From contig JAROBA010000031.1 in the NCBI GenBank assembly GCA_029432815.1, positions 1 through 64,000 on the forward strand: a stretch of 64,000 nucleotides of DNA, in the 5' to 3' direction. Below, piece by piece: positions 1 through 64,000 of the stretch; position 1 is the first letter of the stretch, and every line of letters starts with the position of its first letter. The stretch is from Pontiellaceae bacterium B1224. GTDB lineage: Bacteria > Verrucomicrobiota > Kiritimatiellia > Kiritimatiellales > Pontiellaceae. The notes below the pieces were generated by a model. It did no database searches. It saw only the letters and a list, made by a program, of their open reading frames with translations, and was not told the origin of the DNA. Made by a program: the position numbers and the translations under genes.

Positions 1-36
1 ATCGGAAATAAATGCTCATCAACAGAAAACAAAATA

Positions 37-125
37 GCCGAACCAGTGGGTGGAGCCTACGGTGGCCGACGCCTGTTGGTTAAGTGAAGTTTATGTTCAC
101 CGGCGGCTCACCCATAACGTTCGCA
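37..125 (+). repeat. attC site 1
   Basis: Opens with GCCGAAC (37-43) and closes with GTTCGCA (119-125). The inner arms GTGGGTGGAGCC and GGCTCACCCAT are imperfectly complementary, with an unpaired base as expected of the folded bottom strand used by integron integrases. Confidence 0.88.
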
Positions 126-139
126 GCAAAAAAGTACAG

Positions 140-556
140 ATGAAGAAACTCATAAGTATACTCAAAATTTTAGCCATTATCATTGGTTTACTGTATGTAC
201 CCTTCATAGCAGTAGTCCTGGGTTCAATGCTTCCACATGACACTCTTCTGTTTGCCTTAATAGCCATAGTCGTTGTGTTGTCCTTTAAGTTGAGGAGCAA
301 GAATAACCGACAACAAACAGCTAATAAATTCACAAAAACGGCAACCCCATTCTTAATCATAGCAATCCCTATGGGACTAATCTTTGGAATCGGAGCTATC
401 CATTCTTCAGCCACGATTCTAAGCGAATTTAAAGATGTTCATTCGATGTACAAATGGATGATTTTTGCATTCTTTATACTAGCGGGGTTCGGTGGATTTA
501 AAATTGCTGCGATAAGCGGGTTGGTTTTAAATAGCCGATATAAACAAAGAAAATAA
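140..556 (+). CDS. Cassette ORF 1, small four-helix membrane protein
   Basis: No family recognised. The reading frame is open back to position 50 through the attC site, but the first sensible start is the ATG at 140, giving 138 residues beginning MKKLISILKILAIII. About four hydrophobic segments are visible (residues ~5-28, 34-50, 73-93, 108-128), with a basic linker rich in K, R, N and Q between the second and third; the protein ends in a basic tail. It sits alone in its cassette between attC 1 and attC 2 and shares no recognisable similarity with its neighbours. Membrane proteins of unknown function are common cassette cargo. Expression would depend on an upstream Pc-type promoter or read-through, because no promoter stands out inside the cassette. 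Confidence 0.7.
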   Translation: MKKLISILKILAIIIGLLYVPFIAVVLGSMLPHDTLLFALIAIVVVLSFKLRSKNNRQQTANKFTKTATPFLIIAIPMGLIFGIGAIHSSATILSEFKDVHSMYKWMIFAFFILAGFGGFKIAAISGLVLNSRYKQRK

Positions 557-558
557 TT

Positions 559-646
559 TGCGAACCAGCGCGTGGACCCTACGCTGACCAACGCATTTTG
601 ATCCGGTCAACGTTGTGCGCAGCGCGGGTCACCCGTAACGTTCGCT
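559..646 (+). repeat. attC site 2
   Basis: TGCGAAC (559-565) to GTTCGCT (640-646). Inner arms GCGTGGACCC and GCGGGTCACC pair imperfectly. The opening 7-mer is the exact complement of the GTTCGCA that starts cassette 1. Confidence 0.88.
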
Positions 647-660
647 AGAATAAATATGCT

Positions 661-1041
661 ATGAAATCAGCCACGTTCATTTGTTTCGTAATAGAGGCAG
701 TTCTCCTTGTTGCTGTCGTGCTGTCTTATCGTTTAAGTACAGCTCTTGGCGTTGTCATGACCACCTTATGGTCTATGAGCTTTGGGTTAATCTTTATGCT
801 TGGAGAAGAATTAGATGAACCGCCAGAGCCACTACACAAAAAAGAAATCAAGAGGCCAAAGTTCGAGAGCTTAATCGGTTCCTTTGGAACGACTATATCG
901 ATTCTTAATCCCGCAGGAATGATTAAGATTGAAGACCAACGAATTGAAGCAACTGCGTTCATGGGACTTATCGAGTCAGGAATACAAGTTGAGATAGTTG
1001 ATGCAAAATCCAATACAGTAATCGTCAAAGAACGAGAATAA
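661..1041 (+). CDS. Cassette ORF 2, NfeD-like protein (OB-fold C-terminus)
   Basis: 126 residues. Two hydrophobic segments (residues ~5-22 and 26-46) are followed by an acidic/basic linker and a soluble C-terminal part from about residue 70 with the pattern LIGSFGTTISILNPAG, then a stretch ending in VEIVDAKSNTVIVK. This resembles the C-terminal OB-fold of NfeD proteins, where the same Gly-x-x-G start, the (L/P)xPxG turn and the (V)xVV(D)xxxNxLxV ending recur. NfeD proteins are membrane-anchored partners of stomatin/SPFH proteins or serine proteases; no such partner is seen here, so the role in this cassette is unknown. The start is the ATG at 661, 15 bases after attC 2, without a clear Shine-Dalgarno sequence. 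Confidence 0.7.
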   Translation: MKSATFICFVIEAVLLVAVVLSYRLSTALGVVMTTLWSMSFGLIFMLGEELDEPPEPLHKKEIKRPKFESLIGSFGTTISILNPAGMIKIEDQRIEATAFMGLIESGIQVEIVDAKSNTVIVKERE

Positions 1042-1044
1042 AAA

Positions 1045-1133
1045 AGCGAACCAGTGGGTGGAGCCTACGGTGGCCGACGCCTGTTGATTAAGTGAAGTTT
1101 ATGTTCACCGGCGGCTCACCCATAACGTTGTGC
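1045..1133 (+). repeat. attC site 3
   Basis: AGCGAAC (1045-1051) to GTTGTGC (1127-1133). The interior is nearly identical to attC 1 and attC 4, showing that these sites belong to one homogeneous family as in sedentary chromosomal integrons. Confidence 0.9.
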
Positions 1134-1154
1134 ATAAATAAAAAAGGAAAATAT

Positions 1155-1535
1155 ATGAAAGAGAAAATTCAAAAATTAACATGCATAGCCCTTTCAACCT
1201 CAATCGTCGTGTTGACGGGGTGTTCGGCATTTAGACCAACTCATCAAATGGTGAATATTACCTGTATGCCAGATGATGCAATTTTAACAGTTAACGGAAC
1301 TCGATATACCTCACCTGCTCAAGTCAAAGCAAAGCGAAATCGGAATGTTTCAATTCAATGCTATAAAGAAGGTTACATGCCCGATCAAAGAACCATCGGG
1401 CACCACTTCAATGAAACAGGCGCACTAGATGCTGTAGGAACGTTTTTTTTCCTAGTCCCATGCATTGGGTTGTTCACACCTGGAGCGTTCACACTGGATG
1501 AGACGGATGTTGCTATTACATTATACCAAAAATAA
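1155..1535 (+). CDS. Cassette ORF 3, PEGA-type lipoprotein
   Basis: The frame is open from inside attC 3, but the ATG at 1155 is preceded by AAAAGG and gives a perfect lipoprotein signal: basic n-region MKEKIQK, hydrophobic core, and lipobox LTGC (Cys at about residue 24). The mature part (about 103 residues) contains a short beta-rich segment with NITCMPDDAILTVNG and YKEGYMPDQ, which matches the layout of PEGA domains (an aspartate-rich turn followed by vnG, then kxGy). A hydrophobic segment (FFFLVPCIGLFTPGAF) lies near the C-terminus. PEGA modules occur in surface and envelope proteins; the specific function is unknown. It is the sole gene of its cassette. Confidence 0.78.
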   Translation: MKEKIQKLTCIALSTSIVVLTGCSAFRPTHQMVNITCMPDDAILTVNGTRYTSPAQVKAKRNRNVSIQCYKEGYMPDQRTIGHHFNETGALDAVGTFFFLVPCIGLFTPGAFTLDETDVAITLYQK

Positions 1536-1537
1536 TT

Positions 1538-1626
1538 GCACAACCAGTGGGTGGAGCCTACGGTGGCCGACGCCTGTTGATTAAGTGAAGTTTGTGTTCA
1601 CCGGCGGCTCACCCATAACGTTGGAC
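1538..1626 (+). repeat. attC site 4
   Basis: GCACAAC (1538-1544) to GTTGGAC (1620-1626). Interior is almost identical to attC 3; the opening 7-mer is the exact complement of the GTTGTGC that starts cassette 3. Confidence 0.9.
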
Positions 1627-1635
1627 TCAGAGAAT

Positions 1636-2265
1636 ATGAAAAAAGTCCTAAAGCTGATCCTAATCATCCTGTGTCTTATCGCTGGAGTTTTTTTCAGTCT
1701 GGAAATAGTCAGTGAGATTATTTCTAAACCACTACTTGTCGAATCCAAAGAGTCCATCAAAGCGTACTCTGGTGATGGAAGCGCAAAGTATATTTCAGCA
1801 CCAGATTTTGGAATTGATGGAGTTTCAATTACTATGCCTGAATTCAACATGGTAGCTGGATTAAATGCTGAGTATTCGTTGTCTAATATTCCGTATGGAG
1901 ATCCATATACAATTTTCCTTGTTACCGAACCTCTTAGTATTGAAAAAAATGAAAGCCTTATTGAGATGATTCTAGAAGGAAACTGGAGCTACACAATAAA
2001 GAGAAATGAGACTCCAATAAAAACAATTTCGGGCTCACTACAAAAAATGACCAATAGTTCGGGCATTCGTTGGGTGAAGACAGAAAGTGGCACTGAAGAA
2101 CCACTTCGTATAAACCAATTTTATTCATATTCGTACGGAGAAGAGAACGGGCTGGTAGTTCCTGACACTAAGGACAACTGGTCACTATCTGTTACGTTTA
2201 CTAATGCTGCGCTCACGGAACCAATTCATGCTTACATATATTTGCGGCGGGGTGGTTCAAAATAA
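1636..2265 (+). CDS. Cassette ORF 4, signal-anchored protein of unknown function
   Basis: 209 residues from the ATG at 1636; the frame continues upstream into attC 4 but that part is the attC sequence itself. Residues ~4-25 form one hydrophobic signal or anchor segment (LKLILIILCLIAGVFFSL). The remainder is hydrophilic and beta-rich, with a segment describing a compact domain (GLNAEYSLSNIPYGDPYTIFL) followed by an ExxxxxxxGNWSYTIKR stretch and a C-terminal strand ending in HAYIYLRRGG. This looks like an exported globular domain. I recognise no family. The gene stops 7 bases before attC 5. Confidence 0.68.
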   Translation: MKKVLKLILIILCLIAGVFFSLEIVSEIISKPLLVESKESIKAYSGDGSAKYISAPDFGIDGVSITMPEFNMVAGLNAEYSLSNIPYGDPYTIFLVTEPLSIEKNESLIEMILEGNWSYTIKRNETPIKTISGSLQKMTNSSGIRWVKTESGTEEPLRINQFYSYSYGEENGLVVPDTKDNWSLSVTFTNAALTEPIHAYIYLRRGGSK

Positions 2266-2271
2266 AACATG

Positions 2272-2359
2272 GTCCAACCAGCTCATTGACCCTACTTGGA
2301 CAACGCCCGTTTTTGAATGCGAAGTCTGTTTCCCAAGCGGGTCATGAGTAACGTTGGAG
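2272..2359 (+). repeat. attC site 5
   Basis: GTCCAAC (2272-2278) to GTTGGAG (2353-2359). More diverged interior than attC 1, 3 and 4, with arms CATTGACCC and GGGTCATGAG. The closing GGAG may also serve as the ribosome-binding site of the next ORF. Confidence 0.86.
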
Positions 2360-2366
2360 TACTAAA

Positions 2367-2699
2367 TTGAAAAACTACACTCCAGGAACTATTCCACAAT
2401 CAACATGGAGGGAAATACATCTGTTACTCATGAGTGCAGAAGCATCTAGTGATAGATACCCTCCAACATTCGATGGGATAGAACCTATTGAAATTGAATT
2501 CAGTAAAGAAGGTATCTCGATAACAGGAAAGAGTAGTTTTCTATGTGGTGATGGTAGAACAATGACATACAATTCCAACATCATGTTCAAAAAACCAAGA
2601 TTCACCAATCTACAAAGTTTAACCAAAAAAAATATTAGGATGTCAGTACTTGAGTCATCTGAGATTACTGATGGAATTTTCACTGCGGTAATAAAATAA
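2367..2699 (+). CDS. Cassette ORF 5, small cytoplasmic protein of unknown function
   Basis: 110 residues from a TTG at 2367. There is no ATG near the beginning of the frame, and the TTG is preceded at a spacing of seven bases by GGAG (2356-2359), which belongs to the attC 5 core site. The protein has no signal or membrane segment and is acidic in the middle (FDGIEPIEIEFSKEGISI) with a later LCGDGRTMTYNS stretch. Similar short beta-rich cassette proteins of unknown function are frequent in integrons, but no family name can be given. It ends immediately before attC 6. Confidence 0.62.
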   Translation: MKNYTPGTIPQSTWREIHLLLMSAEASSDRYPPTFDGIEPIEIEFSKEGISITGKSSFLCGDGRTMTYNSNIMFKKPRFTNLQSLTKKNIRMSVLESSEITDGIFTAVIK

Positions 2700-2786
2700 C
2701 TCCAACCAGCAGGTGGACCCTATCGTGACAACGCCCGTCGATAAAGTTGAAGCACAATCCACTCAGGGTCACCCGTAACGTTAGCT
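2700..2786 (+). repeat. attC site 6
   Basis: CTCCAAC (2700-2706) to GTTAGCT (2780-2786), with arms GGTGGACCC and GGGTCACCC. The stop codon of cassette ORF 5 directly abuts the site. Confidence 0.88.
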
Positions 2787-2796
2787 GAAGAAAATT

Positions 2797-3354
2797 ATGA
2801 AATTCAAAATACTCAAATTCAGCGCTTACATCACGCTTCTTTGCTCCTCTTCCTTTGCAGAAACGGAAACATGGAAAGATCTCGTGACCTCATCGGATTT
2901 CATTGTGATCGCCAGAGCTGTAAAAATAGAAGAAGTCAGTGAGAACCAATATAGAACTACGTTTTCAGTCAAAAAGAATTACAAGGGAACACCCCCAGAA
3001 ACCATATCCATTGATTGGGAAAAAGAGTCAGAGAAAAAATCTCCTGCTGAGGAAGTTATGGATGTGTTGAATTATAAATTCTCTATAGAAGACCTTTCCT
3101 GCGACTTCATTTTGATTGCAAAACAAACTGACGCAGGACTTGTGCTTTCAAGTGAACGTTTCCTCCGAAAACGAAAACCTCAGAGGCATTTTGGAGACAA
3201 TCATATACAAATTCGACAGTTTGGAACTTTACCACCAGAGCTTGAAATTAAGGTCATCTCCAAAAGAATCACAGATGACTACACAGTTGAGTTTATACTT
3301 TGGGATGACATCAAAAGTTGGTTTGACTCTAAGTATTTAAAAAATAACAGCTAA
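2797..3354 (+). CDS. Cassette ORF 6, secreted protein of unknown function
   Basis: 185 residues from the ATG at 2797. A classical signal peptide is seen (MKFKILKFSAYITLLCSSSFA, probable cleavage after SFA at residue 21). The mature protein opens with ETWKDLVTSSDFIVIARA and continues with an EVSENQYRTTFSVKKNYKG segment, a pattern found in small secreted proteins that start by marking a domain involved in protein or peptide binding; I would not name a function. A strongly basic stretch (RKRKPQRH) follows the middle. The gene overlaps the first six bases of attC 7, because the stop codon TAA lies within the AGCTAAC core. Confidence 0.7.
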   Translation: MKFKILKFSAYITLLCSSSFAETETWKDLVTSSDFIVIARAVKIEEVSENQYRTTFSVKKNYKGTPPETISIDWEKESEKKSPAEEVMDVLNYKFSIEDLSCDFILIAKQTDAGLVLSSERFLRKRKPQRHFGDNHIQIRQFGTLPPELEIKVISKRITDDYTVEFILWDDIKSWFDSKYLKNNS

Positions 3355-3436
3355 CCAGAGCCTTGACCTTACCGTGAAAACGCCCGTCGAATCGGTCAAA
3401 GTTTATGTGCACGGCAGGTCAGCCTGAACGTTCTGC
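3349..3436 (+). repeat. attC site 7
   Basis: AGCTAAC (3349-3355) to GTTCTGC (3430-3436). Arms CTTGACCT and AGGTCAGCC pair imperfectly. The opening core contains the stop codon of ORF 6. Confidence 0.86.
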
Positions 3437-3445
3437 AGATAGATC

Positions 3446-3847
3446 ATGAGAATATTAAACACAAAGCATCAACTGAACCTACAGACGGCACCTTATTGGA
3501 TAACATTATCAATTCTTCTGCTGTGGGGCATTTTTGCATTTCTCAATTATGTGCTGATCTTATCTTTCGCAGTGCCAGCAGTTGGTGCGCACAAAAGAGG
3601 ATCTTTACGATGGAAAATATTCAGCGTCAGCACCGTTATTTTTGCTGTTGCGTTTCTTGCTGTTCAATATTTTCTACATGGGCCTAGAGGAATGGTTTTA
3701 TTTAATGAAACAGGAGCATTCGGGTCATGCCCAAGAGTTAACTTTCTTAGCCTGCTGGGTGTTTTGTTAATATTTTCCCCCTTATCATCATCTTGTGCGA
3801 TTGACCGTATTAGAAACAGATCGAAATTAAATTCGGCAGAACAATAG
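3446..3847 (+). CDS. Cassette ORF 7, membrane protein of unknown function (last of the array)
   Basis: 133 residues from ATG 3446. Three hydrophobic segments are visible (residues ~18-38, 56-74 and 97-113), with a periplasmic or cytoplasmic loop containing HGPRGMVLFNETGAFGSCPRVN between the second and third. No family recognised. Unlike the other cassettes, no full attC follows it. The 7-mer GCAGAAC at 3836-3842, inside the last codons, is the exact complement of the GTTCTGC that starts the cassette, so the cassette may end in an attC that has lost everything after its first core, or the match may be a coincidence. Confidence 0.65.
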   Translation: MRILNTKHQLNLQTAPYWITLSILLLWGIFAFLNYVLILSFAVPAVGAHKRGSLRWKIFSVSTVIFAVAFLAVQYFLHGPRGMVLFNETGAFGSCPRVNFLSLLGVLLIFSPLSSSCAIDRIRNRSKLNSAEQ

Positions 3848-3895
3848 AGCAATAGATACTCATGACTGAGGGACGAGGGAACTGAGTTGAACCGC

Positions 3896-4075
3896 TGCGC
3901 TATTTCCTTCGGAAATTATTTTTCCGCGTTGCTCCAAAGCTATTGACTGGTTCCCTCCTTCGCCAAGGCTACGGCGGACATGCCTGTGAGCGGCGGAGCG
4001 GTCGACACGTAAAAAAGCGCCCGGGAGGGCGCTTTATGAACCACTCCTTCGTCGTTATTTCCTTCGGAAATTATC
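3896..4075. repeat. Dispersed repeat patches (TTTCCTTCGGAAATTAT and CTTCGCCAAGGCTACGGCGGACA types)
   Basis: ATTTCCTTCGGAAATTAT occurs at about 3901-3918 and again at about 4056-4073, with a diverged copy around 4375-4400. The CTTCGCCAAGGCTACGGCGGACA patch at about 3958-3980 has relatives at about 4130-4190 and at 29225-29255 inside the TonB operon. No coding potential is apparent. The whole 3848-4050 stretch appears to be repeat-derived filler between the integron and the IS91 remnant. Confidence 0.6.
4011..4035 (-). terminator. Rho-independent terminator (minus strand)
   Basis: Read on the minus strand, a perfect nine-base-pair stem (AAAGCGCCC / GGGCGCTTT) with a four-base loop is followed by a run of six T. 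It lies downstream of the transposase remnant and may be its original terminator. Confidence 0.75.
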
Positions 4076-4377
4076 TGCGCTGCGCTTCGGGGTGTTGGCG
4101 GCCATGAAACCGAAGTGCCGCAATTTCCTCCTACGCCAAGGCTTCCGCCGTCGCCAAAGGCTATGGCGGGACAAGACGGCGGACAAGTAGTGAACCCGCT
4201 GGGCAGCACGTGCTGGAGGTAGCGCCGCATAAACTCGAAAACCGCCAGTGTGCAGCGGCGCCATTTCTTTTCGCCGGAGCGGCGGTATTTGAAGATGACT
4301 TCGGTGTCGGTGACTTTGATGATCCGGCTGGGTGCGATGGCGACGCGGAAGACGTATGAACCATTCCCTTCGGTCAT
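4055..4377 (-). pseudogene. IS91-family transposase, C-terminal fragment, frameshifted by an inserted repeat
   Basis: On the minus strand the frame from 4377 contains GSYVFRVAIAPSRIIKV, then VIFKYRRSG and FEFMRRYLQHVLPSGF, which match the conserved C-terminal part of IS91-type (Y2, HUH) transposases, where this block is followed by RIRHFGFLAN. Here the block is followed instead by about 65 bases of a GC-rich dispersed repeat (about 4128-4195), and LRHFGFMAANTPKR resumes in another frame before a stop near 4055. The N-terminal zinc-finger and catalytic tyrosine regions are absent, and the upstream edge is again a repeat patch. This is a dead remnant, at most 100 codons of a protein that is usually 380-420 residues. 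Confidence 0.8.
4128..4195. repeat. GC-rich dispersed repeat inserted in the transposase remnant
   Basis: The stretch containing CTACGCCAAGGCTTCCGCCG and GGCTATGGCGGGACAAG lies exactly between the two recognisable halves of the IS91 fragment. Relatives of the same patch are at about 3958-3980 and 29225-29255. Confidence 0.6.
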
Positions 4378-4473
4378 TATTTACTCCGTAAATTATCTTC
4401 CGCTACGCTCCAGGGCGCGAGATACTTCAGCGCCTTTTTCCCGTTGCCGATGTGCAGACAGTCGATAGCTCCA

Positions 4474-4716
4474 TCACGTCATAATCGTCAGAGCGATCCA
4501 GGGGACCAGGTTGAAGACGATGAACAGCAGTTTATACATGCCGACATAACCGTAAATGATGGATCGGCCGGTTGCTTCATCGACACCGAACATTGCACCT
4601 GATATGCGGCTTATGAAGCCTTTGACAAAAATGCACATGATCGCCGTCCACATATAAAACCCCAGATTGATCAGGGTCATCCAGCCAAAGAATTCTCTCA
4701 TTATTTCCAGGTTCAT
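4474..4716 (-). CDS. Small membrane protein, DUF6868-like
   Basis: 80 residues with two hydrophobic segments (about 10-30 and 55-77), starting MNLEIMREFFGWMTLINLGFY and ending FNLVPWIALTIM. The opening (hydrophobic-x-x-x-R-E-x-x-G-W-x-x-x-I-N) and the ending (FNLVPx(L/I)AL) agree with the small DUF6868 membrane proteins known from marine gammaproteobacteria and Planctomycetes. An AGGAGG sequence precedes the ATG by seven bases, so translation is well supported. The function of the family is unknown. It is divergent to the menaquinone gene, from which it is separated by about 160 bases that carry one copy of the 15-bp palindrome at 4801. Confidence 0.75.
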   Translation of the reverse strand: MNLEIMREFFGWMTLINLGFYMWTAIMCIFVKGFISRISGAMFGVDEATGRSIIYGYVGMYKLLFIVFNLVPWIALTIMT

Positions 4717-4880
4717 GGTGTGCCTCCTAAAACCTTACAGACACTCCGGGTTTCATTTTGTTGACTGAAAAGGCATAAAATGGATGATGCGGCCTGCTTT
4801 TTCCAATAAGTGGAAGTTTGAAGTGGAAATGAAACGGAATCTATACCAAATTAGTGCCAATTAAATTTGAGGCCCGATGT

Positions 4881-7061
4881 ATGAGTAAATATATGCAACC
4901 GAGAATCAGCGATGCCGAAGCGCTGGACATGCTTCAGAATATGTCGACCCCGGAGCTGATGGCCCGTGCCGATGCGATCCGCCGCGAGCGCCATGGCAAT
5001 AAGACCTACTATGTGCACAGCCACAATCTGAATCCGACGAACCTCTGCGTGGTTGAGTGCAATCTATGTTCTTTCTGGCGGCCTGAAGGTGCGCCGGATG
5101 CATACATTACTTCGCTGGAAGATGCCCGCAAGAATCTGGAACGCGCGCAAAACTGGAATCTGACCGATCTGCATATTGTGGGCGGTATGATTCCTGAGCT
5201 GGACATGAAATACTACGAAGATCTCTTTTCGCTCTCCCGCGAAATGCTGCCCGGTGTTTTGCTGCAGGGAATGACGGCGGTTGAAATTCACTGGATTGCA
5301 GGAAACGCCGGCATTTCCATCAAAGAGTGTCTCCAGCGGTTGCAGGCCTGTGGATTCGGTTCGATTTCCGGCGGCGGCGCTGAAATTTTCCATGGTGAAA
5401 TCCGTAAAAAAATTGCGACCACTAAAATTCTGGCGGAGCATTGGCTGGATGTTCACCGCGAAGCGCATGGACTGGGTATTCCCACCAATGCTACGATGCT
5501 GTTCGGGCATATCGAAGAAGACTGGCATCTGATTGATCACCTTTCCAGGCTTCGGAACCTGCAGGATGAAACCGGCGGATTCCAGGCGGCGATCCCATTG
5601 CCGTTCCAAACCAATGGAACTGCGCTGGGGCTGAAATATGGTCCGTCCGGCGATCGTCAGGTCCGCGTGGCCGCCGTCACCCGCATCTATCTCGATAACT
5701 TTCCGCATGTCCGCATGCTGGTGAACTATATGGACCGCAAACTTCTGGGCGTTCTGACGCACAGCGGCGTGGACGATATTGGCGGAACCAGCCTCGAAGA
5801 ACGCATTGCCAAAGAGGGCGGGGCGCCGCAGAGCCAGAAATTCTTTACGGCAGAGGAGATGGAAGCATTTCTTTCCAACCTCGGCCACACCCCGGTGCTG
5901 ACCAACAGCGTGTATGCACAAATCGAAGGGCAGCCCGATGTGAATGCCATTCCAGAAGCGCCTGTGGTTTCCAGTCGTTGGAAAACGATTCTGGATCGGG
6001 TGGAAGCCGGCGAACGCATTAATTCAGAAGATGCCGCGATTATCTATGAAGAAGCCCCGTTCCAGGAATTGGGGCGTGTGGCCGACATCTGTCGTCGTCG
6101 GGCTGTTCCCGGCGATCTGGCCACCTATGTGTTTGATAAGAATCTGAACACGACCAACGTCTGCGTGGTGGACTGCAAATTCTGCGCGTTTTACACGAAG
6201 CAGGAAAAAGACAATGCCTATGTGAAAAGCCCCGAAGAGATTGTGGAGCAGGTGAAGGCTGCGGCCGAAGCCGGGGCCACCCAGATTCTGATTCAGGGCG
6301 GGCTGCATCCAGAACTTAAACTGGATTATTACGAAGCGTGTCTGTCGGGCATCCGCGATAATGTCGATATCTGGATTCATTCGCTGTCGCCGACCGAAAT
6401 TGAGTTTATGGCAGCGATGGAGCACATTTCGATTAAAGAATGCCTCCAGCGTTTGAAAGATGCCGGCCTGCAATCGCTGCCCGGCGGCGGAGCCGAAATT
6501 CTGAACGACGATATCCGCAAACGCATCAGCCCGAAAAAGACCCGCTCGAAAGCATGGCTGGATCTGATGGAAGACGCGCATTCGATCGGCCTGAAAACGA
6601 CGGCAACCATGGTATACGGCTTCGGCGAAACCTATGAGCAGCGCATTGAGCATTTCATGAAAGTCCGCGATCTGCAGGATCGCACCGGCGGGTTCACCGC
6701 CTTTATCCCCTGGAGCTTTTCGCCGGATATGACCGACCTGGATTGCCCGCGTCTGCAGAATGGCGTGGACTACCTGCGCCTGATTGCGATGGCCCGCATC
6801 ATTCTCGACAACGTGCCGCACCTGCAGGCCGGTTGGGTAACCGAAGGCCCGGATGTTTCGCAGCTGGCGCTGCAGTTCGGTGCCGATGATTACGGCGGGG
6901 TATTGATGACGGAAGAAGTGGTGAGCGCCACGGGCGTTGACTACAAAGTCGACGAAGACCTCGTGATTAATCTGATCCGCGAAGCCGGTTGGGTTCCATC
7001 GCAGCGAACCACGCAGTACGACACAATTAAAATCTTCGACGAAGAAACTTTAGGAGCGTGA
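4881..7061 (+). CDS. mqnE/mqnC: Fused aminofutalosine synthase / cyclic dehypoxanthinyl futalosine synthase (MqnE-MqnC)
   Basis: 726 residues with two complete radical-SAM enzymes in tandem, both of the futalosine pathway of menaquinone synthesis. The first half (about 1-365) has the [4Fe-4S] motif CVVECNLC (Cys 56, 60, 63) after NPTNL, then ISGGGAEIF and MLFGHIEE, and corresponds to MqnE, which joins the chorismate-derived enolpyruvate ether and SAM into aminofutalosine. The second (about 390-726) has CVVDCKFCAFY (Cys 428, 432, 435), LIQGGLHPELKLDYYE, LPGGGAEIL and RKRISPKK, typical of MqnC, which cyclises dehypoxanthine futalosine. The ATG at 4881 is preferred over an upstream GTG at 4854 because GAGG at 4869-4872 sits eight bases before it. 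The two enzymes are normally separate genes of about 370 residues. No other mqn gene is in the window. Confidence 0.92.
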   Translation: MSKYMQPRISDAEALDMLQNMSTPELMARADAIRRERHGNKTYYVHSHNLNPTNLCVVECNLCSFWRPEGAPDAYITSLEDARKNLERAQNWNLTDLHIVGGMIPELDMKYYEDLFSLSREMLPGVLLQGMTAVEIHWIAGNAGISIKECLQRLQACGFGSISGGGAEIFHGEIRKKIATTKILAEHWLDVHREAHGLGIPTNATMLFGHIEEDWHLIDHLSRLRNLQDETGGFQAAIPLPFQTNGTALGLKYGPSGDRQVRVAAVTRIYLDNFPHVRMLVNYMDRKLLGVLTHSGVDDIGGTSLEERIAKEGGAPQSQKFFTAEEMEAFLSNLGHTPVLTNSVYAQIEGQPDVNAIPEAPVVSSRWKTILDRVEAGERINSEDAAIIYEEAPFQELGRVADICRRRAVPGDLATYVFDKNLNTTNVCVVDCKFCAFYTKQEKDNAYVKSPEEIVEQVKAAAEAGATQILIQGGLHPELKLDYYEACLSGIRDNVDIWIHSLSPTEIEFMAAMEHISIKECLQRLKDAGLQSLPGGGAEILNDDIRKRISPKKTRSKAWLDLMEDAHSIGLKTTATMVYGFGETYEQRIEHFMKVRDLQDRTGGFTAFIPWSFSPDMTDLDCPRLQNGVDYLRLIAMARIILDNVPHLQAGWVTEGPDVSQLALQFGADDYGGVLMTEEVVSATGVDYKVDEDLVINLIREAGWVPSQRTTQYDTIKIFDEETLGA

Positions 7062-7064
7062 TGC

Positions 7065-7127
7065 GTGACGAATGAGTCGTGATCTCTGGTTGCTGAACCT
7101 TTATCACGTCTCTCGGATCACGCCTCA
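7065..7127. repeat. Dispersed hairpin repeat, copy 1
   Basis: The stretch begins GTGACGAATGAGTCGTGAT and ends ATCACGTCTC...TCACGCCTCA. GAGTCGTGAT and ATCACGTCTC can pair, giving a hairpin. A second copy with the same beginning and end is at 13444-13514, and a shorter relative (CACGCTTCACGTTTCACGGA) lies between the two ExbB-type genes at about 28527-28550. Confidence 0.7.
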
Positions 7128-7136
7128 TGAAAGCAC

Positions 7137-7499
7137 ATGGCAAAAAATATTTTAGGTGGAGACCTAATTCCCTGCAGCATGGATCCGGTGACCGGGTTCT
7201 TCCGCAATGGCAAGTGCGATACCCGTGCCGATGATCAGGGCATGCATACGATTTGCGTTTTGATGACGGATGAATTTCTGGCGTATTCTAAAAGCGTCGG
7301 GAACGACCTTTCCACTTCGATTCCGGAATACGGTTTCCAGGGATTGGAAGGCGGCGATTACTGGTGCCTATGCCTATCCCGCTGGATTCAGGCCTATGAT
7401 GCCGGCATGGCGCCGCAGGTCAGATTAGAATCCACCCACGCTTCCGTGTTGGAGTTTGTCGAGCTCCAGACCCTGGAAGAATTTTCTGTTTCTAAATAG
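7137..7499 (+). CDS. DUF2237 family protein
   Basis: 120 residues. The protein begins KNILGGDLIPCSMDPVTGFFRNGKC and contains DDQGMHTICVLMTDEFL, then GDYWCLCLSRW and a closing (L)ESTHASVLEFV. These are the conserved blocks of the DUF2237 family (COG3651), in which the fixed cysteines suggest metal or redox binding; the function is not established. Length agrees with the family. The usual F-P-G-L-K-x-G-D segment reads FQGLEGGD here because one copy of the 15-bp palindrome (7335-7349) falls on it in frame. It follows the menaquinone fusion after 75 bases taken up by a hairpin repeat, so a shared transcript is possible but not shown. Confidence 0.88.
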   Translation: MAKNILGGDLIPCSMDPVTGFFRNGKCDTRADDQGMHTICVLMTDEFLAYSKSVGNDLSTSIPEYGFQGLEGGDYWCLCLSRWIQAYDAGMAPQVRLESTHASVLEFVELQTLEEFSVSK

Positions 7500-7799
7500 T
7501 AAAACTACATGGAAAATGAAACCGCTACGGGGTACGGAAATAACTGAGATACCATCGCCTGACTGAAAATGCGCCCTCCGCTGTGCGGAGAAGCACGTCC
7601 TACACGCGTTTCTTTGTTCGCCCCCGTCCATTCGTTCCTGCACCAACGGTGTAGGACGTGGTTCTTTACGAAGTAAAGGCCGCGTTGCTACCGGGATATT
7701 TGACAGAATAATTAGGGACAAAATAATTTTCCGTTCCTGCCATGCATAATCCTGTCAACCCATGATCCTGTCTGTGTTCTGAGGAACCGCTCTTCGGCT
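7500..7799. other. Gene-free stretch with dispersed repeats
   Basis: No ORF with coding character. At 7577-7690 the CTGTGCGGAGAAGCACGTCC and GTAGGACGTGGTTCTTTACG patches face each other and look like the ends of a degenerate inverted repeat. From 7702 to 7772 there is a member of the ACAGAATAATT / CCATGATCCTGTC repeat family listed separately. Confidence 0.6.
7702..7772 (+). repeat. REP-like intergenic repeat (CTGTC / AATAATT family), copy 1
   Basis: GACAGAATAATTAGGGACAAAATAATT (first half) is shared with 46792-46823, and CTGTCAACCCATGATCCTGTC at 7752-7772 matches the reverse complement of 33847-33867 in 20 of 21 bases. The three places are all intergenic. Confidence 0.72.
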
Positions 7800-8996
7800 T
7801 TATTCTCCTTGCTGTCTGATCTTTTTGAGGCGGGTAAGTGCTTCTAGGTAGTAGTAGTCCGCGTAGTTCACGTTCACATCCACTTCTTTGCGCTTTGGCA
7901 TGTGCCCGACGCTGTGGAGCAGGACGCATTGGTAGTCAGCCCCCTTGGCGAGATAGCGGTCGGACGACAGCTCCGCGAGCGTTTTTTCAGCTTGCTTGAG
8001 ATACCGTTTGTTGCCGGTCAGTTCATAGAGATCAAGAAAGGCGCTGGAGGCAATGGCTCCGGCCGAGGCGTCTTTCACGAGCAGATCGTCCGGTGCGTCG
8101 AAATCCCATAAAGGCACGCCGTCGGCGGGTAGGCGCTTCATATAGGCATCGGCTATTTTTTCGGCGAACTGGAGGTAGGTTTTATCGCCGGTTTCACGAT
8201 ACATCATGGTGAAGCCGTAAATACCCCAGGTTTGTCCGCGCGCCCACATGGTGTTGTCTGCGAATCCCTGCGCGGTCTTTTTCGCAATCACCTCGCCGGT
8301 CTTGGGATCGTATTCCAACAGGTGGTAGTTGGAACCATCGGGCCGGAAATGATTTTCAAGGGTCGTGTTTGCATGCGTCAGGGCAATATTGCGTAGGTTT
8401 TCATTACCCCCGTTTTCTGCTGCCCAGAGGAGCATTTCCAGGTTCATCATATTATCGATAATGACGCGGTAGGATTTTGGATTCTTTTCATCCATACTGC
8501 CCCAGGACTGTATCACTTGAGCGGTGGGGCGATAGCGCGTTGCAAGCGAATCGGAAGCTTCCAGAATGATGGCTTTGTAGGCAGGGTCTTTTGTGAGTCG
8601 ATAGCCGTTTCCATAGCTGCAGTAGATCATGAAACCCACGTCATGATGTCCATTGAACGTTTTCAGCGGCTCCAGTTGTTTCGTCCATTTTTGAGCTTCA
8701 GCGAGCCAGTATTCGTTCTGATTCTGTTCATATAGATACCATAGACATCCCGGAAAAAAACCCGTGGTCCAGTCTTTCAGTTGCACCTGTCTCCAGGAAC
8801 CATCCGCATGGCTGTTGCGGGGCATGCCGTCGCTGGGATCGAGCGAGTCCGTGGCCTTTTTGTATTGTTCCGTTGCGAACGAAAAGAGCTCATCAATGCG
8901 CTGCGTCGATAAGGTTTGTTCTTCAGCTGTGCAGGAAAGTGCTGTTGTGCAGCAAGCCGTGAAAACGAGTGAGCGAAGTAGTTTTATCAGTTTCAT
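7800..8996 (-). CDS. GH88-family unsaturated glucuronyl hydrolase (lipoprotein)
   Basis: 398 residues from the ATG at 8996, which has GGAGG 11 bases upstream; the frame extends 14 codons further but without a better start. Residues 1-22 form a lipoprotein signal with lipobox ALSC (Cys22). The rest is an (alpha/alpha)6-barrel of the GH88 type, with WTTGFFPGCLWYLY, the HHDVGFM motif (Asp119) and IIDNMMNLE (Asp181). The spacing of these two aspartates fits the catalytic pair of characterised unsaturated glucuronyl hydrolases (Asp88 and Asp149 in the Bacillus enzyme). ARGQTWGIYGFTMMYR and NYADYYYLEAL near the end are also typical. The enzyme would remove the 4,5-unsaturated uronic acid left by polysaccharide lyases from oligosaccharides, here probably at the outer membrane or in the periplasm. 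It is divergent to a GH29 fucosidase gene. Confidence 0.92.
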   Translation of the reverse strand: MKLIKLLRSLVFTACCTTALSCTAEEQTLSTQRIDELFSFATEQYKKATDSLDPSDGMPRNSHADGSWRQVQLKDWTTGFFPGCLWYLYEQNQNEYWLAEAQKWTKQLEPLKTFNGHHDVGFMIYCSYGNGYRLTKDPAYKAIILEASDSLATRYRPTAQVIQSWGSMDEKNPKSYRVIIDNMMNLEMLLWAAENGGNENLRNIALTHANTTLENHFRPDGSNYHLLEYDPKTGEVIAKKTAQGFADNTMWARGQTWGIYGFTMMYRETGDKTYLQFAEKIADAYMKRLPADGVPLWDFDAPDDLLVKDASAGAIASSAFLDLYELTGNKRYLKQAEKTLAELSSDRYLAKGADYQCVLLHSVGHMPKRKEVDVNVNYADYYYLEALTRLKKIRQQGE

Positions 8997-9045
8997 AATG
9001 TTGTCCTCCAGGGAGAGGTTTGAGTTGTGTTGATGCATTAAATAC

Positions 9046-9060
9046 GTGTGCCGCTCACAC
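9046..9060. promoter_or_regulatory. Candidate operator GTGTG-CCGCT-CACAC between divergent glycosidase genes
   Basis: A perfect inverted repeat with five-base arms and a five-base centre lies 50 bases upstream of the GH88 start and about 170 bases upstream of GH29. In the same spacer GGCCGCTCATATAAG and GGCCGCTTAATGA form a short direct repeat (about 9171-9200). Both are possible binding sites for a shared regulator; no regulator gene is adjacent. Confidence 0.4.
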
Positions 9061-9229
9061 TACATTTTCGGCCAAAAGTTCGCAATGCAGTCGTGCGGAA
9101 AAACAGGTACTCCCCATTATTATTTTGGCGGGTATGAAATATTACGCACGCGGATGCTTCGACAAGGTGGGGCCGCTCATATAAGCTGGCCGCTTAATGA
9201 TGAAGTTTATGACGAAAGGAATGTGAGCA

Positions 9230-11005
9230 ATGCAGATAAGAATGAAAAGCAGCTTAATATGTTACGGGCTATTGGGAGCGCTGTTCTGTCCTGCACTGAT
9301 GGCGCAGGAGGGCGATTCATGGACCTATTCCAAAGAGACTCCCGAACAGCACGCGGCCAAAATGGAATGGTGGAACGCAGCCCGCTTCGGAATGTTTGTT
9401 CACTGGGGCGTCTATTCCGTGACGGGCGGCGAATACAAGGGCGAAATGCCCACCAATAGCGCGGAATGGATGATGAATAAAGCCCGGATTCCAATCGCGG
9501 ACTACAAAACCGAAAACGTGGATAAATTCAATCCCACCTCGTTCGATGCAAAATCCTTCGTACTTCTGGCCAAAGAGGCCGGTATGAAATACATCGTGAT
9601 CACGGCCAAGCATCACGATGGCTTTGCCATGTTCCACTCGAAAGCCGGCCCTTACAACGTCGTGGATGCCACGCCGTTCAAGCGCGATATCATGATGGAG
9701 CTGGCCGTGGCGTGCCGCGAGGAGGGTATCCGCTTTGGTTTCTACTATTCGCAATGTCAGGATTGGCATCATCCCGGCGGTCTTGGAAATAACTGGGACG
9801 ACACCATCGAGCGCGTCAGTTTTGATGAATATGTCCGCGAAAAGGCTGTGCCCGAAGCGCGTCAACTGCTGACCGAATACGGACCCATCGCCATCTTTTG
9901 GTGGGATACGCCGCGCGATATGAGCCAGGAGGCATTCGACAGCCTGCATTCGGTGACGGATCTTCAGCCCGGCATCATCACCAACGACCGGTTGGGCGAG
10001 GAATACGCCGGCGATCATAAAACCTTTGAGCGCCAAATTCCCCGCAAAGCGCCGGTGGGTGTGGATTGGGAAGTCTGCATGCCGATCAGCGCGAGCTGGG
10101 GCTATAAAAAATCCGACACCGATTTTAAATCGATTGAAACGCTGATCCGAAATTTGGTGGATATTGCGAGCAAGGGCGGGAATTATCTGCTCAATGTGAG
10201 TCCCACCGGTGACGGTACCTTATTGCCGCAATCGACGGAGCGTCTTCAGGCGATAGGACGTTGGATGAAGGTGAATGGCGAATCCATTTATGAAACCACG
10301 GCCAGTCCATTCGGTGATCTGGAATGGGGGCGTTGCACGAAAAAGGAATTTGCGCGCGGAAGCACCCTCTATCTTCACGTGTTCGATTGGCCCGCCGACG
10401 GCAAGCTGTTTGTGCCCGGACTGAAGAACAAGGTCGAGCAGGCCTACCTTATGGATAATTGGAACGCGGTGGAAACGCAGCAAACCGAGGACGGGGTCAT
10501 CGTCTCCCTGCCGGCGGAAGCGCCCGATGAAATTGCCAGTGTGGTTGTGGTGAAGGTTCACGGACCATTGGAAGTCGCGAAAGTTCTTCCCGCGCCCGGG
10601 AAGGATGGCGCGTTGGTTCTATTGGCCGACATGGCCTACATTCACAACAACGAGGGAAGTGAACAGGCTTCTGTGCGCGAAGGGCGGCGCGGCGGACCTT
10701 CGTACATCAGTCGATGGAGCGATGAAGCGGCCTGGGTGGAATGGTCCTTCAAAACGGATCAGCCGGGCCAGTACGAGGTCTTTGCAGAATTTTCCACAGA
10801 GGAAAACAGTGGGTTCAATATCGGGCTTTCGGGGAACTTTCAACCCGTCGGCGTTCAGGCCACCGGTGGTCGCCGCGATTATACGGAGAAGATGCTCTGC
10901 ATCATCACGATTGATAAAGCCGGCGAATACACCTTGCAAATTAAACCGGAAGCAGGGCAGTGGAATCCGCTGAGTCTGCGGAACGTTACGCTACGGAAAA
11001 AGTAG
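9230..11005 (+). CDS. GH29 alpha-L-fucosidase with C-terminal beta-sandwich
   Basis: 591 residues. A signal peptide ends near ALMAQ (residue ~25). The GH29 barrel follows: MEWWNAARFGMFVHWGVYSV, YIVITAKHHDGFAMF, FGFYYSQCQDWHHP and IFWWDTP, where Asp226 is the expected nucleophile; the acid/base residue is less conserved in the family and cannot be assigned safely. A GGNYLLNVSPTGDGTLL block closes the barrel at about residue 330. The last 140 residues (from about VLPAPGKDGALVLLADMA) form an extra beta-rich module with YISRWSDEAAWVEWSF and GQYEVFAEFS, resembling carbohydrate-binding modules appended to fucosidases. The enzyme would release L-fucose from fucosylated glycans in the periplasm. An alternative Met lies four codons downstream. 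The gene is divergent from the GH88 gene. Confidence 0.92.
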   Translation: MQIRMKSSLICYGLLGALFCPALMAQEGDSWTYSKETPEQHAAKMEWWNAARFGMFVHWGVYSVTGGEYKGEMPTNSAEWMMNKARIPIADYKTENVDKFNPTSFDAKSFVLLAKEAGMKYIVITAKHHDGFAMFHSKAGPYNVVDATPFKRDIMMELAVACREEGIRFGFYYSQCQDWHHPGGLGNNWDDTIERVSFDEYVREKAVPEARQLLTEYGPIAIFWWDTPRDMSQEAFDSLHSVTDLQPGIITNDRLGEEYAGDHKTFERQIPRKAPVGVDWEVCMPISASWGYKKSDTDFKSIETLIRNLVDIASKGGNYLLNVSPTGDGTLLPQSTERLQAIGRWMKVNGESIYETTASPFGDLEWGRCTKKEFARGSTLYLHVFDWPADGKLFVPGLKNKVEQAYLMDNWNAVETQQTEDGVIVSLPAEAPDEIASVVVVKVHGPLEVAKVLPAPGKDGALVLLADMAYIHNNEGSEQASVREGRRGGPSYISRWSDEAAWVEWSFKTDQPGQYEVFAEFSTEENSGFNIGLSGNFQPVGVQATGGRRDYTEKMLCIITIDKAGEYTLQIKPEAGQWNPLSLRNVTLRKK

Positions 11006-11083
11006 GATCTTGCCGTTAACCGGGACCTCGTGAATATTAAATGAGGGGTTCGGCGCGGCGTCACTACTGAGAATAAACTGAAA

Positions 11084-11326
11084 ATGAAAAAACTGGTACT
11101 TATACTAAACTGGTCCGTCCTTGCATATATCGTGGTACTTATAGTCATGACCATCATTGGGAATATTACAGAAATATCTGATGAGCCAATTCTGACAATG
11201 GGAGGAGCGGATGGCCCAACTGCAGTGTTCATTTCGACCAGATTAAGTCCGTACTTAACGAATGCTATTCTCGTGGCATTACTATTGTTAACGAATATTT
11301 ATGTGCTGCAAAAAAAAGAAAAATAA
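11084..11326 (+). CDS. 80-residue membrane protein with GGADGPT motif
   Basis: 80 residues with two hydrophobic segments (residues ~4-26 and 58-75) and, between them, ILTMGGADGPTAVFISTRLSP. The GGADGPT(A/S)(I/V)F sequence is the hallmark of the beta subunit of sodium-pumping decarboxylases (OadB/GcdB), where it lies near a sodium-binding loop, but that subunit is about 370-430 residues with many helices. Very short proteins with the same motif are annotated in other bacteria as decarboxylase beta-like proteins. No alpha or gamma decarboxylase subunit is nearby, so a sodium-pump role is unlikely and the function is open. The preceding base composition (AT-richer than the neighbours) suggests separate ancestry from the GH29 gene 78 bases upstream. 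Confidence 0.7.
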   Translation: MKKLVLILNWSVLAYIVVLIVMTIIGNITEISDEPILTMGGADGPTAVFISTRLSPYLTNAILVALLLLTNIYVLQKKEK

Positions 11327-11627
11327 CATACGAAAAATAGAATTACAGATGCTCAGGATGAAGCGTGAGGGAGGTGTTTCCCAAAGGTTGGAAATCGCGT
11401 CCGAGCAGAACGTGGCTTTTACTGGGTAGAGGCTCCGCGTCGGTTCGACTTTTATTACGAAGCTTTGAGGTTTTATACCCCGCTACTTGCATCGTAAGAA
11501 TTGTAGGGCTGGAATGGCTGAGGAACGATGCCTTCCAGCCGGATGGCGGGAAGGTCTCCTTCGTCAACCGTTCCCGCCCTACAAAACAGATGCCCCGCCT
11601 GCTTGTAGCGGGGTGGTTCTTACGATA
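11327..11627. other. Gene-free stretch holding a composite inverted-repeat element
   Basis: Apart from one near-copy of the 15-bp palindrome at 11379, this spacer is occupied by the element at 11477-11626 described separately. It contains no credible gene; ORFs of 60-110 codons across it run through the inverted repeats and into fhs on the wrong strand. Confidence 0.6.
11477..11626. repeat. MITE-like element with crossing inverted repeats
   Basis: ACCCCGCTACTTGC (11477-11490) is complementary in 12 of 14 positions to 11601-11614, and ATCGTAAGAA (11491-11500) is perfectly complementary to 11617-11626. The order is therefore a-b ... a'-b', not nested. Inside, TTGTAGGGC (11501-11509) pairs with 11576-11584, and GGCTGGAA (11507-11514) pairs with 11533-11540. 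Confidence 0.7.
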
Positions 11628-13391
11628 CTAAAAAAGCCCCGTCACTTTTCCAGTTTCGGTGTTGATGTCGATCTGGCGGAAGCCGGGTGTACTTCCAGTG
11701 CCTGGAAGCAGTTTAATGTCCCCGGCGACCGGTACCACAAATCCTGCTCCTTTATAGATCAGCACATCGCGGATCGGCAGTTTCCAACCGGTGGGGGCCC
11801 CTTTGAAATCCGGATCGTGGGAAAGGCTTAAATGGGTTTTCACCATGCAGGTTCCCATGCCGGCTATTTCCGGATCATTCTGGAAGGCCTGAATTTTTCG
11901 GTCGGCGGCTTCCGACCATTCCACGCCGGAGGCGCCGTAAAGCTCGGTTGCAATCTTGTGCACGCGTTCTTTGAGCGGGAGATCCAGTTCGTAGAGAAAG
12001 TCAAAATGGTTCTCCTCTTCACAGGCGGCCACCACTTCTTCAGCCAGTTCAATGGCACCTTCGCCGCCTTTCAGCCAATGTTCGGAAACAGCACAACGGG
12101 CGCCATGCTCTTTGGAAATACGGCGCACCAGATCATGCTCGGCGGGTGTGTCGGTATAGAATCCGTTGATGCAGACCACCGGGGTGGCTCCGCTCTTGCG
12201 CACAATATCGATGTGGGCAATCAGGTTGGAGCAACCGGCTTCGAGCAGCGTCAGCTCTTCTTCAGTATAGGCTTTATCTAACGGCTTGCCTGGCTTCACG
12301 ACCGGTCCGCCGCCGTGCATCTTCAGCGCACGGACCGTGGCGACGATCACGACTGCATCCGGCTTTAATCCGGAATAACGGCATTTTAGATTCCAGAATT
12401 TTTCGTAGCCTATATCGGCGGCAAAGCCGCTTTCTGTAACAAGGTAGTCGCCCATGCGGACGCCGAGCATGTCGGCAATCACCGAGTTCTGACCGATGGC
12501 AATATTGGCAAAGGGGCCAGCATGCACCAGCACCGGATTGCCTTCAATGGTCTGCACCAGATTGGGATTAATGGCTTCGAGCATGATGGCCGACATGGCA
12601 CCATCCACTTCCAGATCGGCGGTGGTGACTTCTGCGCCGGATCGGCTGTAGGCCACAACGATTTTTCCGATGCGTTCGCGCATGTCTTTCAGGCTGTTGG
12701 CGACGGCGAGGATGGCCATGATTTCGCTGGAGACAGTGATCTGGAATCCGGACTCCATTTCATAGCCGTCCATTTTCCCGCCTTTGCCGATGGTAATATT
12801 CCGCAACGACTGCGCACAGAAATCCATGGCCCACTTCATCTGAACGCGGTCGGGATCAATATCAAGACGGGGCATGCCGGTTTGTTTCAGGCGCTCGTCG
12901 TCATAGTTGTCTTCATGCTGCATGCGGGCGGTGAGGGCCACCATGCACAGGTTGTGCGCGTTGGTGATGGCATCGATATCACCGGTCAGGCCGAGCGAGA
13001 ACGGGGCGAGAGGGATGCATTGCGCCAGCCCGCCGCCGGCGGCTGATCCCTTAATGTTGAAGGTCGGGCCGCTGCTGGGCTGACGAATGGCACCAACCGG
13101 TTTCTTGCCGATGCGCCCGAGGCCTTCCACCAGCCCCATCGTGGTGGTGGTTTTCCCTTCGCCGAGCGGGGTGGGGGTGATGGCGGTGACGTCCACATAT
13201 TTTCCCGGCGCACGATCTTTGATCCGGTTCCAGGTGGTGGGGTAGTCAATCTTGCCGACATTGCGACCCATCGGGATGAGTTCGCCATCCTGCAACCCCA
13301 GCTTTTCGGCAATTTCCTGAATCGGTTTGATATTTTGTTCGGCGGCTTCGGCAATCTGCCAGTCGGCCATCTTCGTTGGGTCCAGTTTCAT
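11628..13391 (-). CDS. fhs: Formate-tetrahydrofolate ligase
   Basis: 587 residues, the full length of bacterial formyltetrahydrofolate synthetases. The ATP-binding loop [13 protein letters not shown] (about 73-85), the [19 protein letters not shown] block, [19 protein letters not shown], and a final [19 protein letters not shown] are all present. The cytoplasmic enzyme joins formate and tetrahydrofolate with ATP to give 10-formyl-THF for purine synthesis or for interconversion of C1 units. It is the third gene of a minus-strand group with a formate/nitrite-type channel and a FolD NAD(P)-binding fragment, which makes a formate-assimilation unit. A 106-base spacer with a dispersed hairpin repeat separates it from the channel gene. 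I see no sign of damage. Confidence 0.97.
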
Positions 13392-13443
13392 GAGTGCTCC
13401 AGTCGTTGAATTAGTTATTAAAGAGTAATGCGTAAATTATATT

Positions 13444-13514
13444 GTGACGATTGAGTCGTGATTTCTCTGGGTTGTGAAGCGGCGTTTATATCACGTCTCA
13501 CTTTTCACGCCTCA
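13444..13514. repeat. Dispersed hairpin repeat, copy 2
   Basis: Starts GTGACGATTGAGTCGTGAT and ends ATCACGTCTC...TCACGCCTCA, like the copy at 7065-7127. Its right end overlaps the last codons of the formate channel gene, so the repeat supplies the channel's final residues (LRREK) and stop. Confidence 0.7.
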
Positions 13515-14331
13515 GATAAAGAATCCAATAGATCGTTCCGACAAAGATAGCGCCGCCGATCATATTTCCCAGTGTGACTGGCAGCAGGTTATTTACGATA
13601 AAGCCGTGCGTCGTCAGGTTGGAGAGATCGGCCCCGCTCAGCTGACCGACGATGTCCGGGTTACTTTTCAGCAGGAGTCCTGCGGGTATAAAATACATGT
13701 TGGCAATCGAGTGTTCAAAGCCCATGGCCACAAAGGCGGTGATCGGGAAAAGGATGGACAGGATCTTGTCGGTTACGGAGCGGGCGCTGTAGCAGAGCCA
13801 GATGGCCAGGCAAACCAGAATGTTGCAGAGCATGCCGCTGGTGAAGGCCTGCGTGAAGGTCAGGTTGACTTTTGTATTTGCAATGGAGAGCGCTTTGGCT
13901 CCAACGGCTCCGTCATTCGTGAGCCAGTGTCCGCTGAAATAGACCAGCATCAGAATGGCCAGTGATCCCACCAGATTGCCCAGAAATACAAACAGCCAGC
14001 CTTTCAGCATTTTGCTGACCTTCACCTTTCCCGAAAAACAGCCCATCACCACCAGGGTGTCGCCGGTGAAAAGATCCGCCCCGGCGATGATCACCAGAAT
14101 CAGACCCAGCGAAAAACTCATGCCGCCGATCAGCTTGGTCAGCCCGACGCCCAGTTCCATGTCGTGAATCACATGCGTGAAAAAAGCGGCGCCGAAGGCA
14201 ATGAATGAACCCGCCTGAACAGCCAGAAAAAAAGCGGTGATGATATCGCGATTTGCTTTTCGAATGGCAGAGGCTTCGGCCCGTTTGGCCATCTCTGCCG
14301 GTTGATAGGCATCGAGTATTGTTTCGTCCAT
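13498..14331 (-). CDS. Formate/nitrite transporter family channel (FocA-like)
   Basis: 277 residues from the ATG at 14331 (an in-frame TTG two codons upstream is less likely). Six membrane segments are visible. The family signatures are present: FIAFGAAFFTHV in the first helix, AGADLFTGDTLVVMGCFSGKV, then GNLVGSLAILM, SGMLCNILVCLAIWLCYSAR, and AMGFEHSIANMYFIPAGLL, where the central histidine of the FNT pore is kept. Members move formate, nitrite, lactate or hydrosulfide across the inner membrane as pentamers. Because it lies directly upstream of fhs in the same direction, formate uptake or efflux is the best inference. The C-terminal residues come from a dispersed repeat (13444-13514). Confidence 0.92.
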   Translation of the reverse strand: MDETILDAYQPAEMAKRAEASAIRKANRDIITAFFLAVQAGSFIAFGAAFFTHVIHDMELGVGLTKLIGGMSFSLGLILVIIAGADLFTGDTLVVMGCFSGKVKVSKMLKGWLFVFLGNLVGSLAILMLVYFSGHWLTNDGAVGAKALSIANTKVNLTFTQAFTSGMLCNILVCLAIWLCYSARSVTDKILSILFPITAFVAMGFEHSIANMYFIPAGLLLKSNPDIVGQLSGADLSNLTTHGFIVNNLLPVTLGNMIGGAIFVGTIYWILYLRREK

Positions 14332-14383
14332 GTTCAATTTCCCGTTTGTTTTCTAAACTAGATCGCACCGATATGATCGTTGG

Positions 14384-14653
14384 TTAATCCATTTCCCAGG
14401 AACTGCCGCCCGGTTTAATCATATCGCCCTTCAGCAGACCGGCTTTTCCCACGGCAACAAACACCACATCCGCCCGCCGGGAATGAATGGCCACTTCGCG
14501 GGTCATGTGGTGGCAGACCGTCACGGTGGCCCCTTCGGCCATCAGCCGGAAGGTAAGCGGTTTGCCGACGATTTCGGAATAGCCGATTACGGTGGCTTCA
14601 AGCCCTTCCAGTTTGTCCGCCACCTGCCGGCCGTTAATATTGGGGTGCTGCAT
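14384..14653 (-). pseudogene. FolD NAD(P)-binding domain fragment (about 80 of ~290 residues)
   Basis: 89 codons: residues from about 14 on (KLEGLEATVIGYSEIVGKPL, then AEGATVTVCHHMTRE and RRADVVFVAVGKAGLLKGDMIKPG) match the central part of the C-terminal Rossmann domain of methylenetetrahydrofolate dehydrogenase/cyclohydrolase. The N-terminal catalytic domain, including the KSD/YxxxK-type lysine region, and the last ~70 residues that complete the Rossmann fold are missing. A good AGGAG ribosome-binding site precedes the ATG, so the fragment may still be translated; it could be a relic or a retained truncated domain. It heads the folD'-focA-fhs group, which is appropriate for the C1 context. 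A complete folD is not found in the window. Confidence 0.72.
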
Positions 14654-14825
14654 GCCTGTTCTCCTAAGAAACCGCTTATATAGTAATTGGGCGCGAGTTT
14701 ATCGTGCTTTCCAAAGATAGGAAGAATTTTCAGAACCCGGTTACATTCCGGTCGAAGGGGCGCGCCATGCCGGCTGATATCCGGTATGTATTTTATTCAG
14801 CTGCGTTGGAGGGTGGCCGGGAATC

Positions 14826-15398
14826 ATGTTTGAGATCAGGCAGATTGAAACTGAAGAGCTGTTGGAAGCATTTGAGCCGGATGAGATTTGGGGGCATTGC
14901 AGCCAATGCGGGAACCATGCGGCGGTTTGGTCGTGCCCACCGCATCGATTTGAGCCGGTTGAATGGATCCGACACTTCCGCTTTTCTTATGTGGTAGTCG
15001 CGACGATATCGCTCGCGGGGTTTGAAAAACAGGCCGAGGCGATTGAGTATTATTATGAAATGCGCCGGATCATTAACGATGCCATGCGGGGATTCGAGCC
15101 GTTGGTTCCGGGGTCGGTCAGTCTCTATGCCGGGCATTGCGATGCCTGTGCGGCCTGTACACGCGTTCAGGGAATGGAGTGTGTCCACCCCGAGCGCTGC
15201 CGCTATTCCCTCGAATCGCTCGGGCTGAAGGTTTCTGCGATTACTGAAACGTATTTTGAAGATAACCTGGAATGGGTCGATGGGCAGACGCCGGACAGAT
15301 TACTGGTTATTCCGGCGCTGCTCAGCCCGGTGGAGATTAATCAGTCTGATCTCTTCCAGGCATTGGAAAAAAGCACGCGAGCTTTTCGGTCCTGCTGA
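14826..15398 (+). CDS. DUF2284 metal-binding protein
   Basis: 190 residues, cysteine-rich. The pattern GHCSQCGNHAAVWSCPPH near the N-terminus, followed by YAGHCDACAACTR and CVHPERCRYSLE, is that of the DUF2284 family of predicted metal-binding (possibly Fe-S) proteins. The family is often near corrinoid or radical-enzyme genes, but its biochemical role is unknown. Length agrees with the family. A copy of the 15-bp palindrome at 15354 forms the codons for FQALE close to the C-terminus, which extends slightly past the conserved region. No operon partner is obvious; the upstream neighbour is divergent. Confidence 0.85.
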   Translation: MFEIRQIETEELLEAFEPDEIWGHCSQCGNHAAVWSCPPHRFEPVEWIRHFRFSYVVVATISLAGFEKQAEAIEYYYEMRRIINDAMRGFEPLVPGSVSLYAGHCDACAACTRVQGMECVHPERCRYSLESLGLKVSAITETYFEDNLEWVDGQTPDRLLVIPALLSPVEINQSDLFQALEKSTRAFRSC

Positions 15399-15583
15399 GG
15401 CCGGAGTTCCTGTGTCCGGAAGAGGTGCAGGTCGAAATGAACGTAGACGCGACGCCCTCGTCGCGTTCCGCACGAACAGTCTCTGCGGGGAAACGCGATG
15501 AAGGCAGATTGCTGTCTGCTGGCGCAATCACATCTACACTCCAGTCTGCAGCAACCATTCCCCGCAGAAGGGGGACATGAACC

Positions 15584-16408
15584 TTATTTTTTCGGTTTCA
15601 GCCAACCCAGTGAAACGAGGAATTTATCCATTTCCGCCACGGTTTCGTTATATTTCGCTTTATTGAAGAATCCGTGCGGCTGGTCTTCGTAGAGAAACAG
15701 GTCGCACCGGTCGCCGTTGGATTCCATGATTTTTTTATATTCCTGTGCGGTGGCAACGGGAATGAGATCATCTTTGGTGCCGAGGAAAACGATGGTGGGC
15801 GGGGTGCCTTTTTTCAAGTTGGCCATCGGGGAAAAGTCCTGCCAATATTCTTTAACCCGATCATGGCCATAGCCCGTTTCGGAATTATCAAACACGGGGT
15901 TAAACAGAATAAGGGCTTCCGGCACGCAGCTGATTGAGGTGTCCTCGTCCGGTTCATTAAATTCGGACAGAAGGGCTGTTGCCGCTGCCAGATGTCCGCC
16001 GGCTGAGCCGCCGGCCGCCGCAATGCGTTGCGGGTCGATACCGAATTTTCCGGCGTGGCTGCGTACCCACCGCATGGCCGACTTGGCATCCATTACACAG
16101 GCGCGTGGATCGGTTCCATGGGTTTTCTTAATCCGGTATTCCGCGGTAATAGCCACGATGCCGCGGTCGGCGAGGTATCGGGCCTGCGGGTAAAACTGGT
16201 TGGGAGATCCGCCGTTCCAGCCGCCGCCGAAAAAGAAAATGACCGCCGGTCGCTTCTGGTCGGCTTTAAGGCCTTTCGGATTAAAGAAATGCAGCCGCAG
16301 TTCGCCCTGCGGGGTTTCTTTAAATGGAATCGTTTTGTCCGGTTGCGGTTTATCATCGGCCCATGCCATTCCGATCATCAGTACTAAAAATAAGAGTATC
16401 TTTTTCAT
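15584..16408 (-). CDS. Secreted alpha/beta-hydrolase (carboxylesterase, BD-FAE/Aes-like)
   Basis: 274 residues from ATG 16408 (a Met eight codons upstream is less likely). A signal peptide ends at about AWA (residue 17). The fold is that of lipase/esterase enzymes of the hormone-sensitive-lipase type: oxyanion-hole motif FFFGGGWNGG, YRIKKTHGTDPRACVMDAKSA, nucleophile elbow GGSAGGH (Ser135), acid in GTKDDLIPV, and histidine in DQPHGFF. Such enzymes remove acetyl or feruloyl groups from plant or algal polysaccharides, or act on small esters. No neighbour ties it to a pathway. It is divergent to the mechanosensitive channel gene; a palindrome copy (16427) lies just upstream of its start. Confidence 0.88.
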   Translation of the reverse strand: MKKILLFLVLMIGMAWADDKPQPDKTIPFKETPQGELRLHFFNPKGLKADQKRPAVIFFFGGGWNGGSPNQFYPQARYLADRGIVAITAEYRIKKTHGTDPRACVMDAKSAMRWVRSHAGKFGIDPQRIAAAGGSAGGHLAAATALLSEFNEPDEDTSISCVPEALILFNPVFDNSETGYGHDRVKEYWQDFSPMANLKKGTPPTIVFLGTKDDLIPVATAQEYKKIMESNGDRCDLFLYEDQPHGFFNKAKYNETVAEMDKFLVSLGWLKPKK

Positions 16409-16534
16409 GTTGTTAAAACTTTCTTTTTCCAATCTCTGGAAGTCTGCCCTTAAAGGCCTTAATGAATCAACGATATGCTGATGTAATTTGGGACATGAAC
16501 CGCTATATTGTCTTTTTTTAACAGAGAGGTTGCT

Positions 16535-17782
16535 ATGATACGGATGTGGATTGAAAAGTTATTTGTTGCGATGGGTGCGCAGGGGGAACAGGCATATAAA
16601 CTTACGGAAGCGGCGATGGTCGTGCTGATTTTTGCCGGCGCTTATCTGATTTACTGGGTGCTGCGCAATTATCTGTTGAAGGTGATTCATCGGGTAACCT
16701 TGAAGACCTCGAACAAGTGGGACGACACGTTGATGGAGTCGCGTGTGTTCCATCGGGCCCTGCGGCTGATTCCGCTCGCATTTATTATGCTCGGCCTGGA
16801 GCGCCTGGGCCCGGGAGAGTTCGAACTCCTGAAACGGGCGGTTTTTGCCGCCATTATTCTGATGGCGGCTCGGTCGGTTGAGGCTTTTCTAAATGCCGTA
16901 TCGGAGGTCTATCATTCCGATACGAAGTCCCACCGCAAACCGATCCGTCCGCTGTTTCAGGCTCTGTTGATTGTCCTCTATCTGTTCACCGGCATTTTCA
17001 TGATTTCCGTGCTGATTGATCGGGAGCCCTGGCACCTGTTCACGCTGATGGGCGGGCTGACGGCCGTCACGATGCTGGTTTTCAAGGACACCATCCTCGG
17101 GTTTGTGGCCGGTATTCAGCTCGGTGCCAACGATATGATTCGGGAAGGGGACTGGATTGAAATGCCGAAATTCGGGGCCGATGGCGATGTCATTGAAGTT
17201 ACTGTGAACACCGTCAAGGTGCGCAACTGGGACAAAACCATCTCCACCATCCCGACCTATGCTTTGATATCCGACTCGTTTAAAAACTGGCGGGGCATGA
17301 GCGAGTCCGGCGGCAGGCGCATCAAACGTTCCATCTGTATTGATATGAATACCGTCCACTTTGCGGATGAGGCCCTTTTGGAAAAGTTCCAATCCATGGA
17401 TCTGCTGAAGGACTACGTGGTGAAAAAGCAGGAAGACATCAATGCCGCGAACGCGGAGCGGGGGATCGATCTTTCCGCCACGGTGGTCAACGGTCGGCGT
17501 CAGACCAACCTCGGAATCTTTCGCGCCTATCTGCTGGAATATCTGCGCGATAACCCGAAAATTCATAAAGGTATGACCTTCCTCGTGCGGCACCTCCAGC
17601 CGACACCCCAGGGGCTTCCTATTGAAATCTATGTGTTCAGTTCCGATAAAAACTGGGCGAACTATGAAGGTATCCAGGCCGATATCTTCGACCACATTCT
17701 GGCATCCATTCCGGAATTTGATCTGCGCGTCTACCAGGAGCCCTCCGGCAACGACCTCGCCGCGCTTGGGAAAAGGGGGTAG
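16535..17782 (+). CDS. MscS-family mechanosensitive channel, YbdG/MscM type
   Basis: 415 residues from the ATG at 16535, preceded by GAGAGG; a TTG/ATG further upstream is not needed. Four to five membrane helices span residues ~20-175, the last being the pore helix region LFTLMGGLTAVTMLVFKDTILGFVAGIQL. The MscS beta-domain follows directly (IREGDWIEMPKFGADGDVIEVTVNTVKVRNWDKTISTIPT). The extra insertion before and after this domain (ERGIDLSATVVNGRRQTNLGIFRAYLLEYL and HLQPTPQGLPIEIYVFSSDKNWANYE) is diagnostic of the YbdG (miniconductance MscM) branch. It protects against hypo-osmotic stress in the inner membrane. It stands alone between divergent or unrelated genes. Confidence 0.92.
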   Translation: MIRMWIEKLFVAMGAQGEQAYKLTEAAMVVLIFAGAYLIYWVLRNYLLKVIHRVTLKTSNKWDDTLMESRVFHRALRLIPLAFIMLGLERLGPGEFELLKRAVFAAIILMAARSVEAFLNAVSEVYHSDTKSHRKPIRPLFQALLIVLYLFTGIFMISVLIDREPWHLFTLMGGLTAVTMLVFKDTILGFVAGIQLGANDMIREGDWIEMPKFGADGDVIEVTVNTVKVRNWDKTISTIPTYALISDSFKNWRGMSESGGRRIKRSICIDMNTVHFADEALLEKFQSMDLLKDYVVKKQEDINAANAERGIDLSATVVNGRRQTNLGIFRAYLLEYLRDNPKIHKGMTFLVRHLQPTPQGLPIEIYVFSSDKNWANYEGIQADIFDHILASIPEFDLRVYQEPSGNDLAALGKRG

Positions 17783-17868
17783 TTCGGGCCTCGGTTGGGC
17801 GCTTTAACCTAGAGAGGAAATGGAACCACGAATTTTCAATGGATTAATTAGAAGGGAAGCTTAGCGCG

Positions 17869-18378
17869 ATGAAAAAACTAACGTTGCCGCAACAAAAGAT
17901 ATTAAAAACGGTCCATTTGATTTCAGTGAGTCTGTGGCTCTCAAATGTGGTTGTTCTGCTGTTTCTGCCCATCATATCGAGGAAGATCACGTCAGGTGAT
18001 GAACTCTATATGTATAATGTCGCATATCATTTCATCGATATGTTCCTCCTGACCCCGGCGGCGATTCTTACCCTCATCACGGGTCTGATTTATTCACTAT
18101 TCACAAAATGGGGTTTCTTTAAACATGGTTGGCTGATCTGCAAATGGATCATTACAACGCTGATTATATTAACGGGCACATTTTACCTTGGACCGATGGT
18201 GACTAACCTTCTTGAAATTGCGGATCTTAAAAGAATCGGCGCACTGCAGGACCCATACTATTTGAACGGCACATCCATTGGGCTATACGCAGCAATCATC
18301 AATACGGTATTGCTCACGATTGCTGTAGTCGTTTCGGTCTATAAACCCTGGAAAAATATAAAAACTGGAGAGCACTAG
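17869..18378 (+). CDS. Four-helix membrane protein, DUF2269-like
   Basis: 169 residues with four hydrophobic segments (about 14-35, 58-78, 88-108 and 133-155). The start KLTLPQQKILKTVHLISVSLWLSNVVVLL contains the K-x-x-H-x-x-x-x-x-x-W pattern found at the beginning of DUF2269 and CopD-like membrane proteins, and WLICKWIITTLIILTGTFYLGP agrees with their third helix. The function is unknown. The codon usage is more AT-rich than upstream. RBS and start at 17869 (GCGCGATGAAA) are weak. No partner gene follows. Confidence 0.7.
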   Translation: MKKLTLPQQKILKTVHLISVSLWLSNVVVLLFLPIISRKITSGDELYMYNVAYHFIDMFLLTPAAILTLITGLIYSLFTKWGFFKHGWLICKWIITTLIILTGTFYLGPMVTNLLEIADLKRIGALQDPYYLNGTSIGLYAAIINTVLLTIAVVVSVYKPWKNIKTGEH

Positions 18379-18519
18379 AGCGCAACTGCGCATTGGTGCC
18401 TATGTATTAAACGTCGGATGAATCGGTTAAAAATAAGATTAAGCCAATAATGGAGTTGATCCGTGTGCTCCTCAGATAAAGCATAGAAATCTATTGAGAC
18501 CATTTATCGATCAGTTTGG

Positions 18520-18816
18520 GTGATTACTCTTTGCGCGGCCATTGTAATGGCTTCACAGATTGGTATTAGAATTCAACGCAGTAATTTTAGTCACCGGGGC
18601 CATGGTTACTGGGCGGCCACTGAGCATTCTCTAACAAGTTCATTCGAAATGATTGTTCCCAAAAAATGTAAGATAGTGACCTCTAAAAATAATGAACCCG
18701 AAGCAGATTATTTGGATACAATGATTGATCACATCAATGACCACAGAAGCTGCGACATTTATTTTGCGATTGTTGCTACGGTAATATCCCAGTGTTTAAT
18801 CAGTGTTATCGCCTAA
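18520..18816 (+). CDS. Possible small membrane-associated ORF (weak)
   Basis: 98 codons from a GTG at 18520. Hydrophobic residues at the start (ITLCAAIVMASQIGI) and end (IYFAIVATVISQCLISVIA) flank a polar middle. There is no ATG start, no Shine-Dalgarno sequence and no family resemblance, so it may not be a gene or may be a degraded one. It is followed by a perfect ten-base-pair inverted repeat at 18821-18856. Confidence 0.25.
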   Translation: MITLCAAIVMASQIGIRIQRSNFSHRGHGYWAATEHSLTSSFEMIVPKKCKIVTSKNNEPEADYLDTMIDHINDHRSCDIYFAIVATVISQCLISVIA

Positions 18817-18820
18817 ACTG

Positions 18821-18856
18821 AAATGAGATGAAGCCAATTTGAAGGACATCTCATTT
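18821..18856. terminator. Inverted repeat, possible terminator
   Basis: AAATGAGATG (18821-18830) and CATCTCATTT (18847-18856) are perfectly complementary with a 16-base loop. The T-run is short, so terminator function is only possible. Confidence 0.35.
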
Positions 18857-18908
18857 GCTAAAGACGCGACTTTGACTGGCGCTTTGTTATGAGCTGATTG
18901 GTCGACCG

Positions 18909-19177
18909 CTATCTAGCCGATAGCCCCGCCGTTCGGGCCTGCAAACACACGCTCTATCGTATCGTTGGTATTTGATGTATGAAATGCTAACGCTTTTTGT
19001 AGTATTTCCTAATGTTCCACTAACACAAAAGTCGTCTGATTTTCCGTGTTGAAGGGAAGCCTTCTGTTGAGGCGAAGATTTAATTTAATCGGACCCAACC
19101 ACTTTGATGCTTCAGCAGAGCGGTCCGGAAACCGGACGGATAAAAAAGACAAGACCGCCGGTTCCAATCCCTGAGAT
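18909..19177 (+). repeat. Duplicated TonB-operon leader, copy A
   Basis: Matches copy B at 19801-20066. The 5' half is clearly diverged, while the last ~110 bases, from GTTGAGGCGAAGATT through CGGACCCAACCACTTTGA to CCGGTTCCAATCCCTGAGA, are nearly identical. It contains the conserved bulged hairpin 19127-19139 / 19155-19165. The copy leads directly into the amputated ORF at 19202. Confidence 0.88.
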
Positions 19178-19201
19178 ACCTGAATACGAATAGGAGATCA
19201 G

Positions 19202-19309
19202 ATGAATACTATAGGATTCTATTACACCCAACGCCGGAACCGGTTCGAGCGCATTGCCATTTTTATCGCTTCAGTCGTTGCCGTAGTGTTGATGTTTGTA
19301 TTTGCCTAA
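19202..19309 (+). pseudogene. Amputated N-terminus of a second TtpC-like (MotA/TolQ/ExbB) gene
   Basis: 35 codons, MNTIGFYYTQRRNRFERIA followed by IFIASVVAVVLMFVFA and a stop. The first 16 residues match the start of the TtpC-like protein at 27051 (MNDIGFFYTQRRNRLERMM) with few changes, and the upstream context TAGGAGATCAG-ATG matches TAGGACACCAG-ATG there. The likeness ends after the signal peptide; the coiled-coil and membrane parts are gone. Together with copy A of the leader this is what remains of a duplicated TonB operon from which about 7 kb between the leader and this gene, and everything behind it, has been lost. It might still be expressed as a tiny membrane peptide, but a relic is more likely. 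Confidence 0.82.
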
Positions 19310-19389
19310 GCCCCGTTTGAAATACAGTTGTAGATTGAGTTCTAAACGAAGAATGCCGGACGCCATGCGGCGGGGCGACGACTCGCCGG

Positions 19390-19411
19390 GCCGGCATTGG
19401 CCAATGCCGGC
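19390..19411. repeat. 22-bp perfect palindrome
   Basis: Half-site GCCGGCATTGG followed immediately by its reverse complement. It lies in the gene-free 19310-19800 stretch. Possible hairpin or protein-binding site; no partner copy was found in the window. Confidence 0.55.
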
Positions 19412-19800
19412 GATGCAGTATCCGTCCATGAGCGCATTGTGATTCGCATCTCATCTGCGGAGGGTGATTCTGGCGCTGAATCCACACCGGCCCGTTCCGT
19501 ATGGCACATAGTTAAGAAGGTTTGATAGGAATACGGATAGGTTTGAAATCGCGCTGTCCTGCTTTACCGAACCAATATTTAATGGGCACTTAACTAAGTG
19601 CCATTCGTGGCCGTATCCTGAATTCGAAGATAACCCCCGCCAGCAGCCAGAGACAGCGATGCATCCCATCCGCCCGCTAACAGGTGAGAATCCGAGCACT
19701 ACGAAATCGTGGCCATAAAGAAGCGCGAAAGGCACGAAAACTTGTTGCTCTGGCCTTTGGTGCTTCTTGTGCCTAAACTCCCAGTGTGTAGATGTTATAG
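19412..19800. other. Gene-free stretch between the two leader copies
   Basis: No coding ORF. Holds an 18-bp near-perfect palindrome (GGCACTTA-AC-TAAGTGCC, 19585-19602) and, at about 19716-19785, a stretch containing AAAGAAGCGCGAAAGGCACG and CCTTTGGTGCTTCTTGTGCC, which resembles widespread short intergenic repeats. Confidence 0.55.
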
Positions 19801-20131
19801 CTATCGCTGGCAGTTCTGCCGTTCAGGCCTGCAAACATTCTCCTAACGCATTGCTTACGAATTCTTCATGGAATGCCAATGGCTTCCATAGCAACTTCTA
19901 ATGTTTGGCTAACACGAAACCCGTCTTATTTGCCGTGTCGAAGGGAATCCTTTCTGTTGAGGCGAAGATTAATTTAATCGGACCCAACCACTTTGACGTT
20001 TCAACAGAGCGGGCCGGAAACCGGACGGATAAAAAAGAAAAGACCGCCGGTTCCAATCCCTGAGACACTCGATTTTTGTCACGCTGGTGACTGATTTCAC
20101 TAACGGACCAAACACTAAAGGAGAATATTCA
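19801..20131 (+). promoter_or_regulatory. TonB-operon leader, copy B, with conserved bulged hairpin
   Basis: The 331 bases before the first gene of the TonB operon contain leader copy B (19801-20066). A hairpin can form between GGAAACCGGACGG (20016-20028) and CCGCCGGTTCC (20044-20054), eleven pairs with two bulged A, around a purine-rich loop (ATAAAAAAGAAAAGA); copy A keeps it. It is not followed by a T-run, so it is not a simple terminator. Downstream, GTCAC-GCTG-GTGAC (about 20078-20091) is a further inverted repeat unique to this copy, and AAGGAG precedes the start at 20132. The leader may act as a cis-regulatory RNA or carry the promoter. Confidence 0.6.
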
Positions 20132-21868
20132 ATGAAAAAGCAGTTTATCATTGCAACAGCCCTGATGAGTGCCGGTGTTGCCGCTCAGGCGGCTAACATC
20201 GACATCACATCCGACATCACCAATTCGGTGACCTGGACACAAGACAACGTGTATAACCTGACGCAGCAGATTTTTGTTCGTTCGGGTGCAACTCTCACCA
20301 TTAAAGAGGGCACCTTGATTCAAAGCACATCGGGCGTCGGCGGATCGCTGGCCGTTTCGCGTGGTGCAAAAATTTATGTTGAAGGAACGCAGGATGAGCC
20401 GGTCATCATGACCTCCACGGCTGATGATCTGGTTAATTGGCACGAAGGTGCTAACGAATGGGGCAACCTGACGATTATGGGCCGCGGCCTCGTGGGTGCT
20501 TATACTGATCTGGAACGTGACCGCCCGGGGAATACCCCCACTCCGACCGGCTTGAACGAGCTTCAGATGGAAGGCTTGGTTGATGACAGTGTGAATGACA
20601 CCTATTACGGTGGTAACGACGACAATGACGACAGCGGATCAATCAGCTTCCTGTCGCTGCGTTATGGTGGAAAGGTAGTCGGCCTGGATAATGAGCTGAA
20701 CGGTCTTTCACTGGGAGCGATCGGTCGCGATACGGATATTCATCACGTTGAAGTGATGAACAACGTTGATGACGGCATTGAAATCTGGGGCGGCACGGTT
20801 AATCTGCGCTATGTGAATATCTGGAACGTTGGTGATGACAGCCTGGATGTGGATCAGGGATGGCGCGGAAAAGCTCAGTTCGGTCTGATCGTTCAGGGCT
20901 ATTCCACCGATGCCAGCCAGGGTTCAGGCCTCGGCGACAACTGCTTTGAAACGGACGGTGCGGAAGATTCCGATGCACAGCCGGTTACAACCACAAAGAT
21001 TGCCAACTTCACGGTAATCGGAAATCCGCTTTCCGGTGATGGCGGAACCACGTGGCGTGATAACGCCCGTGTTCAGTATCACAACTGCATCTTCATGGAT
21101 ATCGGCGAAGAAACTGTTCGCTTTGATGGCGATGACGGTGATGGTGCCCAGGGTTATGGATATAATGGAACCCTGAGCTGGCTGGACACATGGACTACTG
21201 CTTACACGAACTATTCCGCTGTAAACTGGGTGTCTGATGTTTATGCCAACCAGGCTGATGCCTATCCGGTTCAGACCTCCGGCTATCTGGCAGAAATTAC
21301 TGGCTGCCTGTTCAACTACTGCAATGAGTCTGATGGAGATGAGTATATTCTGACCCTCGGCGTTTTGAACGGAACCGCCGGTGCCTGGGCCAGCAATCCA
21401 GCATTGGATAACGTGGTTACAACCACCGACCCGATCGTAAGTTTCGCACGTGGAGAAACCGTTACTATTGGTGGCAAAAGCGTTGCTCTGGTAACGAACA
21501 TCAATCCTTGCGCTGCGAACGATGCGCTTACGGTTGCAAATCCCGAAGTTACGGATGGATTCTATGTTTCTGCTCCGTACCGCGGTGGTTTTTCAGGAAA
21601 CTACAACTGGCTCGCCGGTTGGACCTCGGTTGACGCCTATGGCATGACGGATACCAGCATGAATACCGCTTCACCGGCAGCAAGCATCAACCCGGGTGTT
21701 GTGGTTTCTTTTGATTCCGCATTCGGTGTGGAATATGAAATTGAAGGTGCGGACAGTGCAGAAGGTCCTTGGAACTATGTGGCCACCGTGGTGGGCAATG
21801 GATCCACCATCAACTATGGCGATGCCGACCTGCAGGCCGCTGGCTTCTATCGTGTGGTTACCAAATAA
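20132..21868 (+). CDS. Secreted beta-helix surface protein, first gene of the TonB operon
   Basis: 578 residues from the ATG at 20132 (AAGGAG eight bases upstream). Signal peptide with cleavage after AQA (residue ~20). The mature part opens with a segment known from large families of surface proteins in Bacteroidota and marine gammaproteobacteria: TWTQDNVYNLTQQIFVRSG, then TLTIKEGTLIQS, SRGAKIYVEGTQDEPVIMTS and NEWGNLTIMG, which build a right-handed beta-helix. Later turns are rich in D, N and G (YYGGNDDNDDSGS, DGIEIWGG, DGDDGDG), possibly calcium-binding. The last ~70 residues form a separate beta domain (NPGVVVSFDSAFGVEYEIEGADS). The protein is acidic and exported; its position suggests that it presents or binds the substrate of the receptor encoded two genes downstream. 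Confidence 0.8.
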   Translation: MKKQFIIATALMSAGVAAQAANIDITSDITNSVTWTQDNVYNLTQQIFVRSGATLTIKEGTLIQSTSGVGGSLAVSRGAKIYVEGTQDEPVIMTSTADDLVNWHEGANEWGNLTIMGRGLVGAYTDLERDRPGNTPTPTGLNELQMEGLVDDSVNDTYYGGNDDNDDSGSISFLSLRYGGKVVGLDNELNGLSLGAIGRDTDIHHVEVMNNVDDGIEIWGGTVNLRYVNIWNVGDDSLDVDQGWRGKAQFGLIVQGYSTDASQGSGLGDNCFETDGAEDSDAQPVTTTKIANFTVIGNPLSGDGGTTWRDNARVQYHNCIFMDIGEETVRFDGDDGDGAQGYGYNGTLSWLDTWTTAYTNYSAVNWVSDVYANQADAYPVQTSGYLAEITGCLFNYCNESDGDEYILTLGVLNGTAGAWASNPALDNVVTTTDPIVSFARGETVTIGGKSVALVTNINPCAANDALTVANPEVTDGFYVSAPYRGGFSGNYNWLAGWTSVDAYGMTDTSMNTASPAASINPGVVVSFDSAFGVEYEIEGADSAEGPWNYVATVVGNGSTINYGDADLQAAGFYRVVTK

Positions 21869-21964
21869 CCTGATTCGTTCAGAAGGTTGAAATATTCTGG
21901 TGGCAGGGGTCTCCCTGCCACCGCTCTTATATCCCGATGTGTGTTTGGAAAAGGTGTGAATTCG

Positions 21965-23170
21965 ATGCGGTTGATTAAAAAAATATTATGGTTAGGTTCG
22001 TTTGCTGTGCTGACGACGCAAGGCATGGAAACGAATAAAAGGGTTGAGCTCGTCGATGAGCCGTTGGCCGATTTTCAGATCGTGTTGCTGAACCAATCCT
22101 TTGAACTGGCAACGGCCATTCCGCTTGCGCCGCACATAAAAGACCACGCGCGTTTTCAGCAGCGTGCCGCTGAGATTGCGTTGGAATTGAATCAGCCAAC
22201 GTTGGCCTTGAAATACGCAGAAGAGATTCCGAATTGGCGTCAAGGTGCAGCCTTGGCTGACTATGCCAATTACAGCATTGCCCAGGGGATAACCAATCAG
22301 TTGGTTCCGCTGCTGAACCTTGCCCAGATTTCGGCTGATAGCGCAGAACAGGAATGGCGGCGCGACACCGTGCTGCTGAAGCTTTCCAAAGCCTGGAAGT
22401 CGTTAGGGAATACAAACGAACTGAATAAAGTAAACCGGGTGCTGAATGCATCCGAACAGGGATCGGCCGAACTGAGCAATGCGCAGGTTTGTGCCCCGGA
22501 TGAATTTAATGATTATGTTTCCAGGCTGAATGCGCAGCTTGCCGTGGGAGGGCTGGAACTCCAACAGACGGCACTCGCATCCTATACCCTTCTTTATAAA
22601 CAATTTTTTGACGATGAAACGCGCCGTGATTGGATTGAGCAATCGATTATTTCGCGCTGGAATAAGCTGCCGTATTTGAATCGGATTGATTTGCTTGTGA
22701 CGATGACCGAAACAGCGCAGCAGGCCGGTGATCTTGAAACCGCACAACACCTTGCTGATGTGGCGCAGGCCATGGTGGATGAGTCGGTTTGGCCGACGGA
22801 ATATCACGTGCAGGTACTCGCCAAAATGGCTGATCTGAGAATGATGTGTGAGCAGCCGGAGCTTGCGGCCGAGGAGCTGCAGAAAGCAGTTGGAATCTTT
22901 TCAGAAAAAAGAGCGGAGATCATTGATATCTTCCGTACGGAAGCGTTGCTACCGGTTGCGGAGGCCTATACCCGGTTGGGCGACCTTTCCAATGCCCGGA
23001 AGATCTATGCGCTTGCCGTAGAGGAAGCCGTGGTGAACAGCAACTCCCGTCCCCGTGCTGAAGATTTGTGCCAGATTGGTTTGTCCATGGCGCAGTGTGA
23101 AGTCGAGCCCGATGCCGCGCTTTGGAATCGGATGGATGAAATTAAAGCAGGACTGGGCGACCCATGGTAA
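21965..23170 (+). CDS. Exported helical-repeat (TPR-like) protein
   Basis: 401 residues from ATG 21965. The first ~20 residues are a signal-like segment (RLIKKILWLGSFAVLTTQG). The rest is alpha-helical with repeated A-x-x-Y-A and E-x-A-x-x-L patterns (for example LALKYAEEIPNWRQGAALADYA and GDLETAQHLADVAQAMV and ARKIYALAVEEAV), as in TPR or Sel1-like solenoids, though no textbook TPR motif repeats exactly. The stop codon overlaps the start of the receptor gene (ATGGTAA), so the two are translationally coupled. A protein-binding role in the periplasm next to the TonB machinery is inferred. Palindrome copies at 22384 and 22987 fall inside the coding region. Confidence 0.75.
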   Translation: MRLIKKILWLGSFAVLTTQGMETNKRVELVDEPLADFQIVLLNQSFELATAIPLAPHIKDHARFQQRAAEIALELNQPTLALKYAEEIPNWRQGAALADYANYSIAQGITNQLVPLLNLAQISADSAEQEWRRDTVLLKLSKAWKSLGNTNELNKVNRVLNASEQGSAELSNAQVCAPDEFNDYVSRLNAQLAVGGLELQQTALASYTLLYKQFFDDETRRDWIEQSIISRWNKLPYLNRIDLLVTMTETAQQAGDLETAQHLADVAQAMVDESVWPTEYHVQVLAKMADLRMMCEQPELAAEELQKAVGIFSEKRAEIIDIFRTEALLPVAEAYTRLGDLSNARKIYALAVEEAVVNSNSRPRAEDLCQIGLSMAQCEVEPDAALWNRMDEIKAGLGDPW

Positions 23171-26100
23171 GCCGAAAACTTTTTCGAACGTTAGTTGTTG
23201 GTCTCCTTTTTTCCGCGACTGCGGTATTCGCCCAGGTCGGCGGGATTCGCGGGGTGGTGATCGATTCCGATTTCGAAGTGCCGCTGCCGGGCGTGAAGGT
23301 GGTCATATCTGAAACCGGTCAGGAAACGGTTTCGAATGATTCCGGCAGCTACAATCTGCAGAATGTTGAACCCGGTGCATATACACTGATGTTCAGCAAA
23401 GGGGGCTATACCCGCTTCACTCAATCGGGTGTTGTGGTTGTGTCCGGTCAGCTGAAAGATGTTGAAGCTAAAATGGCCGGTGAATATGAAGAAATGGATG
23501 AGCTCGTGGTTCGCGACATCCAGATGGGCGGTGCCTCCGAAGTCGGTTTGCTGAACCTCCGCTTGGAAAACGTGGCAATGATGGATTCCGTGGGCTCGGA
23601 TCTGATGGGGCAGGCCGGTGCTTCGGATGCCGCGCAGGCCTTGAGCCTGGTGCCGGGCACGACGGTACAGGATGGAAAATATGCCGTGGTCCGCGGGTTG
23701 CCGGACCGTTATGTCAGTTCGCAGATGAATAGCGTGGTGCTCCCTTCCGCCGACCCGGACAAACGCGCTGTGCAGTTGGATCAGTTTCCCAGCGATTTGA
23801 TTGAAAGCATGCAGGTGACTAAAACATTCACCCCGAATCAGCAGGGGGATGCTTCCGGTGGTGCGGTGAATATTGTGCTTAAGAGTATGCCGAAAGAACC
23901 CGTGCTGAAGTTCAAGCTTGGAACAAAGTATAAAACAACCCTTCCGGGTGACGCCGATTTTCTGACGTACACCGGGGTCAATATGGATTACTGGGGACAG
24001 CTGGAGGAGGCGGATAATCCGCAACCGTCCGGTACCACCTGGAACGGTGCGGTTGGGACCACCAAGGGCGATGCTCCGCCGATGTATAACTGGTCGCTGA
24101 CGGCCGGAGATACGTTCAAGGTTGCCGACAATGTGAATGTTTCAGCACTTGGAAACTTCTATTACAAATCGGATGCGTCGTACATCGGGGGAGCCACCGA
24201 TGACAAATGGTGGTTCAGAGATGGCGAGTATGTTCCGATTCATTCTGAAGAGGATCCGTTGTCAACCCTGCCTTACTCTCCTGCCGGGAAACAGTTTAAG
24301 ACCAGCCTGTATGATGTGGATCAGAGTACTGAGGAAATTCAATGGGGCGGTCTCGGTTCCATGGGGGTGGAAGTTGGCCGGCAGCAGGTTTCACTTTTGT
24401 ATATGGAAACGCATGTGGCCGAAAAAATATCTACACTGGCTGAAGATACGGCTGGTAAGGATTTTTACGTTACGTCGCAGGTGCCTGGCTACGATCCGCT
24501 GGCCCCGGGGGACAGTGGTGACTATGAGGATGCGGCTCCCTATCGGCGGAGCCAGACGCTTCAGTATGTGGAACGCGACACCTCGACCCTGCAGTTACAC
24601 GGAGAGCACGTGCTCCCGTTTCCAGAGTTTGGAAAAGAAGATTTTCTATGGTTTCTGGAACCGGAACTGGATTGGACGATTGCCAGTAGTGATTCCTACC
24701 TGAATAGTCCGGATAAACGTCTGTTCGGTTCCCTTTGGAAGCCGGGCTTCACGGAGATTACACCCGGCGGGCGAAATGGTCCCCAAACCAATACGGTTGC
24801 GCAAAGCTATTATCAGGATAAGCCCCCCGTGCAAACGCTGGGCAATGTGCAGCGGATCTGGGAAACCATTGATGAAACCAGCGATCAGTTTTTCCTGAAC
24901 GGTAGTTTGCCCTTTGAGCAGTGGAGTGGCGATAAGGGTGCTTTGAAACTGGGTTTATTTAATGATGAGGTTCGGCGTACTTACACGAAGGATTCGTATA
25001 GTAATACTAAAGAAGTAGGGAGTCCGGAAATCAATCCGACGACCGGACCCTCATTGCCGTGGAGCGAATTCTGGACCGATTATTACCCGACTGCGAATGA
25101 TGTCATGTTTGCTTCAACAATTGATGCAGGATATGAAGGGACCCAGGATATTTCGGCCTGGTACTACATGCTGGAGCTTCCGATTTCTTCTCAGTTCACC
25201 TTCATTGGTGGAGCACGCTACGAAAGTACTGATATATCGACCACAATTGTGGATCAGGAGGCGGATGTTTATTGGGTTAAGCCGGGCGGTACCGGTTTGT
25301 CCAAACTGTTGCCGGGGGAAGCGGATGTTGATTATCAGGAAGATGATGTTTTACCTTCACTTGGATTGGAAATTAAACCGCTTGATTCCGTAACCATTCG
25401 TCTGGCCTATGCTGAAACCGTGGCCCGTCAGACCTTCAAAGAGCTCACCCCGCTTCAGCAGCAGGAATATCTGGGTGCAGAAGTTTTTGTTGGGAATCCG
25501 AATCTGACGATGAGTAATCTGAAAAACTACGACCTGCGCGTGGATTATTCTCCCTATCCCGGCGGCCTGATTTCCGGTTCCTGGTTTTACAAAACAATTG
25601 AAGATCCGATCGAATACACTCAAGGCTACGCGGACAATGTCGGAAGCTATATTACACCGGTTAACTATCCGGAAGGAGAATTGACCGGCGTTGAGTTGGA
25701 GTTTCGCCAGCAGTTGGGGCACTTCTGGCAATCGCTCGAAGGCCTGACATTTGGAGCCAATGCCACCTTCATTCAGTCGGAGGTCACATTGGATGATGCG
25801 GATGCCGCCCGGCTGGAAGCCGCCGGCTACCCCGGAGCTACACGGGATATGCTCAATACGCCGGATCGTTTGTTCAATGTTAACCTGACCTACGATATTG
25901 CAAAATTCGGTACTCAGTTGGGGCTCTTTTATTTTGTGAAGGGCGATACGCTGGTTGCCGGCGCGAATTCGGCCATCGGATACACTCCGGATGTTTATGC
26001 CACTGAGTTTGGTGTGCTCAATTTTTCGGTTTCGCAGAAGCTGGGGAACCACATGAGATTAACTTTTAAAGCCAAGAATTTGACGGACCCGGAAATTCAG

Positions 26101-26196
26101 GAAGTCTATCGTTCGCCCTATACCGGAGAAGATCAGGTGAAGACCTCCTATCAACGCGGACTGGAATATTCCCTGGATCTGACCACCTTCTGGTAA
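23164..26196 (+). CDS. TonB-dependent outer-membrane receptor with CarboxypepD-like N-terminal domain
   Basis: 1010 residues. Signal peptide to about residue 23 (AVFA). Residues ~25-105 form a carboxypeptidase-regulatory-like domain (GIRGVVIDSDFEVPLPGVKVVIS, SGSYNLQNVEPGAYTLMFSK GGY). A TonB-box-like stretch EEMDELVVRD follows, then the plug with VVRGLPDRYVSSQMN, PSADPDKRAVQLDQFPSDLIESMQVTKTFTPNQQGDASGG split over its two conserved blocks. The remaining ~750 residues are barrel strands, ending in the aromatic LDLTTFW. The layout is that of Oar-type and catecholate/glycan receptors of PVC bacteria. The substrate is unknown. It lies between a TPR-like gene and the complete energy-coupling set (DUF3450, TtpC-like, ExbB, ExbD, TonB). 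Confidence 0.93.
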   Translation: MVSRKLFRTLVVGLLFSATAVFAQVGGIRGVVIDSDFEVPLPGVKVVISETGQETVSNDSGSYNLQNVEPGAYTLMFSKGGYTRFTQSGVVVVSGQLKDVEAKMAGEYEEMDELVVRDIQMGGASEVGLLNLRLENVAMMDSVGSDLMGQAGASDAAQALSLVPGTTVQDGKYAVVRGLPDRYVSSQMNSVVLPSADPDKRAVQLDQFPSDLIESMQVTKTFTPNQQGDASGGAVNIVLKSMPKEPVLKFKLGTKYKTTLPGDADFLTYTGVNMDYWGQLEEADNPQPSGTTWNGAVGTTKGDAPPMYNWSLTAGDTFKVADNVNVSALGNFYYKSDASYIGGATDDKWWFRDGEYVPIHSEEDPLSTLPYSPAGKQFKTSLYDVDQSTEEIQWGGLGSMGVEVGRQQVSLLYMETHVAEKISTLAEDTAGKDFYVTSQVPGYDPLAPGDSGDYEDAAPYRRSQTLQYVERDTSTLQLHGEHVLPFPEFGKEDFLWFLEPELDWTIASSDSYLNSPDKRLFGSLWKPGFTEITPGGRNGPQTNTVAQSYYQDKPPVQTLGNVQRIWETIDETSDQFFLNGSLPFEQWSGDKGALKLGLFNDEVRRTYTKDSYSNTKEVGSPEINPTTGPSLPWSEFWTDYYPTANDVMFASTIDAGYEGTQDISAWYYMLELPISSQFTFIGGARYESTDISTTIVDQEADVYWVKPGGTGLSKLLPGEADVDYQEDDVLPSLGLEIKPLDSVTIRLAYAETVARQTFKELTPLQQQEYLGAEVFVGNPNLTMSNLKNYDLRVDYSPYPGGLISGSWFYKTIEDPIEYTQGYADNVGSYITPVNYPEGELTGVELEFRQQLGHFWQSLEGLTFGANATFIQSEVTLDDADAARLEAAGYPGATRDMLNTPDRLFNVNLTYDIAKFGTQLGLFYFVKGDTLVAGANSAIGYTPDVYATEFGVLNFSVSQKLGNHMRLTFKAKNLTDPEIQEVYRSPYTGEDQVKTSYQRGLEYSLDLTTFW

Positions 26197-26263
26197 CACG
26201 CCCCTAATAATCTGCTCATTCCATCAAAACATTCTGACAATAGAAATCTAGCCAGAGGTATAT

Positions 26264-27013
26264 ATGAAAAAACAACTGTTGATAATTTTAGCAATTTCCG
26301 GTGTCGCTTTCGGAGCGCAGGGCGATGAGCTGGATCTGACCCGCGAGACCCTTTCGAAATGGGTGGAAACCCGTAAACTGATCTCTGAAGAAAAGCAAAC
26401 ATGGGAGCTCGAACGCGAAATTCTGGGCGACCGTATTGATCTGGTTCGGAGCGAGCGTGATACGCTCAACAGCAAGATCTATGAAACCCAGTCGCTGATC
26501 ACCGACGCAGATAAAAAGCGTGAGGATTTGGTTAAGGAAAAGGATGAGCTTAAAAACGCATCCGCAACATTGGTTAACCGAATCTTTACATTGGAGCGCG
26601 AGGTGCTGGCCCTGCTGCTAACCCTGCCGGAACCGGTCCAGGATCGCATTAAACCGTTGAGCCAACGCATTCCGAAAACGCAGGAAACCGATCTCTCTCT
26701 ATCTGAGCGCTACCAGAATGTGATCGGCATTATTAACGACCTTAACAAAGGGGCCGGTGAAATTACGGTGCTCAGCGAAGTGAAAACGCTCAAAGATGGA
26801 ACAACGGCTGAAGTGCAGACGCTCTATATCGGCTATTCCGCCGGTTATTCCTGCAACAACAACGGCGATGTGGCCTTCATCGGCAGACCGACTTCCAATG
26901 GTTGGAAGTGGGAGCAGAACAACGAAATTGCCCAGACGGTAGCCGATTCCATTTCCATTTTGAAAAATGAAAAAGTGGCGGCATTCCTGCCGTTGCCCGT
27001 CAGTATCGACTAA
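26264..27013 (+). CDS. DUF3450 periplasmic coiled-coil protein
   Basis: 249 residues. Signal peptide MKKQLLIILAISGVAFGAQ (cleavage near residue 18-20). Residues ~30-115 are a long coiled coil (KLISEEKQTWELEREIL, then LVRSERDTLNSKIYETQSLI). The C-terminal globular part contains EVQTLYIGYSAGYSCNNNGDVAFIGRP, the characteristic block of DUF3450, a family found almost only in TonB2-type operons. In Vibrio-like systems this protein accompanies TtpC and TonB2. It would act in the periplasm as part of the energy-transfer complex. A palindrome copy at 26893 gives the codons SNGWK. The gene is followed after 37 bases by the TtpC-like gene. Confidence 0.88.
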   Translation: MKKQLLIILAISGVAFGAQGDELDLTRETLSKWVETRKLISEEKQTWELEREILGDRIDLVRSERDTLNSKIYETQSLITDADKKREDLVKEKDELKNASATLVNRIFTLEREVLALLLTLPEPVQDRIKPLSQRIPKTQETDLSLSERYQNVIGIINDLNKGAGEITVLSEVKTLKDGTTAEVQTLYIGYSAGYSCNNNGDVAFIGRPTSNGWKWEQNNEIAQTVADSISILKNEKVAAFLPLPVSID

Positions 27014-27050
27014 CCCGTTTCAGCAACCTTTTGAACAGATAGGACACCAG

Positions 27051-28523
27051 ATGAACGATATAGGATTCTTTTATACTCAGCGCCGAAACCGATTAGAGCG
27101 CATGATGATATTCATCGCTTCTCTACTCGCCGTGTTGACCATGCGCACGTTTGCCGATTCGCAGACTGAAATGCAGCAGAAGCTCGAAGCCAGCCTGCAG
27201 GAACTTTCCAATGTTCGGAAAAACATTGCCACCGAAAAACTGCCGATGGCGAAAGGACTGAATGCCCTGGAAGACGAAGTGCTGGATGTTCGGCTCGAGC
27301 ACCAGAAGATTATGCGTCAGCTCGATAGTCGCAATCTGGACCTCAATAATCTGCGGGCGGATATCAAGGCGCGCAAGGGCGAGAAAAACTATATCGCCAA
27401 CCTGCTCGGCGAATATACCCGCAATTTTGAAACCCGCCTGCATATCGCCGAGCTGGATCAATATGATGATGTGGTTCAGTCGGCCATTCTGGCTCCGGAC
27501 AACACCAACCTTTCCGATCAGGAAATTTTCATTGAGCAGACCGCTCTGGTGGAGGCCTCGATTGGCCGGCTGCAGGCTGTGGTCGGCGGTGCGGCCTTCT
27601 CCGGAACAGCGGCCGGCGAAGACGGACTGGTTAAGCAGGGCGAATTTTTGCTGATCGGACCTATTGCACTGTTTACTGCGAACGACGGCTCGCTTTCCGG
27701 CATTGCCGAGCAGCGGCTCGGTTCGCTGGAACCGACGGTGCTGCCCTTTGCCAATCCAGCGAATGCCGTACTGATTGCTTCCACTGTGGCAGCCAGAGGC
27801 GGTTTGTTCCCATTCGATCCAAGCCTTGGAAATGCACGCAAGATTGAAGAGACCAAGGAAACCTTTAAGGAGCATATCCAGAAGGGCGGCATGGTGGCGT
27901 ACGTCATTCTCGGTATGTTCGGGCTCTGCATCGTGATTGCGGTCATCAAATGGATTCAGCTTTCTCTGATTCCGAAACCGTCCGAAAAAACGGTTCAGCC
28001 GGTACTTCGGGCCATGCTTGTGAACGACCATGTGAAGGCTGCTTCGGAGATTAAAAAGATTAAAGGCCCGACGGGAGCCATGCTCTCCGTGGGTATTGAA
28101 CATATCGATGAACCGAAAGATCTGGTGGAAGAAGTGATGTATGAAGAAATGCTCACCACCCGCATGAAGGTCACCCGGCTTACACCGGTGCTGAATATCT
28201 GTGCTTCCACCGCTCCGCTGATGGGACTGTTGGGTACCGTGACCGGTATCATCAACACCTTCAAACTGATTACCGTCTTCGGATCCGGCGACGTGAAGAC
28301 GCTTTCCGGCGGTATTTCCGAAGCGCTCATTACCACCGAACTCGGTTTGGTGGTGGCGATCTCCGCTTTGGTGCTGAGTGCCTTCCTGACCCGCAAGGCC
28401 AAGAGCATTACCGACAACATGGAACAGATTGCCATTCTCTTCATGAACCGCGCCACGCGCTCCGTGGAACAAGCCCCGGAAGCGGAAGAGGTTGTTGCTG
28501 ATCTCGAACCTGTACCTGCGTAA
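27051..28523 (+). CDS. TtpC-like MotA/TolQ/ExbB proton-channel family protein
   Basis: 490 residues from ATG 27051; longer frames upstream are not coding. After the peculiar start MNDIGFFYTQRRNRLERMM, a hydrophobic segment ends in TFA (about residue 36), probably a signal peptide. Residues ~40-120 form a coiled coil (KLEASLQELSNVRKNIATEKL), followed by a periplasmic domain. The last 200 residues are a TolQ/ExbB channel: KGGMVAYVILGMFGLCIVIAVIKW, then TRLTPVLNICASTAPLMGLLGTVTGIINTF and GGISEALITTELGLVVAISALVLSAF, with the conserved helix-2 and helix-3 motifs. Such TtpC proteins stabilise or extend the TonB2 complex in Vibrio. The start is duplicated in the relic at 19202. Confidence 0.9.
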   Translation: MNDIGFFYTQRRNRLERMMIFIASLLAVLTMRTFADSQTEMQQKLEASLQELSNVRKNIATEKLPMAKGLNALEDEVLDVRLEHQKIMRQLDSRNLDLNNLRADIKARKGEKNYIANLLGEYTRNFETRLHIAELDQYDDVVQSAILAPDNTNLSDQEIFIEQTALVEASIGRLQAVVGGAAFSGTAAGEDGLVKQGEFLLIGPIALFTANDGSLSGIAEQRLGSLEPTVLPFANPANAVLIASTVAARGGLFPFDPSLGNARKIEETKETFKEHIQKGGMVAYVILGMFGLCIVIAVIKWIQLSLIPKPSEKTVQPVLRAMLVNDHVKAASEIKKIKGPTGAMLSVGIEHIDEPKDLVEEVMYEEMLTTRMKVTRLTPVLNICASTAPLMGLLGTVTGIINTFKLITVFGSGDVKTLSGGISEALITTELGLVVAISALVLSAFLTRKAKSITDNMEQIAILFMNRATRSVEQAPEAEEVVADLEPVPA

Positions 28524-28557
28524 TCAATCACGCTTCACGTTTCACGGATCACGCACT

Positions 28558-29184
28558 ATGGAAGAGTCGAAAACAATTTGGGAACAGGCCCTTGCCATCT
28601 GGGCATCCGGCGGGTGGGCCATGATTGCCCTGGCAGTAGATGCTCTGATTATTTTCTACATGGGATCCAGTATCTTTTACCGCATTCGGGAAAAGGGCTA
28701 TCTCTATGTTACGGAAAAGAAAATGAAACGCTGGGTCAAAGAGCCGGAGAAAGGCCGTGGGCCGGTTGGGCGCATGATTCGCTTTGTGATGAGTGCGAGC
28801 AATCTGAAGGAGATTAATATCTTCTTCGATGAGCTGAACCAAACGGAGATTGCGCCGATCAATCGCGATCTCAAAGTGATGCAGACCTGCGTGAGCATTG
28901 CACCGCTGCTGGGCTTGCTCGGCACGGTGACGGGCATGCTGGCAACCTTCGCCGCGCTGGCCACAGGATCGGGTGGCGACAAAACAATGGGTATGGTGGC
29001 TTCCGGTATTTCGGAAGCTCTCATTACCACCGAAACCGGTTTGCTCATTGCACTGCCGGGGTTGATTTTTCAATACAAACTGGGACGTGAACACCAGCAG
29101 TATAAAGCCTTTCTGGCCCACCTGCACACGGTCTGTTCACAACGAATTTTTAAGGATAGCCAGGCAACCGCCGAGGCCGCATGA
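28558..29184 (+). CDS. exbB: ExbB proton-channel subunit
   Basis: 208 residues from ATG 28558. Three membrane helices: WASGGWAMIALAVDALIIFYMGSSI at residues ~12-38, then LGLLGTVTGMLATFAAL and SEALITTETGLLIALPGLIFQYKLG. These two blocks hold the conserved MGLLGTVxGM and EALxTTxxGLxxAIP signatures of ExbB/TolQ. The protein forms the inner-membrane proton channel with ExbD and drives TonB. It follows the TtpC-like gene after 34 bases that resemble a dispersed repeat (CACGCTTCACGTTTCACGG). Two proteins of the ExbB family in one operon is the usual arrangement of TonB2-type systems. Confidence 0.92.
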   Translation: MEESKTIWEQALAIWASGGWAMIALAVDALIIFYMGSSIFYRIREKGYLYVTEKKMKRWVKEPEKGRGPVGRMIRFVMSASNLKEINIFFDELNQTEIAPINRDLKVMQTCVSIAPLLGLLGTVTGMLATFAALATGSGGDKTMGMVASGISEALITTETGLLIALPGLIFQYKLGREHQQYKAFLAHLHTVCSQRIFKDSQATAEAA

Positions 29185-29352
29185 ACATTTTAGAATATAG
29201 ATTTTCGAGTTTCGATTTATGGAACTCCCTCCTTCGCTCTTCGAGCTTCGGCGGACAGGCAGGCGGCGTTGGCCTTTTAACGGATGCGGTCGCAGACCCG
29301 AAAATCACCAATCAAAAATCACCAATCAAAATTTTTTTGCGGAGCAAATAAA
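29185..29352. repeat. Repeat patches inside the TonB operon
   Basis: Between exbB and exbD there are 168 bases without a gene: a TTCGAGTTTCGATTTATGG patch, CTCCTTCGCTCTTCGAGC and CTTCGGCGGACAGGCAGGCGG (29226-29265), and tandem AATCACCAATCAAAA (about 29306-29333). They are typical of dispersed filler sequences and relatives of the patches at 3958 and 4130. Confidence 0.6.
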
Positions 29353-29763
29353 ATGGGACGTTTTAAAAGTAGCGCGAACGACGATACCGAAGCAGTAGTG
29401 GATATTTCCCCGCTGATCGACTGCGTCTTCATTCTTCTTATCTTTTTCATTGTTACCACCACGTTTGTGGAAGAGACCGGTGTTGAAGTCGATAAGCCTC
29501 AGGCGGCTTCCTCGGTCCAGCTGGAAAAAACCAGCATCATGATTGCCATCACCGCCAACGGCGAAGTTGTGTACGGCGGAAATGAAATCGGTATCAGCGG
29601 GATTCGTCCGCTGGTGAAACGAATGATGCAGAAGGAAGAAGTTCCGGTCATCATTCAGGCCGATGCCAGCGTCATGTCCGGCCTGATGGTGCGGGTGATC
29701 GACGAAGCCAAGCTGGCCGGTGCCGTGAAGGTGAGTATTGCCACGCTGAAGAATCAGGGGTAG
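29353..29763 (+). CDS. exbD: ExbD/TolR family protein
   Basis: 136 residues from ATG 29353, preceded by GGAG. The single membrane segment VVDISPLIDCVFILLIFFIVTTTF holds the essential membrane aspartate (D in PLID) and is preceded by the charged NDDTEA segment. The periplasmic part contains ITANGEVVYGG, VPVIIQADASVMSGLMVRVID and ends AGAVKVSIATLKNQ, as in ExbD. It works with ExbB to use the proton gradient. Four bases separate its stop from the GTG of tonB, so the two are translationally coupled. Confidence 0.92.
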   Translation: MGRFKSSANDDTEAVVDISPLIDCVFILLIFFIVTTTFVEETGVEVDKPQAASSVQLEKTSIMIAITANGEVVYGGNEIGISGIRPLVKRMMQKEEVPVIIQADASVMSGLMVRVIDEAKLAGAVKVSIATLKNQG

Positions 29764-29766
29764 ATC

Positions 29767-30426
29767 GTGTTGGAAACCCTTGCCAGATTATTTCGTACGC
29801 TGCTCCGGCAGTCCATCAGCATTGGGCTGGGACTCGGCCTGACATTCTGTTTTTTTATGCTGCTTCCCATCCTGCAGGTCATTACCCAGCCGCCGAGCAA
29901 AGACCTGACGATTCGCACCGTGGATGTGGCCAACGTGCCGCCGCCACCGCCGCCTCCGATGGAGGAGGAAGAAGAGCCGGAACCGGAAGAGCAACCGCCT
30001 CCGCCGCCAGCAGTCGATGCCCAGCCGCTGGATCTTTCGCAGCTGGAACTGGCGTTGAATCCCGGCGACGGGGGATTCGGTGGTGGTGATTTTTCCATTA
30101 ATCTGGATGGTGTTGCCGGGGGCGGTGATGATGTGGATGCCATCTTTTCGCTGTCGGACCTCGACCAGAAACCGCGCGTGGTGTATCAGCCTACGCCGAT
30201 CTATCCGCCCGAGCTGGCTCGTAAGGGAATGCAGGGAACGGTCTATGTGTTGTTTGTGGTCGATCAGAATGGCCGGCCGCAGAACCTGAAAGTCCAGAAG
30301 TCCACGCACCCGTCCTTTAATAATCCGGCGCTTAAAGCCGTGAAGCAGTGGAAATTTGAACCGGGCAAACGTAAAGGCAAAGCCGTCCAGTTCCGGATGC
30401 GCGTGCCGATCACTTTCCAAAAGTAG
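29767..30426 (+). CDS. tonB: TonB energy transducer
   Basis: 219 residues from a GTG at 29767. One inner-membrane anchor (about residues 17-38, SIGLGLGLTFCFFMLLPIL), then a proline/acidic linker (VPPPPPPPMEEEEEPEPEEQPPPPP) and a second flexible, glycine-rich stretch. The C-terminal domain from about residue 138 has QPTPIYPPELARKGMQGTVYVLFVVDQNG, followed by HPSFNNPALKAVKQWKFEPG and RVPITFQK, the standard TonB fold with the conserved YP and (V)xxWxF(x)P motifs. It spans the periplasm and contacts the receptor's TonB box. The end of the gene overlaps a near-copy of the 15-bp palindrome (30415). Confidence 0.95.
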   Translation: MLETLARLFRTLLRQSISIGLGLGLTFCFFMLLPILQVITQPPSKDLTIRTVDVANVPPPPPPPMEEEEEPEPEEQPPPPPAVDAQPLDLSQLELALNPGDGGFGGGDFSINLDGVAGGGDDVDAIFSLSDLDQKPRVVYQPTPIYPPELARKGMQGTVYVLFVVDQNGRPQNLKVQKSTHPSFNNPALKAVKQWKFEPGKRKGKAVQFRMRVPITFQK

Positions 30427-30435
30427 GAACGAATT

Positions 30436-31947
30436 ATGAAAATTGATACCAATAAATTTTTAACCACCCGCTTCGCTGGAGACTCGGAGACACTGAGATT
30501 CAATTTGTCTCCGTGCCTCCGTGCCTCCGTGGTGAGTTTTTTCTTATTCGCCGGTCATGTGCAGGCAGATGAAATGCAGGATATGATCAATGCTCTTCCA
30601 GACATGGGAAGCATCAGTAAGCCGCCGGAATCGATGGTGAATACGAAACCGAAAAAGATTCAGGATCTCTCCATCTGGGATGAGGAAGAATTTCAGAGAC
30701 AGTTCATGGCCAGTTATGGCGTCAATACTGATATTGAACCTAAACTGACAGCGGTTGAATATGAACAGATGCAGAAAATTCTCGATGCCATGTCGGAAGA
30801 CGACGACACGGCAAAAGCGGAGCAGTTGTTGTTGAAAAACTGCAAGGAATCCTCGTCGGCCACCTTTGAATTCACGCTGGCGAATATCTATTTCCAACAG
30901 GACAAACTCAACGAAGCGCTGTATCGGTATGATCAGGCGATTGAGCAGTTTCCGAACTTTCGCCGCGCGTATAAAAATGCCGGGCTGATTCACGTGCGTA
31001 ACGGCGATTTTAAAAAAGCTATTCCGTACCTCACCAAAACGATTGAACTCGGTGGGCATTCGGGCATCGCGTATGGCCTGCTGGGCTTTGCGTATGGTTC
31101 AACCGAAAATCAGCTCTGTGCGGAATCGGCCTATCGTCAGGCCATTCTGCTCGATCCTGACACCGTTGACTGGCAGCTGGGGCTGGCCCGCAGCTTCTTT
31201 AAACAGCAGAAGTTCGGCGATGCCGTCAGCCTGTGCAATATTCTGATCGAAAAGAATCCGGACAATGGCGATTTCTGGCTGCTGCAGGCCAATGCCTACC
31301 TCGGCTTGAAACAGCCGATGCGGGCCGCTGAAAACTATGAATATGTAAATGCGATGGGCCAGTCCACACCGGAGAGCATGACTATGCTGGGTGATGTCTA
31401 TGTGAATGAAGAGCGCTGGGATATGGCGGCCGATGCCTACCTCCGGGCCTTTGAACTGGACAATGGAGCTCAGCCGGACAAAGCCTTGCGTGCGGCCAAA
31501 ATTCTGGCGGGTCGTGGGTCGCTCCAACAATCAACACGTATATTGAACCGTGTGGCGGAAAGGAAAAGTTCGCTGGATAAGGCGGATCTGAAAGAACTGC
31601 TGAAGTTGCAGGCGCGGGTCGCTGTTGCAGAAGGCGGCGGAGACGATGTGGTGGTTATTCTCGAAGAAGTAGTTGAAGTAGATCCGCTGGATGGCGAAGC
31701 GCTGATTCTGCTGGCGCAGCACTATGGTCGCAATACTCCGGAAAAGGCGGTCTTCTATTATGAGCGTGCCGCCGGCATTGAAAAGTATGAAGCCGAAGCC
31801 AAACTCTACCACGGACAGCTCCTGGTCGGGCAGGCCAAGTATATTGATGCCCTTCCGCTGCTTCGCCGTGCCTATGAACTCAAACCCCGCTCCGACATCG
31901 AAGACTACCTGAAACAGGTCGAACGCATTTCCAAAACCCGCAGTTAA
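30436..31947 (+). CDS. Exported TPR protein, last gene of the TonB operon
   Basis: 503 residues, nine bases after tonB. From about residue 130, clear TPR units follow each other (ANIYFQQDKLNEALYRYDQAIEQFP, AGLIHVRNGDFKKAIPYLTKTIEL, AYGSTENQLCAESAYRQAILLDP, LGLARSFFKQQKFGDAVSLCNILIEKNP within the usual 34-residue period). TPR proteins conclude many TonB2/DUF3450 operons and are thought to hold the periplasmic complex together. The N-terminus is odd: residues ~10-36 are encoded by a dispersed repeat (about 30470-30535) whose translation (FNLSPCLRASVVSFFLFAGHVQA) yields the hydrophobic core of the signal peptide. No other start lies between this and the mature part, so the repeat is used as coding sequence. 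Confidence 0.85.
   Translation: MKIDTNKFLTTRFAGDSETLRFNLSPCLRASVVSFFLFAGHVQADEMQDMINALPDMGSISKPPESMVNTKPKKIQDLSIWDEEEFQRQFMASYGVNTDIEPKLTAVEYEQMQKILDAMSEDDDTAKAEQLLLKNCKESSSATFEFTLANIYFQQDKLNEALYRYDQAIEQFPNFRRAYKNAGLIHVRNGDFKKAIPYLTKTIELGGHSGIAYGLLGFAYGSTENQLCAESAYRQAILLDPDTVDWQLGLARSFFKQQKFGDAVSLCNILIEKNPDNGDFWLLQANAYLGLKQPMRAAENYEYVNAMGQSTPESMTMLGDVYVNEERWDMAADAYLRAFELDNGAQPDKALRAAKILAGRGSLQQSTRILNRVAERKSSLDKADLKELLKLQARVAVAEGGGDDVVVILEEVVEVDPLDGEALILLAQHYGRNTPEKAVFYYERAAGIEKYEAEAKLYHGQLLVGQAKYIDALPLLRRAYELKPRSDIEDYLKQVERISKTRS
30470..30535 (+). repeat. Dispersed CCTCCGTGCCTCCGTGG repeat used as signal-peptide coding sequence
   Basis: The stretch with GAGACTCGGAGACACTGAG and TCTCCGTGCCTCCGTGCC is a variant of a short repeat widespread between genes of environmental bacteria (cctccgtgcctccgtggtg type). 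Here it lies inside the first 35 codons of the TPR gene. Confidence 0.65.
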
Positions 31948-31955
31948 AGGATGAG

Positions 31956-32025
31956 CCGCAGAAGAGCGAACATGGAATCATGAATTTCGAAGGAAAATAC
32001 ATCTTCATTCTGCGGTTCCATGTTC
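31956..32025. repeat. Intergenic element with crossing complementarity
   Basis: CCGCAGAA (31956-31963) pairs with TTCTGCGG (32008-32015), and GAACATGGAA (31968-31977) pairs with TTCCATGTTC (32016-32025). The pairs cross (a-b-a'-b'), the geometry of an H-type pseudoknot if transcribed. It fills the spacer between the TPR gene and the next gene. Confidence 0.7.
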
Positions 32026-32041
32026 AGTCATCGACATTCCC

Positions 32042-33754
32042 ATGAACTTGTTCATTATCGACGGTATAACTCCGTTTTTCAGGGGCTGCGATCAGGAGAT
32101 TATCAACTGGTCCAAGGCCCCTTTTTCCTGTCTTGAAACGGACGGCGGACTGGATAAGGAAAACGTTCAGAGCATCATCGCTGACTTTACGACCTTCTGT
32201 GAAAAAGCGGCTCATGCGGGTTACAACGCTATTACCCTGGATGATCTGGCGCACTGCTGTGTTTTTCCGTTCTACTCGGACCACCTGCAAAAAAAGATCG
32301 GGGAATATCAGGCGCTGTTTCAAGCGCTCATCACGGTTGCGGCCTCGTTTGAGATGCGGGTTTTCATTACCACCGACCTGCTGTTTTTTAATTCGGCGAT
32401 CGATGAATATGTCGCTTCCCGCAGCGCATCGGTTCGACGTTTTGCTGTGCATGCCTGTCGACAGCTGTTCACGCGGTTTCCTGAAATTGCCGGGATTGTA
32501 ACGCGGATGGGCGAAGCGGATGGGCTCGATGTGAAAGGCGACTTTCATTCGCGTCTGGTGATCCGTAGCGCGAAGCAGGCGCGGCAGATGATTCAGGCGC
32601 TGATACCCGTTTTTGAAGAATTCAATCGGTTGCTGATTTTTAGAACATGGAGCGTCGGGATCGGCAAAGTAGGGGACCTGATCTGGAATACCAAAACATA
32701 CGATGCGGTCTTCCAGGGGTTGGAAAATAAACACCTGATTGTTTCCATGAAATACGGGGCGTCCGATTTTTTCCGCTTCCTTCCGCTCAACCGGCTGTTT
32801 TTTCACGGCGGCCACCGCAAGCTGATTGAATTCCAGGCCCGGCGGGAATACGAAGGCTTCGGAGAATATCCTTCGTTTGTGGGGTGGGATTACGAAAAGA
32901 TCCGCAACCAGCTGGTGGGGCAGAATATTGCCGGCATCTCGGTCTGGAGTCAGACCGGCGGATGGAGCGGATTCCGACGGCTGACTTATCTGGACGACAA
33001 CGCGGTTTGGAATGAAATTAATACCTTTGTCACGGTCCGCATTTTTCGCGATGGAATTTCAGCGGACCAGGCCATTCAGGAATATTACCGCGAACACTAT
33101 CCCGATCCGCATTGGCGCCCGTTGCAGGAACTGTTGAAGCTTTCCGATGACGTCATCAAAGAGCTGCTCTATATCGAGGATTTTGCCACGCGCGATATGT
33201 TCTTCCGCCGCTTACGCGTACCGCCGCTGGTGACGGTGTACTGGCGGCATATTGTGGTGAATCATTTCATGCGAAAGTTTATGCGCTGCTATGTTTCCAA
33301 TGGTCGGAAGGTGGTGAAGCAGGGCTTCCAGGCATTGGAAAAAATAAAACAGATGCAGGAGCTGGCCAATCAGCTGGGTCTGCCGGTCGATGATTTTAAA
33401 TTTCAATACGACACGTTCCGTATCATTGCCACCGTGCGGGAATACTATTTCCTCGACTTTACCCCGGAACTGGAAGAGCGGCTGGTTAAAATGAAAGCCG
33501 AATACGAAGCGAAATATGCCGAACCGCGCTACACGCTGATGCTCGATTTTTCCAGATTTAATCTGCGTAGCACGCACCTGCATCTCATGCTGAGAATGCT
33601 GTTCCGCGGCGAGCACGGCTATCGCCTGTTTGACCGCATCGTCACCCTGAATATTCTCTCGTTTTGTTATCCTGTACTGAAGCGTTACAGCAAAAAAGCC
33701 ATTCCCGAATTTGCTTCCGAAACCGCCATGGGTTTCGACTCGATTTTTAAGTAA
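32042..33754 (+). CDS. Putative TIM-barrel glycoside hydrolase-like protein (family not assigned)
   Basis: 570 residues, no signal peptide (begins MNLFIIDGITPFF). The first ~330 residues alternate strands and helices in barrel fashion: AGYNAITLDDLAH, MRVFITTDLLFF, GIVTRMGEADG, LLIFRTWSVG, HLIVSMKYGASDFF, FVGWDYEKIR and GISVWSQTGGWSGF. The acidic GE after strand 4 (RMGEADG) and the K-Y-G after strand 6 recall the layout of GH67-like alpha-glucuronidases and other clan-D barrels, but no signature fixes a family. The C-terminal 240 residues are helical (LVKMKAEYEAKYAEP). Two palindrome copies (32711, 33326) are translated as FQGLE and FQALE. It probably acts in the cytoplasm on a sugar substrate; this is a weak inference. 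Confidence 0.55.
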   Translation: MNLFIIDGITPFFRGCDQEIINWSKAPFSCLETDGGLDKENVQSIIADFTTFCEKAAHAGYNAITLDDLAHCCVFPFYSDHLQKKIGEYQALFQALITVAASFEMRVFITTDLLFFNSAIDEYVASRSASVRRFAVHACRQLFTRFPEIAGIVTRMGEADGLDVKGDFHSRLVIRSAKQARQMIQALIPVFEEFNRLLIFRTWSVGIGKVGDLIWNTKTYDAVFQGLENKHLIVSMKYGASDFFRFLPLNRLFFHGGHRKLIEFQARREYEGFGEYPSFVGWDYEKIRNQLVGQNIAGISVWSQTGGWSGFRRLTYLDDNAVWNEINTFVTVRIFRDGISADQAIQEYYREHYPDPHWRPLQELLKLSDDVIKELLYIEDFATRDMFFRRLRVPPLVTVYWRHIVVNHFMRKFMRCYVSNGRKVVKQGFQALEKIKQMQELANQLGLPVDDFKFQYDTFRIIATVREYYFLDFTPELEERLVKMKAEYEAKYAEPRYTLMLDFSRFNLRSTHLHLMLRMLFRGEHGYRLFDRIVTLNILSFCYPVLKRYSKKAIPEFASETAMGFDSIFK

Positions 33755-33761
33755 AAAGGGT

Positions 33762-34010
33762 GACCGACCATAAGGACGGTTTCAGTTTGTTGATAAATCC
33801 TACCTCCATTTTTTTTCAGCACCAGAACCTCTCGGCAGTAAGTTTGGACAGGATCATGGGATGACAGAATATTTTTCATAATCAACTGTTGATCTGGCAG
33901 TAATGATCTTGTCATTTAATTATACTGTCCTCTACTCCCGTGCGAGTATAACAACGGAATAAGGTAGTACTTTCTTTATCAACAGTCTGTGCCGGCCATA
34001 AGGTCGGTTT
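33762..34010. mobile_element. MITE-like element flanked by direct hairpin repeats
   Basis: Inverted ends TGTTGATAAAtcCTACCT (33788-33805) and AGGTAGtactttcTTTATCAACA (33962-33984) bound about 195 bases. Outside them the direct repeats GACCGACCATAAGGACGGTTT (33762-33782) and GCCGGCCATAAGGTCGGTTT (33991-34010) occur. Inside lies a REP-like segment (33847-33867, minus orientation). No ORF; non-autonomous. Confidence 0.55.
33847..33867 (-). repeat. REP-like intergenic repeat, copy 2
   Basis: The reverse complement, CTGTCATCCCATGATCCTGTC, differs from 7752-7772 in one base of 21. It lies inside the MITE-like element. Confidence 0.7.
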
Positions 34011-34131
34011 AACAAAAGGCGAACGGTTTGCTTATGCCGACTAAATCCCCAGCTCGTTGAATTCAATCATTAAGAGCGCCGTTTTCCAATGGTTGGAAAA
34101 CGTGAGTTGAATCTATAACAAGGAAGATATC

Positions 34132-35703
34132 ATGAAAGCAGTTACCACCTTTATTCTTACCGCCGGTCTGGCCACCGCCGCGATGGCGCGACCGGCCCCG
34201 TCCACGATTTCGTTAAACCAGATTTCAACCTATGCGTCGGGTATTTTCGACGAAGGAGCCGCCGAGATCGTTGCCTATGATAACGGTTCGCAGCGCCTGT
34301 TTGTTTCCAATGCGCAGGAAAACTCACTCGACGTGCTCGACATCGCAGACCCGGCTAATCCGGTCCTTCTGAATAAGATTGATCTTTCGCCATACGGGGA
34401 TGGAGTTAATTCTGTCGCCGTTCATAAAGGACTCGTGGCCGTTGCATGCGAAGCCGATCCCAAACAGGATCCCGGCACGGTCGCCTTTCTCGATATCGAC
34501 GGCGATTATATCTCTTCAGTCGTTGTCGGGGCGCTGCCGGACATGCTGACGTTTACACCGAACGGGAAGCAGGTGCTCGTCGCCAACGAAGGTGAACCGG
34601 ACGCTGACTATCTCGTGGATCCGGAAGGTTCTGTGAGCATCATTGATCTTAAGCGGGGCGTGGAACAGCTGACCCAGTCGGATGTAAAAACGGTTTCGTT
34701 CGCGCCCTTCAATTCCTTGAAAAAACAGATGCAGCGCGCGCAAATTCGTATCTATGGTCCGAATGCCAGCGTGGCTCAGGATCTGGAACCGGAATACATC
34801 GCCGTCAGCGACGACGGAAAAACGGCGTTTGTCACCCTGCAGGAAAATAACGCCATTGCCATCATCGATATTAAAACGGCCCGCGTCAAACGGATCAAAA
34901 GTCTGGGATACAAATGGCATATCCTACCGGGCAACGAGTTGGATGCTTCGGATAAAGATGATGGTATCTATATTGAAAACTGGCCGGTCGCCGGCATGTT
35001 CCAGCCCGACTCCATTGCATCCTACAAGGTGCGTGGGCGCAATTACTATGTGATCGCCAACGAAGGCGATGCCCGCGACTACGACGGGTATTCGGAAGAA
35101 ACGTCAATCGATGAGATTGAGATTTCCGGCTGGCTGACTAAACGTTTTCCGAATATTCAGGAAAAAGAAAGTCTGGGCCGTCTCGGCACAACAACCGCCG
35201 CTCCGTTCGGCAAATGCGGCGATGTGTATCATCAGTTGTTCAGCTATGGTGCGCGCTCGTTTTCGATCCTCGATGAAAGCGGTCGTCGCGTCTTCGACTC
35301 CGGCGATGATTTTGAACAGATCACCGCTGCGGCCATTCCGGATTATTTTAATGCGAGCAACGACAACGCCAAATTCGACAACCGTTCCGATAATAAAGGA
35401 CCGGAGCCGGAAGGGGTCGTCGTCGGGGAAATAAAGAACCGCTACTATGCGTTCATCGGTCTGGAGCGCGTGGGTGGAATTATGGTGTACGATGTCACCA
35501 ATCCCCGCAACCCCGCGTTTGTTGAGTATATTAACAACCGCGACTTCACGCAGGATGTGGAAACGCCCGAAGCCGGCGATCTCGGACCGGAAGGAATGGC
35601 CTTCATTCCTGCCTCCGACAGCCCGAATGGATCGCCGCTGCTGGTCGTAGCCAATGAAGTCAGCGGCACGACCACGATCTACGAAATCAATTCATCCAAA
35701 TAA
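34132..35703 (+). CDS. Choice-of-anchor I family protein (secreted beta-propeller)
   Basis: 523 residues with a signal peptide cleaved after AMA (residue ~19). The repeats of a beta-propeller run through the whole chain (RLFVSNAQENSLDVLDIADPANPVLL, KQVLVANEGEPDADY, KTAFVTLQENNAIAIIDI, YYVIANEGDARDYDGY, YYAFIGLERVGGIMVYDVTNPRNP). ANEGE(P/A)D, DGKTAFVTLQENNA and GPEPEGVVVG are conserved marks of the choice-of-anchor I family, sometimes annotated as alkaline-phosphatase-like. No sorting signal (PEP-CTERM, LPxTG) is seen at the C-terminus. Substrate and enzyme activity are unknown; calcium-binding loops rich in D and N are likely. A palindrome copy lies 34 bases upstream of the start, and a strong terminator follows. 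Confidence 0.88.
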   Translation: MKAVTTFILTAGLATAAMARPAPSTISLNQISTYASGIFDEGAAEIVAYDNGSQRLFVSNAQENSLDVLDIADPANPVLLNKIDLSPYGDGVNSVAVHKGLVAVACEADPKQDPGTVAFLDIDGDYISSVVVGALPDMLTFTPNGKQVLVANEGEPDADYLVDPEGSVSIIDLKRGVEQLTQSDVKTVSFAPFNSLKKQMQRAQIRIYGPNASVAQDLEPEYIAVSDDGKTAFVTLQENNAIAIIDIKTARVKRIKSLGYKWHILPGNELDASDKDDGIYIENWPVAGMFQPDSIASYKVRGRNYYVIANEGDARDYDGYSEETSIDEIEISGWLTKRFPNIQEKESLGRLGTTTAAPFGKCGDVYHQLFSYGARSFSILDESGRRVFDSGDDFEQITAAAIPDYFNASNDNAKFDNRSDNKGPEPEGVVVGEIKNRYYAFIGLERVGGIMVYDVTNPRNPAFVEYINNRDFTQDVETPEAGDLGPEGMAFIPASDSPNGSPLLVVANEVSGTTTIYEINSSK

Positions 35704-35731
35704 CCTGCACCCACAGGTTTAGTTACATCCC

Positions 35732-35775
35732 GAAGGCCGGCATGACGTCCCCTCATCATGCCGGGCTTCTTTTAT
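35732..35775 (+). terminator. Rho-independent terminator
   Basis: GAAGGCCGGCATGA (35732-35745) pairs with TCATGCCGGGCTTC (35756-35769) apart from one mismatch, followed by TTTTA. It ends the gene at 34132. Confidence 0.85.
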
Positions 35776-35860
35776 AATCTCATGAAATGCTAATGCAGTG
35801 AACATCGACCGCGAATCGGGCTCGTTGATAGTGCTGACGAACTAGAGTCAGGAGCTGAGA

Positions 35861-36547
35861 ATGATTAAGCACACATCTGCAACGCTGCATCCAATTCGCT
35901 TCCCGAGCCGTACGCTCTGCTATCTGTCATTAATCCTGTTCACTTTTGTTTCTGTCACTGCAGAGGCGCTCGATACGCTGAGTCTGCTGGACGACGGGCC
36001 TTCGAAATCGCTGCTGGAAAATAAAAAGCCGATCTATGCGGAGATCAGCGGGCGGGTACCGGTGGAGTTTTCCGATGCATTGACTGTTTTTGAAATGCCG
36101 GACTTTCTGCAACGGGTGCAGGATGAATATGGGAACCAGATCGATGACGAAGAGTCGCCGGAATTTGTCATTAACCAGACGTCCTCCAATACCTATTTCT
36201 ATGTGAACCGAAAGGGCGAGCGTACCGACATTACGGAAGAGCTTCGTAAAAAAACATCAGATGAGACGATCGACCTTATTCTGTATTCCTATGGCAAACG
36301 GTCGTTCGGGAAATACCGCTCGCTGGTCCATATTCAGGTTTCGGACGATGGTCATGGCGGCTCCCGTTATGCCGCATCGATCTATGCCTATCCGGAGAAT
36401 GCCTTCAGTCGGTTCTTTGTTCGGCATTTAGGTTTGATCGAGCGCTATTTCAAAAACAAAACCGATGAAATGACGGAGCTGTTCACAGACATAATCTGCA
36501 GCCTGTGCAGTAAGGGTGATGAGGAAAAGAAACTGGCCGACGCATAA
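35861..36547 (+). CDS. Exported protein of unknown function
   Basis: 228 residues from ATG 35861, preceded by AGGAG. A signal-like segment with a long basic n-region ends at EA (residue ~36, LCYLSLILFTFVSVTAEA). The mature part opens with LDTLSLLDDGPSKSLLENKKPIYAEISGRVPVEF and includes YFYVNRKGERTDITEELRKKTSDETIDLILYSYGKRSFGKY, then HLGLIERYFKNKTDEM near the end. No family recognised. The protein is acidic, mixed alpha/beta, and probably periplasmic. It converges with the DUF3108 gene 8 bases downstream. Confidence 0.7.
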   Translation: MIKHTSATLHPIRFPSRTLCYLSLILFTFVSVTAEALDTLSLLDDGPSKSLLENKKPIYAEISGRVPVEFSDALTVFEMPDFLQRVQDEYGNQIDDEESPEFVINQTSSNTYFYVNRKGERTDITEELRKKTSDETIDLILYSYGKRSFGKYRSLVHIQVSDDGHGGSRYAASIYAYPENAFSRFFVRHLGLIERYFKNKTDEMTELFTDIICSLCSKGDEEKKLADA

Positions 36548-36555
36548 ACCAGGAT

Positions 36556-37521
36556 TCAGCGAGCGGAAACTTTCGATGGCCCGTCGAACGAACGGCCTTC
36601 AATGGTTTCCAGATGACAGCGAATGTAGCCGACGGGGCGCTTGTAGTTCATGCGCAATGGAATCATCGACCAGTCTGGCGAGTCTGCGGCCAGCTGAATC
36701 AGATTGGTTTCGCCGGAAGTCGATGCCAGTTCGGAGAACGGGACGCCCCACAGGGTCAGGTCGCCGGCTTCGCCTTCGGCTTCCGGAGCCAGGCTGATAT
36801 CCACCCGCAGTGCTTCCATTTTCCGGTCGATCGGTTTCACCTTAAACCGTTCCTTCGAACTCTCGGCCGCAAAGGGTTTCACTTCGCCGGCGACGTTAAA
36901 ATAAACCCGGAAGTCGGAATCGTGGGTAAGGGCGCCCTCGTGGCCGAGATAGACGTTCGACATGCGCCGGAGTGTGGCGGCAATGGCGTTGCTCTGCTGC
37001 AGCAGCTCGTCTGCGTTTTCCAGTTCTGTCGTTTTTTCGCCGGTCGTGTAGTCTTTCCGGAAATAGTCAATACCGCCTTCCTTGATGGAATAATAATCGA
37101 GATAGAATTCATGCTTTGGACCTTTGAAAAACGGGTTGAGATATTCGTCCGCATCTTTGAAATAGACCATGGTTTTCAGCTCCGGATTCGACATCACGGC
37201 CACCATTTTATTGTGGATTGAGATTCGGCCGCGGTCTTCTGTTCCGGGCTCGTCGCGGGTGTCGAACCGGACTTCGGAATAAAACGCAGGAACCGGTTCG
37301 CCGTCGTCGTTCAACCAGATGCCCTCAACGGAATAGGCACGGGCTTCGCCGATTCGAAGCAGTTTAATCCCGAAGACGTGGTAGGAAATCTGATAGGTCA
37401 GTTCAACGCCCTGCTTCGTGGCCTGAAAGCGTTGCTGGATGGCCTGTTTGACCGGCTCTGAACGGGCCGATGCGCAAAGCGCTAACAGTAGGCAAATCAC
37501 ACGCACACATAATCTTTGCAT
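36556..37521 (-). CDS. DUF3108 periplasmic protein
   Basis: 321 residues. Signal peptide (MQRLCVRVICLLLALCASARS). The body contains TYQISYHVFGIKLLRIGEARAYS near the N-terminus and a run of VYFKDADEYLNPFFKGPKHEFYLDYYSI, GIDYFRKDYTTG and LWGVPFSELAS. The opening (gE-x-L-x-Y-x-(v/i)-x-(w/f)-x-x-(l/i)-x-(v/i)-G) is that of the DUF3108 family, beta-rich envelope proteins of unknown function. Length is at the upper end of the family. It is convergent with the unknown exported protein and divergent to the GNAT gene. Confidence 0.78.
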   Translation of the reverse strand: MQRLCVRVICLLLALCASARSEPVKQAIQQRFQATKQGVELTYQISYHVFGIKLLRIGEARAYSVEGIWLNDDGEPVPAFYSEVRFDTRDEPGTEDRGRISIHNKMVAVMSNPELKTMVYFKDADEYLNPFFKGPKHEFYLDYYSIKEGGIDYFRKDYTTGEKTTELENADELLQQSNAIAATLRRMSNVYLGHEGALTHDSDFRVYFNVAGEVKPFAAESSKERFKVKPIDRKMEALRVDISLAPEAEGEAGDLTLWGVPFSELASTSGETNLIQLAADSPDWSMIPLRMNYKRPVGYIRCHLETIEGRSFDGPSKVSAR

Positions 37522-37578
37522 GGTTACTCTCCGTTAAGGAATTAAGACGTCAATCTATTCGATGGGTGTTAGTTAAAC

Positions 37579-38298
37579 ATGAGCATAAACCAAGAGCTGA
37601 ATCTTCCCGTTGCGCCCGGTGCAAAAAAAAAGAAGGGCTGCCGGGCACGCCCGTTCAGGCCGGCCGACCGCGTGGCGGTCCGGCACATCTGCTGCGAAAC
37701 CGGTTTTATGGGAAAACCGGTCGATCCGCTCTATTCCGACCGCGAGGCCTTTGCCGATTTTTTTACCGGCTACTACACCGACTTTGAGCCGGAATACTGC
37801 CTGGTGGCCGAAAGCGTTGCCGGTGAAGTGGTGGGTTATATTCTCATCGCCACCGATTTCAAAAGATATCCGGCGCGGCAGGCGCGCGTTGTGCTGCGTA
37901 CTATTCCTTCCGTGGTTTGGAAAATACTGACTGGGCGATACGGAAAGAGTGACTTTGCCTTCCTGAGCTGGCTGTTGCGCAAGGCTGGCAAAGAGACGCC
38001 GGAAGCACCGAAGCAGGCCGCTCATTTTCATATTAACATTCTGCCGGAATGGCGCGGCGAAGCGGGTCGTCATCTGCTGATTGCTTTTCTGAAGGCCATG
38101 CCGCAATGGGGAATCGGGCTGATCTATGGGCAGATGCAGATCTATCAAACACGCCGGGCCGGAAAGCTTTTCGAGCGCTTCGGATTTCAGGTGTACGATA
38201 AGCGGGAAGTCACCAAGTTCGAGCGCTTCGGCGTGAAAGGCGTTCAGGTTGCCACGCTCGTCCGCGACTTTTCGGCAACAGAAAATCAGGTAGCCTAA
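37579..38298 (+). CDS. GNAT-family acetyltransferase
   Basis: 239 residues. The N-terminal tail is basic (KKKKGCRARPFRPADR). The core follows the GNAT order: RPADRVAVRHICCETGFMG, EYCLVAESVAGEVVGYILIATDF, then after an insertion of about 55 residues HFHINILPEWRGEAGRHLLIAFL, the acetyl-CoA loop (RGxAGRxLL instead of the usual R/Q-x-x-G-x-G/A), and GLIYGQMQIYQTRRAGKLFERFGFQVYDKREV. The substrate cannot be read from sequence. It is nine bases upstream of the DUF2334 deacetylase gene, and the pair heads a cluster of sugar- and lipid-related genes, so acylation of an envelope sugar is a reasonable guess. Confidence 0.85.
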   Translation: MSINQELNLPVAPGAKKKKGCRARPFRPADRVAVRHICCETGFMGKPVDPLYSDREAFADFFTGYYTDFEPEYCLVAESVAGEVVGYILIATDFKRYPARQARVVLRTIPSVVWKILTGRYGKSDFAFLSWLLRKAGKETPEAPKQAAHFHINILPEWRGEAGRHLLIAFLKAMPQWGIGLIYGQMQIYQTRRAGKLFERFGFQVYDKREVTKFERFGVKGVQVATLVRDFSATENQVA

Positions 38299-38307
38299 AC
38301 TCCGCTC

Positions 38308-39114
38308 ATGCAAAGTTCATCGACAGGAAAGTTAGTGGTTAGCTTTCACGACCTGCACCCCGGCACGATGAAATGCTGTATCCGTTTTCTCCAACGATTG
38401 GAAATCATCGGGGTTCCGCGGGCCAGTCTGCTGGTGGTGCCGAACTGGTACGACAAGCTTTCGCTCACCCGCCACCCGGAATGCTGTGCATGGCTGCGCG
38501 AACAGCCGCACGACATCAGCCTGCACGGTTGGACGCATCTTGCCGGGCATCGGGCCGAGAAGCCGATTGAATGGCTGATGGCCAACAAATATACCGCCGG
38601 TGAAGGTGAGTTCTATAAACTGCCGCCGCACGATGCAGAAATGCTGATTCTCCAGGGATTGGAAGTTTTCAGGCGGATCGGCATCGAGGCGAACGGATTT
38701 ATTCCGCCGGCGTGGCTGATGAAGGAGGCGCATCTTCCAATCCTTGGGAAAGTCGGGTTGGATTATGCCGTAACGCTCAATAAATTTTTCGACGTGCAGC
38801 GCAATAAGGTATTGCGCGCGCCGGTGCTGTGCACCACCTCGCGCACGCCGCTGCGCCGGGCTCTCACCCGGCAGGTGGTTTCCGCGCTGGCGAAAAAGCA
38901 CGCCAACGAACCGATCCTGCGCATCGCCGTGCATCCCGTCGATTTTCGCTATCCTGAAATCGAGGCGTTTATCTATCGGCTGATTGCCCAATGTCTGGAA
39001 ACGCGCGAGTCGACGACCTATGATGAATTAGTTGCGCATCAGGGTTTTGAAAGTGCGAGCAAAGACCACGCCGCCGAACAGCAGATAGAAGTGGTAGGTG
39101 AAAAGGCGCCATAG
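38308..39114 (+). CDS. DUF2334 polysaccharide deacetylase-like protein
   Basis: 268 residues. VVSFHDLHPGTMKCCIRFLQRLEI begins the fold with the SxHD motif, whose histidine and aspartate bind the metal in NodB-type deacetylases; DISLHGWTHLAGHRAEK provides the second metal histidine block (HGWTH), and the last strands contain LRIAVHPVDFRYPEIEAFI with the final histidine. These features place it in the DUF2334 branch of the carbohydrate esterase 4 fold. It lacks a signal peptide. The protein would remove N- or O-acetyl groups from a sugar precursor. Its last 87 bases overlap, tail to tail, the membrane protein gene on the other strand. Three near-copies of the palindrome lie in it (38389, 38650, 38735). 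Confidence 0.85.
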   Translation: MQSSSTGKLVVSFHDLHPGTMKCCIRFLQRLEIIGVPRASLLVVPNWYDKLSLTRHPECCAWLREQPHDISLHGWTHLAGHRAEKPIEWLMANKYTAGEGEFYKLPPHDAEMLILQGLEVFRRIGIEANGFIPPAWLMKEAHLPILGKVGLDYAVTLNKFFDVQRNKVLRAPVLCTTSRTPLRRALTRQVVSALAKKHANEPILRIAVHPVDFRYPEIEAFIYRLIAQCLETRESTTYDELVAHQGFESASKDHAAEQQIEVVGEKAP

Positions 39115-40050
39115 CAGAATGGCCACGCCCACCAGGTTGGCGGGCATCAGCTGCGGCAACGCCACTGCGGCGAGCACCTCCACGCTGCCGCCGCCGCCCG
39201 GGGCCACGGCGACCATGGAAATAAGATAAAGCGCGCCCTGCATCACAATTAGGGGAAGTGGATTGACCGGGATGCCGAGCAGAAGAATGGCGAACGGCAG
39301 TACGCTGTAGCGCGCGGTGAACTGAACGGCCGTCAGTAAAAAATTCAGCACCAGCACGCCCCGGTGATCCTGGAAGATCAGCCGGGTGGCGGTGCGGCCC
39401 TGCCGGAACCCGTGCGTCAGTTTTCCACGCATCAGCCGCAGGCGGCCGCCCAGTCGTTTCTGTTTAAAGTACGGTTGTTTTTCCAGGCTTCGGAAAATGA
39501 TTTTCCGAAAGAGAAACAGGCCGACGGGAAGCAGGAACATCAGCAACCAGGCGGGATTCCAATCGTTGGAAAAAGCGGCGCTGTCGAGCGTTAAATATTG
39601 CAGCAGGGCATAGAGGGCAAACGGCATGATGCAGGCGAAAAAGAGAATGTCCAGAAAGACGTCCGCCGCCAGCAGCGAGCCGCCATGGACGAAGGAGATG
39701 CCCGATTTTTTCAGGAATCCCAGCCGCACGGCCGTTCCTCCGACGCCGCCAGGTGAGGCCGCCACACCGAACTCGGACGAAACCGCAATGGCCCAGGCGC
39801 GGCGGAGCGGTAGCGGGGTGCCGATGCAGCGGCTCATCAGCCAGAAGCGTACGCCGTTGCACGTCCACGACAGCAGGACCGGTATTGCCAGCAATGGCAC
39901 CAGCGGCCAGCTGATGTTGTTCTTCAGCAAATGCAGGGTCTCGCCCGACGAAGTGAACAGCAGAACCAGGCTCGATGCCACCACGGTGATGACCAGTCCC
40001 TGAATGGCGATGGTGGTGAATTTTTTGAGGTTCAGTTCGGTAGACTTCAT
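39028..40050 (-). CDS. Lysylphosphatidylglycerol-synthase-TM/UPF0104-type membrane protein
   Basis: 340 residues with eight hydrophobic segments. AWAIAVSSEFGVAASPGGVGGTAVRLGFL and VAPGGGGSVEVLAAVALPQLMP match the two conserved re-entrant glycine-rich blocks of the lysylphosphatidylglycerol synthase membrane domain (UPF0104), a flippase-like fold shared by MprF and by stand-alone proteins near glycosyltransferases. No soluble synthase domain is attached. It probably moves or holds a lipid-linked substrate. It overlaps the deacetylase gene by 87 bases at the 3' end, and the 20-base gap to the upstream GT4 gene indicates one transcript with it. The gene order with GT4 is typical of glycolipid loci. 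Confidence 0.85.
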   Translation of the reverse strand: MKSTELNLKKFTTIAIQGLVITVVASSLVLLFTSSGETLHLLKNNISWPLVPLLAIPVLLSWTCNGVRFWLMSRCIGTPLPLRRAWAIAVSSEFGVAASPGGVGGTAVRLGFLKKSGISFVHGGSLLAADVFLDILFFACIMPFALYALLQYLTLDSAAFSNDWNPAWLLMFLLPVGLFLFRKIIFRSLEKQPYFKQKRLGGRLRLMRGKLTHGFRQGRTATRLIFQDHRGVLVLNFLLTAVQFTARYSVLPFAILLLGIPVNPLPLIVMQGALYLISMVAVAPGGGGSVEVLAAVALPQLMPANLVGVAILLWRLFTYHFYLLFGGVVFARTFKTLMRN

Positions 40051-40070
40051 GGAGCTATGGCACTTCGCCC

Positions 40071-41279
40071 TCAGGCGGTCTGCCCTTCGTGTGCGGGTTG
40101 CCTGAAAGCACTGGTGCAGCCATCTTCTTCCAGCACCAGTTCATAGAGATCGATCAGCAGGCCGCAGGTGGTATCGCGGCCGTAATAGCGGATAATTCGT
40201 TCGCGGCGGGCGATCCGGTCAGCCGGGCCTTCGTTTCTTTTCAGCTGCAGATCGACGGCCCGTTTTAAAGCGGCCGGTGAGGTGTCGGCGGAAAAGACGG
40301 GATTGGGTTCGTGCTGCAGGGTGGCTTCAACGCCTCCGTTCTGAACGGCCACCACCGGCGTGCCGCACGCCTGCGCTTCGAGCGATACCAGCCCGAAGGT
40401 TTCGTTGGTGCCGGGGTGCACAAAAACATCCGCCGCCGAGTACAGCACGGACAACAGCTCCGGGCTGTTGCAGTAGGGGTGCCAGAAGATGGTGCGGTGC
40501 TGCCGGGCCAGCGTGCGTATTTCTTCGCATTGCTCACCGTCGCCCACCATGAGCAGAGCCGTTTTTCCAGAGTCTGGAAAAAGTTTCATCATGGCCGCCA
40601 GATTAAGCACATTCTTTTCGCGGGCCATGCGCCCGACAAACAGCAGGAGTTTCCAATCATTGGAAAGGCCGAGATCGTTCAGCACCTCGCTACGCTGATC
40701 GACCGGATGAAACCGGTCGACGTCGGTTCCGAGCGGAACCTGGATGATGCGTTCAATACCGATGCCGCTGAGCAGTTCTTTCAGCTCCTGTTTGGCAACA
40801 ATGGTGGCATCCATGCGGTTATAGAGTCGCTTCAAATAGAAGGTGATAATTTTTTCCGTTGTGCGGCCGATGGCGCGGCCGCAGTATTTTTCCAGCGTAC
40901 GGCCGAAGGCGCGCGGATAGTCGGAGTGGTAGTAGGCGACAATCGGAATGCCGCAGCGCCGGGCAATGCCGTGCGCAATCCAGGCGGTGTGGTAGGGGTC
41001 GCCGACTTCAATGAGGTCAGGTGATTCCGCCTTGATAATGTTGTAGATTCGTTTAACGGAAACCAGCAGGCGATAGCTGTCGGAAAAAATTACCTGCTGC
41101 GATTTAATTTCATAAATCCGGGAGCAGCCTTCGGTTCGCACCGCATTGCGGTTGGAGGGAATGATCACCACATGTTCGATGTCGGGCTGCGTGGCGTAGT
41201 AGCGCGCCTTGTCATCGATGTAGCGTTTAACACCCCCGCTGAGTGCGCTGTAAAACTGAACAATATCGCAGACTTTCAT
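40071..41279 (-). CDS. GT4-family glycosyltransferase
   Basis: 402 residues in the GT-B fold. The N-terminal half has FYSALSGGVKRYIDDKARYY and DLIEVGDPYHTAWIAHGIARRCGIPIVAYYHSDYPRAFG, as in mannosyltransferases that act on phosphatidylinositol or diacylglycerol. The C-terminal half has LFVGRMAREKNVLNLA, MVGDGEQCEEI and the donor-binding ADVFVHPGTNETFGLVSLEAQACGTPVVA with the E-x7-E motif (E-T-F-G-L-V-S-L-E). The donor is a nucleotide sugar; the acceptor may be a lipid. It precedes the flippase-like gene and lies divergent to the PHP-GT4 fusion gene, whose C-terminal half is related. Confidence 0.93.
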   Translation of the reverse strand: MKVCDIVQFYSALSGGVKRYIDDKARYYATQPDIEHVVIIPSNRNAVRTEGCSRIYEIKSQQVIFSDSYRLLVSVKRIYNIIKAESPDLIEVGDPYHTAWIAHGIARRCGIPIVAYYHSDYPRAFGRTLEKYCGRAIGRTTEKIITFYLKRLYNRMDATIVAKQELKELLSGIGIERIIQVPLGTDVDRFHPVDQRSEVLNDLGLSNDWKLLLFVGRMAREKNVLNLAAMMKLFPDSGKTALLMVGDGEQCEEIRTLARQHRTIFWHPYCNSPELLSVLYSAADVFVHPGTNETFGLVSLEAQACGTPVVAVQNGGVEATLQHEPNPVFSADTSPAALKRAVDLQLKRNEGPADRIARRERIIRYYGRDTTCGLLIDLYELVLEEDGCTSAFRQPAHEGQTA

Positions 41280-41467
41280 GAACGACTGATCATGCCCGAT
41301 TGCCTGTTAACGTTTTCCTAGTTTTATGTTCGGAATTGATTGAACGTTCCGATCCGGAAATTTCGGCCCAAGCGGTAGTGGAGCGGGGCGGGCGACGGCA
41401 CTATAAACTCATGAAGTTCTAATGGTTTTCCCATCGGAAAATAACAGGGCAGGAAGAAGTTGCGGTC

Positions 41468-43864
41468 ATGAAAACGACCAATCAAGTTTCCAAAGCCGAT
41501 TTGCACGTTCATAGCAAATTTTCGAACCGACCGTCCGAATGGTTTCTTCGCCGGATCGGAGCTCCGGAAAGTTTTATGGAACCGGTGGATGTATATAATG
41601 CCTGCAAAGCGGCAGGGATGGATTACGTCACGATCTCGGATCACAACTGCATTGGCGGGGCCTGTTCTATTGCACATCTGCCGGGCACCTTTATTTCGTC
41701 GGAGCTGACAACTTATTTCCCGGACAACGGCTGTAAGATCCATTGTCTGGTTTCGGGGATCTCTGAAAAGCAGTTTCATGAGATGGATAAACTACGTGAA
41801 AATATTTACGACCTGCAGCACTACATGAACGAAAATCGGGTGATCCATACGATCGCCCATCCGCTTTTCAGCATTAACGATAAGTTGACGGTGGAGCATT
41901 TTGAAAAGCTGATGGTTCTGTTTAACCGGTTCGAAGGGATCAACGGTTCCCGGGTGCCGCGTGCGTGCGAAATCGGCAATGCGGTTTTAAAAAGTCTGAC
42001 GCCCGAAATGATCGGGGAAATGGCGGACCGTCATCAACTCACCCCGGTCGGGCTGGAGCCGTGGAATAAGACGCTTACCGGCGGTTCGGACGACCACGGC
42101 GGGCTCTACATTGCCAGTGCCTACACGGTGACTCCGTATGCGCCGAGTGTGATTGATTATCTTGAGTTTATCCGGGAGGGCCAGCATGAGCCGGGCGGGT
42201 GCGGCGGTACCAGTGTCCGGTTGGCCAACAGCCTGTATCGAATTGCGTATTCCTACTACAAAGACCGTTTTTTGACGCCGGGGCAAAGCGATCGTTCGGT
42301 GATGGGCGTCGTGCTGAAAAATCTGGCGGAACAGCCGGATGAGCGCGAGCCGGCCCCCACCGGATTCCGCGCCAACGTGAAAGCCGCTTTCCATAAGAAA
42401 GTTAAAAAGGCCTACGTTAAAAAACAGATGAATGAAGTCGAGCAGATGATTGTGGAGGAGTTTACGCGTATTCTGGAAGACACCGATCAGGATCTTTCGC
42501 TCGAACAGGAGGATAACGTCAACTTTAAGGCCGCCTGTCGGTTGAGTCAGGAACTCAGTTTTGTTTTCCTGAAAAAAGCGGCGAAGAAAATCAGCAAGGG
42601 CGAGCTGATAGGTTCGCTGCAGGCGATTTCATCGCTCGGGCCGGTGGCACTGGGCATTGCTCCGTATCTGACGGCCTTTTCCACACAGCACAAAGATGAA
42701 GCGTTCCTGCGCGAAGTGGCGGACCATTTTCCAGTGGCTGGAAGTCTGCGGCAGAAGTCCGGCAAAAAAGCGTGGGTCACGGACACGTTTACCGATGTGA
42801 ACGGGGTCACGAAAACCATCCGCACGCTGGCCGGTATGGCGAAGGGGGCCGAGAAAGATGTCACGGTGGTCACCAGCCTTGAGCAGGAACCGCAGGCTGA
42901 TTTCCCGTTGAAAAATTTTAAACCGGTCGGATCTTTCAAGATGCCGGAATATGATTCGTTGCTGATCAGCTATCCGCCGTTCATGGAGTTGCTGGCTTAC
43001 TTTGAAGAGGAAGGGTTCGACGAGGTGATCATCTCCACCCCCGGTCCGCTGGGCCTGTGCGCGCTGGGCGCCGCGAAGATGCTGGGGCTCAGCATTAAAG
43101 GAATTTATCATACCGACTTCCCGCGCTTCTTTGCCGACATCACCGAAGATGAAAATATCGGCGAGGGCGCTTGGCGTTATATGCGCTGGTTCTATGGAAA
43201 AATGGATCAGATTCTGGTGCCGACCAAACGCTATAAAACACTGCTGATGGACGGCGGGTTCGATGGCGATATGATTGATGTGATGCCGCGCGGCATTAAC
43301 CGCAACAAATTCAATCCCTCCTTCCGCGACCGCAGTCTGTGGAATGAGTACAACCGCAACGGCAGCTTTAAATTTATTTATGCCGGGCGGATCTCACGGG
43401 AAAAAAATATTGAGGTCATGCTCAAAGCCTTTATGCAGCTGATTCAAACAGGTTCTGATGCGGATCTGATTATTGTCGGCGACGGGCCGCAGCGCGATGA
43501 ACTGCAGCTGAAATATAACGACCCGCAGATTGTTTTTACCGGCTACCTGTATGGCGAGGAGCTGGCCAAAGTTTATGCCAGTGCAGACCTGTTTGTCTTT
43601 CCGAGCCTCACCGATACCTTCGGCAACGTGGTCCTCGAAGCGCACGCTTCCGGACTGCCGGCGATTGTTTCCGACGAAGGCGGCCCGCAGGAAATTGTGG
43701 AATCGCACGAATCCGGAATGGTGGTGAATGCCCGCACACCGGAAGAACTGTTCAAGGCGATGCAGCGCGTGACATCAGATCAGGTTCTCTACGAACGCCT
43801 GAAGGTGAATGCCGAACAAAAAGCCGCCGAAAGCCGCTGGGAGCTCGCGCTCGAAAAGATTTAG
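41468..43864 (+). CDS. PHP-domain phosphoesterase fused to GT4 glycosyltransferase
   Basis: 798 residues. Residues ~8-265 are a PHP domain: SKADLHVHSKFS (HxH), YVTISDHNCIGG, IAHPLFSIND and TGGSDDHGG carry the metal ligands known from PHP phosphoesterases. A poorly conserved linker (270-455) is partly helical. From about 460 a GT4 GT-B fold begins (VTVVTSLEQEPQADFPLKNFK), with KGIYHTDFPRFFADITEDE, FIYAGRISREKNIEVMLKAF, IIVGDGPQRDELQLKY and FPSLTDTFGNVVLEAHASGLPAIVSDEGG including the E-x7-E-like DTFGNVVLE. Such fusions occur in PVC bacteria and gammaproteobacteria near DUF2334 and UPF0104 genes. The phosphatase and transferase together may finish a phospho-sugar on a lipid. It is divergent to the GT4 gene. 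Confidence 0.9.
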   Translation: MKTTNQVSKADLHVHSKFSNRPSEWFLRRIGAPESFMEPVDVYNACKAAGMDYVTISDHNCIGGACSIAHLPGTFISSELTTYFPDNGCKIHCLVSGISEKQFHEMDKLRENIYDLQHYMNENRVIHTIAHPLFSINDKLTVEHFEKLMVLFNRFEGINGSRVPRACEIGNAVLKSLTPEMIGEMADRHQLTPVGLEPWNKTLTGGSDDHGGLYIASAYTVTPYAPSVIDYLEFIREGQHEPGGCGGTSVRLANSLYRIAYSYYKDRFLTPGQSDRSVMGVVLKNLAEQPDEREPAPTGFRANVKAAFHKKVKKAYVKKQMNEVEQMIVEEFTRILEDTDQDLSLEQEDNVNFKAACRLSQELSFVFLKKAAKKISKGELIGSLQAISSLGPVALGIAPYLTAFSTQHKDEAFLREVADHFPVAGSLRQKSGKKAWVTDTFTDVNGVTKTIRTLAGMAKGAEKDVTVVTSLEQEPQADFPLKNFKPVGSFKMPEYDSLLISYPPFMELLAYFEEEGFDEVIISTPGPLGLCALGAAKMLGLSIKGIYHTDFPRFFADITEDENIGEGAWRYMRWFYGKMDQILVPTKRYKTLLMDGGFDGDMIDVMPRGINRNKFNPSFRDRSLWNEYNRNGSFKFIYAGRISREKNIEVMLKAFMQLIQTGSDADLIIVGDGPQRDELQLKYNDPQIVFTGYLYGEELAKVYASADLFVFPSLTDTFGNVVLEAHASGLPAIVSDEGGPQEIVESHESGMVVNARTPEELFKAMQRVTSDQVLYERLKVNAEQKAAESRWELALEKI

Positions 43865-43959
43865 TTCCTCACGTTCTGTTTTTTTATTCTGCCCATGACC
43901 CTCGCTACTGCATATGGGTGGTTCTTCCGCGAGGATTAAAAAAGCTATCCACAACAAAA

Positions 43960-43992
43960 TTGACATTGTGGCCCATATGGGCTATGTATAAT
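43960..43992 (+). promoter_or_regulatory. Promoter and autoregulatory operator of the toxin-antitoxin pair
   Basis: TTGACA (43960-43965) is followed after 17 bases by TATGTA and after 21 by TATAAT (43987-43992); the exact -10 is ambiguous. The perfect palindrome GCCCATATGGGC (43971-43982) sits between -35 and -10, where an antitoxin or antitoxin-toxin complex would block transcription. GAGG at about 44004 precedes the antitoxin start. Confidence 0.75.
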
Positions 43993-44015
43993 CAAAATTA
44001 ATTGAGGATATTAAA

Positions 44016-44279
44016 ATGGGCAGAACAGCAACCGTTAGAGCCAGAATGGAGCCTGATTTAAAAGCAGATGTTGAAATACTATTGAGCCAATTGGGCATTT
44101 CCACAACCGAAGCAATCAACATGTTTTATAGTCAGATCCGTCTTCGACATGCCCTTCCATTCCCTGTTGAAATTCCAAACGAAACAACAATCAAAACATT
44201 CGAGAAAACAGACCGGGGAGAAGAGCTCACGTCATACGACAGCGTTGATGAAATGTTCGATACACTCGATAAATGCTGA
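44016..44279 (+). CDS. RelB/DinJ-family antitoxin
   Basis: 87 residues. RTATVRARMEPDLKADVEILLSQLGISTTEAINMFYSQI is the ribbon-helix-helix DNA-binding part of DinJ/RelB antitoxins, and RHALPFPVEIPNETTIK with the acidic, flexible tail is the toxin-binding part. It would neutralise the following toxin and repress its own promoter, whose palindrome is described separately. The stop overlaps the toxin's start by seven bases, the normal coupling for this module. The AT-rich composition unlike the preceding genes and the decayed attC-like site behind the pair suggest acquisition as a cassette. Confidence 0.92.
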   Translation: MGRTATVRARMEPDLKADVEILLSQLGISTTEAINMFYSQIRLRHALPFPVEIPNETTIKTFEKTDRGEELTSYDSVDEMFDTLDKC

Positions 44280-44545
44280 AGCCAAGAACAACAAACCGAT
44301 TTGAAAAGGATTACAAGAAAGCACTCAAATCAGGGAAGGATATGAATAAGCTAAAACGGGTCATGAAGAAGATCGTTTTTGAGGAACCACTTTCTCCAAA
44401 TTTGAGAGATCATAAACTGGTCGGAAATTACCAAGGTCGTCGGGAATGTCACCTTGAGGGAGATTGGTTGCTAATCTATAAACCAGAAAATATTAGCGTT
44501 ATTTTTGAGCGAACAGGCACGCATTCCGAACTATTCAGAAAATAA
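44273..44545 (+). CDS. YafQ-family mRNA interferase toxin
   Basis: 90 residues. TTNRFEKDYKKALKSGKDMNKLKRVMKKIV starts the fold, followed by LRDHKLVGNYQGRRECHLEGDWLLIYKP and a final FERTGTHSELF. The H-K-L-x-G, the histidine/aspartate around RECHLEGDWLLIY and the H-S-E-L-F end are the motifs of YafQ, in which the histidines form the ribonuclease site. The RelE fold toxin cuts mRNA on the ribosome when the antitoxin is degraded. Translational overlap with the antitoxin gene. Toxin-antitoxin pairs stabilise integron arrays; see the attC-like site at 44578. Confidence 0.92.
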   Translation: MLKPRTTNRFEKDYKKALKSGKDMNKLKRVMKKIVFEEPLSPNLRDHKLVGNYQGRRECHLEGDWLLIYKPENISVIFERTGTHSELFRK

Positions 44546-44577
44546 AATCGAATCAGCCAGTTGAGATTCTTTATCAA

Positions 44578-44637
44578 CGCGAACCTGACTTTCGATAGGG
44601 CCGACGGGTGTTTGAGCCCGCCTGCGACTCGTTCGCG
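44578..44637 (+). repeat. attC-like site (decayed), behind the toxin-antitoxin pair
   Basis: CGCGAAC (44578-44584) and GTTCGCG (44631-44637) are exact complements 60 bases apart, with GGGCCGACGGG and GAGCCCGCCTG between them able to pair partly. The arrangement is that of a short attC, although the interior differs from the sites of the main array. Confidence 0.5.
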
Positions 44638-44705
44638 GATAAGCCGTTATTTAACAAGGTAATGCCCGGGGAATCAACTTCAGCCATAGGGTATGGCACA
44701 TAAAA

Positions 44706-45086
44706 ATGAATGATAGAGACTCCATAAATTCTGCGCTGAAGCGAATCGTTATACCTGAGTTGAGAAAACAGGGATTCAAAGGTTCATTGCCTCACTTTCG
44801 TCGTATTACAGACCATGTCGATCTACTCTCTTTTCAGTTTAATAAATATGGTGGAGGATTTGTTGTCGAAGTAGCCAAAGGGGATTGTGACGATTTTACA
44901 ACTTATTGGGGTAAATACATTCCAGCAAACAAATTGAGTGCATGGGATTTACATCCTGATAACAGAACCAGATTGAAACCCAATCAAGGTTCAGGAATAG
45001 ACTGTTGGTTTCGTTATGACACCCAGAAAGATTTTGATAGCTTGGCCGAATTATCGTTGGAAATTATAAACAAATACAAATGGTAG
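44706..45086 (+). CDS. DUF4304 family protein
   Basis: 126 residues. The chain begins NSALKRIVIPELRKQGFKGSLPHFRRI and continues with LLSFQFNKYGGGFVVEVAKG and IDCWFRYDT. This is the pattern of DUF4304: a start (L/I)xxxLxxxGFkx(k/s)gxx(f/w)xr, then a central qx(s)x(w/f)xxxxxFx(i/v). DUF4304 proteins are common cargo of integron cassettes and toxin or effector neighbourhoods, function unknown. No signal peptide. An attC-like site in good register follows immediately at 45086. Confidence 0.75.
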   Translation: MNDRDSINSALKRIVIPELRKQGFKGSLPHFRRITDHVDLLSFQFNKYGGGFVVEVAKGDCDDFTTYWGKYIPANKLSAWDLHPDNRTRLKPNQGSGIDCWFRYDTQKDFDSLAELSLEIINKYKW

Positions 45087-45170
45087 CCGAACAGTGGTTC
45101 GATCCAGCGGTGAAAATGCCCGGCGACGAAGTTGAAGCTCAGGGTTCTCAACTTTATCCGTGACATTAGA
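45086..45170 (+). repeat. attC-like site (decayed), behind the DUF4304 gene
   Basis: Starts GCCGAAC (45086-45092) and contains GTGAAAATGCCCGGCGACGAAGTTGAAGC, close to attC 6 of the main array (GTGACAACGCCCGTCGATAAAGTTGAAGC). It ends CCGTGACATTAG where attC 6 has CCGTAACGTTAG, so the core GTT has been lost to ATT. Confidence 0.6.
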
Positions 45171-45180
45171 AAGGAAACCT

Positions 45181-45585
45181 ATGACCCGAGCAGCCATCAT
45201 TTATCTCTCAATATTAGCTGCCTTCAATGTATGCGCAGAACGTACCGTCACTAATTCCGTGATAGCACACCTGCAGGGGAGTAGCTGGGGCAGCAAAGTT
45301 GACACAAATGTTGTGGTAACGGCTAAGGAGCAGACGGTTTTTCACTTCCATGTGGATTGTGTGGATGGGGAAGGTTTTTGGTATGACGTAAGCATTGTCA
45401 ATGATGGCGGAATGGTCACGCTCCTGGAGCGGGACTCCGCTACAAGCCGATCTGGATGCGGTAGTAAAGTAGAGACCTCAGAGAGTCTTTATCGTTTTCC
45501 TATAGAGAGAATGAATGTCCAAGTGGTGGAGCTTCGGGAGGGCAATAGAATTACCTTGAAGAATGATGCACTCCATAAAAATTAA
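45181..45585 (+). CDS. Secreted protein of unknown function
   Basis: 134 residues from ATG 45181, preceded by AAAGGA; an upstream ATG/TTG seven codons earlier overlaps the attC-like site and is less likely. Signal peptide with cleavage after VCA (residue ~18; AAIIYLSILAAFNVCA). The mature part (ERTVTNSVIAHLQGSSWGSKV, then EQTVFHFHVDCVDGEGFWYDVSIVNDGG) is beta-rich and has two cysteines. No family recognised. It may be the next cassette after the DUF4304 gene. Confidence 0.65.
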   Translation: MTRAAIIYLSILAAFNVCAERTVTNSVIAHLQGSSWGSKVDTNVVVTAKEQTVFHFHVDCVDGEGFWYDVSIVNDGGMVTLLERDSATSRSGCGSKVETSESLYRFPIERMNVQVVELREGNRITLKNDALHKN

Positions 45586-45639
45586 CGTAGAACCTTAAAT
45601 GCTCAGGAAATATGGGAAAGATGTTTCCCTGTTGAGGAG

Positions 45640-46446
45640 GTGCTCTATCCGGGCGAAACACTGGAGTCTAAAGCAAAAGCACATGGTGTGCTGGAACGAG
45701 ACATTCGGGTTGTTAATGGACTTGGTCTGAATGAGGTGCCGGAGGTGGGGACGATCATCCGCATACCGATACCAATAGGCAGGAATGGAGTTATAAATCC
45801 TTCGGATAAACGGACTGACCCTACAGAACAATCTGGGGCAGGGATCGCCAGCTACCAGCCCAGACCTATGTCTGAGCATGAAAAAATCGATTTTGAACTC
45901 ACACCTTACAGCTATTTCCCTACTAATCTGAGTCATGGTTATAGTCTGTCATATCGAGTATATCGTGATGTTTCAGATGATCATGTCATGCAGTGTTTAA
46001 CCTTGGTGAGGGGGAATCAGGATATCAAAAAGCTCAGTGGTATGTCTTATGGGTTGCTCCAAAAAAATCTAGGATATATTGGTGCAGATTTTGACGATAC
46101 ATTTTTATTTGTTCAATCCTGGGGAGGCGGAAACCCTCATGATATACAGCTTATTGATAAAGCGACAGGAGCTATCATTACAGAAGGCACTTGGGTTTCT
46201 GTGAATGAAGAAGAGGGTTTGTTTCTTTACCTGCACGATATATTTGAAAGCACAGCCGAGCTCCGGCTCTATGATACGCGCAACAAAAAAGAGACAGTCA
46301 TTGATGTACGCGACCCCATCATTAACCTTCGTACAGTTTGGGATAGTTGGAGTGAAATCAGTGTTAGCAATAGCCCCTTCAGTGATGAATATATTCTAGA
46401 CTATTGGCGTGAAGGCGAAGCCTATAGAAAAAGATATGACAAATGA
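45640..46446 (+). CDS. LysM-like protein, 5' end probably lost
   Basis: 268 codons from a GTG at 45640. The frame is open from directly after the stop of the preceding gene, but no ATG exists in that stretch and the GAGGAG that precedes the GTG is too close to act as its ribosome-binding site. The N-terminal segment LYPGETLESKAKAHGVLERDIRVVNGLGLNEVPEVGTIIRIP has the form of a LysM motif, which binds peptidoglycan. A proline/serine-rich stretch and an unrecognised C-terminal domain (residues ~85-268, FELTPYSYFPTNLSHGYSLSYRVYRD; GNPHDIQLIDKATG) follow. A secreted protein with LysM should have a signal peptide; its absence suggests a 5' truncation. Confidence 0.55.
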   Translation: MLYPGETLESKAKAHGVLERDIRVVNGLGLNEVPEVGTIIRIPIPIGRNGVINPSDKRTDPTEQSGAGIASYQPRPMSEHEKIDFELTPYSYFPTNLSHGYSLSYRVYRDVSDDHVMQCLTLVRGNQDIKKLSGMSYGLLQKNLGYIGADFDDTFLFVQSWGGGNPHDIQLIDKATGAIITEGTWVSVNEEEGLFLYLHDIFESTAELRLYDTRNKKETVIDVRDPIINLRTVWDSWSEISVSNSPFSDEYILDYWREGEAYRKRYDK

Positions 46447-46572
46447 TAGGAATATAAGTTGAATCGCGCGCGACCGTTTCCGGAGATTGGAAACTGCATG
46501 CGTGCGGAAGCCAGCAGATAGTGCAGGTAATTTATAATCGAGTCCGCTGCGGGATCATGCTACATACGCGGC

Positions 46573-46764
46573 ATGAAACTTCAACAGAACCAACTTTATA
46601 AAAAGGGCGAAGAATATATTCGCATCTGCGAACTCGCGCGTCTGGCCGTCAGTTATAAGATTATGACCGATCCGGTCGAGGGCGAGGGCACGACGCATCT
46701 GGTCACTAAAAAAGAATTCTGCCGCCTGATCAAAGGCGCTGAGCTACTCGATTACGAACCATAA
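46573..46764 (+). CDS. Small hypothetical protein
   Basis: 63 residues from ATG 46573. The sequence MKLQQNQLYKKGEEYIRICELARLAVSYKIMTDPVEGEGTTHLVTKKEFCRLIKGAELL (given here in two overlapping ideas: an N-terminal basic helix and a KKEFCRLIKGAELL ending) resembles small conserved proteins of PVC genomes that I cannot name. No signal or membrane segment. GC content agrees with the core genome rather than with the cassette-like genes before it. A near-copy of the 15-bp palindrome (46478) lies about 80 bases upstream. Confidence 0.55.
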   Translation: MKLQQNQLYKKGEEYIRICELARLAVSYKIMTDPVEGEGTTHLVTKKEFCRLIKGAELLDYEP

Positions 46765-46791
46765 CCTTTTCCATTCCGATGAGTGTGAAAT

Positions 46792-46823
46792 ACAGAATAA
46801 TTAGGACAAAATAATTCTGTAAA
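46792..46823 (+). repeat. REP-like intergenic repeat, copy 3
   Basis: ACAGAATAATT-AGGAC-AAAATAATTCTGT forms an imperfect hairpin and matches the first half of 7702-7772. Confidence 0.68.
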
Positions 46824-46920
46824 ATTTCCCGTTGGATATCCTGAATAGGAACCATTCTGCTCTTGAGGCCGGTAACAAGCGGAAGGCGACGGGGCGGCGC
46901 TTTTACGTTCAAACAAGACG

Positions 46921-47385
46921 ATGAAACAGACGATTTTAAATGCGGTTATCCAGACCTTGGAAAAGGAGCTGGAGCGGCAGACCCGGGCGAATATGCAGTC
47001 GAATGCCGGTGCGGCGTTCAGCGCAGCCGGAGCCGAGAAACAGCGTGATACCACCGGAATTGAAGCGGCTTATCTGGCCCGGGGTTATGCAAATCATGTC
47101 CAGGAACTGACTCGCCAGATTGATGAACTGAAGGCTTTGACGCTGGATGATTTCACGGGGCAGGAAATCGATGTCGGTGCAATGGTGGAAGTGGATATGG
47201 AGGGAGAGGTCGATCTCTTTATGCTGCTGAACTGCGGCGGGGGAACGGAAGTGGAGGTTGAAGGCCGGATCGTGACGGTCATTACGCCCGAATCGCCGCT
47301 TGGTTCCAGGCTGATGGACAATATTGAAGCCGGTTTTGTTGAACTTCCCTCTGGCGTGACGGGAATCATCCTCGCTGCATATTAA
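46921..47385 (+). CDS. GreA/GreB-like transcription factor
   Basis: 154 residues. The first ~70 residues form a helix pair (LEKELERQTRANMQ ... YANHVQELTRQIDELKALTLDDF), shorter than the coiled-coil finger of real GreA but in the same place. The C-terminal part (VGAMVEVDMEGEVDLFMLLNCGGG, then GRIVTVITPESPLGSRLMDNIEAGFVELP) matches the FKBP-like domain of GreA/GreB/Rnk with the (I)SPxSPxGxxL(m)G signature. The D/E pair at the finger tip expected for transcript cleavage is not evident, so it may modulate RNA polymerase without classic Gre activity. It stands alone before the glycan locus. Confidence 0.8.
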   Translation: MKQTILNAVIQTLEKELERQTRANMQSNAGAAFSAAGAEKQRDTTGIEAAYLARGYANHVQELTRQIDELKALTLDDFTGQEIDVGAMVEVDMEGEVDLFMLLNCGGGTEVEVEGRIVTVITPESPLGSRLMDNIEAGFVELPSGVTGIILAAY

Positions 47386-47688
47386 ATCCTCCTCTATTTA
47401 GAGTTCATCATTTTGCCACTGCAAACGCTGCTGCTTTTTCGATATCAGTGCCAGCGGGATCCGTCGGCTTCAGGGATTCTTTTTGGCTTATACATTTCCA
47501 AACGCTGGAAGTTTCCCTCTCCCAATATTTGTAAGAAGCGGTGTGGTTGGAATCTGGACCTTTGCTACCCCTTTTTTAAATACCCATTTCCGGCGATTGC
47601 GCGTATAGAATTATCAATGATACTTTATTTGTTTGATGTTGAGTCACTTTGGTTTGTTGCAGGATTTGGTTTTGGAAAAGGAGATTAG
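47386..47688. other. Gene-free upstream region of the glycan-degradation locus
   Basis: No credible gene; an ORF over 47413-47688 has no start signal and no coding character. It contains a perfect palindrome copy (47496-47510), the TACCC-type motif at 47581-47597 and, just before the GH97 start, AAAAGGAGA (47675-47683) as ribosome-binding site. Confidence 0.65.
47581..47597 (+). promoter_or_regulatory. Candidate regulator-binding motif (shared with 59491)
   Basis: TACCCATTTCCGGCGAT differs in one base from TACCCTTTTCCGGCGAT at 59491-59507. They lie 92 and 35 bases upstream of the GH97 and GH36-like genes, the first and last enzymes of the same locus. Confidence 0.45.
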
Positions 47689-49593
47689 ATGAAAAAGGTT
47701 TGTTTAGGTTTAATAATGGGGTTGGCGGTGTCGGGTGTTTTTGCCGCAGACTACACGGTGAAATCTCCAGACGGGCAGGCGGTCGTTAAACTGACCTGTT
47801 CGGATTCGGCGCTGTCCTACGCGCTTTCGTGGAAGGGTGAAGAACTGATCAACTCTTCCGCGCTGTCTATTCTGGATAATCCGGACTATCAGATGTTGGA
47901 TACCGCAACTCAAACCATTGACGAGACCTGGAAGCCCGTTTGGGGCTCATTCAGCGAAGTCCGCGACCACGCCAACCAGCTCACGTTGAAGTTAAAGGTG
48001 TCGGGAGTTTCGGTGGAGCTGATCTGTCAGGTTTATAACGACGGGGTTGGGATCCGCTTTACCGCTCCGGCACAATCAGGGTTGGCGGGGAAATCGTTTA
48101 CTCATCGGATAGATTATCAGGCGGCCGATGCGTTTAATGCCTATAGCGGGATGCCCGGTTCATCGATTCCTCCCGGCCCGACCCGCTCGACCGATCTGGA
48201 AAAAGGATCGGTTAAGAAAAAAGCTAAGGCCGCTGCACTTCCCTACATGATGCAGCTGGACAACGGTCCGTGGGTTGCTTTGCTCGAATCCGATCTGTAT
48301 TCGGCGGAGCTGTTTAATGCGGCGCGTTTTACGGTCAAGCCGCAGACCTCCATCCTTCAGAACGTCGCCGGATTTAAGCCGACGGACAGCGGGTTTATTA
48401 CCCCGTGGAAGGTGATTCTTTTTGCGGATGAACCGGGCGATTTCCTGATTAATATGGTGACGCTGAATTTGGCCGCGCCTTGTGAAATTGAAGATACCAG
48501 CTGGATCAAGCCGGGCAAGGGATTGTGGGACTGGCGGATTCATGGCTATGACAATGGCGACTTCGAGTATGGAATCAACACGAAGAGCTATCTGCGTCAG
48601 ATCGATTTCTGTGCGGCAAATAATATTGAATACCTAACCGTTGACGATTTTTGGTTCGTTAAAGCCACGCATGGTAAAATGGACATTTCACCGGAGGTGG
48701 ATATCGAAAAAGTCGTCCAGTATGCCAAAAGTAAAGGTGTCGAGATTCAACTCTATTATGATGAGCATAAAGGAAAATTCGGCGACGATTTAATTTTTAA
48801 ATATTATGCGGATCTCGGTGTGGTCGGAATGAAATATGGATTCCGTGGAAACAAAGCACCCTTCACGCGGATGGCCATTCGGGAGGCGGCAAATGAAAAA
48901 ATCGCGATTTTCTTCCACGACGGTCCCACGCCGATGGTGGGGGTTGAACGCACCATGCCGAACATGATTTCCCGGGAATACGGCCACGGCCAGCAGGATG
49001 CCCGTAAGGTATTTCTTCCGTCGACGTTTATCAAGATGGCCATGATCAACGGGCTCACCGGACCGCTCGATATTTCGAACGGAAACTTCGGCATCAACAG
49101 CATTAATGCCGGAGAGCGTCAGAAGGGCCCGAAAATCAAGAACTCCTACATCACCACGGTCGTGAGTGAAGTTGCCCGCTGCCTCATCATCAACAGCGGA
49201 CTGGTCACCTTGCCGGACGCACCCGAGGAATACGAAAAGAAGGCTGACCTGTTCAGCTTCCTCGCGCAGATGCCCGCAACCTGGGATGAAACGCAGGTGC
49301 CTTACAGTAAAATGGCGGAATACCTGACGGTTGTTCGCCGTTCCGGCGACACCTGGTTTGTCGGTTCGGTGAATGCTGAAGACCAAGCGCGCGATCTACA
49401 GATCGAACTGGATTTCCTGAAACCCGGCGTTCAATACGAAGTGACCCTTTTCGAGGATACCGAAAAGACGGATGGTAAAACTAATCCGGAAGCGTATCAG
49501 ATTTCAAAGCAAACCCTGAAATCCACCGACGTGGTCACAGCAAAAATGGCGCTCGGCGGCGGCCATGCCATGATTCTGCGCCCGGTTAAATAA
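47689..49593 (+). CDS. GH97-family glycosidase
   Basis: 634 residues with a signal peptide (cleavage after FAA, about residue 20). The N-terminal beta-domain (YTVKSPDGQAVVKLTCSDSALSYALSWKGEELI) and the TIM barrel (WDWRIHGYDNGDFEYGINTKSYLRQIDFCAANNIEYLTVDDFWF, then MISREYGHGQ with Glu430) are those of GH97, alpha-glucosidases and alpha-galactosidases acting in the periplasm with a calcium ion. Where retaining members carry the nucleophile aspartate (GVxGxKxDF), this protein has GVVGMKYGF with Gly384, so it should not be a retaining enzyme; the RE motif of the inverting branch remains. It opens a co-directional locus and is followed after ten bases by a sulfatase gene, which suggests galactose or glucose removal from a sulfated glycan. 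Confidence 0.9.
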   Translation: MKKVCLGLIMGLAVSGVFAADYTVKSPDGQAVVKLTCSDSALSYALSWKGEELINSSALSILDNPDYQMLDTATQTIDETWKPVWGSFSEVRDHANQLTLKLKVSGVSVELICQVYNDGVGIRFTAPAQSGLAGKSFTHRIDYQAADAFNAYSGMPGSSIPPGPTRSTDLEKGSVKKKAKAAALPYMMQLDNGPWVALLESDLYSAELFNAARFTVKPQTSILQNVAGFKPTDSGFITPWKVILFADEPGDFLINMVTLNLAAPCEIEDTSWIKPGKGLWDWRIHGYDNGDFEYGINTKSYLRQIDFCAANNIEYLTVDDFWFVKATHGKMDISPEVDIEKVVQYAKSKGVEIQLYYDEHKGKFGDDLIFKYYADLGVVGMKYGFRGNKAPFTRMAIREAANEKIAIFFHDGPTPMVGVERTMPNMISREYGHGQQDARKVFLPSTFIKMAMINGLTGPLDISNGNFGINSINAGERQKGPKIKNSYITTVVSEVARCLIINSGLVTLPDAPEEYEKKADLFSFLAQMPATWDETQVPYSKMAEYLTVVRRSGDTWFVGSVNAEDQARDLQIELDFLKPGVQYEVTLFEDTEKTDGKTNPEAYQISKQTLKSTDVVTAKMALGGGHAMILRPVK

Positions 49594-49603
49594 TGGAGAT
49601 ACT

Positions 49604-51154
49604 ATGAAACGATTTCTACTGCCCGTTCTTGTTGCGTCCTGCATGGGCTTCATTGCTCATGCTTCTGAACGACCGAACATAATTTATATTCTGACCGACG
49701 ACATGGGCTATGGCGATGTGGGTGCCCTCAACCCGGATTGTAAAATCCCAACCCCGAATCTGGATGGGATGGCGGGGAAAGGAATGGTCTTCACCGATGC
49801 CCACACCAGCTCGTCGGTCTGCACGCCGACGCGGTATAACGTGATGACAGGCCGCTATAACTGGCGCACGCACTTGAAGTCCGGTGTGCTCGATGGCTAC
49901 GGCAAGCCCCTGATCGATGAAGATCGGTTGACGATTGCTTCGCTCTGTCGTGAAAACGGGTATCAGACTGCGATGATTGGAAAATGGCACCTCGGTATGG
50001 AGCTGCCTATCGTGCCAGACGGTGAGGGGCTTCCGGCGGGCGACAAAAAGAACAAGTATGTCGATTGGTCGAAACCGGTAAAGCGTACTCCCACCAGCAA
50101 TGGCTTCGACTATTTCTGGGGTCACGGCGCTTCGCTGGATTTTCCGCCCTACACGTATATCGAGAACGAAACCTACACCACGGAGAACGTTCGTTACATC
50201 GCTAACAAAGAAATCCGTGGTGACATGAAGATCACCACCACCTTCCGTCCGGGATGGATCGGCGATGATTTTGATCCCTACCAAACGATGGATCAATTCT
50301 GCGACCGCGCCGCGGCGTATATCCGCAAGGCAGACGGAACGAAACCGTTCTTCCTCTATGTGCCGCTGACGAGTCCGCATACGCCGATCATTCCCACATC
50401 CGTTTGGAAGGGTAAGAGCGGTCTCAATGACTATGGCGACTTTGTGATGCAGACGGATGCCGGGGTGGGGCGTATCCTGCAGGCGCTGAAAGACAAGGGA
50501 ATCGAAGATAACACGCTTGTTATCTTCACGGCCGATAACGGGTGTTCGCCACAGGCCAAGATTGACGATCTGCAAAAGATGGGGCACAGCCCCAACTATA
50601 TTTACCGCGGAACCAAGGCTGACATCTGGGAGGGCGGCCACCGCGTGCCGCACCTGGTGCAATGGCCGGCGCGTATCAAGGCCGGTTCCTCGTCGGATCG
50701 CCTGACCGTACTGGGCGACATTGTCGCTACCGTGGCGGATATTGTCGGTGCAGACATTCCTGATTCCGCCGCCGAGGACAGCATGAGTTTCTACGATGTT
50801 CTTCAGGGCGGAGACGACCCTGCTAAAAAGCATAAGGCCATCATCAACCATTCCGTTTCCGGGCAGTTTGCTGTTCGATCCAAGCAGTGGAAGCTGATTT
50901 TCTGTCCAGGCTCCGGCGGTTGGTCCAGTCCTAAAGACGGGCCGGCGCGTAAACAGGGTTTGCCAGAATATCAGCTCTACGACATTTCCGCCGATCCGCG
51001 CGAGACCACGAACTTGATCAATGAACATCCCGAAGTGGTGGAGGAGCTGACGAAGCTGGCCGCCGATTTTGTTAAGAACGGTCGCAGCACGCCCGGCGCG
51101 CCGCAGAAGAACGACACATCCAATGATTGGCAGCAGTTGCGCTGGATGAAATAA
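49604..51154 (+). CDS. Secreted formylglycine-dependent sulfatase 1 (S1 family)
   Basis: 516 residues, signal peptide to about residue 20 (AHA). IIYILTDDMGYGDVG holds the first calcium ligands. SSVCTPTRYNVMTGRYNWR contains the C-x-P-x-R signature; Cys73 would be oxidised to formylglycine by an anaerobic or aerobic maturase not seen here. IGKWHLG, FFLYVPLTSPHTPI, FTADNGCSP and GGHRVPHLVQWPARI are further active-site blocks. The closest named relatives are arylsulfatase A-like S1 enzymes acting on algal glycans, but the exact sulfate position cannot be read. It shares the layout and about half of its motifs with the sulfatase at 52654, a likely paralogue. It lies between GH97 and GH29 with spacings of 10 and 24 bases. 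Confidence 0.94.
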   Translation: MKRFLLPVLVASCMGFIAHASERPNIIYILTDDMGYGDVGALNPDCKIPTPNLDGMAGKGMVFTDAHTSSSVCTPTRYNVMTGRYNWRTHLKSGVLDGYGKPLIDEDRLTIASLCRENGYQTAMIGKWHLGMELPIVPDGEGLPAGDKKNKYVDWSKPVKRTPTSNGFDYFWGHGASLDFPPYTYIENETYTTENVRYIANKEIRGDMKITTTFRPGWIGDDFDPYQTMDQFCDRAAAYIRKADGTKPFFLYVPLTSPHTPIIPTSVWKGKSGLNDYGDFVMQTDAGVGRILQALKDKGIEDNTLVIFTADNGCSPQAKIDDLQKMGHSPNYIYRGTKADIWEGGHRVPHLVQWPARIKAGSSSDRLTVLGDIVATVADIVGADIPDSAAEDSMSFYDVLQGGDDPAKKHKAIINHSVSGQFAVRSKQWKLIFCPGSGGWSSPKDGPARKQGLPEYQLYDISADPRETTNLINEHPEVVEELTKLAADFVKNGRSTPGAPQKNDTSNDWQQLRWMK

Positions 51155-51178
51155 CTGTTTAGGAAAAGGGACTATATC

Positions 51179-52633
51179 ATGAAGGCTGTAAATTTTTATC
51201 TGTATGCACTGCTCGCGGTTTTAATGCTGAACCCTTTGAAGGGGCTTGCGGACGCTACCGACGATTCTCACATGGAGTGGTGGCGCGAAGCGCGCTACGG
51301 CATGTTCATTCACTGGGGACTCTACTCCGTTGCGGGTGGTGAATGGAAGGGCAAGGACTACGGCAAGGAGCAGGGCGGTGCCAGTGCGGAATGGCTGATG
51401 AACAGTGCCAAGATTCCGGGAGCGGAATACCGCGAGACTCTTGCACCGCAATTTAATCCCACAGAATTTGATGCGGAAGAGTGGGTGTCGATCGCCAAAA
51501 GCGCCGGCATGAAATACATCGTCATCACGTCCAAGCATCATGACGGCTTCTGCCTGTTTGATACCGATGCCACGGATTACAATGTGATGGATGCCTCTCC
51601 GTTTAAGCGCGATATCATCAAGGAACTCTCGGAAGAATGCGCTAAGCAGGATATTAAGTTTGGAGTCTATTATTCCCAATTCAAAGATTGGTATCACCGC
51701 AGCCGCGGTCGGGGAAATCCCGGGACGCTGACGAACGATGAATATCTTGCCTTGGTTGAAAAAAATCTCGATGAGCTGCTGTCGAACTATGGTGAGATGG
51801 CCGTCCTGTGGTTTGATGTGGGCGGCAACAATGTGGTCGAAGCCGATGCGCAGGGCGCACGGGTTCGCGAACTGCAGCCGAATGCCGTGATCTGCAGTCG
51901 GCTCTACAGCCGTAAAGTGCCGGCGGAGCAACAGAAATATGCTGATTTTGAGTCGCTTCCCGACCGGATGCTGCCTTCGAAGCGCATGACTGATGATACA
52001 GAAACCTGCATGACCATGCGCCACAACTGGGGCTACGACCGCACCGACGATGCCTGGAAAAGCGAGAAAGACATCGTCGAATTTCTGGCACTCTGCGGAG
52101 CGCGCGGGGTGAACCTGCTGCTGAATGTCGGCCCGACGCCGGAAGGCACCCTGCTGCCGGAAGAGACGGAACGGCTGGCGGCAGTCGGAAAATGGATGGC
52201 TGTGAATGGTGCATCGATCTACGGAACGACCTGCTCTCCGGTTGATTTTGATTTCTGGTGGGGCGCCATGACTCAGAAAGATCAGACCGTGTATCTGCAC
52301 GTGCTGGAATGGAAATCGGAAGGCATTGAGTTTAATGGAATTATTGGGAAACCGACCAAGGCCTATTTCCTTGCCGATACAGATCAGAAGGCGCTGCCAA
52401 TCAAGTATGATGCCACGGGCTATGTCACCACCATCGAAGTGCCCGAAGAAGCACCGGATTACCGCGATACAGTAATTGCTGTGGAATATGACGCTCCGGT
52501 GAAAACCGATCCGGATGCAAAGGGTAGCTATCACTGGTATACCACGCGGAGTAAACGCCATACTGAGATTAAGAAGAGCGCGCATGCGGGTAACACTAAA
52601 AATCTCCAAGCTGTAAAAGAGGCACGCAAATAA
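51179..52633 (+). CDS. GH29 alpha-L-fucosidase 2
   Basis: 484 residues, signal peptide to about residue 24 (GLA). The family blocks are present: MEWWREARYGMFIHWGLYSVAGG, YIVITSKHHDGFCLFDT, FGVYYSQFKDWYH, and AVLWFDVGGN with Asp213 as the expected nucleophile, then GARGVNLLLNVGPTPEGTLLPEE. It lacks the C-terminal beta-sandwich seen in the GH29 enzyme at 9230, with which it shares many positions. The enzyme releases L-fucose, here probably from a desulfated intermediate, since the genes on both sides encode sulfatases. The next gene begins at or right after its stop codon (see 52654). Confidence 0.93.
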   Translation: MKAVNFYLYALLAVLMLNPLKGLADATDDSHMEWWREARYGMFIHWGLYSVAGGEWKGKDYGKEQGGASAEWLMNSAKIPGAEYRETLAPQFNPTEFDAEEWVSIAKSAGMKYIVITSKHHDGFCLFDTDATDYNVMDASPFKRDIIKELSEECAKQDIKFGVYYSQFKDWYHRSRGRGNPGTLTNDEYLALVEKNLDELLSNYGEMAVLWFDVGGNNVVEADAQGARVRELQPNAVICSRLYSRKVPAEQQKYADFESLPDRMLPSKRMTDDTETCMTMRHNWGYDRTDDAWKSEKDIVEFLALCGARGVNLLLNVGPTPEGTLLPEETERLAAVGKWMAVNGASIYGTTCSPVDFDFWWGAMTQKDQTVYLHVLEWKSEGIEFNGIIGKPTKAYFLADTDQKALPIKYDATGYVTTIEVPEEAPDYRDTVIAVEYDAPVKTDPDAKGSYHWYTTRSKRHTEIKKSAHAGNTKNLQAVKEARK

Positions 52634-52653
52634 ATCGTATATTACAAACCGCA

Positions 52654-54156
52654 TTGATTGCATGGATCGGTTTCGCCGGGGTCTCTGTGAAAGCGGCTGA
52701 GCGGCCCAATATTGTTTACATTCTCGCCGACGACCTCGGCTACGGCGACGTTCAATATCTGAACCCGGAGCAGGGGAAAATTCCAACGCCTGGAATGGAT
52801 CAGTTGGCAGAACAGGGCATGGTGTTCACCGACGCGCATTCCAGCTCGTCGGTCTGCACGCCGACCCGCTACGGCATTTTGACCGGGCGCTATAATTGGC
52901 GCAGTCGGTTGCAGCGCTCTGTGCTGTTTGGTTTTGACCAACCGCTGATTGCCCCGGACCGCCTGACAGTTGCCGGATTCCTCAAAGAACAGGGCTATAA
53001 AACGGCCATCGTTGGTAAATGGCATCTGGGCCTCGGGCTCCGTAGTCCCGCAGGAAAACCGACCAAAGGCATGAAGGGGAATACAAACAGCATCGATTGG
53101 AGTGCCCGCATCACCGGAGGCCCTGTTGATCTGGGATTCGACTATTGGTACGGCATTGCTGCTTCGTTGGATATGCCTCCCTATATTTACATCGAAAACG
53201 ACCGGTTTATCGGCGAGTGTACAGCCACCAAAGCCTTTCATCGCGTCGGTCCGGCCCATGCTGATTTCGAGGCGATTGATGTGCTTCCAGAGATTGGAAA
53301 CAAAGCTGCTGAATATGTCCAGCAGCAGAAATCCGACGAGCCCTTCTTTCTGTATGTGCCGCTTACCTCGCCGCATGCACCGATCCTTCCTGCCGATGAA
53401 TGGCAGGGAAAAAGCGAGTTGAATCTATATGGCGATTTTGTGATGCATACCGATGCCGTCGTCGCTCAGATTACGGCGGCCGTGGATGCCGCCGGGTTTG
53501 CAGAGAATACCCTGATCTTTGTCACCAGCGACAACGGCTGCTCTAAAGTGGCGGACGGTTCTAAAGGAAGCAAAGGGGGGATTTCTTTTTTAAAGGAGCT
53601 GGGACATTACCCCAATGCGAACTTCCGTGGATCTAAATCGGATATCTGGGATGGCGGCCACCGTGTGCCGTTCATTGTGCGCTGGCCCGCCGGTGTTGAA
53701 GCGGGTTCCTCCAGCGACGAAATAATCTGCCTGACCGATCTGATGGCCACTTGTGCTGAGTTGACGGATTCCAAGCTCCCTGAAACGGCCGGTGAGGACA
53801 GCGTAAGCTTTGCATCCGCCCTTCAGGGTAAGCCGATTGTATCCACTCGAAAGGGTGTTGTTCACCATTCCATCAGCGGACAGTTCGCTTATCGCGAAGG
53901 CAAGTGGAAGTTGCTTCTGACCAAGGCTTCCGGTGGATGGACTAAGGAAAAAATGGCCGATGATTCCCCCGCGCAGCTCTATGATATGGAAGCGGACCCC
54001 GGGGAGCAGAATAATCTGTATCAATCCCATCCTGAAGTGGTCGAGCGCCTGGTCGCCCAGCTGGAATCTGATGTAAACAGTGGTCGTAGTACCGATGGAC
54101 CGGAACTGAGTAACGATGTGAAGGTTAATATCTGGAAGGGTGTGAAGAAAAAATGA
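52654..54156 (+). CDS. Secreted sulfatase 2 (S1 family), ambiguous start
   Basis: 500 residues from a TTG at 52654; SSVCTPTRYGILTGRYNWR gives the formylglycine site Cys68, with IVYILADDLGYGDVQ, VGKWHLGLG, FFLYVPLTSPHAPI, TSDNGC and GGHRVPFIVRWPAG as other conserved blocks. The signal peptide seems cut short at the TTG. Eight codons further upstream (from 52630) the same frame reads ATA-NRILQTALIAWIGFAGVSVKAAE, an ideal signal peptide, with AGAGG eight bases before. The ATA overlaps the stop of GH29 as ATAA; a single base change from an ATGA overlap would explain this. Sulfatase activity on the same glycan as its paralogue at 49604 is likely, with different position specificity. Confidence 0.9.
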   Translation: MIAWIGFAGVSVKAAERPNIVYILADDLGYGDVQYLNPEQGKIPTPGMDQLAEQGMVFTDAHSSSSVCTPTRYGILTGRYNWRSRLQRSVLFGFDQPLIAPDRLTVAGFLKEQGYKTAIVGKWHLGLGLRSPAGKPTKGMKGNTNSIDWSARITGGPVDLGFDYWYGIAASLDMPPYIYIENDRFIGECTATKAFHRVGPAHADFEAIDVLPEIGNKAAEYVQQQKSDEPFFLYVPLTSPHAPILPADEWQGKSELNLYGDFVMHTDAVVAQITAAVDAAGFAENTLIFVTSDNGCSKVADGSKGSKGGISFLKELGHYPNANFRGSKSDIWDGGHRVPFIVRWPAGVEAGSSSDEIICLTDLMATCAELTDSKLPETAGEDSVSFASALQGKPIVSTRKGVVHHSISGQFAYREGKWKLLLTKASGGWTKEKMADDSPAQLYDMEADPGEQNNLYQSHPEVVERLVAQLESDVNSGRSTDGPELSNDVKVNIWKGVKKK

Positions 54157-54890
54157 AGCCGGTATACAGGGCCGTTGCTTTTACGGTGCTGCTTACCTCC
54201 ACGTCCATCTTTGGCGCGGAAGGTCTGGCCGACAAGGCTGAATTATATACAGGAAAGGAATTCTCTTCGGCCTTTGAAAATCCTGAGGATGATCCCGCTC
54301 TTCCCAATGTTCTATTGATCGGCGATTCGATCTCCATCGGTTATACCTTAGAAGTCAGAAAGCAACTGCAGGGTAAGGCCGATGTGTTTCGAATTCCAGG
54401 CAATGGAAAAAACGCTGCATACGGATTGAAAAATCTGAACAAGTGGCTTGGAACACGCAAATGGGATGTCATCCACTTTAACTGGGGCTTATGGGATCTT
54501 TGCTATCGGAATCCAGAGTCTAAAACGCAAGGACACCGGGACAAAGTGACTGGTACAATTACCGCGACGCCGGAGCAATATCGGGCCAATCTGGAAAAGA
54601 TCGTTGTCCGCCTGATGGATACCGATGCTGTTCTGATCTGGTGCACGACCACGCCGGTGCCTGAGGGTGAAGCGGGCCGTAAGCTGAGTGATGACCTGAA
54701 GTATAATCAGATAGCTGAAAAAATCATGATAACCCATGGTGTTCGGATCAACGACCTGCATTCCCATGCTCTTCTGAAGTTGCCGGATATTAAAATTCGG
54801 GAAGGCGATGTCCATTTTACAGAGCCAGGTTATGTCTATTTAGCAGACAAGGTGGCACGGGAGATTGCGAAAGCACTTCCGCCGAATTAG
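54153..54890 (+). CDS. SGNH-family esterase, exported
   Basis: 245 residues, starting inside the sulfatase stop (ATGA overlap). Signal peptide to about residue 21 (SIFGA). VLLIGDSISIGYT carries the GDS nucleophile (Ser59); FRIPGNGKNAAYGLKNLNKWL the block II glycine; HFNWGLWDLC the N of block III (HFNWGLW); and GDVHFTEPGYVYLA the catalytic D-x-x-H. This is the order of SGNH hydrolases, which remove acetyl or acyl groups from polysaccharides. In this place it would deacetylate the sulfated glycan. A palindrome copy (54394) encodes PGNGK in the conserved block II. Confidence 0.88.
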   Translation: MKPVYRAVAFTVLLTSTSIFGAEGLADKAELYTGKEFSSAFENPEDDPALPNVLLIGDSISIGYTLEVRKQLQGKADVFRIPGNGKNAAYGLKNLNKWLGTRKWDVIHFNWGLWDLCYRNPESKTQGHRDKVTGTITATPEQYRANLEKIVVRLMDTDAVLIWCTTTPVPEGEAGRKLSDDLKYNQIAEKIMITHGVRINDLHSHALLKLPDIKIREGDVHFTEPGYVYLADKVAREIAKALPPN

Positions 54891-55101
54891 CCAGCAGCGA
54901 AAACTGATTTGAAGCCACAGAAGACTCGGCGCGAACGGTATCAGGTGAAGAATAGCATCGCTGAAAAAGGTGATATCATTCCTGTTGTTATCGCCCGGGG
55001 TGGTGGTCAGTGTATGTGCGTTCGCCCTCAGTCTCGTACGGAGTGAATATGCTTCTAACCTTGAGTGGGGTAATATTGAGAGGTCAGCATAAGGAAATGT
55101 T

Positions 55102-56958
55102 ATGAGTAGGTTAGTACCTGTGATCTGTTTGGTATGTGGTGTTGCAATCACGTCTGTTATGGCTTTGGAACAACCGAATATCATTATTTTTTATGTGGAT
55201 GATCTAGGTTGGCAGGATGTGGAAAAACTCAATGACCTGGGTGATCCATGTCCTTATGAAACACCGAACCTCATAAAACTGGCTGAAGCGGGAATGAACT
55301 TTTCGCAGGGCTATTCGCCGGCACCGACCTGTGCGCCCTCCAGAGCGGGGATCATCACGGGGCAGCATCCGGCAAAATTGCGCTACACCCATGTTACCGC
55401 GGCGAGTATTCCTAAGCCCGGTAAAGATGCCGAGTTCCAGGAACCTTTTCTGGGCGGTTACCTCGGCCTCGATCATCTGACTCTGGCCGATGCTCTGAGG
55501 GATAACGGCTACCAAACCGGCCATTTTGGAAAATGGCACTGCGGTTTGAATGCTGGAGCTTATGGTTTTGAGACCTTCAATCAGACGCGCGGTATTCATC
55601 GCGGTATGGAGGATCGGACGAAGGATTTTGCAACGGCCAGAGATAAGACGTATCCGCTGAGCAAAGAAAAGTATCCTCCGGTCTCAAAAGATTTTCCAAA
55701 GGGAATTTCCTATCCGTATGACGAGTTGACCGAAGAATCCCTGAAGTTTGTGCTGGAAAATAAGGATGAACCTTTTTTCCTGAATCTCTGCCACTGGATG
55801 GTGCATTGGCCGATGCTCACGCGGAACGGGGAGCTGCTGGAATACTATTGCAAAAAACTGGGGCAACCCTTTCCGCCTGAAAAGGGGGATATGAAACTGC
55901 CGGGTCAGCAGAATCCGTATTTTGCCTCGATGGTGACTTCAGTCGACTGGAGTCTGGGTAGACTGATAGATCTGCTCAAAGCAACCGACGATCCCAGAAA
56001 TCCCGGGAAAAAGCTCATTGAAACCACGTATGTATTTTTTACCTCCGACAACGGTGGAGCAGAAATCAAGGGCCGGGAAATTTTGTCGGATAACTATCCG
56101 TTGAAGGCGGGGAAAAAGCACACGGATGAGGGCGGCGTTCGCATTCCGCTGGTGGTGGCTGGGCCTGAAATTCCTGCCGGCACGGAATCCGCAACGATGA
56201 TCAGTCAGTTGGATTTCTTCCCGACTATTCTAACGCTTACGTCTTCAAAGATACCTGCGGCTGCGTATGCAGAGCTGAGTGGGCTGGACATTACGCCGGT
56301 TCTGATTGACGGGGCTTCCGAGGTGGTCGGTGCGAATGGCAAAAAGCGCGACAGCCTGTTCTGGCATTTCCCGCATAACGCGCAGCGCGCGGCCATTCGG
56401 AAAGGCGACTACAAACTCTATCGTCATTTTCAAACCGGTGCGTATTCTCTTTATCGCCTCTACAACAATGGAACCTATGCTGACATTGAGGAAAAAGAAG
56501 ATCTCAGTGCAAATCCGGAATATGCAGGCATCGTTGCCGCACTCTCGGAGGAACTGAACCGGAACCTTGTGGAGAACAATGCAGAGCTTCCTCACCGCAA
56601 TCCAAATTTCAAAGGTGCAACGCTGCCGAGCGCAAAAATCAAGGGTGTTTCGTTCAGTACGAAGAATTCAACAGCAACGCTTCAGCTGGATTCTAAATCG
56701 GTAAAAGCATCCGAGGCTTATGTGCTGTTTTACGGGGATGAGAGCGGCGGAGCACATGGGTCAAAGGTAAAGAAGGGAAGGAATGTGACCTTTGAAGATC
56801 CCAAGGTGGCCTATCGGGTGAAAAATCCAGCCGAAATTGACCGGAGTGGTTATGCGGTTTCTGCACCGGTCCCGGATGGGGTTGGGCGTGTGCAGTTTAT
56901 CGTCATCGATGAAAACCGCTTCTGCCATTATTCTGAAATAACGGAAGTAACTGAATAA
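55102..56958 (+). CDS. Secreted sulfatase 3 (S1 family) with C-terminal extension
   Basis: 618 residues, signal peptide to about residue 21 (VMA). FYVDDLGWQDVEKL and SPAPTCAPSRAGIITGQHP (C-A-P-S-R, Cys77 as formylglycine) mark the active site, with GKWHCG, FFLNLCHWMVHWPML, TSDNGG and HTDEGGVRIPLVV as further blocks. The C-terminal ~110 residues (from about STKNSTATLQLDSKSVKASEAYVLFYG) are an additional beta domain not found in the other two sulfatases of this locus. The sequence resembles iduronate- and choline-type sulfatases of S1 rather than its neighbours, so it likely takes another substrate position. It stands 211 bases after the SGNH gene with its own ribosome-binding site (AAGGAAA). 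Confidence 0.92.
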   Translation: MSRLVPVICLVCGVAITSVMALEQPNIIIFYVDDLGWQDVEKLNDLGDPCPYETPNLIKLAEAGMNFSQGYSPAPTCAPSRAGIITGQHPAKLRYTHVTAASIPKPGKDAEFQEPFLGGYLGLDHLTLADALRDNGYQTGHFGKWHCGLNAGAYGFETFNQTRGIHRGMEDRTKDFATARDKTYPLSKEKYPPVSKDFPKGISYPYDELTEESLKFVLENKDEPFFLNLCHWMVHWPMLTRNGELLEYYCKKLGQPFPPEKGDMKLPGQQNPYFASMVTSVDWSLGRLIDLLKATDDPRNPGKKLIETTYVFFTSDNGGAEIKGREILSDNYPLKAGKKHTDEGGVRIPLVVAGPEIPAGTESATMISQLDFFPTILTLTSSKIPAAAYAELSGLDITPVLIDGASEVVGANGKKRDSLFWHFPHNAQRAAIRKGDYKLYRHFQTGAYSLYRLYNNGTYADIEEKEDLSANPEYAGIVAALSEELNRNLVENNAELPHRNPNFKGATLPSAKIKGVSFSTKNSTATLQLDSKSVKASEAYVLFYGDESGGAHGSKVKKGRNVTFEDPKVAYRVKNPAEIDRSGYAVSAPVPDGVGRVQFIVIDENRFCHYSEITEVTE

Positions 56959-57222
56959 CTGTCTCATGAAAATTACTCCGAAATACCTGTGTCTCATTAG
57001 TATCGCCAATGACGTTTTCTTTCCTTTTTCATGCGTCCTTTCGTGCCATTTTAAGGACGCAGATTCCTCTTAAGCCGGTGGTCCTGAAATCGGGTTAAGC
57101 GCACAGGCTGAAGCCGGCAGAGGAAATGTATCAGGGGAATGGCTCGTTCTTTGATCGAAACATTCATTGGCAGGAAAAGGAGAAGAAAAATGCTGCAAAA
57201 GCGAAAGGCGGGAAGTGAGAGT

Positions 57223-59394
57223 ATGAAAAGAGTATTTATTGGGTGCACAGTCTTTTTTTTGTCGTTTTCAGGAACAGCATCCGCCCGTGAAATCGTGGTG
57301 GAGCCCGGCGGGAAAATTTCTACATTACCCGCTGCGCGTGATGCCGTACGCGCTCTGCGTGCTGGCGGGGAGAAGGGCGATGTTGATGTTATCCTCAAAG
57401 ACGGAGTTTATACTCTGGATGAAACGCTGATCTTTGAATTAAAGGACTCCGCGCCGAAGGGGGCCGTGACCCGCTACCGCGCCGCCGAGGGAGCGAGTCC
57501 TCTGATTAGTGGCGGCCGTGTGATCAAAGATTGGGACAAGTCGAGCCGGGTTGATTCCAACATCTGGGTGGCCAAGGTGCCATGGGCAAAAGGGGACGCG
57601 TTCTTTCACTGCCTGTATGACGGCAGTACGCTTTTGCCGAGGGCTCGGTCTGAAGGCTTTGAAGTTAGTGTCGACGCCCCCAGACGGAAGTATGCAGCGA
57701 ATATGAAAGACCGGATTGAGTTTTCCTATGCGGATAACGGCCTGAAGTTGTGGGAGAATCTGGAGGATCTTGAGGTGGTGGGGTGCCCCACGCGTAAGTG
57801 GTTGGTTAATTATCTTGGAATCGAATCCGTTGACCCGGCGGCCAAAAAGGCGAAACTCTCTGTTCCCGCCACGTACAACATGTTCGGGGAATGGGCTGTA
57901 GAAAACTGTATCGACCACCTGGATGCGCCCGGTGAGTGGGTACTCAACTCGCAGGAAGGCCTGCTCTACTACTGGCCGAAGTCCGGAACTCCGGGAAACC
58001 AGATCATTGCCCCGGCGCTGAATGAATTGATTCGGGTGGAAGGCGTGAATGATCCTGGCCTGGCCGGGTTGAAGGATCAGCCGGTGGAGGGCATTGTCTT
58101 TGAAGGACTGAGTTTTGCTCATGCCGACCGTCAGAAGTGGCTGCCGGAAGACAAGGGGCTGCAGCATGACTGGGATATGTGGGATAAGGCCGACGGGCTG
58201 GTGCGCTTTCGCGGCGCGCGCAACTGCGCCATCCGAAACTGCACGTTTTCTGATAGTGGAAGCGATGGTGTGCGTCTGGACCTGTTCTGCCAGAATATCA
58301 CCGTCGCGGATTCAACATTCACAGATTTAGGAGGAACGGGAATTCTGCTGGCTGGCTATGGGCCGGGCAAAAAGGACGTGAATAAGAACAACATCATTCA
58401 TAACAACGAAATTACCCGGGTGGGGCAGTTGTTCCTGCATTCGCCGGGCGTGTTTGTTTGGCAGAGCGGCCACAATCGAATTTCCCACAACCATATCTAT
58501 GATCAGGCCTATACCGGGCTTGTTGTTTCCGGAGTGCGGCGTCGTTTCTTTGAGCCGGTTTTTGAAAGCATGGACGAAAAAAATCCATTTGTAAAGAAGT
58601 GGTCTTTTCCTGAGGGAACTCGTGAGCATATTCCAACGATTCGTTGGGATGAAATCACCTTGAGTTCGGTCACGGACTGGCCGGCCTATGAGTCCTACAT
58701 GCATGCACGCGGTAACATCATCGAGTTTAATGAGGTGCACGACTGTCTCAAGCTGCTGCATGACGGAAACTGCATCTATCTTTCCGGGAATGGGGATGGC
58801 AATATCGTGCGTTACAATGTGACCTACAATCATCCTCAGGGTGCGATGATCCGCACCGATGACGACAGTCACGGCGCGACGGTGAGCCACAATTTGTTGT
58901 TTGGAACGATGAGTAATTCGGGGATCGCGATCAAAGGTCTGAATACCTGTCAGCACAATATCTATGTGAATTGCACGATGGGGACGGGGGGCGCCGGGAA
59001 TACGGTGGATCCGAAGAGCGAAATGAGTCGAAATCTATTCTATTTCACGGATGCAACCCAGTCCTCCAGTTTTCACAATAAAATTGAACGAGTGGGGGCT
59101 GGGCTCGATTACAACCTCTACTATCATGAAGGCGGCGACGCCGGGAAGGTCTTGCAGGCGCAGCGCAAGAAGGGCGCGAAGAATAAGATCGATGTTCACA
59201 GTGTGGCCGGGGACCCCATGTTCGTTGATTTTGTGCATGGTGACTTCTCATTCAAGGCGGATTCCCCCGCGCTGGAATTAGGCATTGAACCGTTGACGCT
59301 GGAAACGGTCGCTAAAATAGGCACATCCCGAGATCCTTTTCTTACCCGTTTTGCTGCGGGCATGCCGCTGGATGCCCGTCATGAAAAGGAATAG
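57223..59394 (+). CDS. Right-handed beta-helix glycan-active enzyme (GH141-like candidate)
   Basis: 723 residues from ATG 57223; an ATG 28 codons earlier gives a basic leader that does not fit a signal peptide. Signal peptide ends at ASA (residue ~21). The N-terminal part (TLPAARDAVRALRAGGEKGDVDVILKDGVYTLDETLIF, RYRAAEGASPLISGGRVIKDW and FHCLYDGSTLLPRARSEGF) is typical of GH141-type and related beta-helix enzymes. The later turns (NCAIRNCTFSDSGSDGVRLD, NIIHNNEITRVGQLFLHSPGVFVWQSGHNRISHNHIYDQAYTG and HNIYVNCTMG) form the helix. GH141 contains fucosidases and xylanases acting on complex pectins; assignment to that family is by layout only. It would be periplasmic. It follows sulfatase 3 in the same direction. 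Confidence 0.75.
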   Translation: MKRVFIGCTVFFLSFSGTASAREIVVEPGGKISTLPAARDAVRALRAGGEKGDVDVILKDGVYTLDETLIFELKDSAPKGAVTRYRAAEGASPLISGGRVIKDWDKSSRVDSNIWVAKVPWAKGDAFFHCLYDGSTLLPRARSEGFEVSVDAPRRKYAANMKDRIEFSYADNGLKLWENLEDLEVVGCPTRKWLVNYLGIESVDPAAKKAKLSVPATYNMFGEWAVENCIDHLDAPGEWVLNSQEGLLYYWPKSGTPGNQIIAPALNELIRVEGVNDPGLAGLKDQPVEGIVFEGLSFAHADRQKWLPEDKGLQHDWDMWDKADGLVRFRGARNCAIRNCTFSDSGSDGVRLDLFCQNITVADSTFTDLGGTGILLAGYGPGKKDVNKNNIIHNNEITRVGQLFLHSPGVFVWQSGHNRISHNHIYDQAYTGLVVSGVRRRFFEPVFESMDEKNPFVKKWSFPEGTREHIPTIRWDEITLSSVTDWPAYESYMHARGNIIEFNEVHDCLKLLHDGNCIYLSGNGDGNIVRYNVTYNHPQGAMIRTDDDSHGATVSHNLLFGTMSNSGIAIKGLNTCQHNIYVNCTMGTGGAGNTVDPKSEMSRNLFYFTDATQSSSFHNKIERVGAGLDYNLYYHEGGDAGKVLQAQRKKGAKNKIDVHSVAGDPMFVDFVHGDFSFKADSPALELGIEPLTLETVAKIGTSRDPFLTRFAAGMPLDARHEKE

Positions 59395-59490
59395 CCTGGG
59401 AAAATTAAAAATTAGTGGATTCGGATGCCCTGATACATCTTCATTTTTATGCATGTCAGCGTGCCGCAGAAACTCAGAAAAAAGTCGATA

Positions 59491-59507
59491 TACCCTTTTC
59501 CGGCGAT
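59491..59507 (+). promoter_or_regulatory. Candidate regulator-binding motif (shared with 47581)
   Basis: TACCCTTTTCCGGCGAT, 16 of 17 bases identical to 47581-47597, located 35 bases before the GH36-like gene. Confidence 0.45.
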
Positions 59508-59541
59508 GGGCAGATTTCGGTAGAAATGATAGGTTGCAAAA

Positions 59542-61641
59542 ATGAAAATTATAATGATCAGATTTGTTGGGATGGTGCTTGGGTTTGGCGCATTGAACGT
59601 GTCGGCCGCACCAATGGTTACCATCGATTTTTCGGATGAGAAGAATCACGGGATTTATCGGGGGGAGAATTTTTCTGCGCAGTCGGAACATGGGATTCTT
59701 GCTGAGTTTCCGATTGTCCTTCCTGCGTTTGAGCGGGGCGCCTATTTTGGCGGGGGACTGGGGTCTAATTTTAAATGGCCGCGTTTGGCGAACCAGATGA
59801 CACCGTGGTATGTGTATGACAACGATATGTCGACCCTGTTCGCGGAACCGTTTGCCAAGAATCCATGCAACACCATCGGCAAGGGGGCGCAGCCGCAGGG
59901 TATGTTTGCAATGTATCAGCTGGAGTCGGGCGAATATCTGACGCTGCTTCCGCTGAGCAATGGGTCCGTCATGAGCTGGCTGGACACCTCGGATAACGGC
60001 GAGGTGAAGCTGGTGCTGGGCAATTTCGGAACGGGCGCGGTGAGCGGCCGCATTCCGCTGATGGTCTGGGCGAAGGATCCGGACCTGTATCGTTCGCTGT
60101 ATAAAGCGTGGGAACTCGCACTCGCAGAGCTTGAAGGGGCGACCGATTGGCGAATCAATAAAATTTATCCGGAAGCCTTCACCTATCTGGGTTGGTGCTC
60201 CTGGGAGCATTTCAGAAAAAACATCGACAGCGATAAACTGGTAGAAGCGGCAGAGACCATTGAAAACAGCGGCTTGCCGATTCGCTGGTTTTTGGTCGAC
60301 GACGGTTTTCAGCAATACGGGAAGGTGCTGCAGAGCTTTGCGCCGAATCCCAAGACCTTTCCAAAGGGTTGGAAACCGTTGCTGGACATGCGCAAGGAGG
60401 AAAAGATCAAGTGGTTCGGTCTCTGGCACTCCTATATGGGCCTGTGGGACGGGATCAAAAAACAGAACGATTTCGGTGAGCTGAACAATGATTTCATCCC
60501 TTTCGGCAAAAACCTCGGGCCGGGAAAAACGAAAGAGGGGACGCAGCGCTTTTACGATGCATTTATCGGCTCGGTGGCGGACTACGGCTTTGATTTTGTG
60601 AAGATCGACAACCAGTCGCTTTACAACAATAAACAGAAGGATGTGGACAGCAGTGTGGAGATCAACAGCTGGATGACCGAGGCACTCGAGAATGCCGTGA
60701 AGGCCAGAATGCCGCAGGGCATGATCAACTGCATGAGCCAGGGAACACCCCAGGTGCTGGGGACGCGGTATTCGCCGGTGTCGCGCGTGAGCATCGATTA
60801 TAAACTGAACGATTTGGCTAAAGCGAAAGCGCATATTGAACAGTCGTATGTGTGTACCCTGATGCAGGGGCAGACGGTCTGGCCGGATCACGATATGTTT
60901 CACTCTTCGGATCCCGACTGCGGTGAGCTGATGGCCATCTCCAAAGCGATGTCCGGTGCACCGATTTATCTCTCGGACAATCCATCTGATTTCTGCGATG
61001 CATTTATCCGTCCGTTGGCGTATCGGGACGGGGAGCTGCTGCGTCCGCTCGCCCCGGGATTCCCGCTGCCGGATTCGGTGATGACGGATGTCTATAAAAG
61101 CGGCAAAGCCTTTCGCGTCATTGCTCCGCTGGCCCACCGGTGCGCGGCGATCGTGACCTATAATTTATTCCATCCGGGCGACAAAACGATCACGACTGAA
61201 GTGACGGCCGCCGACTATGCACATGCCTCCGGTATGATGCAGCCGTATCCCGGGCCGTGGGAGTTGCCGGAAGAGGGGGTGGTTTGCTTTGACTGGCGCG
61301 AGGGTACCGGACAGAAACTGGACAAGCCGTATCCTGTGGAGCTGAACGGCTTTTCGGATCGTCTGCTGCTGCTCGCTCCGATTGAAAAGGGCTGGGCTGT
61401 GATCGGTGCGCGCGATAAATATCTGTCGCCGGTGGCGGTGGAATCGGTCAATGCAACGTTCCAATCCCTGGAACTTTCGATGGTGGAAAGCGGACCGCTG
61501 GTGATCTGGTCCGCCCATGGAATGCCGAAAGCAAAAGGTCTTACCGCCCGGGATCTGGGCAACGGCTTCTGGCAGTTTGATCTGCCGGAGGTTGATGGCG
61601 GAAGAACGATTACCATCACTTCCGAAAATCACCCCGAATAA
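59542..61641 (+). CDS. GH36-like (raffinose-synthase/Sip1 type) alpha-galactosidase
   Basis: 699 residues. The start MKIIMIRFVGMVLGFGALNVSAA is a signal peptide (cleavage near residue 22). The catalytic barrel has FTYLGWCSWEHFRKNIDSDKLVEAAE, GLPIRWFLVDDGFQQYG, KWFGLWHSYMGLWDGI and FDFVKIDNQSLY, where Asp356 (KxDNQ) is the expected nucleophile; RVSIDYKLND and VWPDHDMFHSS follow, with the catalytic acid near the latter. These are the signatures of the Sip1/raffinose-synthase branch of GH36. The enzyme would hydrolyse or transfer alpha-galactosyl groups. It is the last structural gene of the locus and converges with the response regulator gene 45 bases downstream. Confidence 0.9.
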   Translation: MKIIMIRFVGMVLGFGALNVSAAPMVTIDFSDEKNHGIYRGENFSAQSEHGILAEFPIVLPAFERGAYFGGGLGSNFKWPRLANQMTPWYVYDNDMSTLFAEPFAKNPCNTIGKGAQPQGMFAMYQLESGEYLTLLPLSNGSVMSWLDTSDNGEVKLVLGNFGTGAVSGRIPLMVWAKDPDLYRSLYKAWELALAELEGATDWRINKIYPEAFTYLGWCSWEHFRKNIDSDKLVEAAETIENSGLPIRWFLVDDGFQQYGKVLQSFAPNPKTFPKGWKPLLDMRKEEKIKWFGLWHSYMGLWDGIKKQNDFGELNNDFIPFGKNLGPGKTKEGTQRFYDAFIGSVADYGFDFVKIDNQSLYNNKQKDVDSSVEINSWMTEALENAVKARMPQGMINCMSQGTPQVLGTRYSPVSRVSIDYKLNDLAKAKAHIEQSYVCTLMQGQTVWPDHDMFHSSDPDCGELMAISKAMSGAPIYLSDNPSDFCDAFIRPLAYRDGELLRPLAPGFPLPDSVMTDVYKSGKAFRVIAPLAHRCAAIVTYNLFHPGDKTITTEVTAADYAHASGMMQPYPGPWELPEEGVVCFDWREGTGQKLDKPYPVELNGFSDRLLLLAPIEKGWAVIGARDKYLSPVAVESVNATFQSLELSMVESGPLVIWSAHGMPKAKGLTARDLGNGFWQFDLPEVDGGRTITITSENHPE

Positions 61642-61686
61642 TCGGGGCGCAAAAAGGTGCGGTTCGTTTCTGGTTGAAGAAACCGG

Positions 61687-62343
61687 TCAGATCCAGCCCT
61701 TGCGGAGGGCGGTGGCGACGGCGGCGGCGACGTTCTGCACCTGCAGCTTGTTGTAGATGCGGCGCATGCGTTTGTCGATGGCGTGCAGGGACAGCCCCAG
61801 CTGGTCGGCGATCTCTTTTTTGACATAGCCCTCGCTGAGCATCTGCATCACTTCGACTTCTCTGGCGGTGAGCAGGTTGTCGTCCTCTTCGGGCACTTCG
61901 GGCTGGATGCGCCGGATGAGCTGCAGGGCGATATGGGCCAGTTTGGGGTCGATGCTCGCTCCGCCTTCCCAGACTTCCTGGATGCTGTTGAAGATTTCCT
62001 TGCGGGTGGCGGTTTTTAGTAAATAGCCGGATGCACCGCGGGTGATGGCCTGCAGCACATGTCCCTCCCGGTCGGACTGCGTCAGGATAAGGATGCGGCA
62101 TTGCGGAGCCAGCTGAAGAAGGCGCGGAATGGCATCGAGCCCGTGTGTGCCGGGCATTTCAAGATCGAGCAGGATGATATCCGGTGGGGTGGTATCACTT
62201 TCCAGGATTCGGAAGGCTTCGTCGCCGGAGGGCGCTTCGGTCACGGATTCGAATTTATTCGTTTTGTGCAGCGCCGAGGCTACGGCATGCCGGAAGATGG
62301 CGTTGTCCTCGACCACCAGGATGTGATGTGGGTGCTCGCTCAT
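61687..62343 (-). CDS. NarL/LuxR-family response regulator
   Basis: 218 residues. Receiver domain with IVVEDNAIFRHA-type start (HHILVVEDNAIFRHA), phosphorylation site IILLDLEMPG (Asp60), ILILTQSD and GYLLK (Lys in GASGYLLKTA). The C-terminal helix-turn-helix begins NLLTAREVEVMQMLSEGYVKKEIADQLGLSLHAIDKRMRRIYNKL (LuxR type). The start ATG overlaps the kinase stop (ATGA), so the pair is coupled. With its cognate kinase it probably controls the adjoining glycan locus; its binding site may be the motif at 47581 and 59491, but that is inference. Confidence 0.93.
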   Translation of the reverse strand: MSEHPHHILVVEDNAIFRHAVASALHKTNKFESVTEAPSGDEAFRILESDTTPPDIILLDLEMPGTHGLDAIPRLLQLAPQCRILILTQSDREGHVLQAITRGASGYLLKTATRKEIFNSIQEVWEGGASIDPKLAHIALQLIRRIQPEVPEEDDNLLTAREVEVMQMLSEGYVKKEIADQLGLSLHAIDKRMRRIYNKLQVQNVAAAVATALRKGWI

Positions 62344-64000
62344 AATTTTTTCTCCAACGTAATGGTGGTACCGCCGCCGGGGGGAATAGAAAAAATAAGT
62401 TTGGCCTTCAGTTTCTGAGCCCGCATCGCGAGATGGACCGGTCGGGGGCTGTCGGTGCCGAGTCCCCTGCCATCATCTGAAATGGTGAGCGTCAGCCGTT
62501 GGGCTGTAACCGTCAGTCCGATGGCGACTTCCGTTGCACCGGCGTGTTTAACAATATTGGTCAACGCCTCCTTGAAAAACAGCAGCAGGTGCCACTTTTC
62601 TTTCGGGGCGAGTTTCGCGATATATTTTTCGCCCTTGATGTCAAACTCGGAGACATGTTCCGCAAGAATGAGTTTGGCCATCGTCTGCATTTTTTCGAGC
62701 AGTTCGCCGGTGACGCCGCGGGATTCGAGAAAACGAACCAGGGAACGGGTATTGTTGGCGCTGGTTCGTGCAATGTTGGCGATGGTAGAAAGCTGGGAGG
62801 TGTGGGCTTCGGGCATATTGTCTTCGTGGGCGAGCTCGTCGCACAGGAGGGCAATGCCGCTGAAGTTTCCGCCGATTTCGTCGTGAAGGTCGGCAGCCAG
62901 GTTTTCGCGCAGTCGATAGATCTGTCGCTGGCGGGTCAGCCGCTGGAGAAGAACCAGGACGGCGGAGAGCAGAAAGATGAGGGCGATGCTCCAGCCCAGG
63001 TTACGGATGATCCGCGATTGCCGGAGATAGCGGTGCTGCAGTTCGGCCTGCAGCACATCCAGCTTAGCCTCCAGGCGGTTTCGTTCGGCGAGATCGGTCA
63101 GCCATTCGCGCACCGGCAGGGTACGGCCGATGGAGGACATGCCGTCCACCAGCCTGGCCGGCCCGAGCCGGGAGGATTCGTGTTTGTGCGAGAGTTTAAC
63201 CTGGGCCCCGCGCGAGACAACCGCCCCGTCTGCAATGACTTCGATTTCCGCGAAGGCAAGGGAGGAGCCTTCGAGCTGAGGATGGTGCGGCAGCCCCGAG
63301 GCGGTAATCCGCACAAAGCGGCCCGATGCGTTGTTTGCGGAAAAACAGGCTAAACGATGGCCGGGGGATGGATAGTCTTTGGCACCGGAGTCAAAAATAA
63401 GTACAGGGGAGGAAAAAGATGCGTCTTTGGAGACCTCGATCTTAAACTGTTTAGGGAAGCCCAGCGCGGTTTTATGGAATACGGCGAAGTTGTCCCCGAT
63501 ATGCACCGGGTAGAGATAGATTTCGTCCAGCGGACATTCCCGGCCCAGGTCCAGGGTAATGGATGCCGGCGTGTGGCTGTCGGGGGGAACATGTATCCGG
63601 CAATAGCTTCCATCGGTGAAGTCGCGGCTGCAGGGCTGGGAAAACGGCATGTAGCCATCGGTTAAATATTCTCTGCCCCAAAGGGGGCGGTGCTCTGTGC
63701 TGCTGGGACCTGTGACGGGCTTGCCCAGTGCCAGGTTCCGATTGCCATCGAAAACCAATATTTCACTAAGTGAGAACACGTTCAGAGGAGCCTCGCGGTA
63801 ATTCGGCAGGCCATGGACAATGATCCTGATTCGGCGGGCGGAACTGCCCGGGCAGTTGATGATCACCGGGCTCTGGTTCGGAAGCACGTCGAGCGGAGTG
63901 GCGACGGAGTCGAACAGAAGGGCGCCGGTTTTATCTTTGGCACTGGCATAGGCGCGTACCTGGATCCGCTCCGGAAAGCCATAGTTCGTGGCTTCTTTGC
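62340..64000 (-). CDS. Sensor histidine kinase with discoidin-like sensor domains (5' end beyond window)
   Basis: At least 553 codons; the frame stays open to the right edge of the window, so the GTG at 63887 is not the real start. The sensory part contains two discoidin-like (F5/8 type C) segments, one running off the edge (YGFPERIQVRAYASAKDKTG) and one complete (GKPVTGPSSTEHRPLW, SITLDLGRECPLDEIYLYPVHIGD, FKIEVSKD, GRFVRITASGLPHHPQ). A coiled-coil segment, one membrane helix (LGWSIALIFLLSAVLVLL), then a HisKA_3 phosphoacceptor block (LAADLHDEIGGNFSGIALL) and an HATPase domain (FKEALTNIVKHAGATEVAI; ISDDGRGLG) follow, as in NarX-type kinases. The sensor half would be periplasmic and could bind glycan fragments. 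Confidence 0.92.
   Translation of the reverse strand, partial: KEATNYGFPERIQVRAYASAKDKTGALLFDSVATPLDVLPNQSPVIINCPGSSARRIRIIVHGLPNYREAPLNVFSLSEILVFDGNRNLALGKPVTGPSSTEHRPLWGREYLTDGYMPFSQPCSRDFTDGSYCRIHVPPDSHTPASITLDLGRECPLDEIYLYPVHIGDNFAVFHKTALGFPKQFKIEVSKDASFSSPVLIFDSGAKDYPSPGHRLACFSANNASGRFVRITASGLPHHPQLEGSSLAFAEIEVIADGAVVSRGAQVKLSHKHESSRLGPARLVDGMSSIGRTLPVREWLTDLAERNRLEAKLDVLQAELQHRYLRQSRIIRNLGWSIALIFLLSAVLVLLQRLTRQRQIYRLRENLAADLHDEIGGNFSGIALLCDELAHEDNMPEAHTSQLSTIANIARTSANNTRSLVRFLESRGVTGELLEKMQTMAKLILAEHVSEFDIKGEKYIAKLAPKEKWHLLLFFKEALTNIVKHAGATEVAIGLTVTAQRLTLTISDDGRGLGTDSPRPVHLAMRAQKLKAKLIFSIPPGGGTTITLEKKL

Follow-up and report, generated by a model that had tools for sequence, protein, structure and literature searches.

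A duplicated TonB-operon leader with a Pho-box-like promoter and a predicted, covarying three-way-junction RNA in a Pontiellaceae bacterium

The window analysed here, the first 64,000 nucleotides of contig JAROBA010000031.1 of Pontiellaceae bacterium B1224, is part of a draft genome assembly of 5.38 Mb (G000, contig C129). It carries an operon built around a TonB-dependent receptor and its energy-transducing proteins:

20132-21868, + strand: gene 1, secreted protein, probably a beta-helix (no Pfam match; AlphaFold2 pLDDT 72.7, mostly strands)
21965-23170, + strand: gene 2, conserved protein without a Pfam family (labelled TPRa)
23164-26196, + strand: gene 3, TonB-dependent receptor (PF00593, PF13715, PF07715)
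26264-27013, + strand: gene 4, DUF3450 protein, TtpB-like (PF11932)
27051-28523, + strand: gene 5, TtpC-like MotA/TolQ/ExbB protein (PF01618), parent of the fragment described below
28558-31947, + strand: genes 6-9, ExbB, ExbD, TonB and a TPR protein

The order of DUF3450, TtpC-like, ExbB, ExbD, TonB and final protein at 26264-31947 is that of the Vibrio-type TtpC TonB operon. Relatives of gene 1 adjoin TonB receptors, and the strand-rich AlphaFold2 model of its product gave no significant match in the PDB. Directly downstream of the operon, 32042-33754 encodes a protein of unknown family that is conserved in several relatives (62-76% identity).

The surroundings of related operons point to phosphate. 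In one relative (G001) the C-terminal part of pstS lies directly upstream of the leader, and in four others (G023, G013, G024 and G004) pstS is found within roughly 8-20 kb of it. On the Alteromonas macleodii plasmid pBGP9 (L103, 1277-14783) phoB, phoR, a phosphate-binding protein, an oxygenase, a gene-1 relative, a TonB receptor, DUF3450, TtpC and ExbB follow one another consecutively, and a Pseudoalteromonas plasmid likewise places a gene-1 relative and a TonB receptor beside TtpC-like, ExbB, ExbD and TonB genes. Since the A. macleodii plasmid sets the operon beside phoB, phoR and pstS, it is probably a phosphate-scavenging operon, and the operon type appears to be phosphate-linked in Gammaproteobacteria as well. 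Near the operon, 38308-43864 encodes a DUF2334 protein, an LPG-synthase-like membrane protein and two group-1 glycosyltransferases, genes that may serve lipid remodelling under phosphate shortage.

The operon is preceded by two copies of a leader in the same orientation, copy A at 18928-19179 and copy B at 19818-20068, which lie 889-890 bp apart and are 81% identical; a search of the 5.38-Mb assembly for further copies returned A and B only. Copy B leads into gene 1, and copy A runs into a fragment of the ttpC-like gene, as the original prediction had described:

18928-18947, + strand: copy A upstream unit, a conserved 20-nt element, GCCGTTCGGGCCTGCAAACA (95% identity with 19818-19837)
18954-19030, + strand: copy A array of 11-bp repeats, distal portion decayed (20 A-derived changes at 55 distal sites)
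19009-19028, + strand: copy A promoter-proximal Pho box, intact, CTAATGTTCCACTAACACAA
19048-19177, + strand: copy A predicted three-way-junction RNA with stems P1, P2 and P3 (covariance model R1, 114.2 bits over 19048-19172)
19202-19309, + strand: 35-codon ORF, corresponding to the signal-peptide region of TtpC and provided with a Shine-Dalgarno sequence of its own (similar to 27051-27155)
19310-19342, + strand: ttpC remnant beyond the stop, with more in-frame stops
19818-19837, + strand: copy B upstream unit, GCCGTTCAGGCCTGCAAACA
19843-19919, + strand: copy B array of seven 11-bp Pho-box-like repeats (direct reading and alignment with relatives)
19898-19917, + strand: copy B promoter-proximal Pho box, CTAATGTTTGGCTAACACGA
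19937-20066, + strand: copy B predicted three-way-junction RNA with stems P1, P2 and P3 (R1, 118.9 bits over 19937-20061)
20078-20091, + strand: copy B hairpin GTCAC-GCTG-GTGAC, replacing the GCGG-GNRA-CCGC of relatives (direct reading and leader alignment)

The likeness of the two copies is unevenly distributed. Their final 100 nt are 94% identical, and in the central portion of the 5' part they differ at about half of the positions, in agreement with the claim that the 3' half is the better conserved one. By sequence the leader is made of two parts, a Pho-box-like promoter in the 5' half and a structured RNA in the 3' half.

The Pho boxes of PhoB/PhoP regulons are tandem 11-bp repeats. Copy B carries seven such units in succession (CTAACGCATTG, CTTACGAATTC, TTCATGGAATG, CCAATGGCTTC, CATAGCAACTT, CTAATGTTTGG, CTAACACGAAA), and pstS genes across the same genus bear the same 11-bp motif, with the pstS box of this genome reading CTAATGTTTCTCTAACACGT against CTAATGTTTGGCTAACACGA in copy B. 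When a matrix trained on 14 pstS promoters only was run over about 128,000 window positions, leader A ranked first (22.6 bits) and leader B second (21.0 bits); a single further window site exceeded 14 bits (20.7 bits at 37564, minus strand), the next one scoring 13.8. The same matrix yields sites of 24.3, 21.1 and 20.5 bits at the pst locus of this genome and no site above 13.1 bits at its two other DUF3450/TonB loci. Both leaders are accordingly read as carrying a promoter of the Pho type, with tandem direct repeats of 11 bp in common with the pst genes. The Pho boxes, the linkage to pstS and the plasmid gene order together make it very likely that the operon belongs to the phosphate-starvation response. 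The 20.7-bit Pho-box-like site (37545-37583, minus strand) lies directly upstream of an ORF at 36556-37521, whose product looks secreted and has no Pfam family.

For the 3' half, the same three-way junction was obtained from eleven leaders, most of them folded singly. P1 pairs GUCRAAGGG with CCCUUYGAC and in the predicted fold of copy B reaches 20066, P2 is long, and P3 pairs GGAA-A-CCGG-A-CGG with CCGCCGGUUCC. In an alignment of 14 sequences 92.9% of the cells are paired, a share that falls to 31-58% in controls in which the pairing was slid along, and 30 double-changed cells occur in 10 pairs, compared to 11.4 cells in shuffles; none of 500 shuffles matched the covariation score. The 3' half is thus a predicted three-way-junction RNA backed by covariation. 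That it works instead as DNA, for example as a protein-binding site, is very improbable, as a DNA site would not be expected to show the compensatory changes that occur in both arms of P2 and of P3 over the 14 sequences.

The covariance model detects the RNA in 12 of the 28 genomes of the genus, two of the matches (81.6 and 73.3 bits) being absent from training and both again upstream of the operon, and finds none outside the genus among the genomes of the order, the class and the phylum sample. One Chloroflexi contig fitted the DNA pattern, and the covariance model found nothing there; the RNA was likewise not found at the two other DUF3450/TonB loci of this genome. In Rfam no family scored above the gathering threshold and none at a relaxed threshold, weak matches to FinP and a snoRNA being attributable to chance. 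Comparison with the leaders of related TonB operons, which had been proposed as a check, places the RNA ahead of the same operon in every relative whose operon start was available, with one deletion (in G018, see below) as the exception. Most relatives have an extra GCGG-GNRA-CCGC hairpin upstream of the ribosome site, and both copies in this genome are without the canonical GNRA hairpin. Sequestration of the ribosome site by the 3' strand of P1, hinted at by the G027/G024 sequence, is not conserved; no conserved expression platform was found, the unpaired probability of the ribosome site ranging from 0.34 to 1.00 among the sequences and no intrinsic terminator following the RNA in this window. 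As there is no conserved ribosome-site switch, we do not claim a riboswitch.

How copy A arose can be read from the leader tree and from the fragment behind it. In the tree A and B are sisters with support 100, and the branch of A (0.229) is about six times longer than that of B (0.037). Over 83 nt the fragment aligns at 78% identity (E=6e-12) with the beginning of the ttpC-like gene (27051), including the Shine-Dalgarno stretch upstream of the ATG (ATAGGAGATCAG / ATAGGACACCAG), so the bases ahead of the start codon do share the homology, as had been noticed. It is closer to the ttpC of its own genome than is the ttpC of the nearest relative, and the other DUF3450 operons of the genome, considered as its source, gave no DNA match. 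The ORF begins with the ATG at 19202 and stops at 19307-19309. The homology proposed for its 35 codons was recovered, but it does not end at the stop: about 36 nt more, counted from codon 36, match at 20 of 36 positions, a level reached with a frequency of 1.3e-4 among random window positions. Because the homology runs on past the stop, the ORF is by descent the truncated signal-peptide part of ttpC and not a complete small gene; a conserved stand-alone gene made of leader and short ORF, which would have spoken against this history, did not appear, the fusion occurring in no other genome searched.

We therefore regard it as well supported that copy A goes back to an old duplication of the operon front, and that in this duplicate a deletion removed the stretch that joined the RNA to the ttpC start, the remainder being lost as well. 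This is in essence the history first suggested, in which the operon was duplicated and a deletion then reached from the leader to ttpC, with the correction that ttpC is the fifth gene and not the fourth. A parallel deletion exists in G018 (L051, C72, around 5720-5860), where about 13 codons of gene 1, still preceded by the leader, are fused to codon 356 of the gene following the operon; the reading of this orphan leader as a stand-alone RNA gene was rejected, as the locus is a whole-operon deletion. Two contig ends of G013 (L018, L024) that resembled a second tandem duplicate were set aside because of their few differences and their position at contig ends, and are likely strain variation at one locus.

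The leaders themselves have probably been swapped between lineages. The A/B pair shares 67-76% identity with the leaders of G023 and G013 and only 57-59% with that of G008, whose operon proteins are the nearest to those of the genome studied here (84-95%); with the leaders of G024 and G027, that of G008 shares 88-91% identity (leaders L020, L025 and L026). With a leader of one type and proteins of the other, G008 suggests that exchange took place.

Since the duplication, the parts of copy A have fared very differently. Changes on the A branch affect 20 of 55 distal promoter sites compared to 5 of 123 RNA sites (p=6e-8), 5 of 21 sites differ between A and B in the spacer, and 16 of 36 sites differ in the part of ttpC behind the stop. 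The seven substitutions that separate the stems of A and B preserve pairing, with 35 of the 35 pairs of B retained, and include a double change from U-G to G-U. The chance that all pairs survive random substitutions is 0.0003-0.006 for seven substitutions and 0.003-0.05 for the four or five that likely fell on A's own branch. With the array decayed, the RNA not, and the stem changes keeping the pairing, copy A is probably not just a relic, and its RNA looks as if held by selection after the amputation; as copy A is known from one genome, this retention is judged on few substitutions. The description of copy A as an amputated remnant fits the truncation and is probably half the story, given that the RNA was kept while other parts decayed.

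Selection and gene conversion had both been put forward for the 3' half, which turns out to code for the covarying RNA, and the pattern of conservation between A and B favours selection. Alternatively, copy A could be the relic of a dead operon whose RNA core resembles that of B only through gene conversion. Tandem copies less than 1 kb apart can convert one another, the ttpC part behind the stop is plainly decayed and the branch of A is, as noted, about sixfold that of B. However, kept and decayed blocks alternate along the copy (20-nt unit, distal repeats, proximal box, spacer, core), so that more than one conversion tract would be needed, and the stem differences that remain all preserve pairing, the U-G to G-U double change included; we consider such a relic rather unlikely. 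Somewhat different is the idea that through most of its existence copy A was part of an intact and functional second operon, which disappeared only recently, in which case the intact RNA would be uninformative on present use. The codons ahead of the stop differ from the genome's own ttpC with a third-position excess (changes of [8,6,18] by codon position), as expected of a long-working protein. Behind the stop, codons that are nearly invariant in relatives have changed at 16 of 36 sites without such an excess, a comparison over 36 nt only, which points to an old truncation and leaves a late loss quite improbable.

The same third-position excess (18/35 against 14/70 ahead of the stop, p=0.0015, and none behind it) bears on whether the 35-codon ORF is a working membrane microprotein for which the RNA was retained as leader. 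The ORF has a good Shine-Dalgarno sequence and a hydrophobic span, and some coding constraint may act on it, with much of the excess inherited from the ttpC lineage: the changes specific to the fragment alone amount to [4,4,9]. As fast variation is usual in signal-peptide regions and a search of the relatives found no homologous stand-alone ORF, we view a microprotein as unlikely.

A short trans-acting RNA or a tandem cis element, taken jointly, is the most likely explanation of copy A, ahead of a microprotein message and a conversion relic. For the former, copy A would be a leader cut from its operon and kept as a phosphate-induced trans RNA, a decoy for the ligand or protein bound by B; we hold this reading tentatively. 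To read-through in cis from A to B, which would provide tandem Pho promoters and tandem RNA domains, we give a similarly limited credence. A and B share their orientation, the core of B begins 889 nt downstream, and no intrinsic terminator was found in the window either downstream of the copy A RNA or between the copies. Against it stand a strong G+C-rich hairpin region between the copies, though no stabler than shuffles, and the tandem arrangement occurring in no relative. The hairpins of this region (19350-19415) are nested and without a T run.

Taking promoter, RNA and duplicate together, we consider it fairly probable that the locus combines a Pho promoter with an RNA leader, and that copy A, an old duplicate, has been retained and is most likely still transcribed, with a role in cis or in trans. 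Low phosphate would activate the leader promoter, the transcript would start at P1 or close to it, and its folded 5' end would adjust operon output, either through a bound ligand or protein or by protecting the message. The RNA would most likely be a cis-regulatory domain at the 5' terminus, resembling a riboswitch or binding a protein, and would act after the Pho switch-on, with leader B serving the TonB-dependent, probably phosphorus-scavenging operon. In copy A decay has struck the distal repeats and the ttpC part behind the stop and has left the proximal Pho box and the RNA fold almost untouched, which suggests that it is most likely still transcribed at low phosphate, giving an RNA of about 130 nt plus the 35-codon frame. 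Apart from the operon, its domain could work in trans as a decoy for its binder or in tandem with B.

Several aspects of this arrangement can be compared to known systems. Like the Pho boxes of PhoB/PhoP regulons, the leaders carry 11-bp phased repeats, a motif also present at pstS of the same genomes; the leader array, known here from sequence, is longer, with about seven units. The energy-transducing set is that of the Vibrio TonB2/TonB3 operons, which have the order ttpB-ttpC-exbB-exbD-tonB-ttpD (PMC6957404), the common members including DUF3450 (TtpB), TtpC and a final protein behind TonB. In contrast to the Vibrio TonB2 operon, which is regulated by iron through Fur (PMC6957404), the operon described here has a Pho-type promoter and genes 1-3 added. 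An exoprotein together with a TonB receptor in phosphate starvation is known from ElpS/Cc0171 of Caulobacter (PMC2996285), and in Flavobacterium the PUS III/IV clusters, part of the response to phosphate starvation, pair a pectin-lyase-like exoprotein with a TonB-dependent receptor (PMC8115612); genes 1 and 3 resemble both in arrangement, with an exoprotein beside or co-occurring with a TonB receptor.

The leader RNA is a structured leader RNA, a known kind, without an Rfam family. Similar to orphan riboswitch candidates and structured mRNA leaders (PMC2864571, PMC6429828), it is a covarying multi-stem RNA 5' of one conserved operon; in contrast to them it occurs in one genus only among the genomes searched, has a Pho-box array directly upstream, and shows no recognisable terminator or ribosome-site switch. 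It adds to the covarying structured RNAs a class that is missing from Rfam and belongs with a TonB operon linked to phosphate. The bacteria concerned are marine degraders of polysaccharides, in which RNA control would be layered over a Pho promoter, and promoter and RNA evolve at very different rates inside one sequence. The duplicate makes it possible to test how a leader acting in cis may turn into an independent RNA. EutX/Rli55, a riboswitch-containing sRNA, has a known aptamer together with a site that binds a response regulator, whereas any ligand or partner of copy A is hypothetical. As a leader-type domain that stands apart from its operon and acts in trans (PMC5821096), it is a precedent for a marooned leader such as copy A, which, if the trans reading is true, would be a natural case of a cis-regulatory leader becoming a small RNA.
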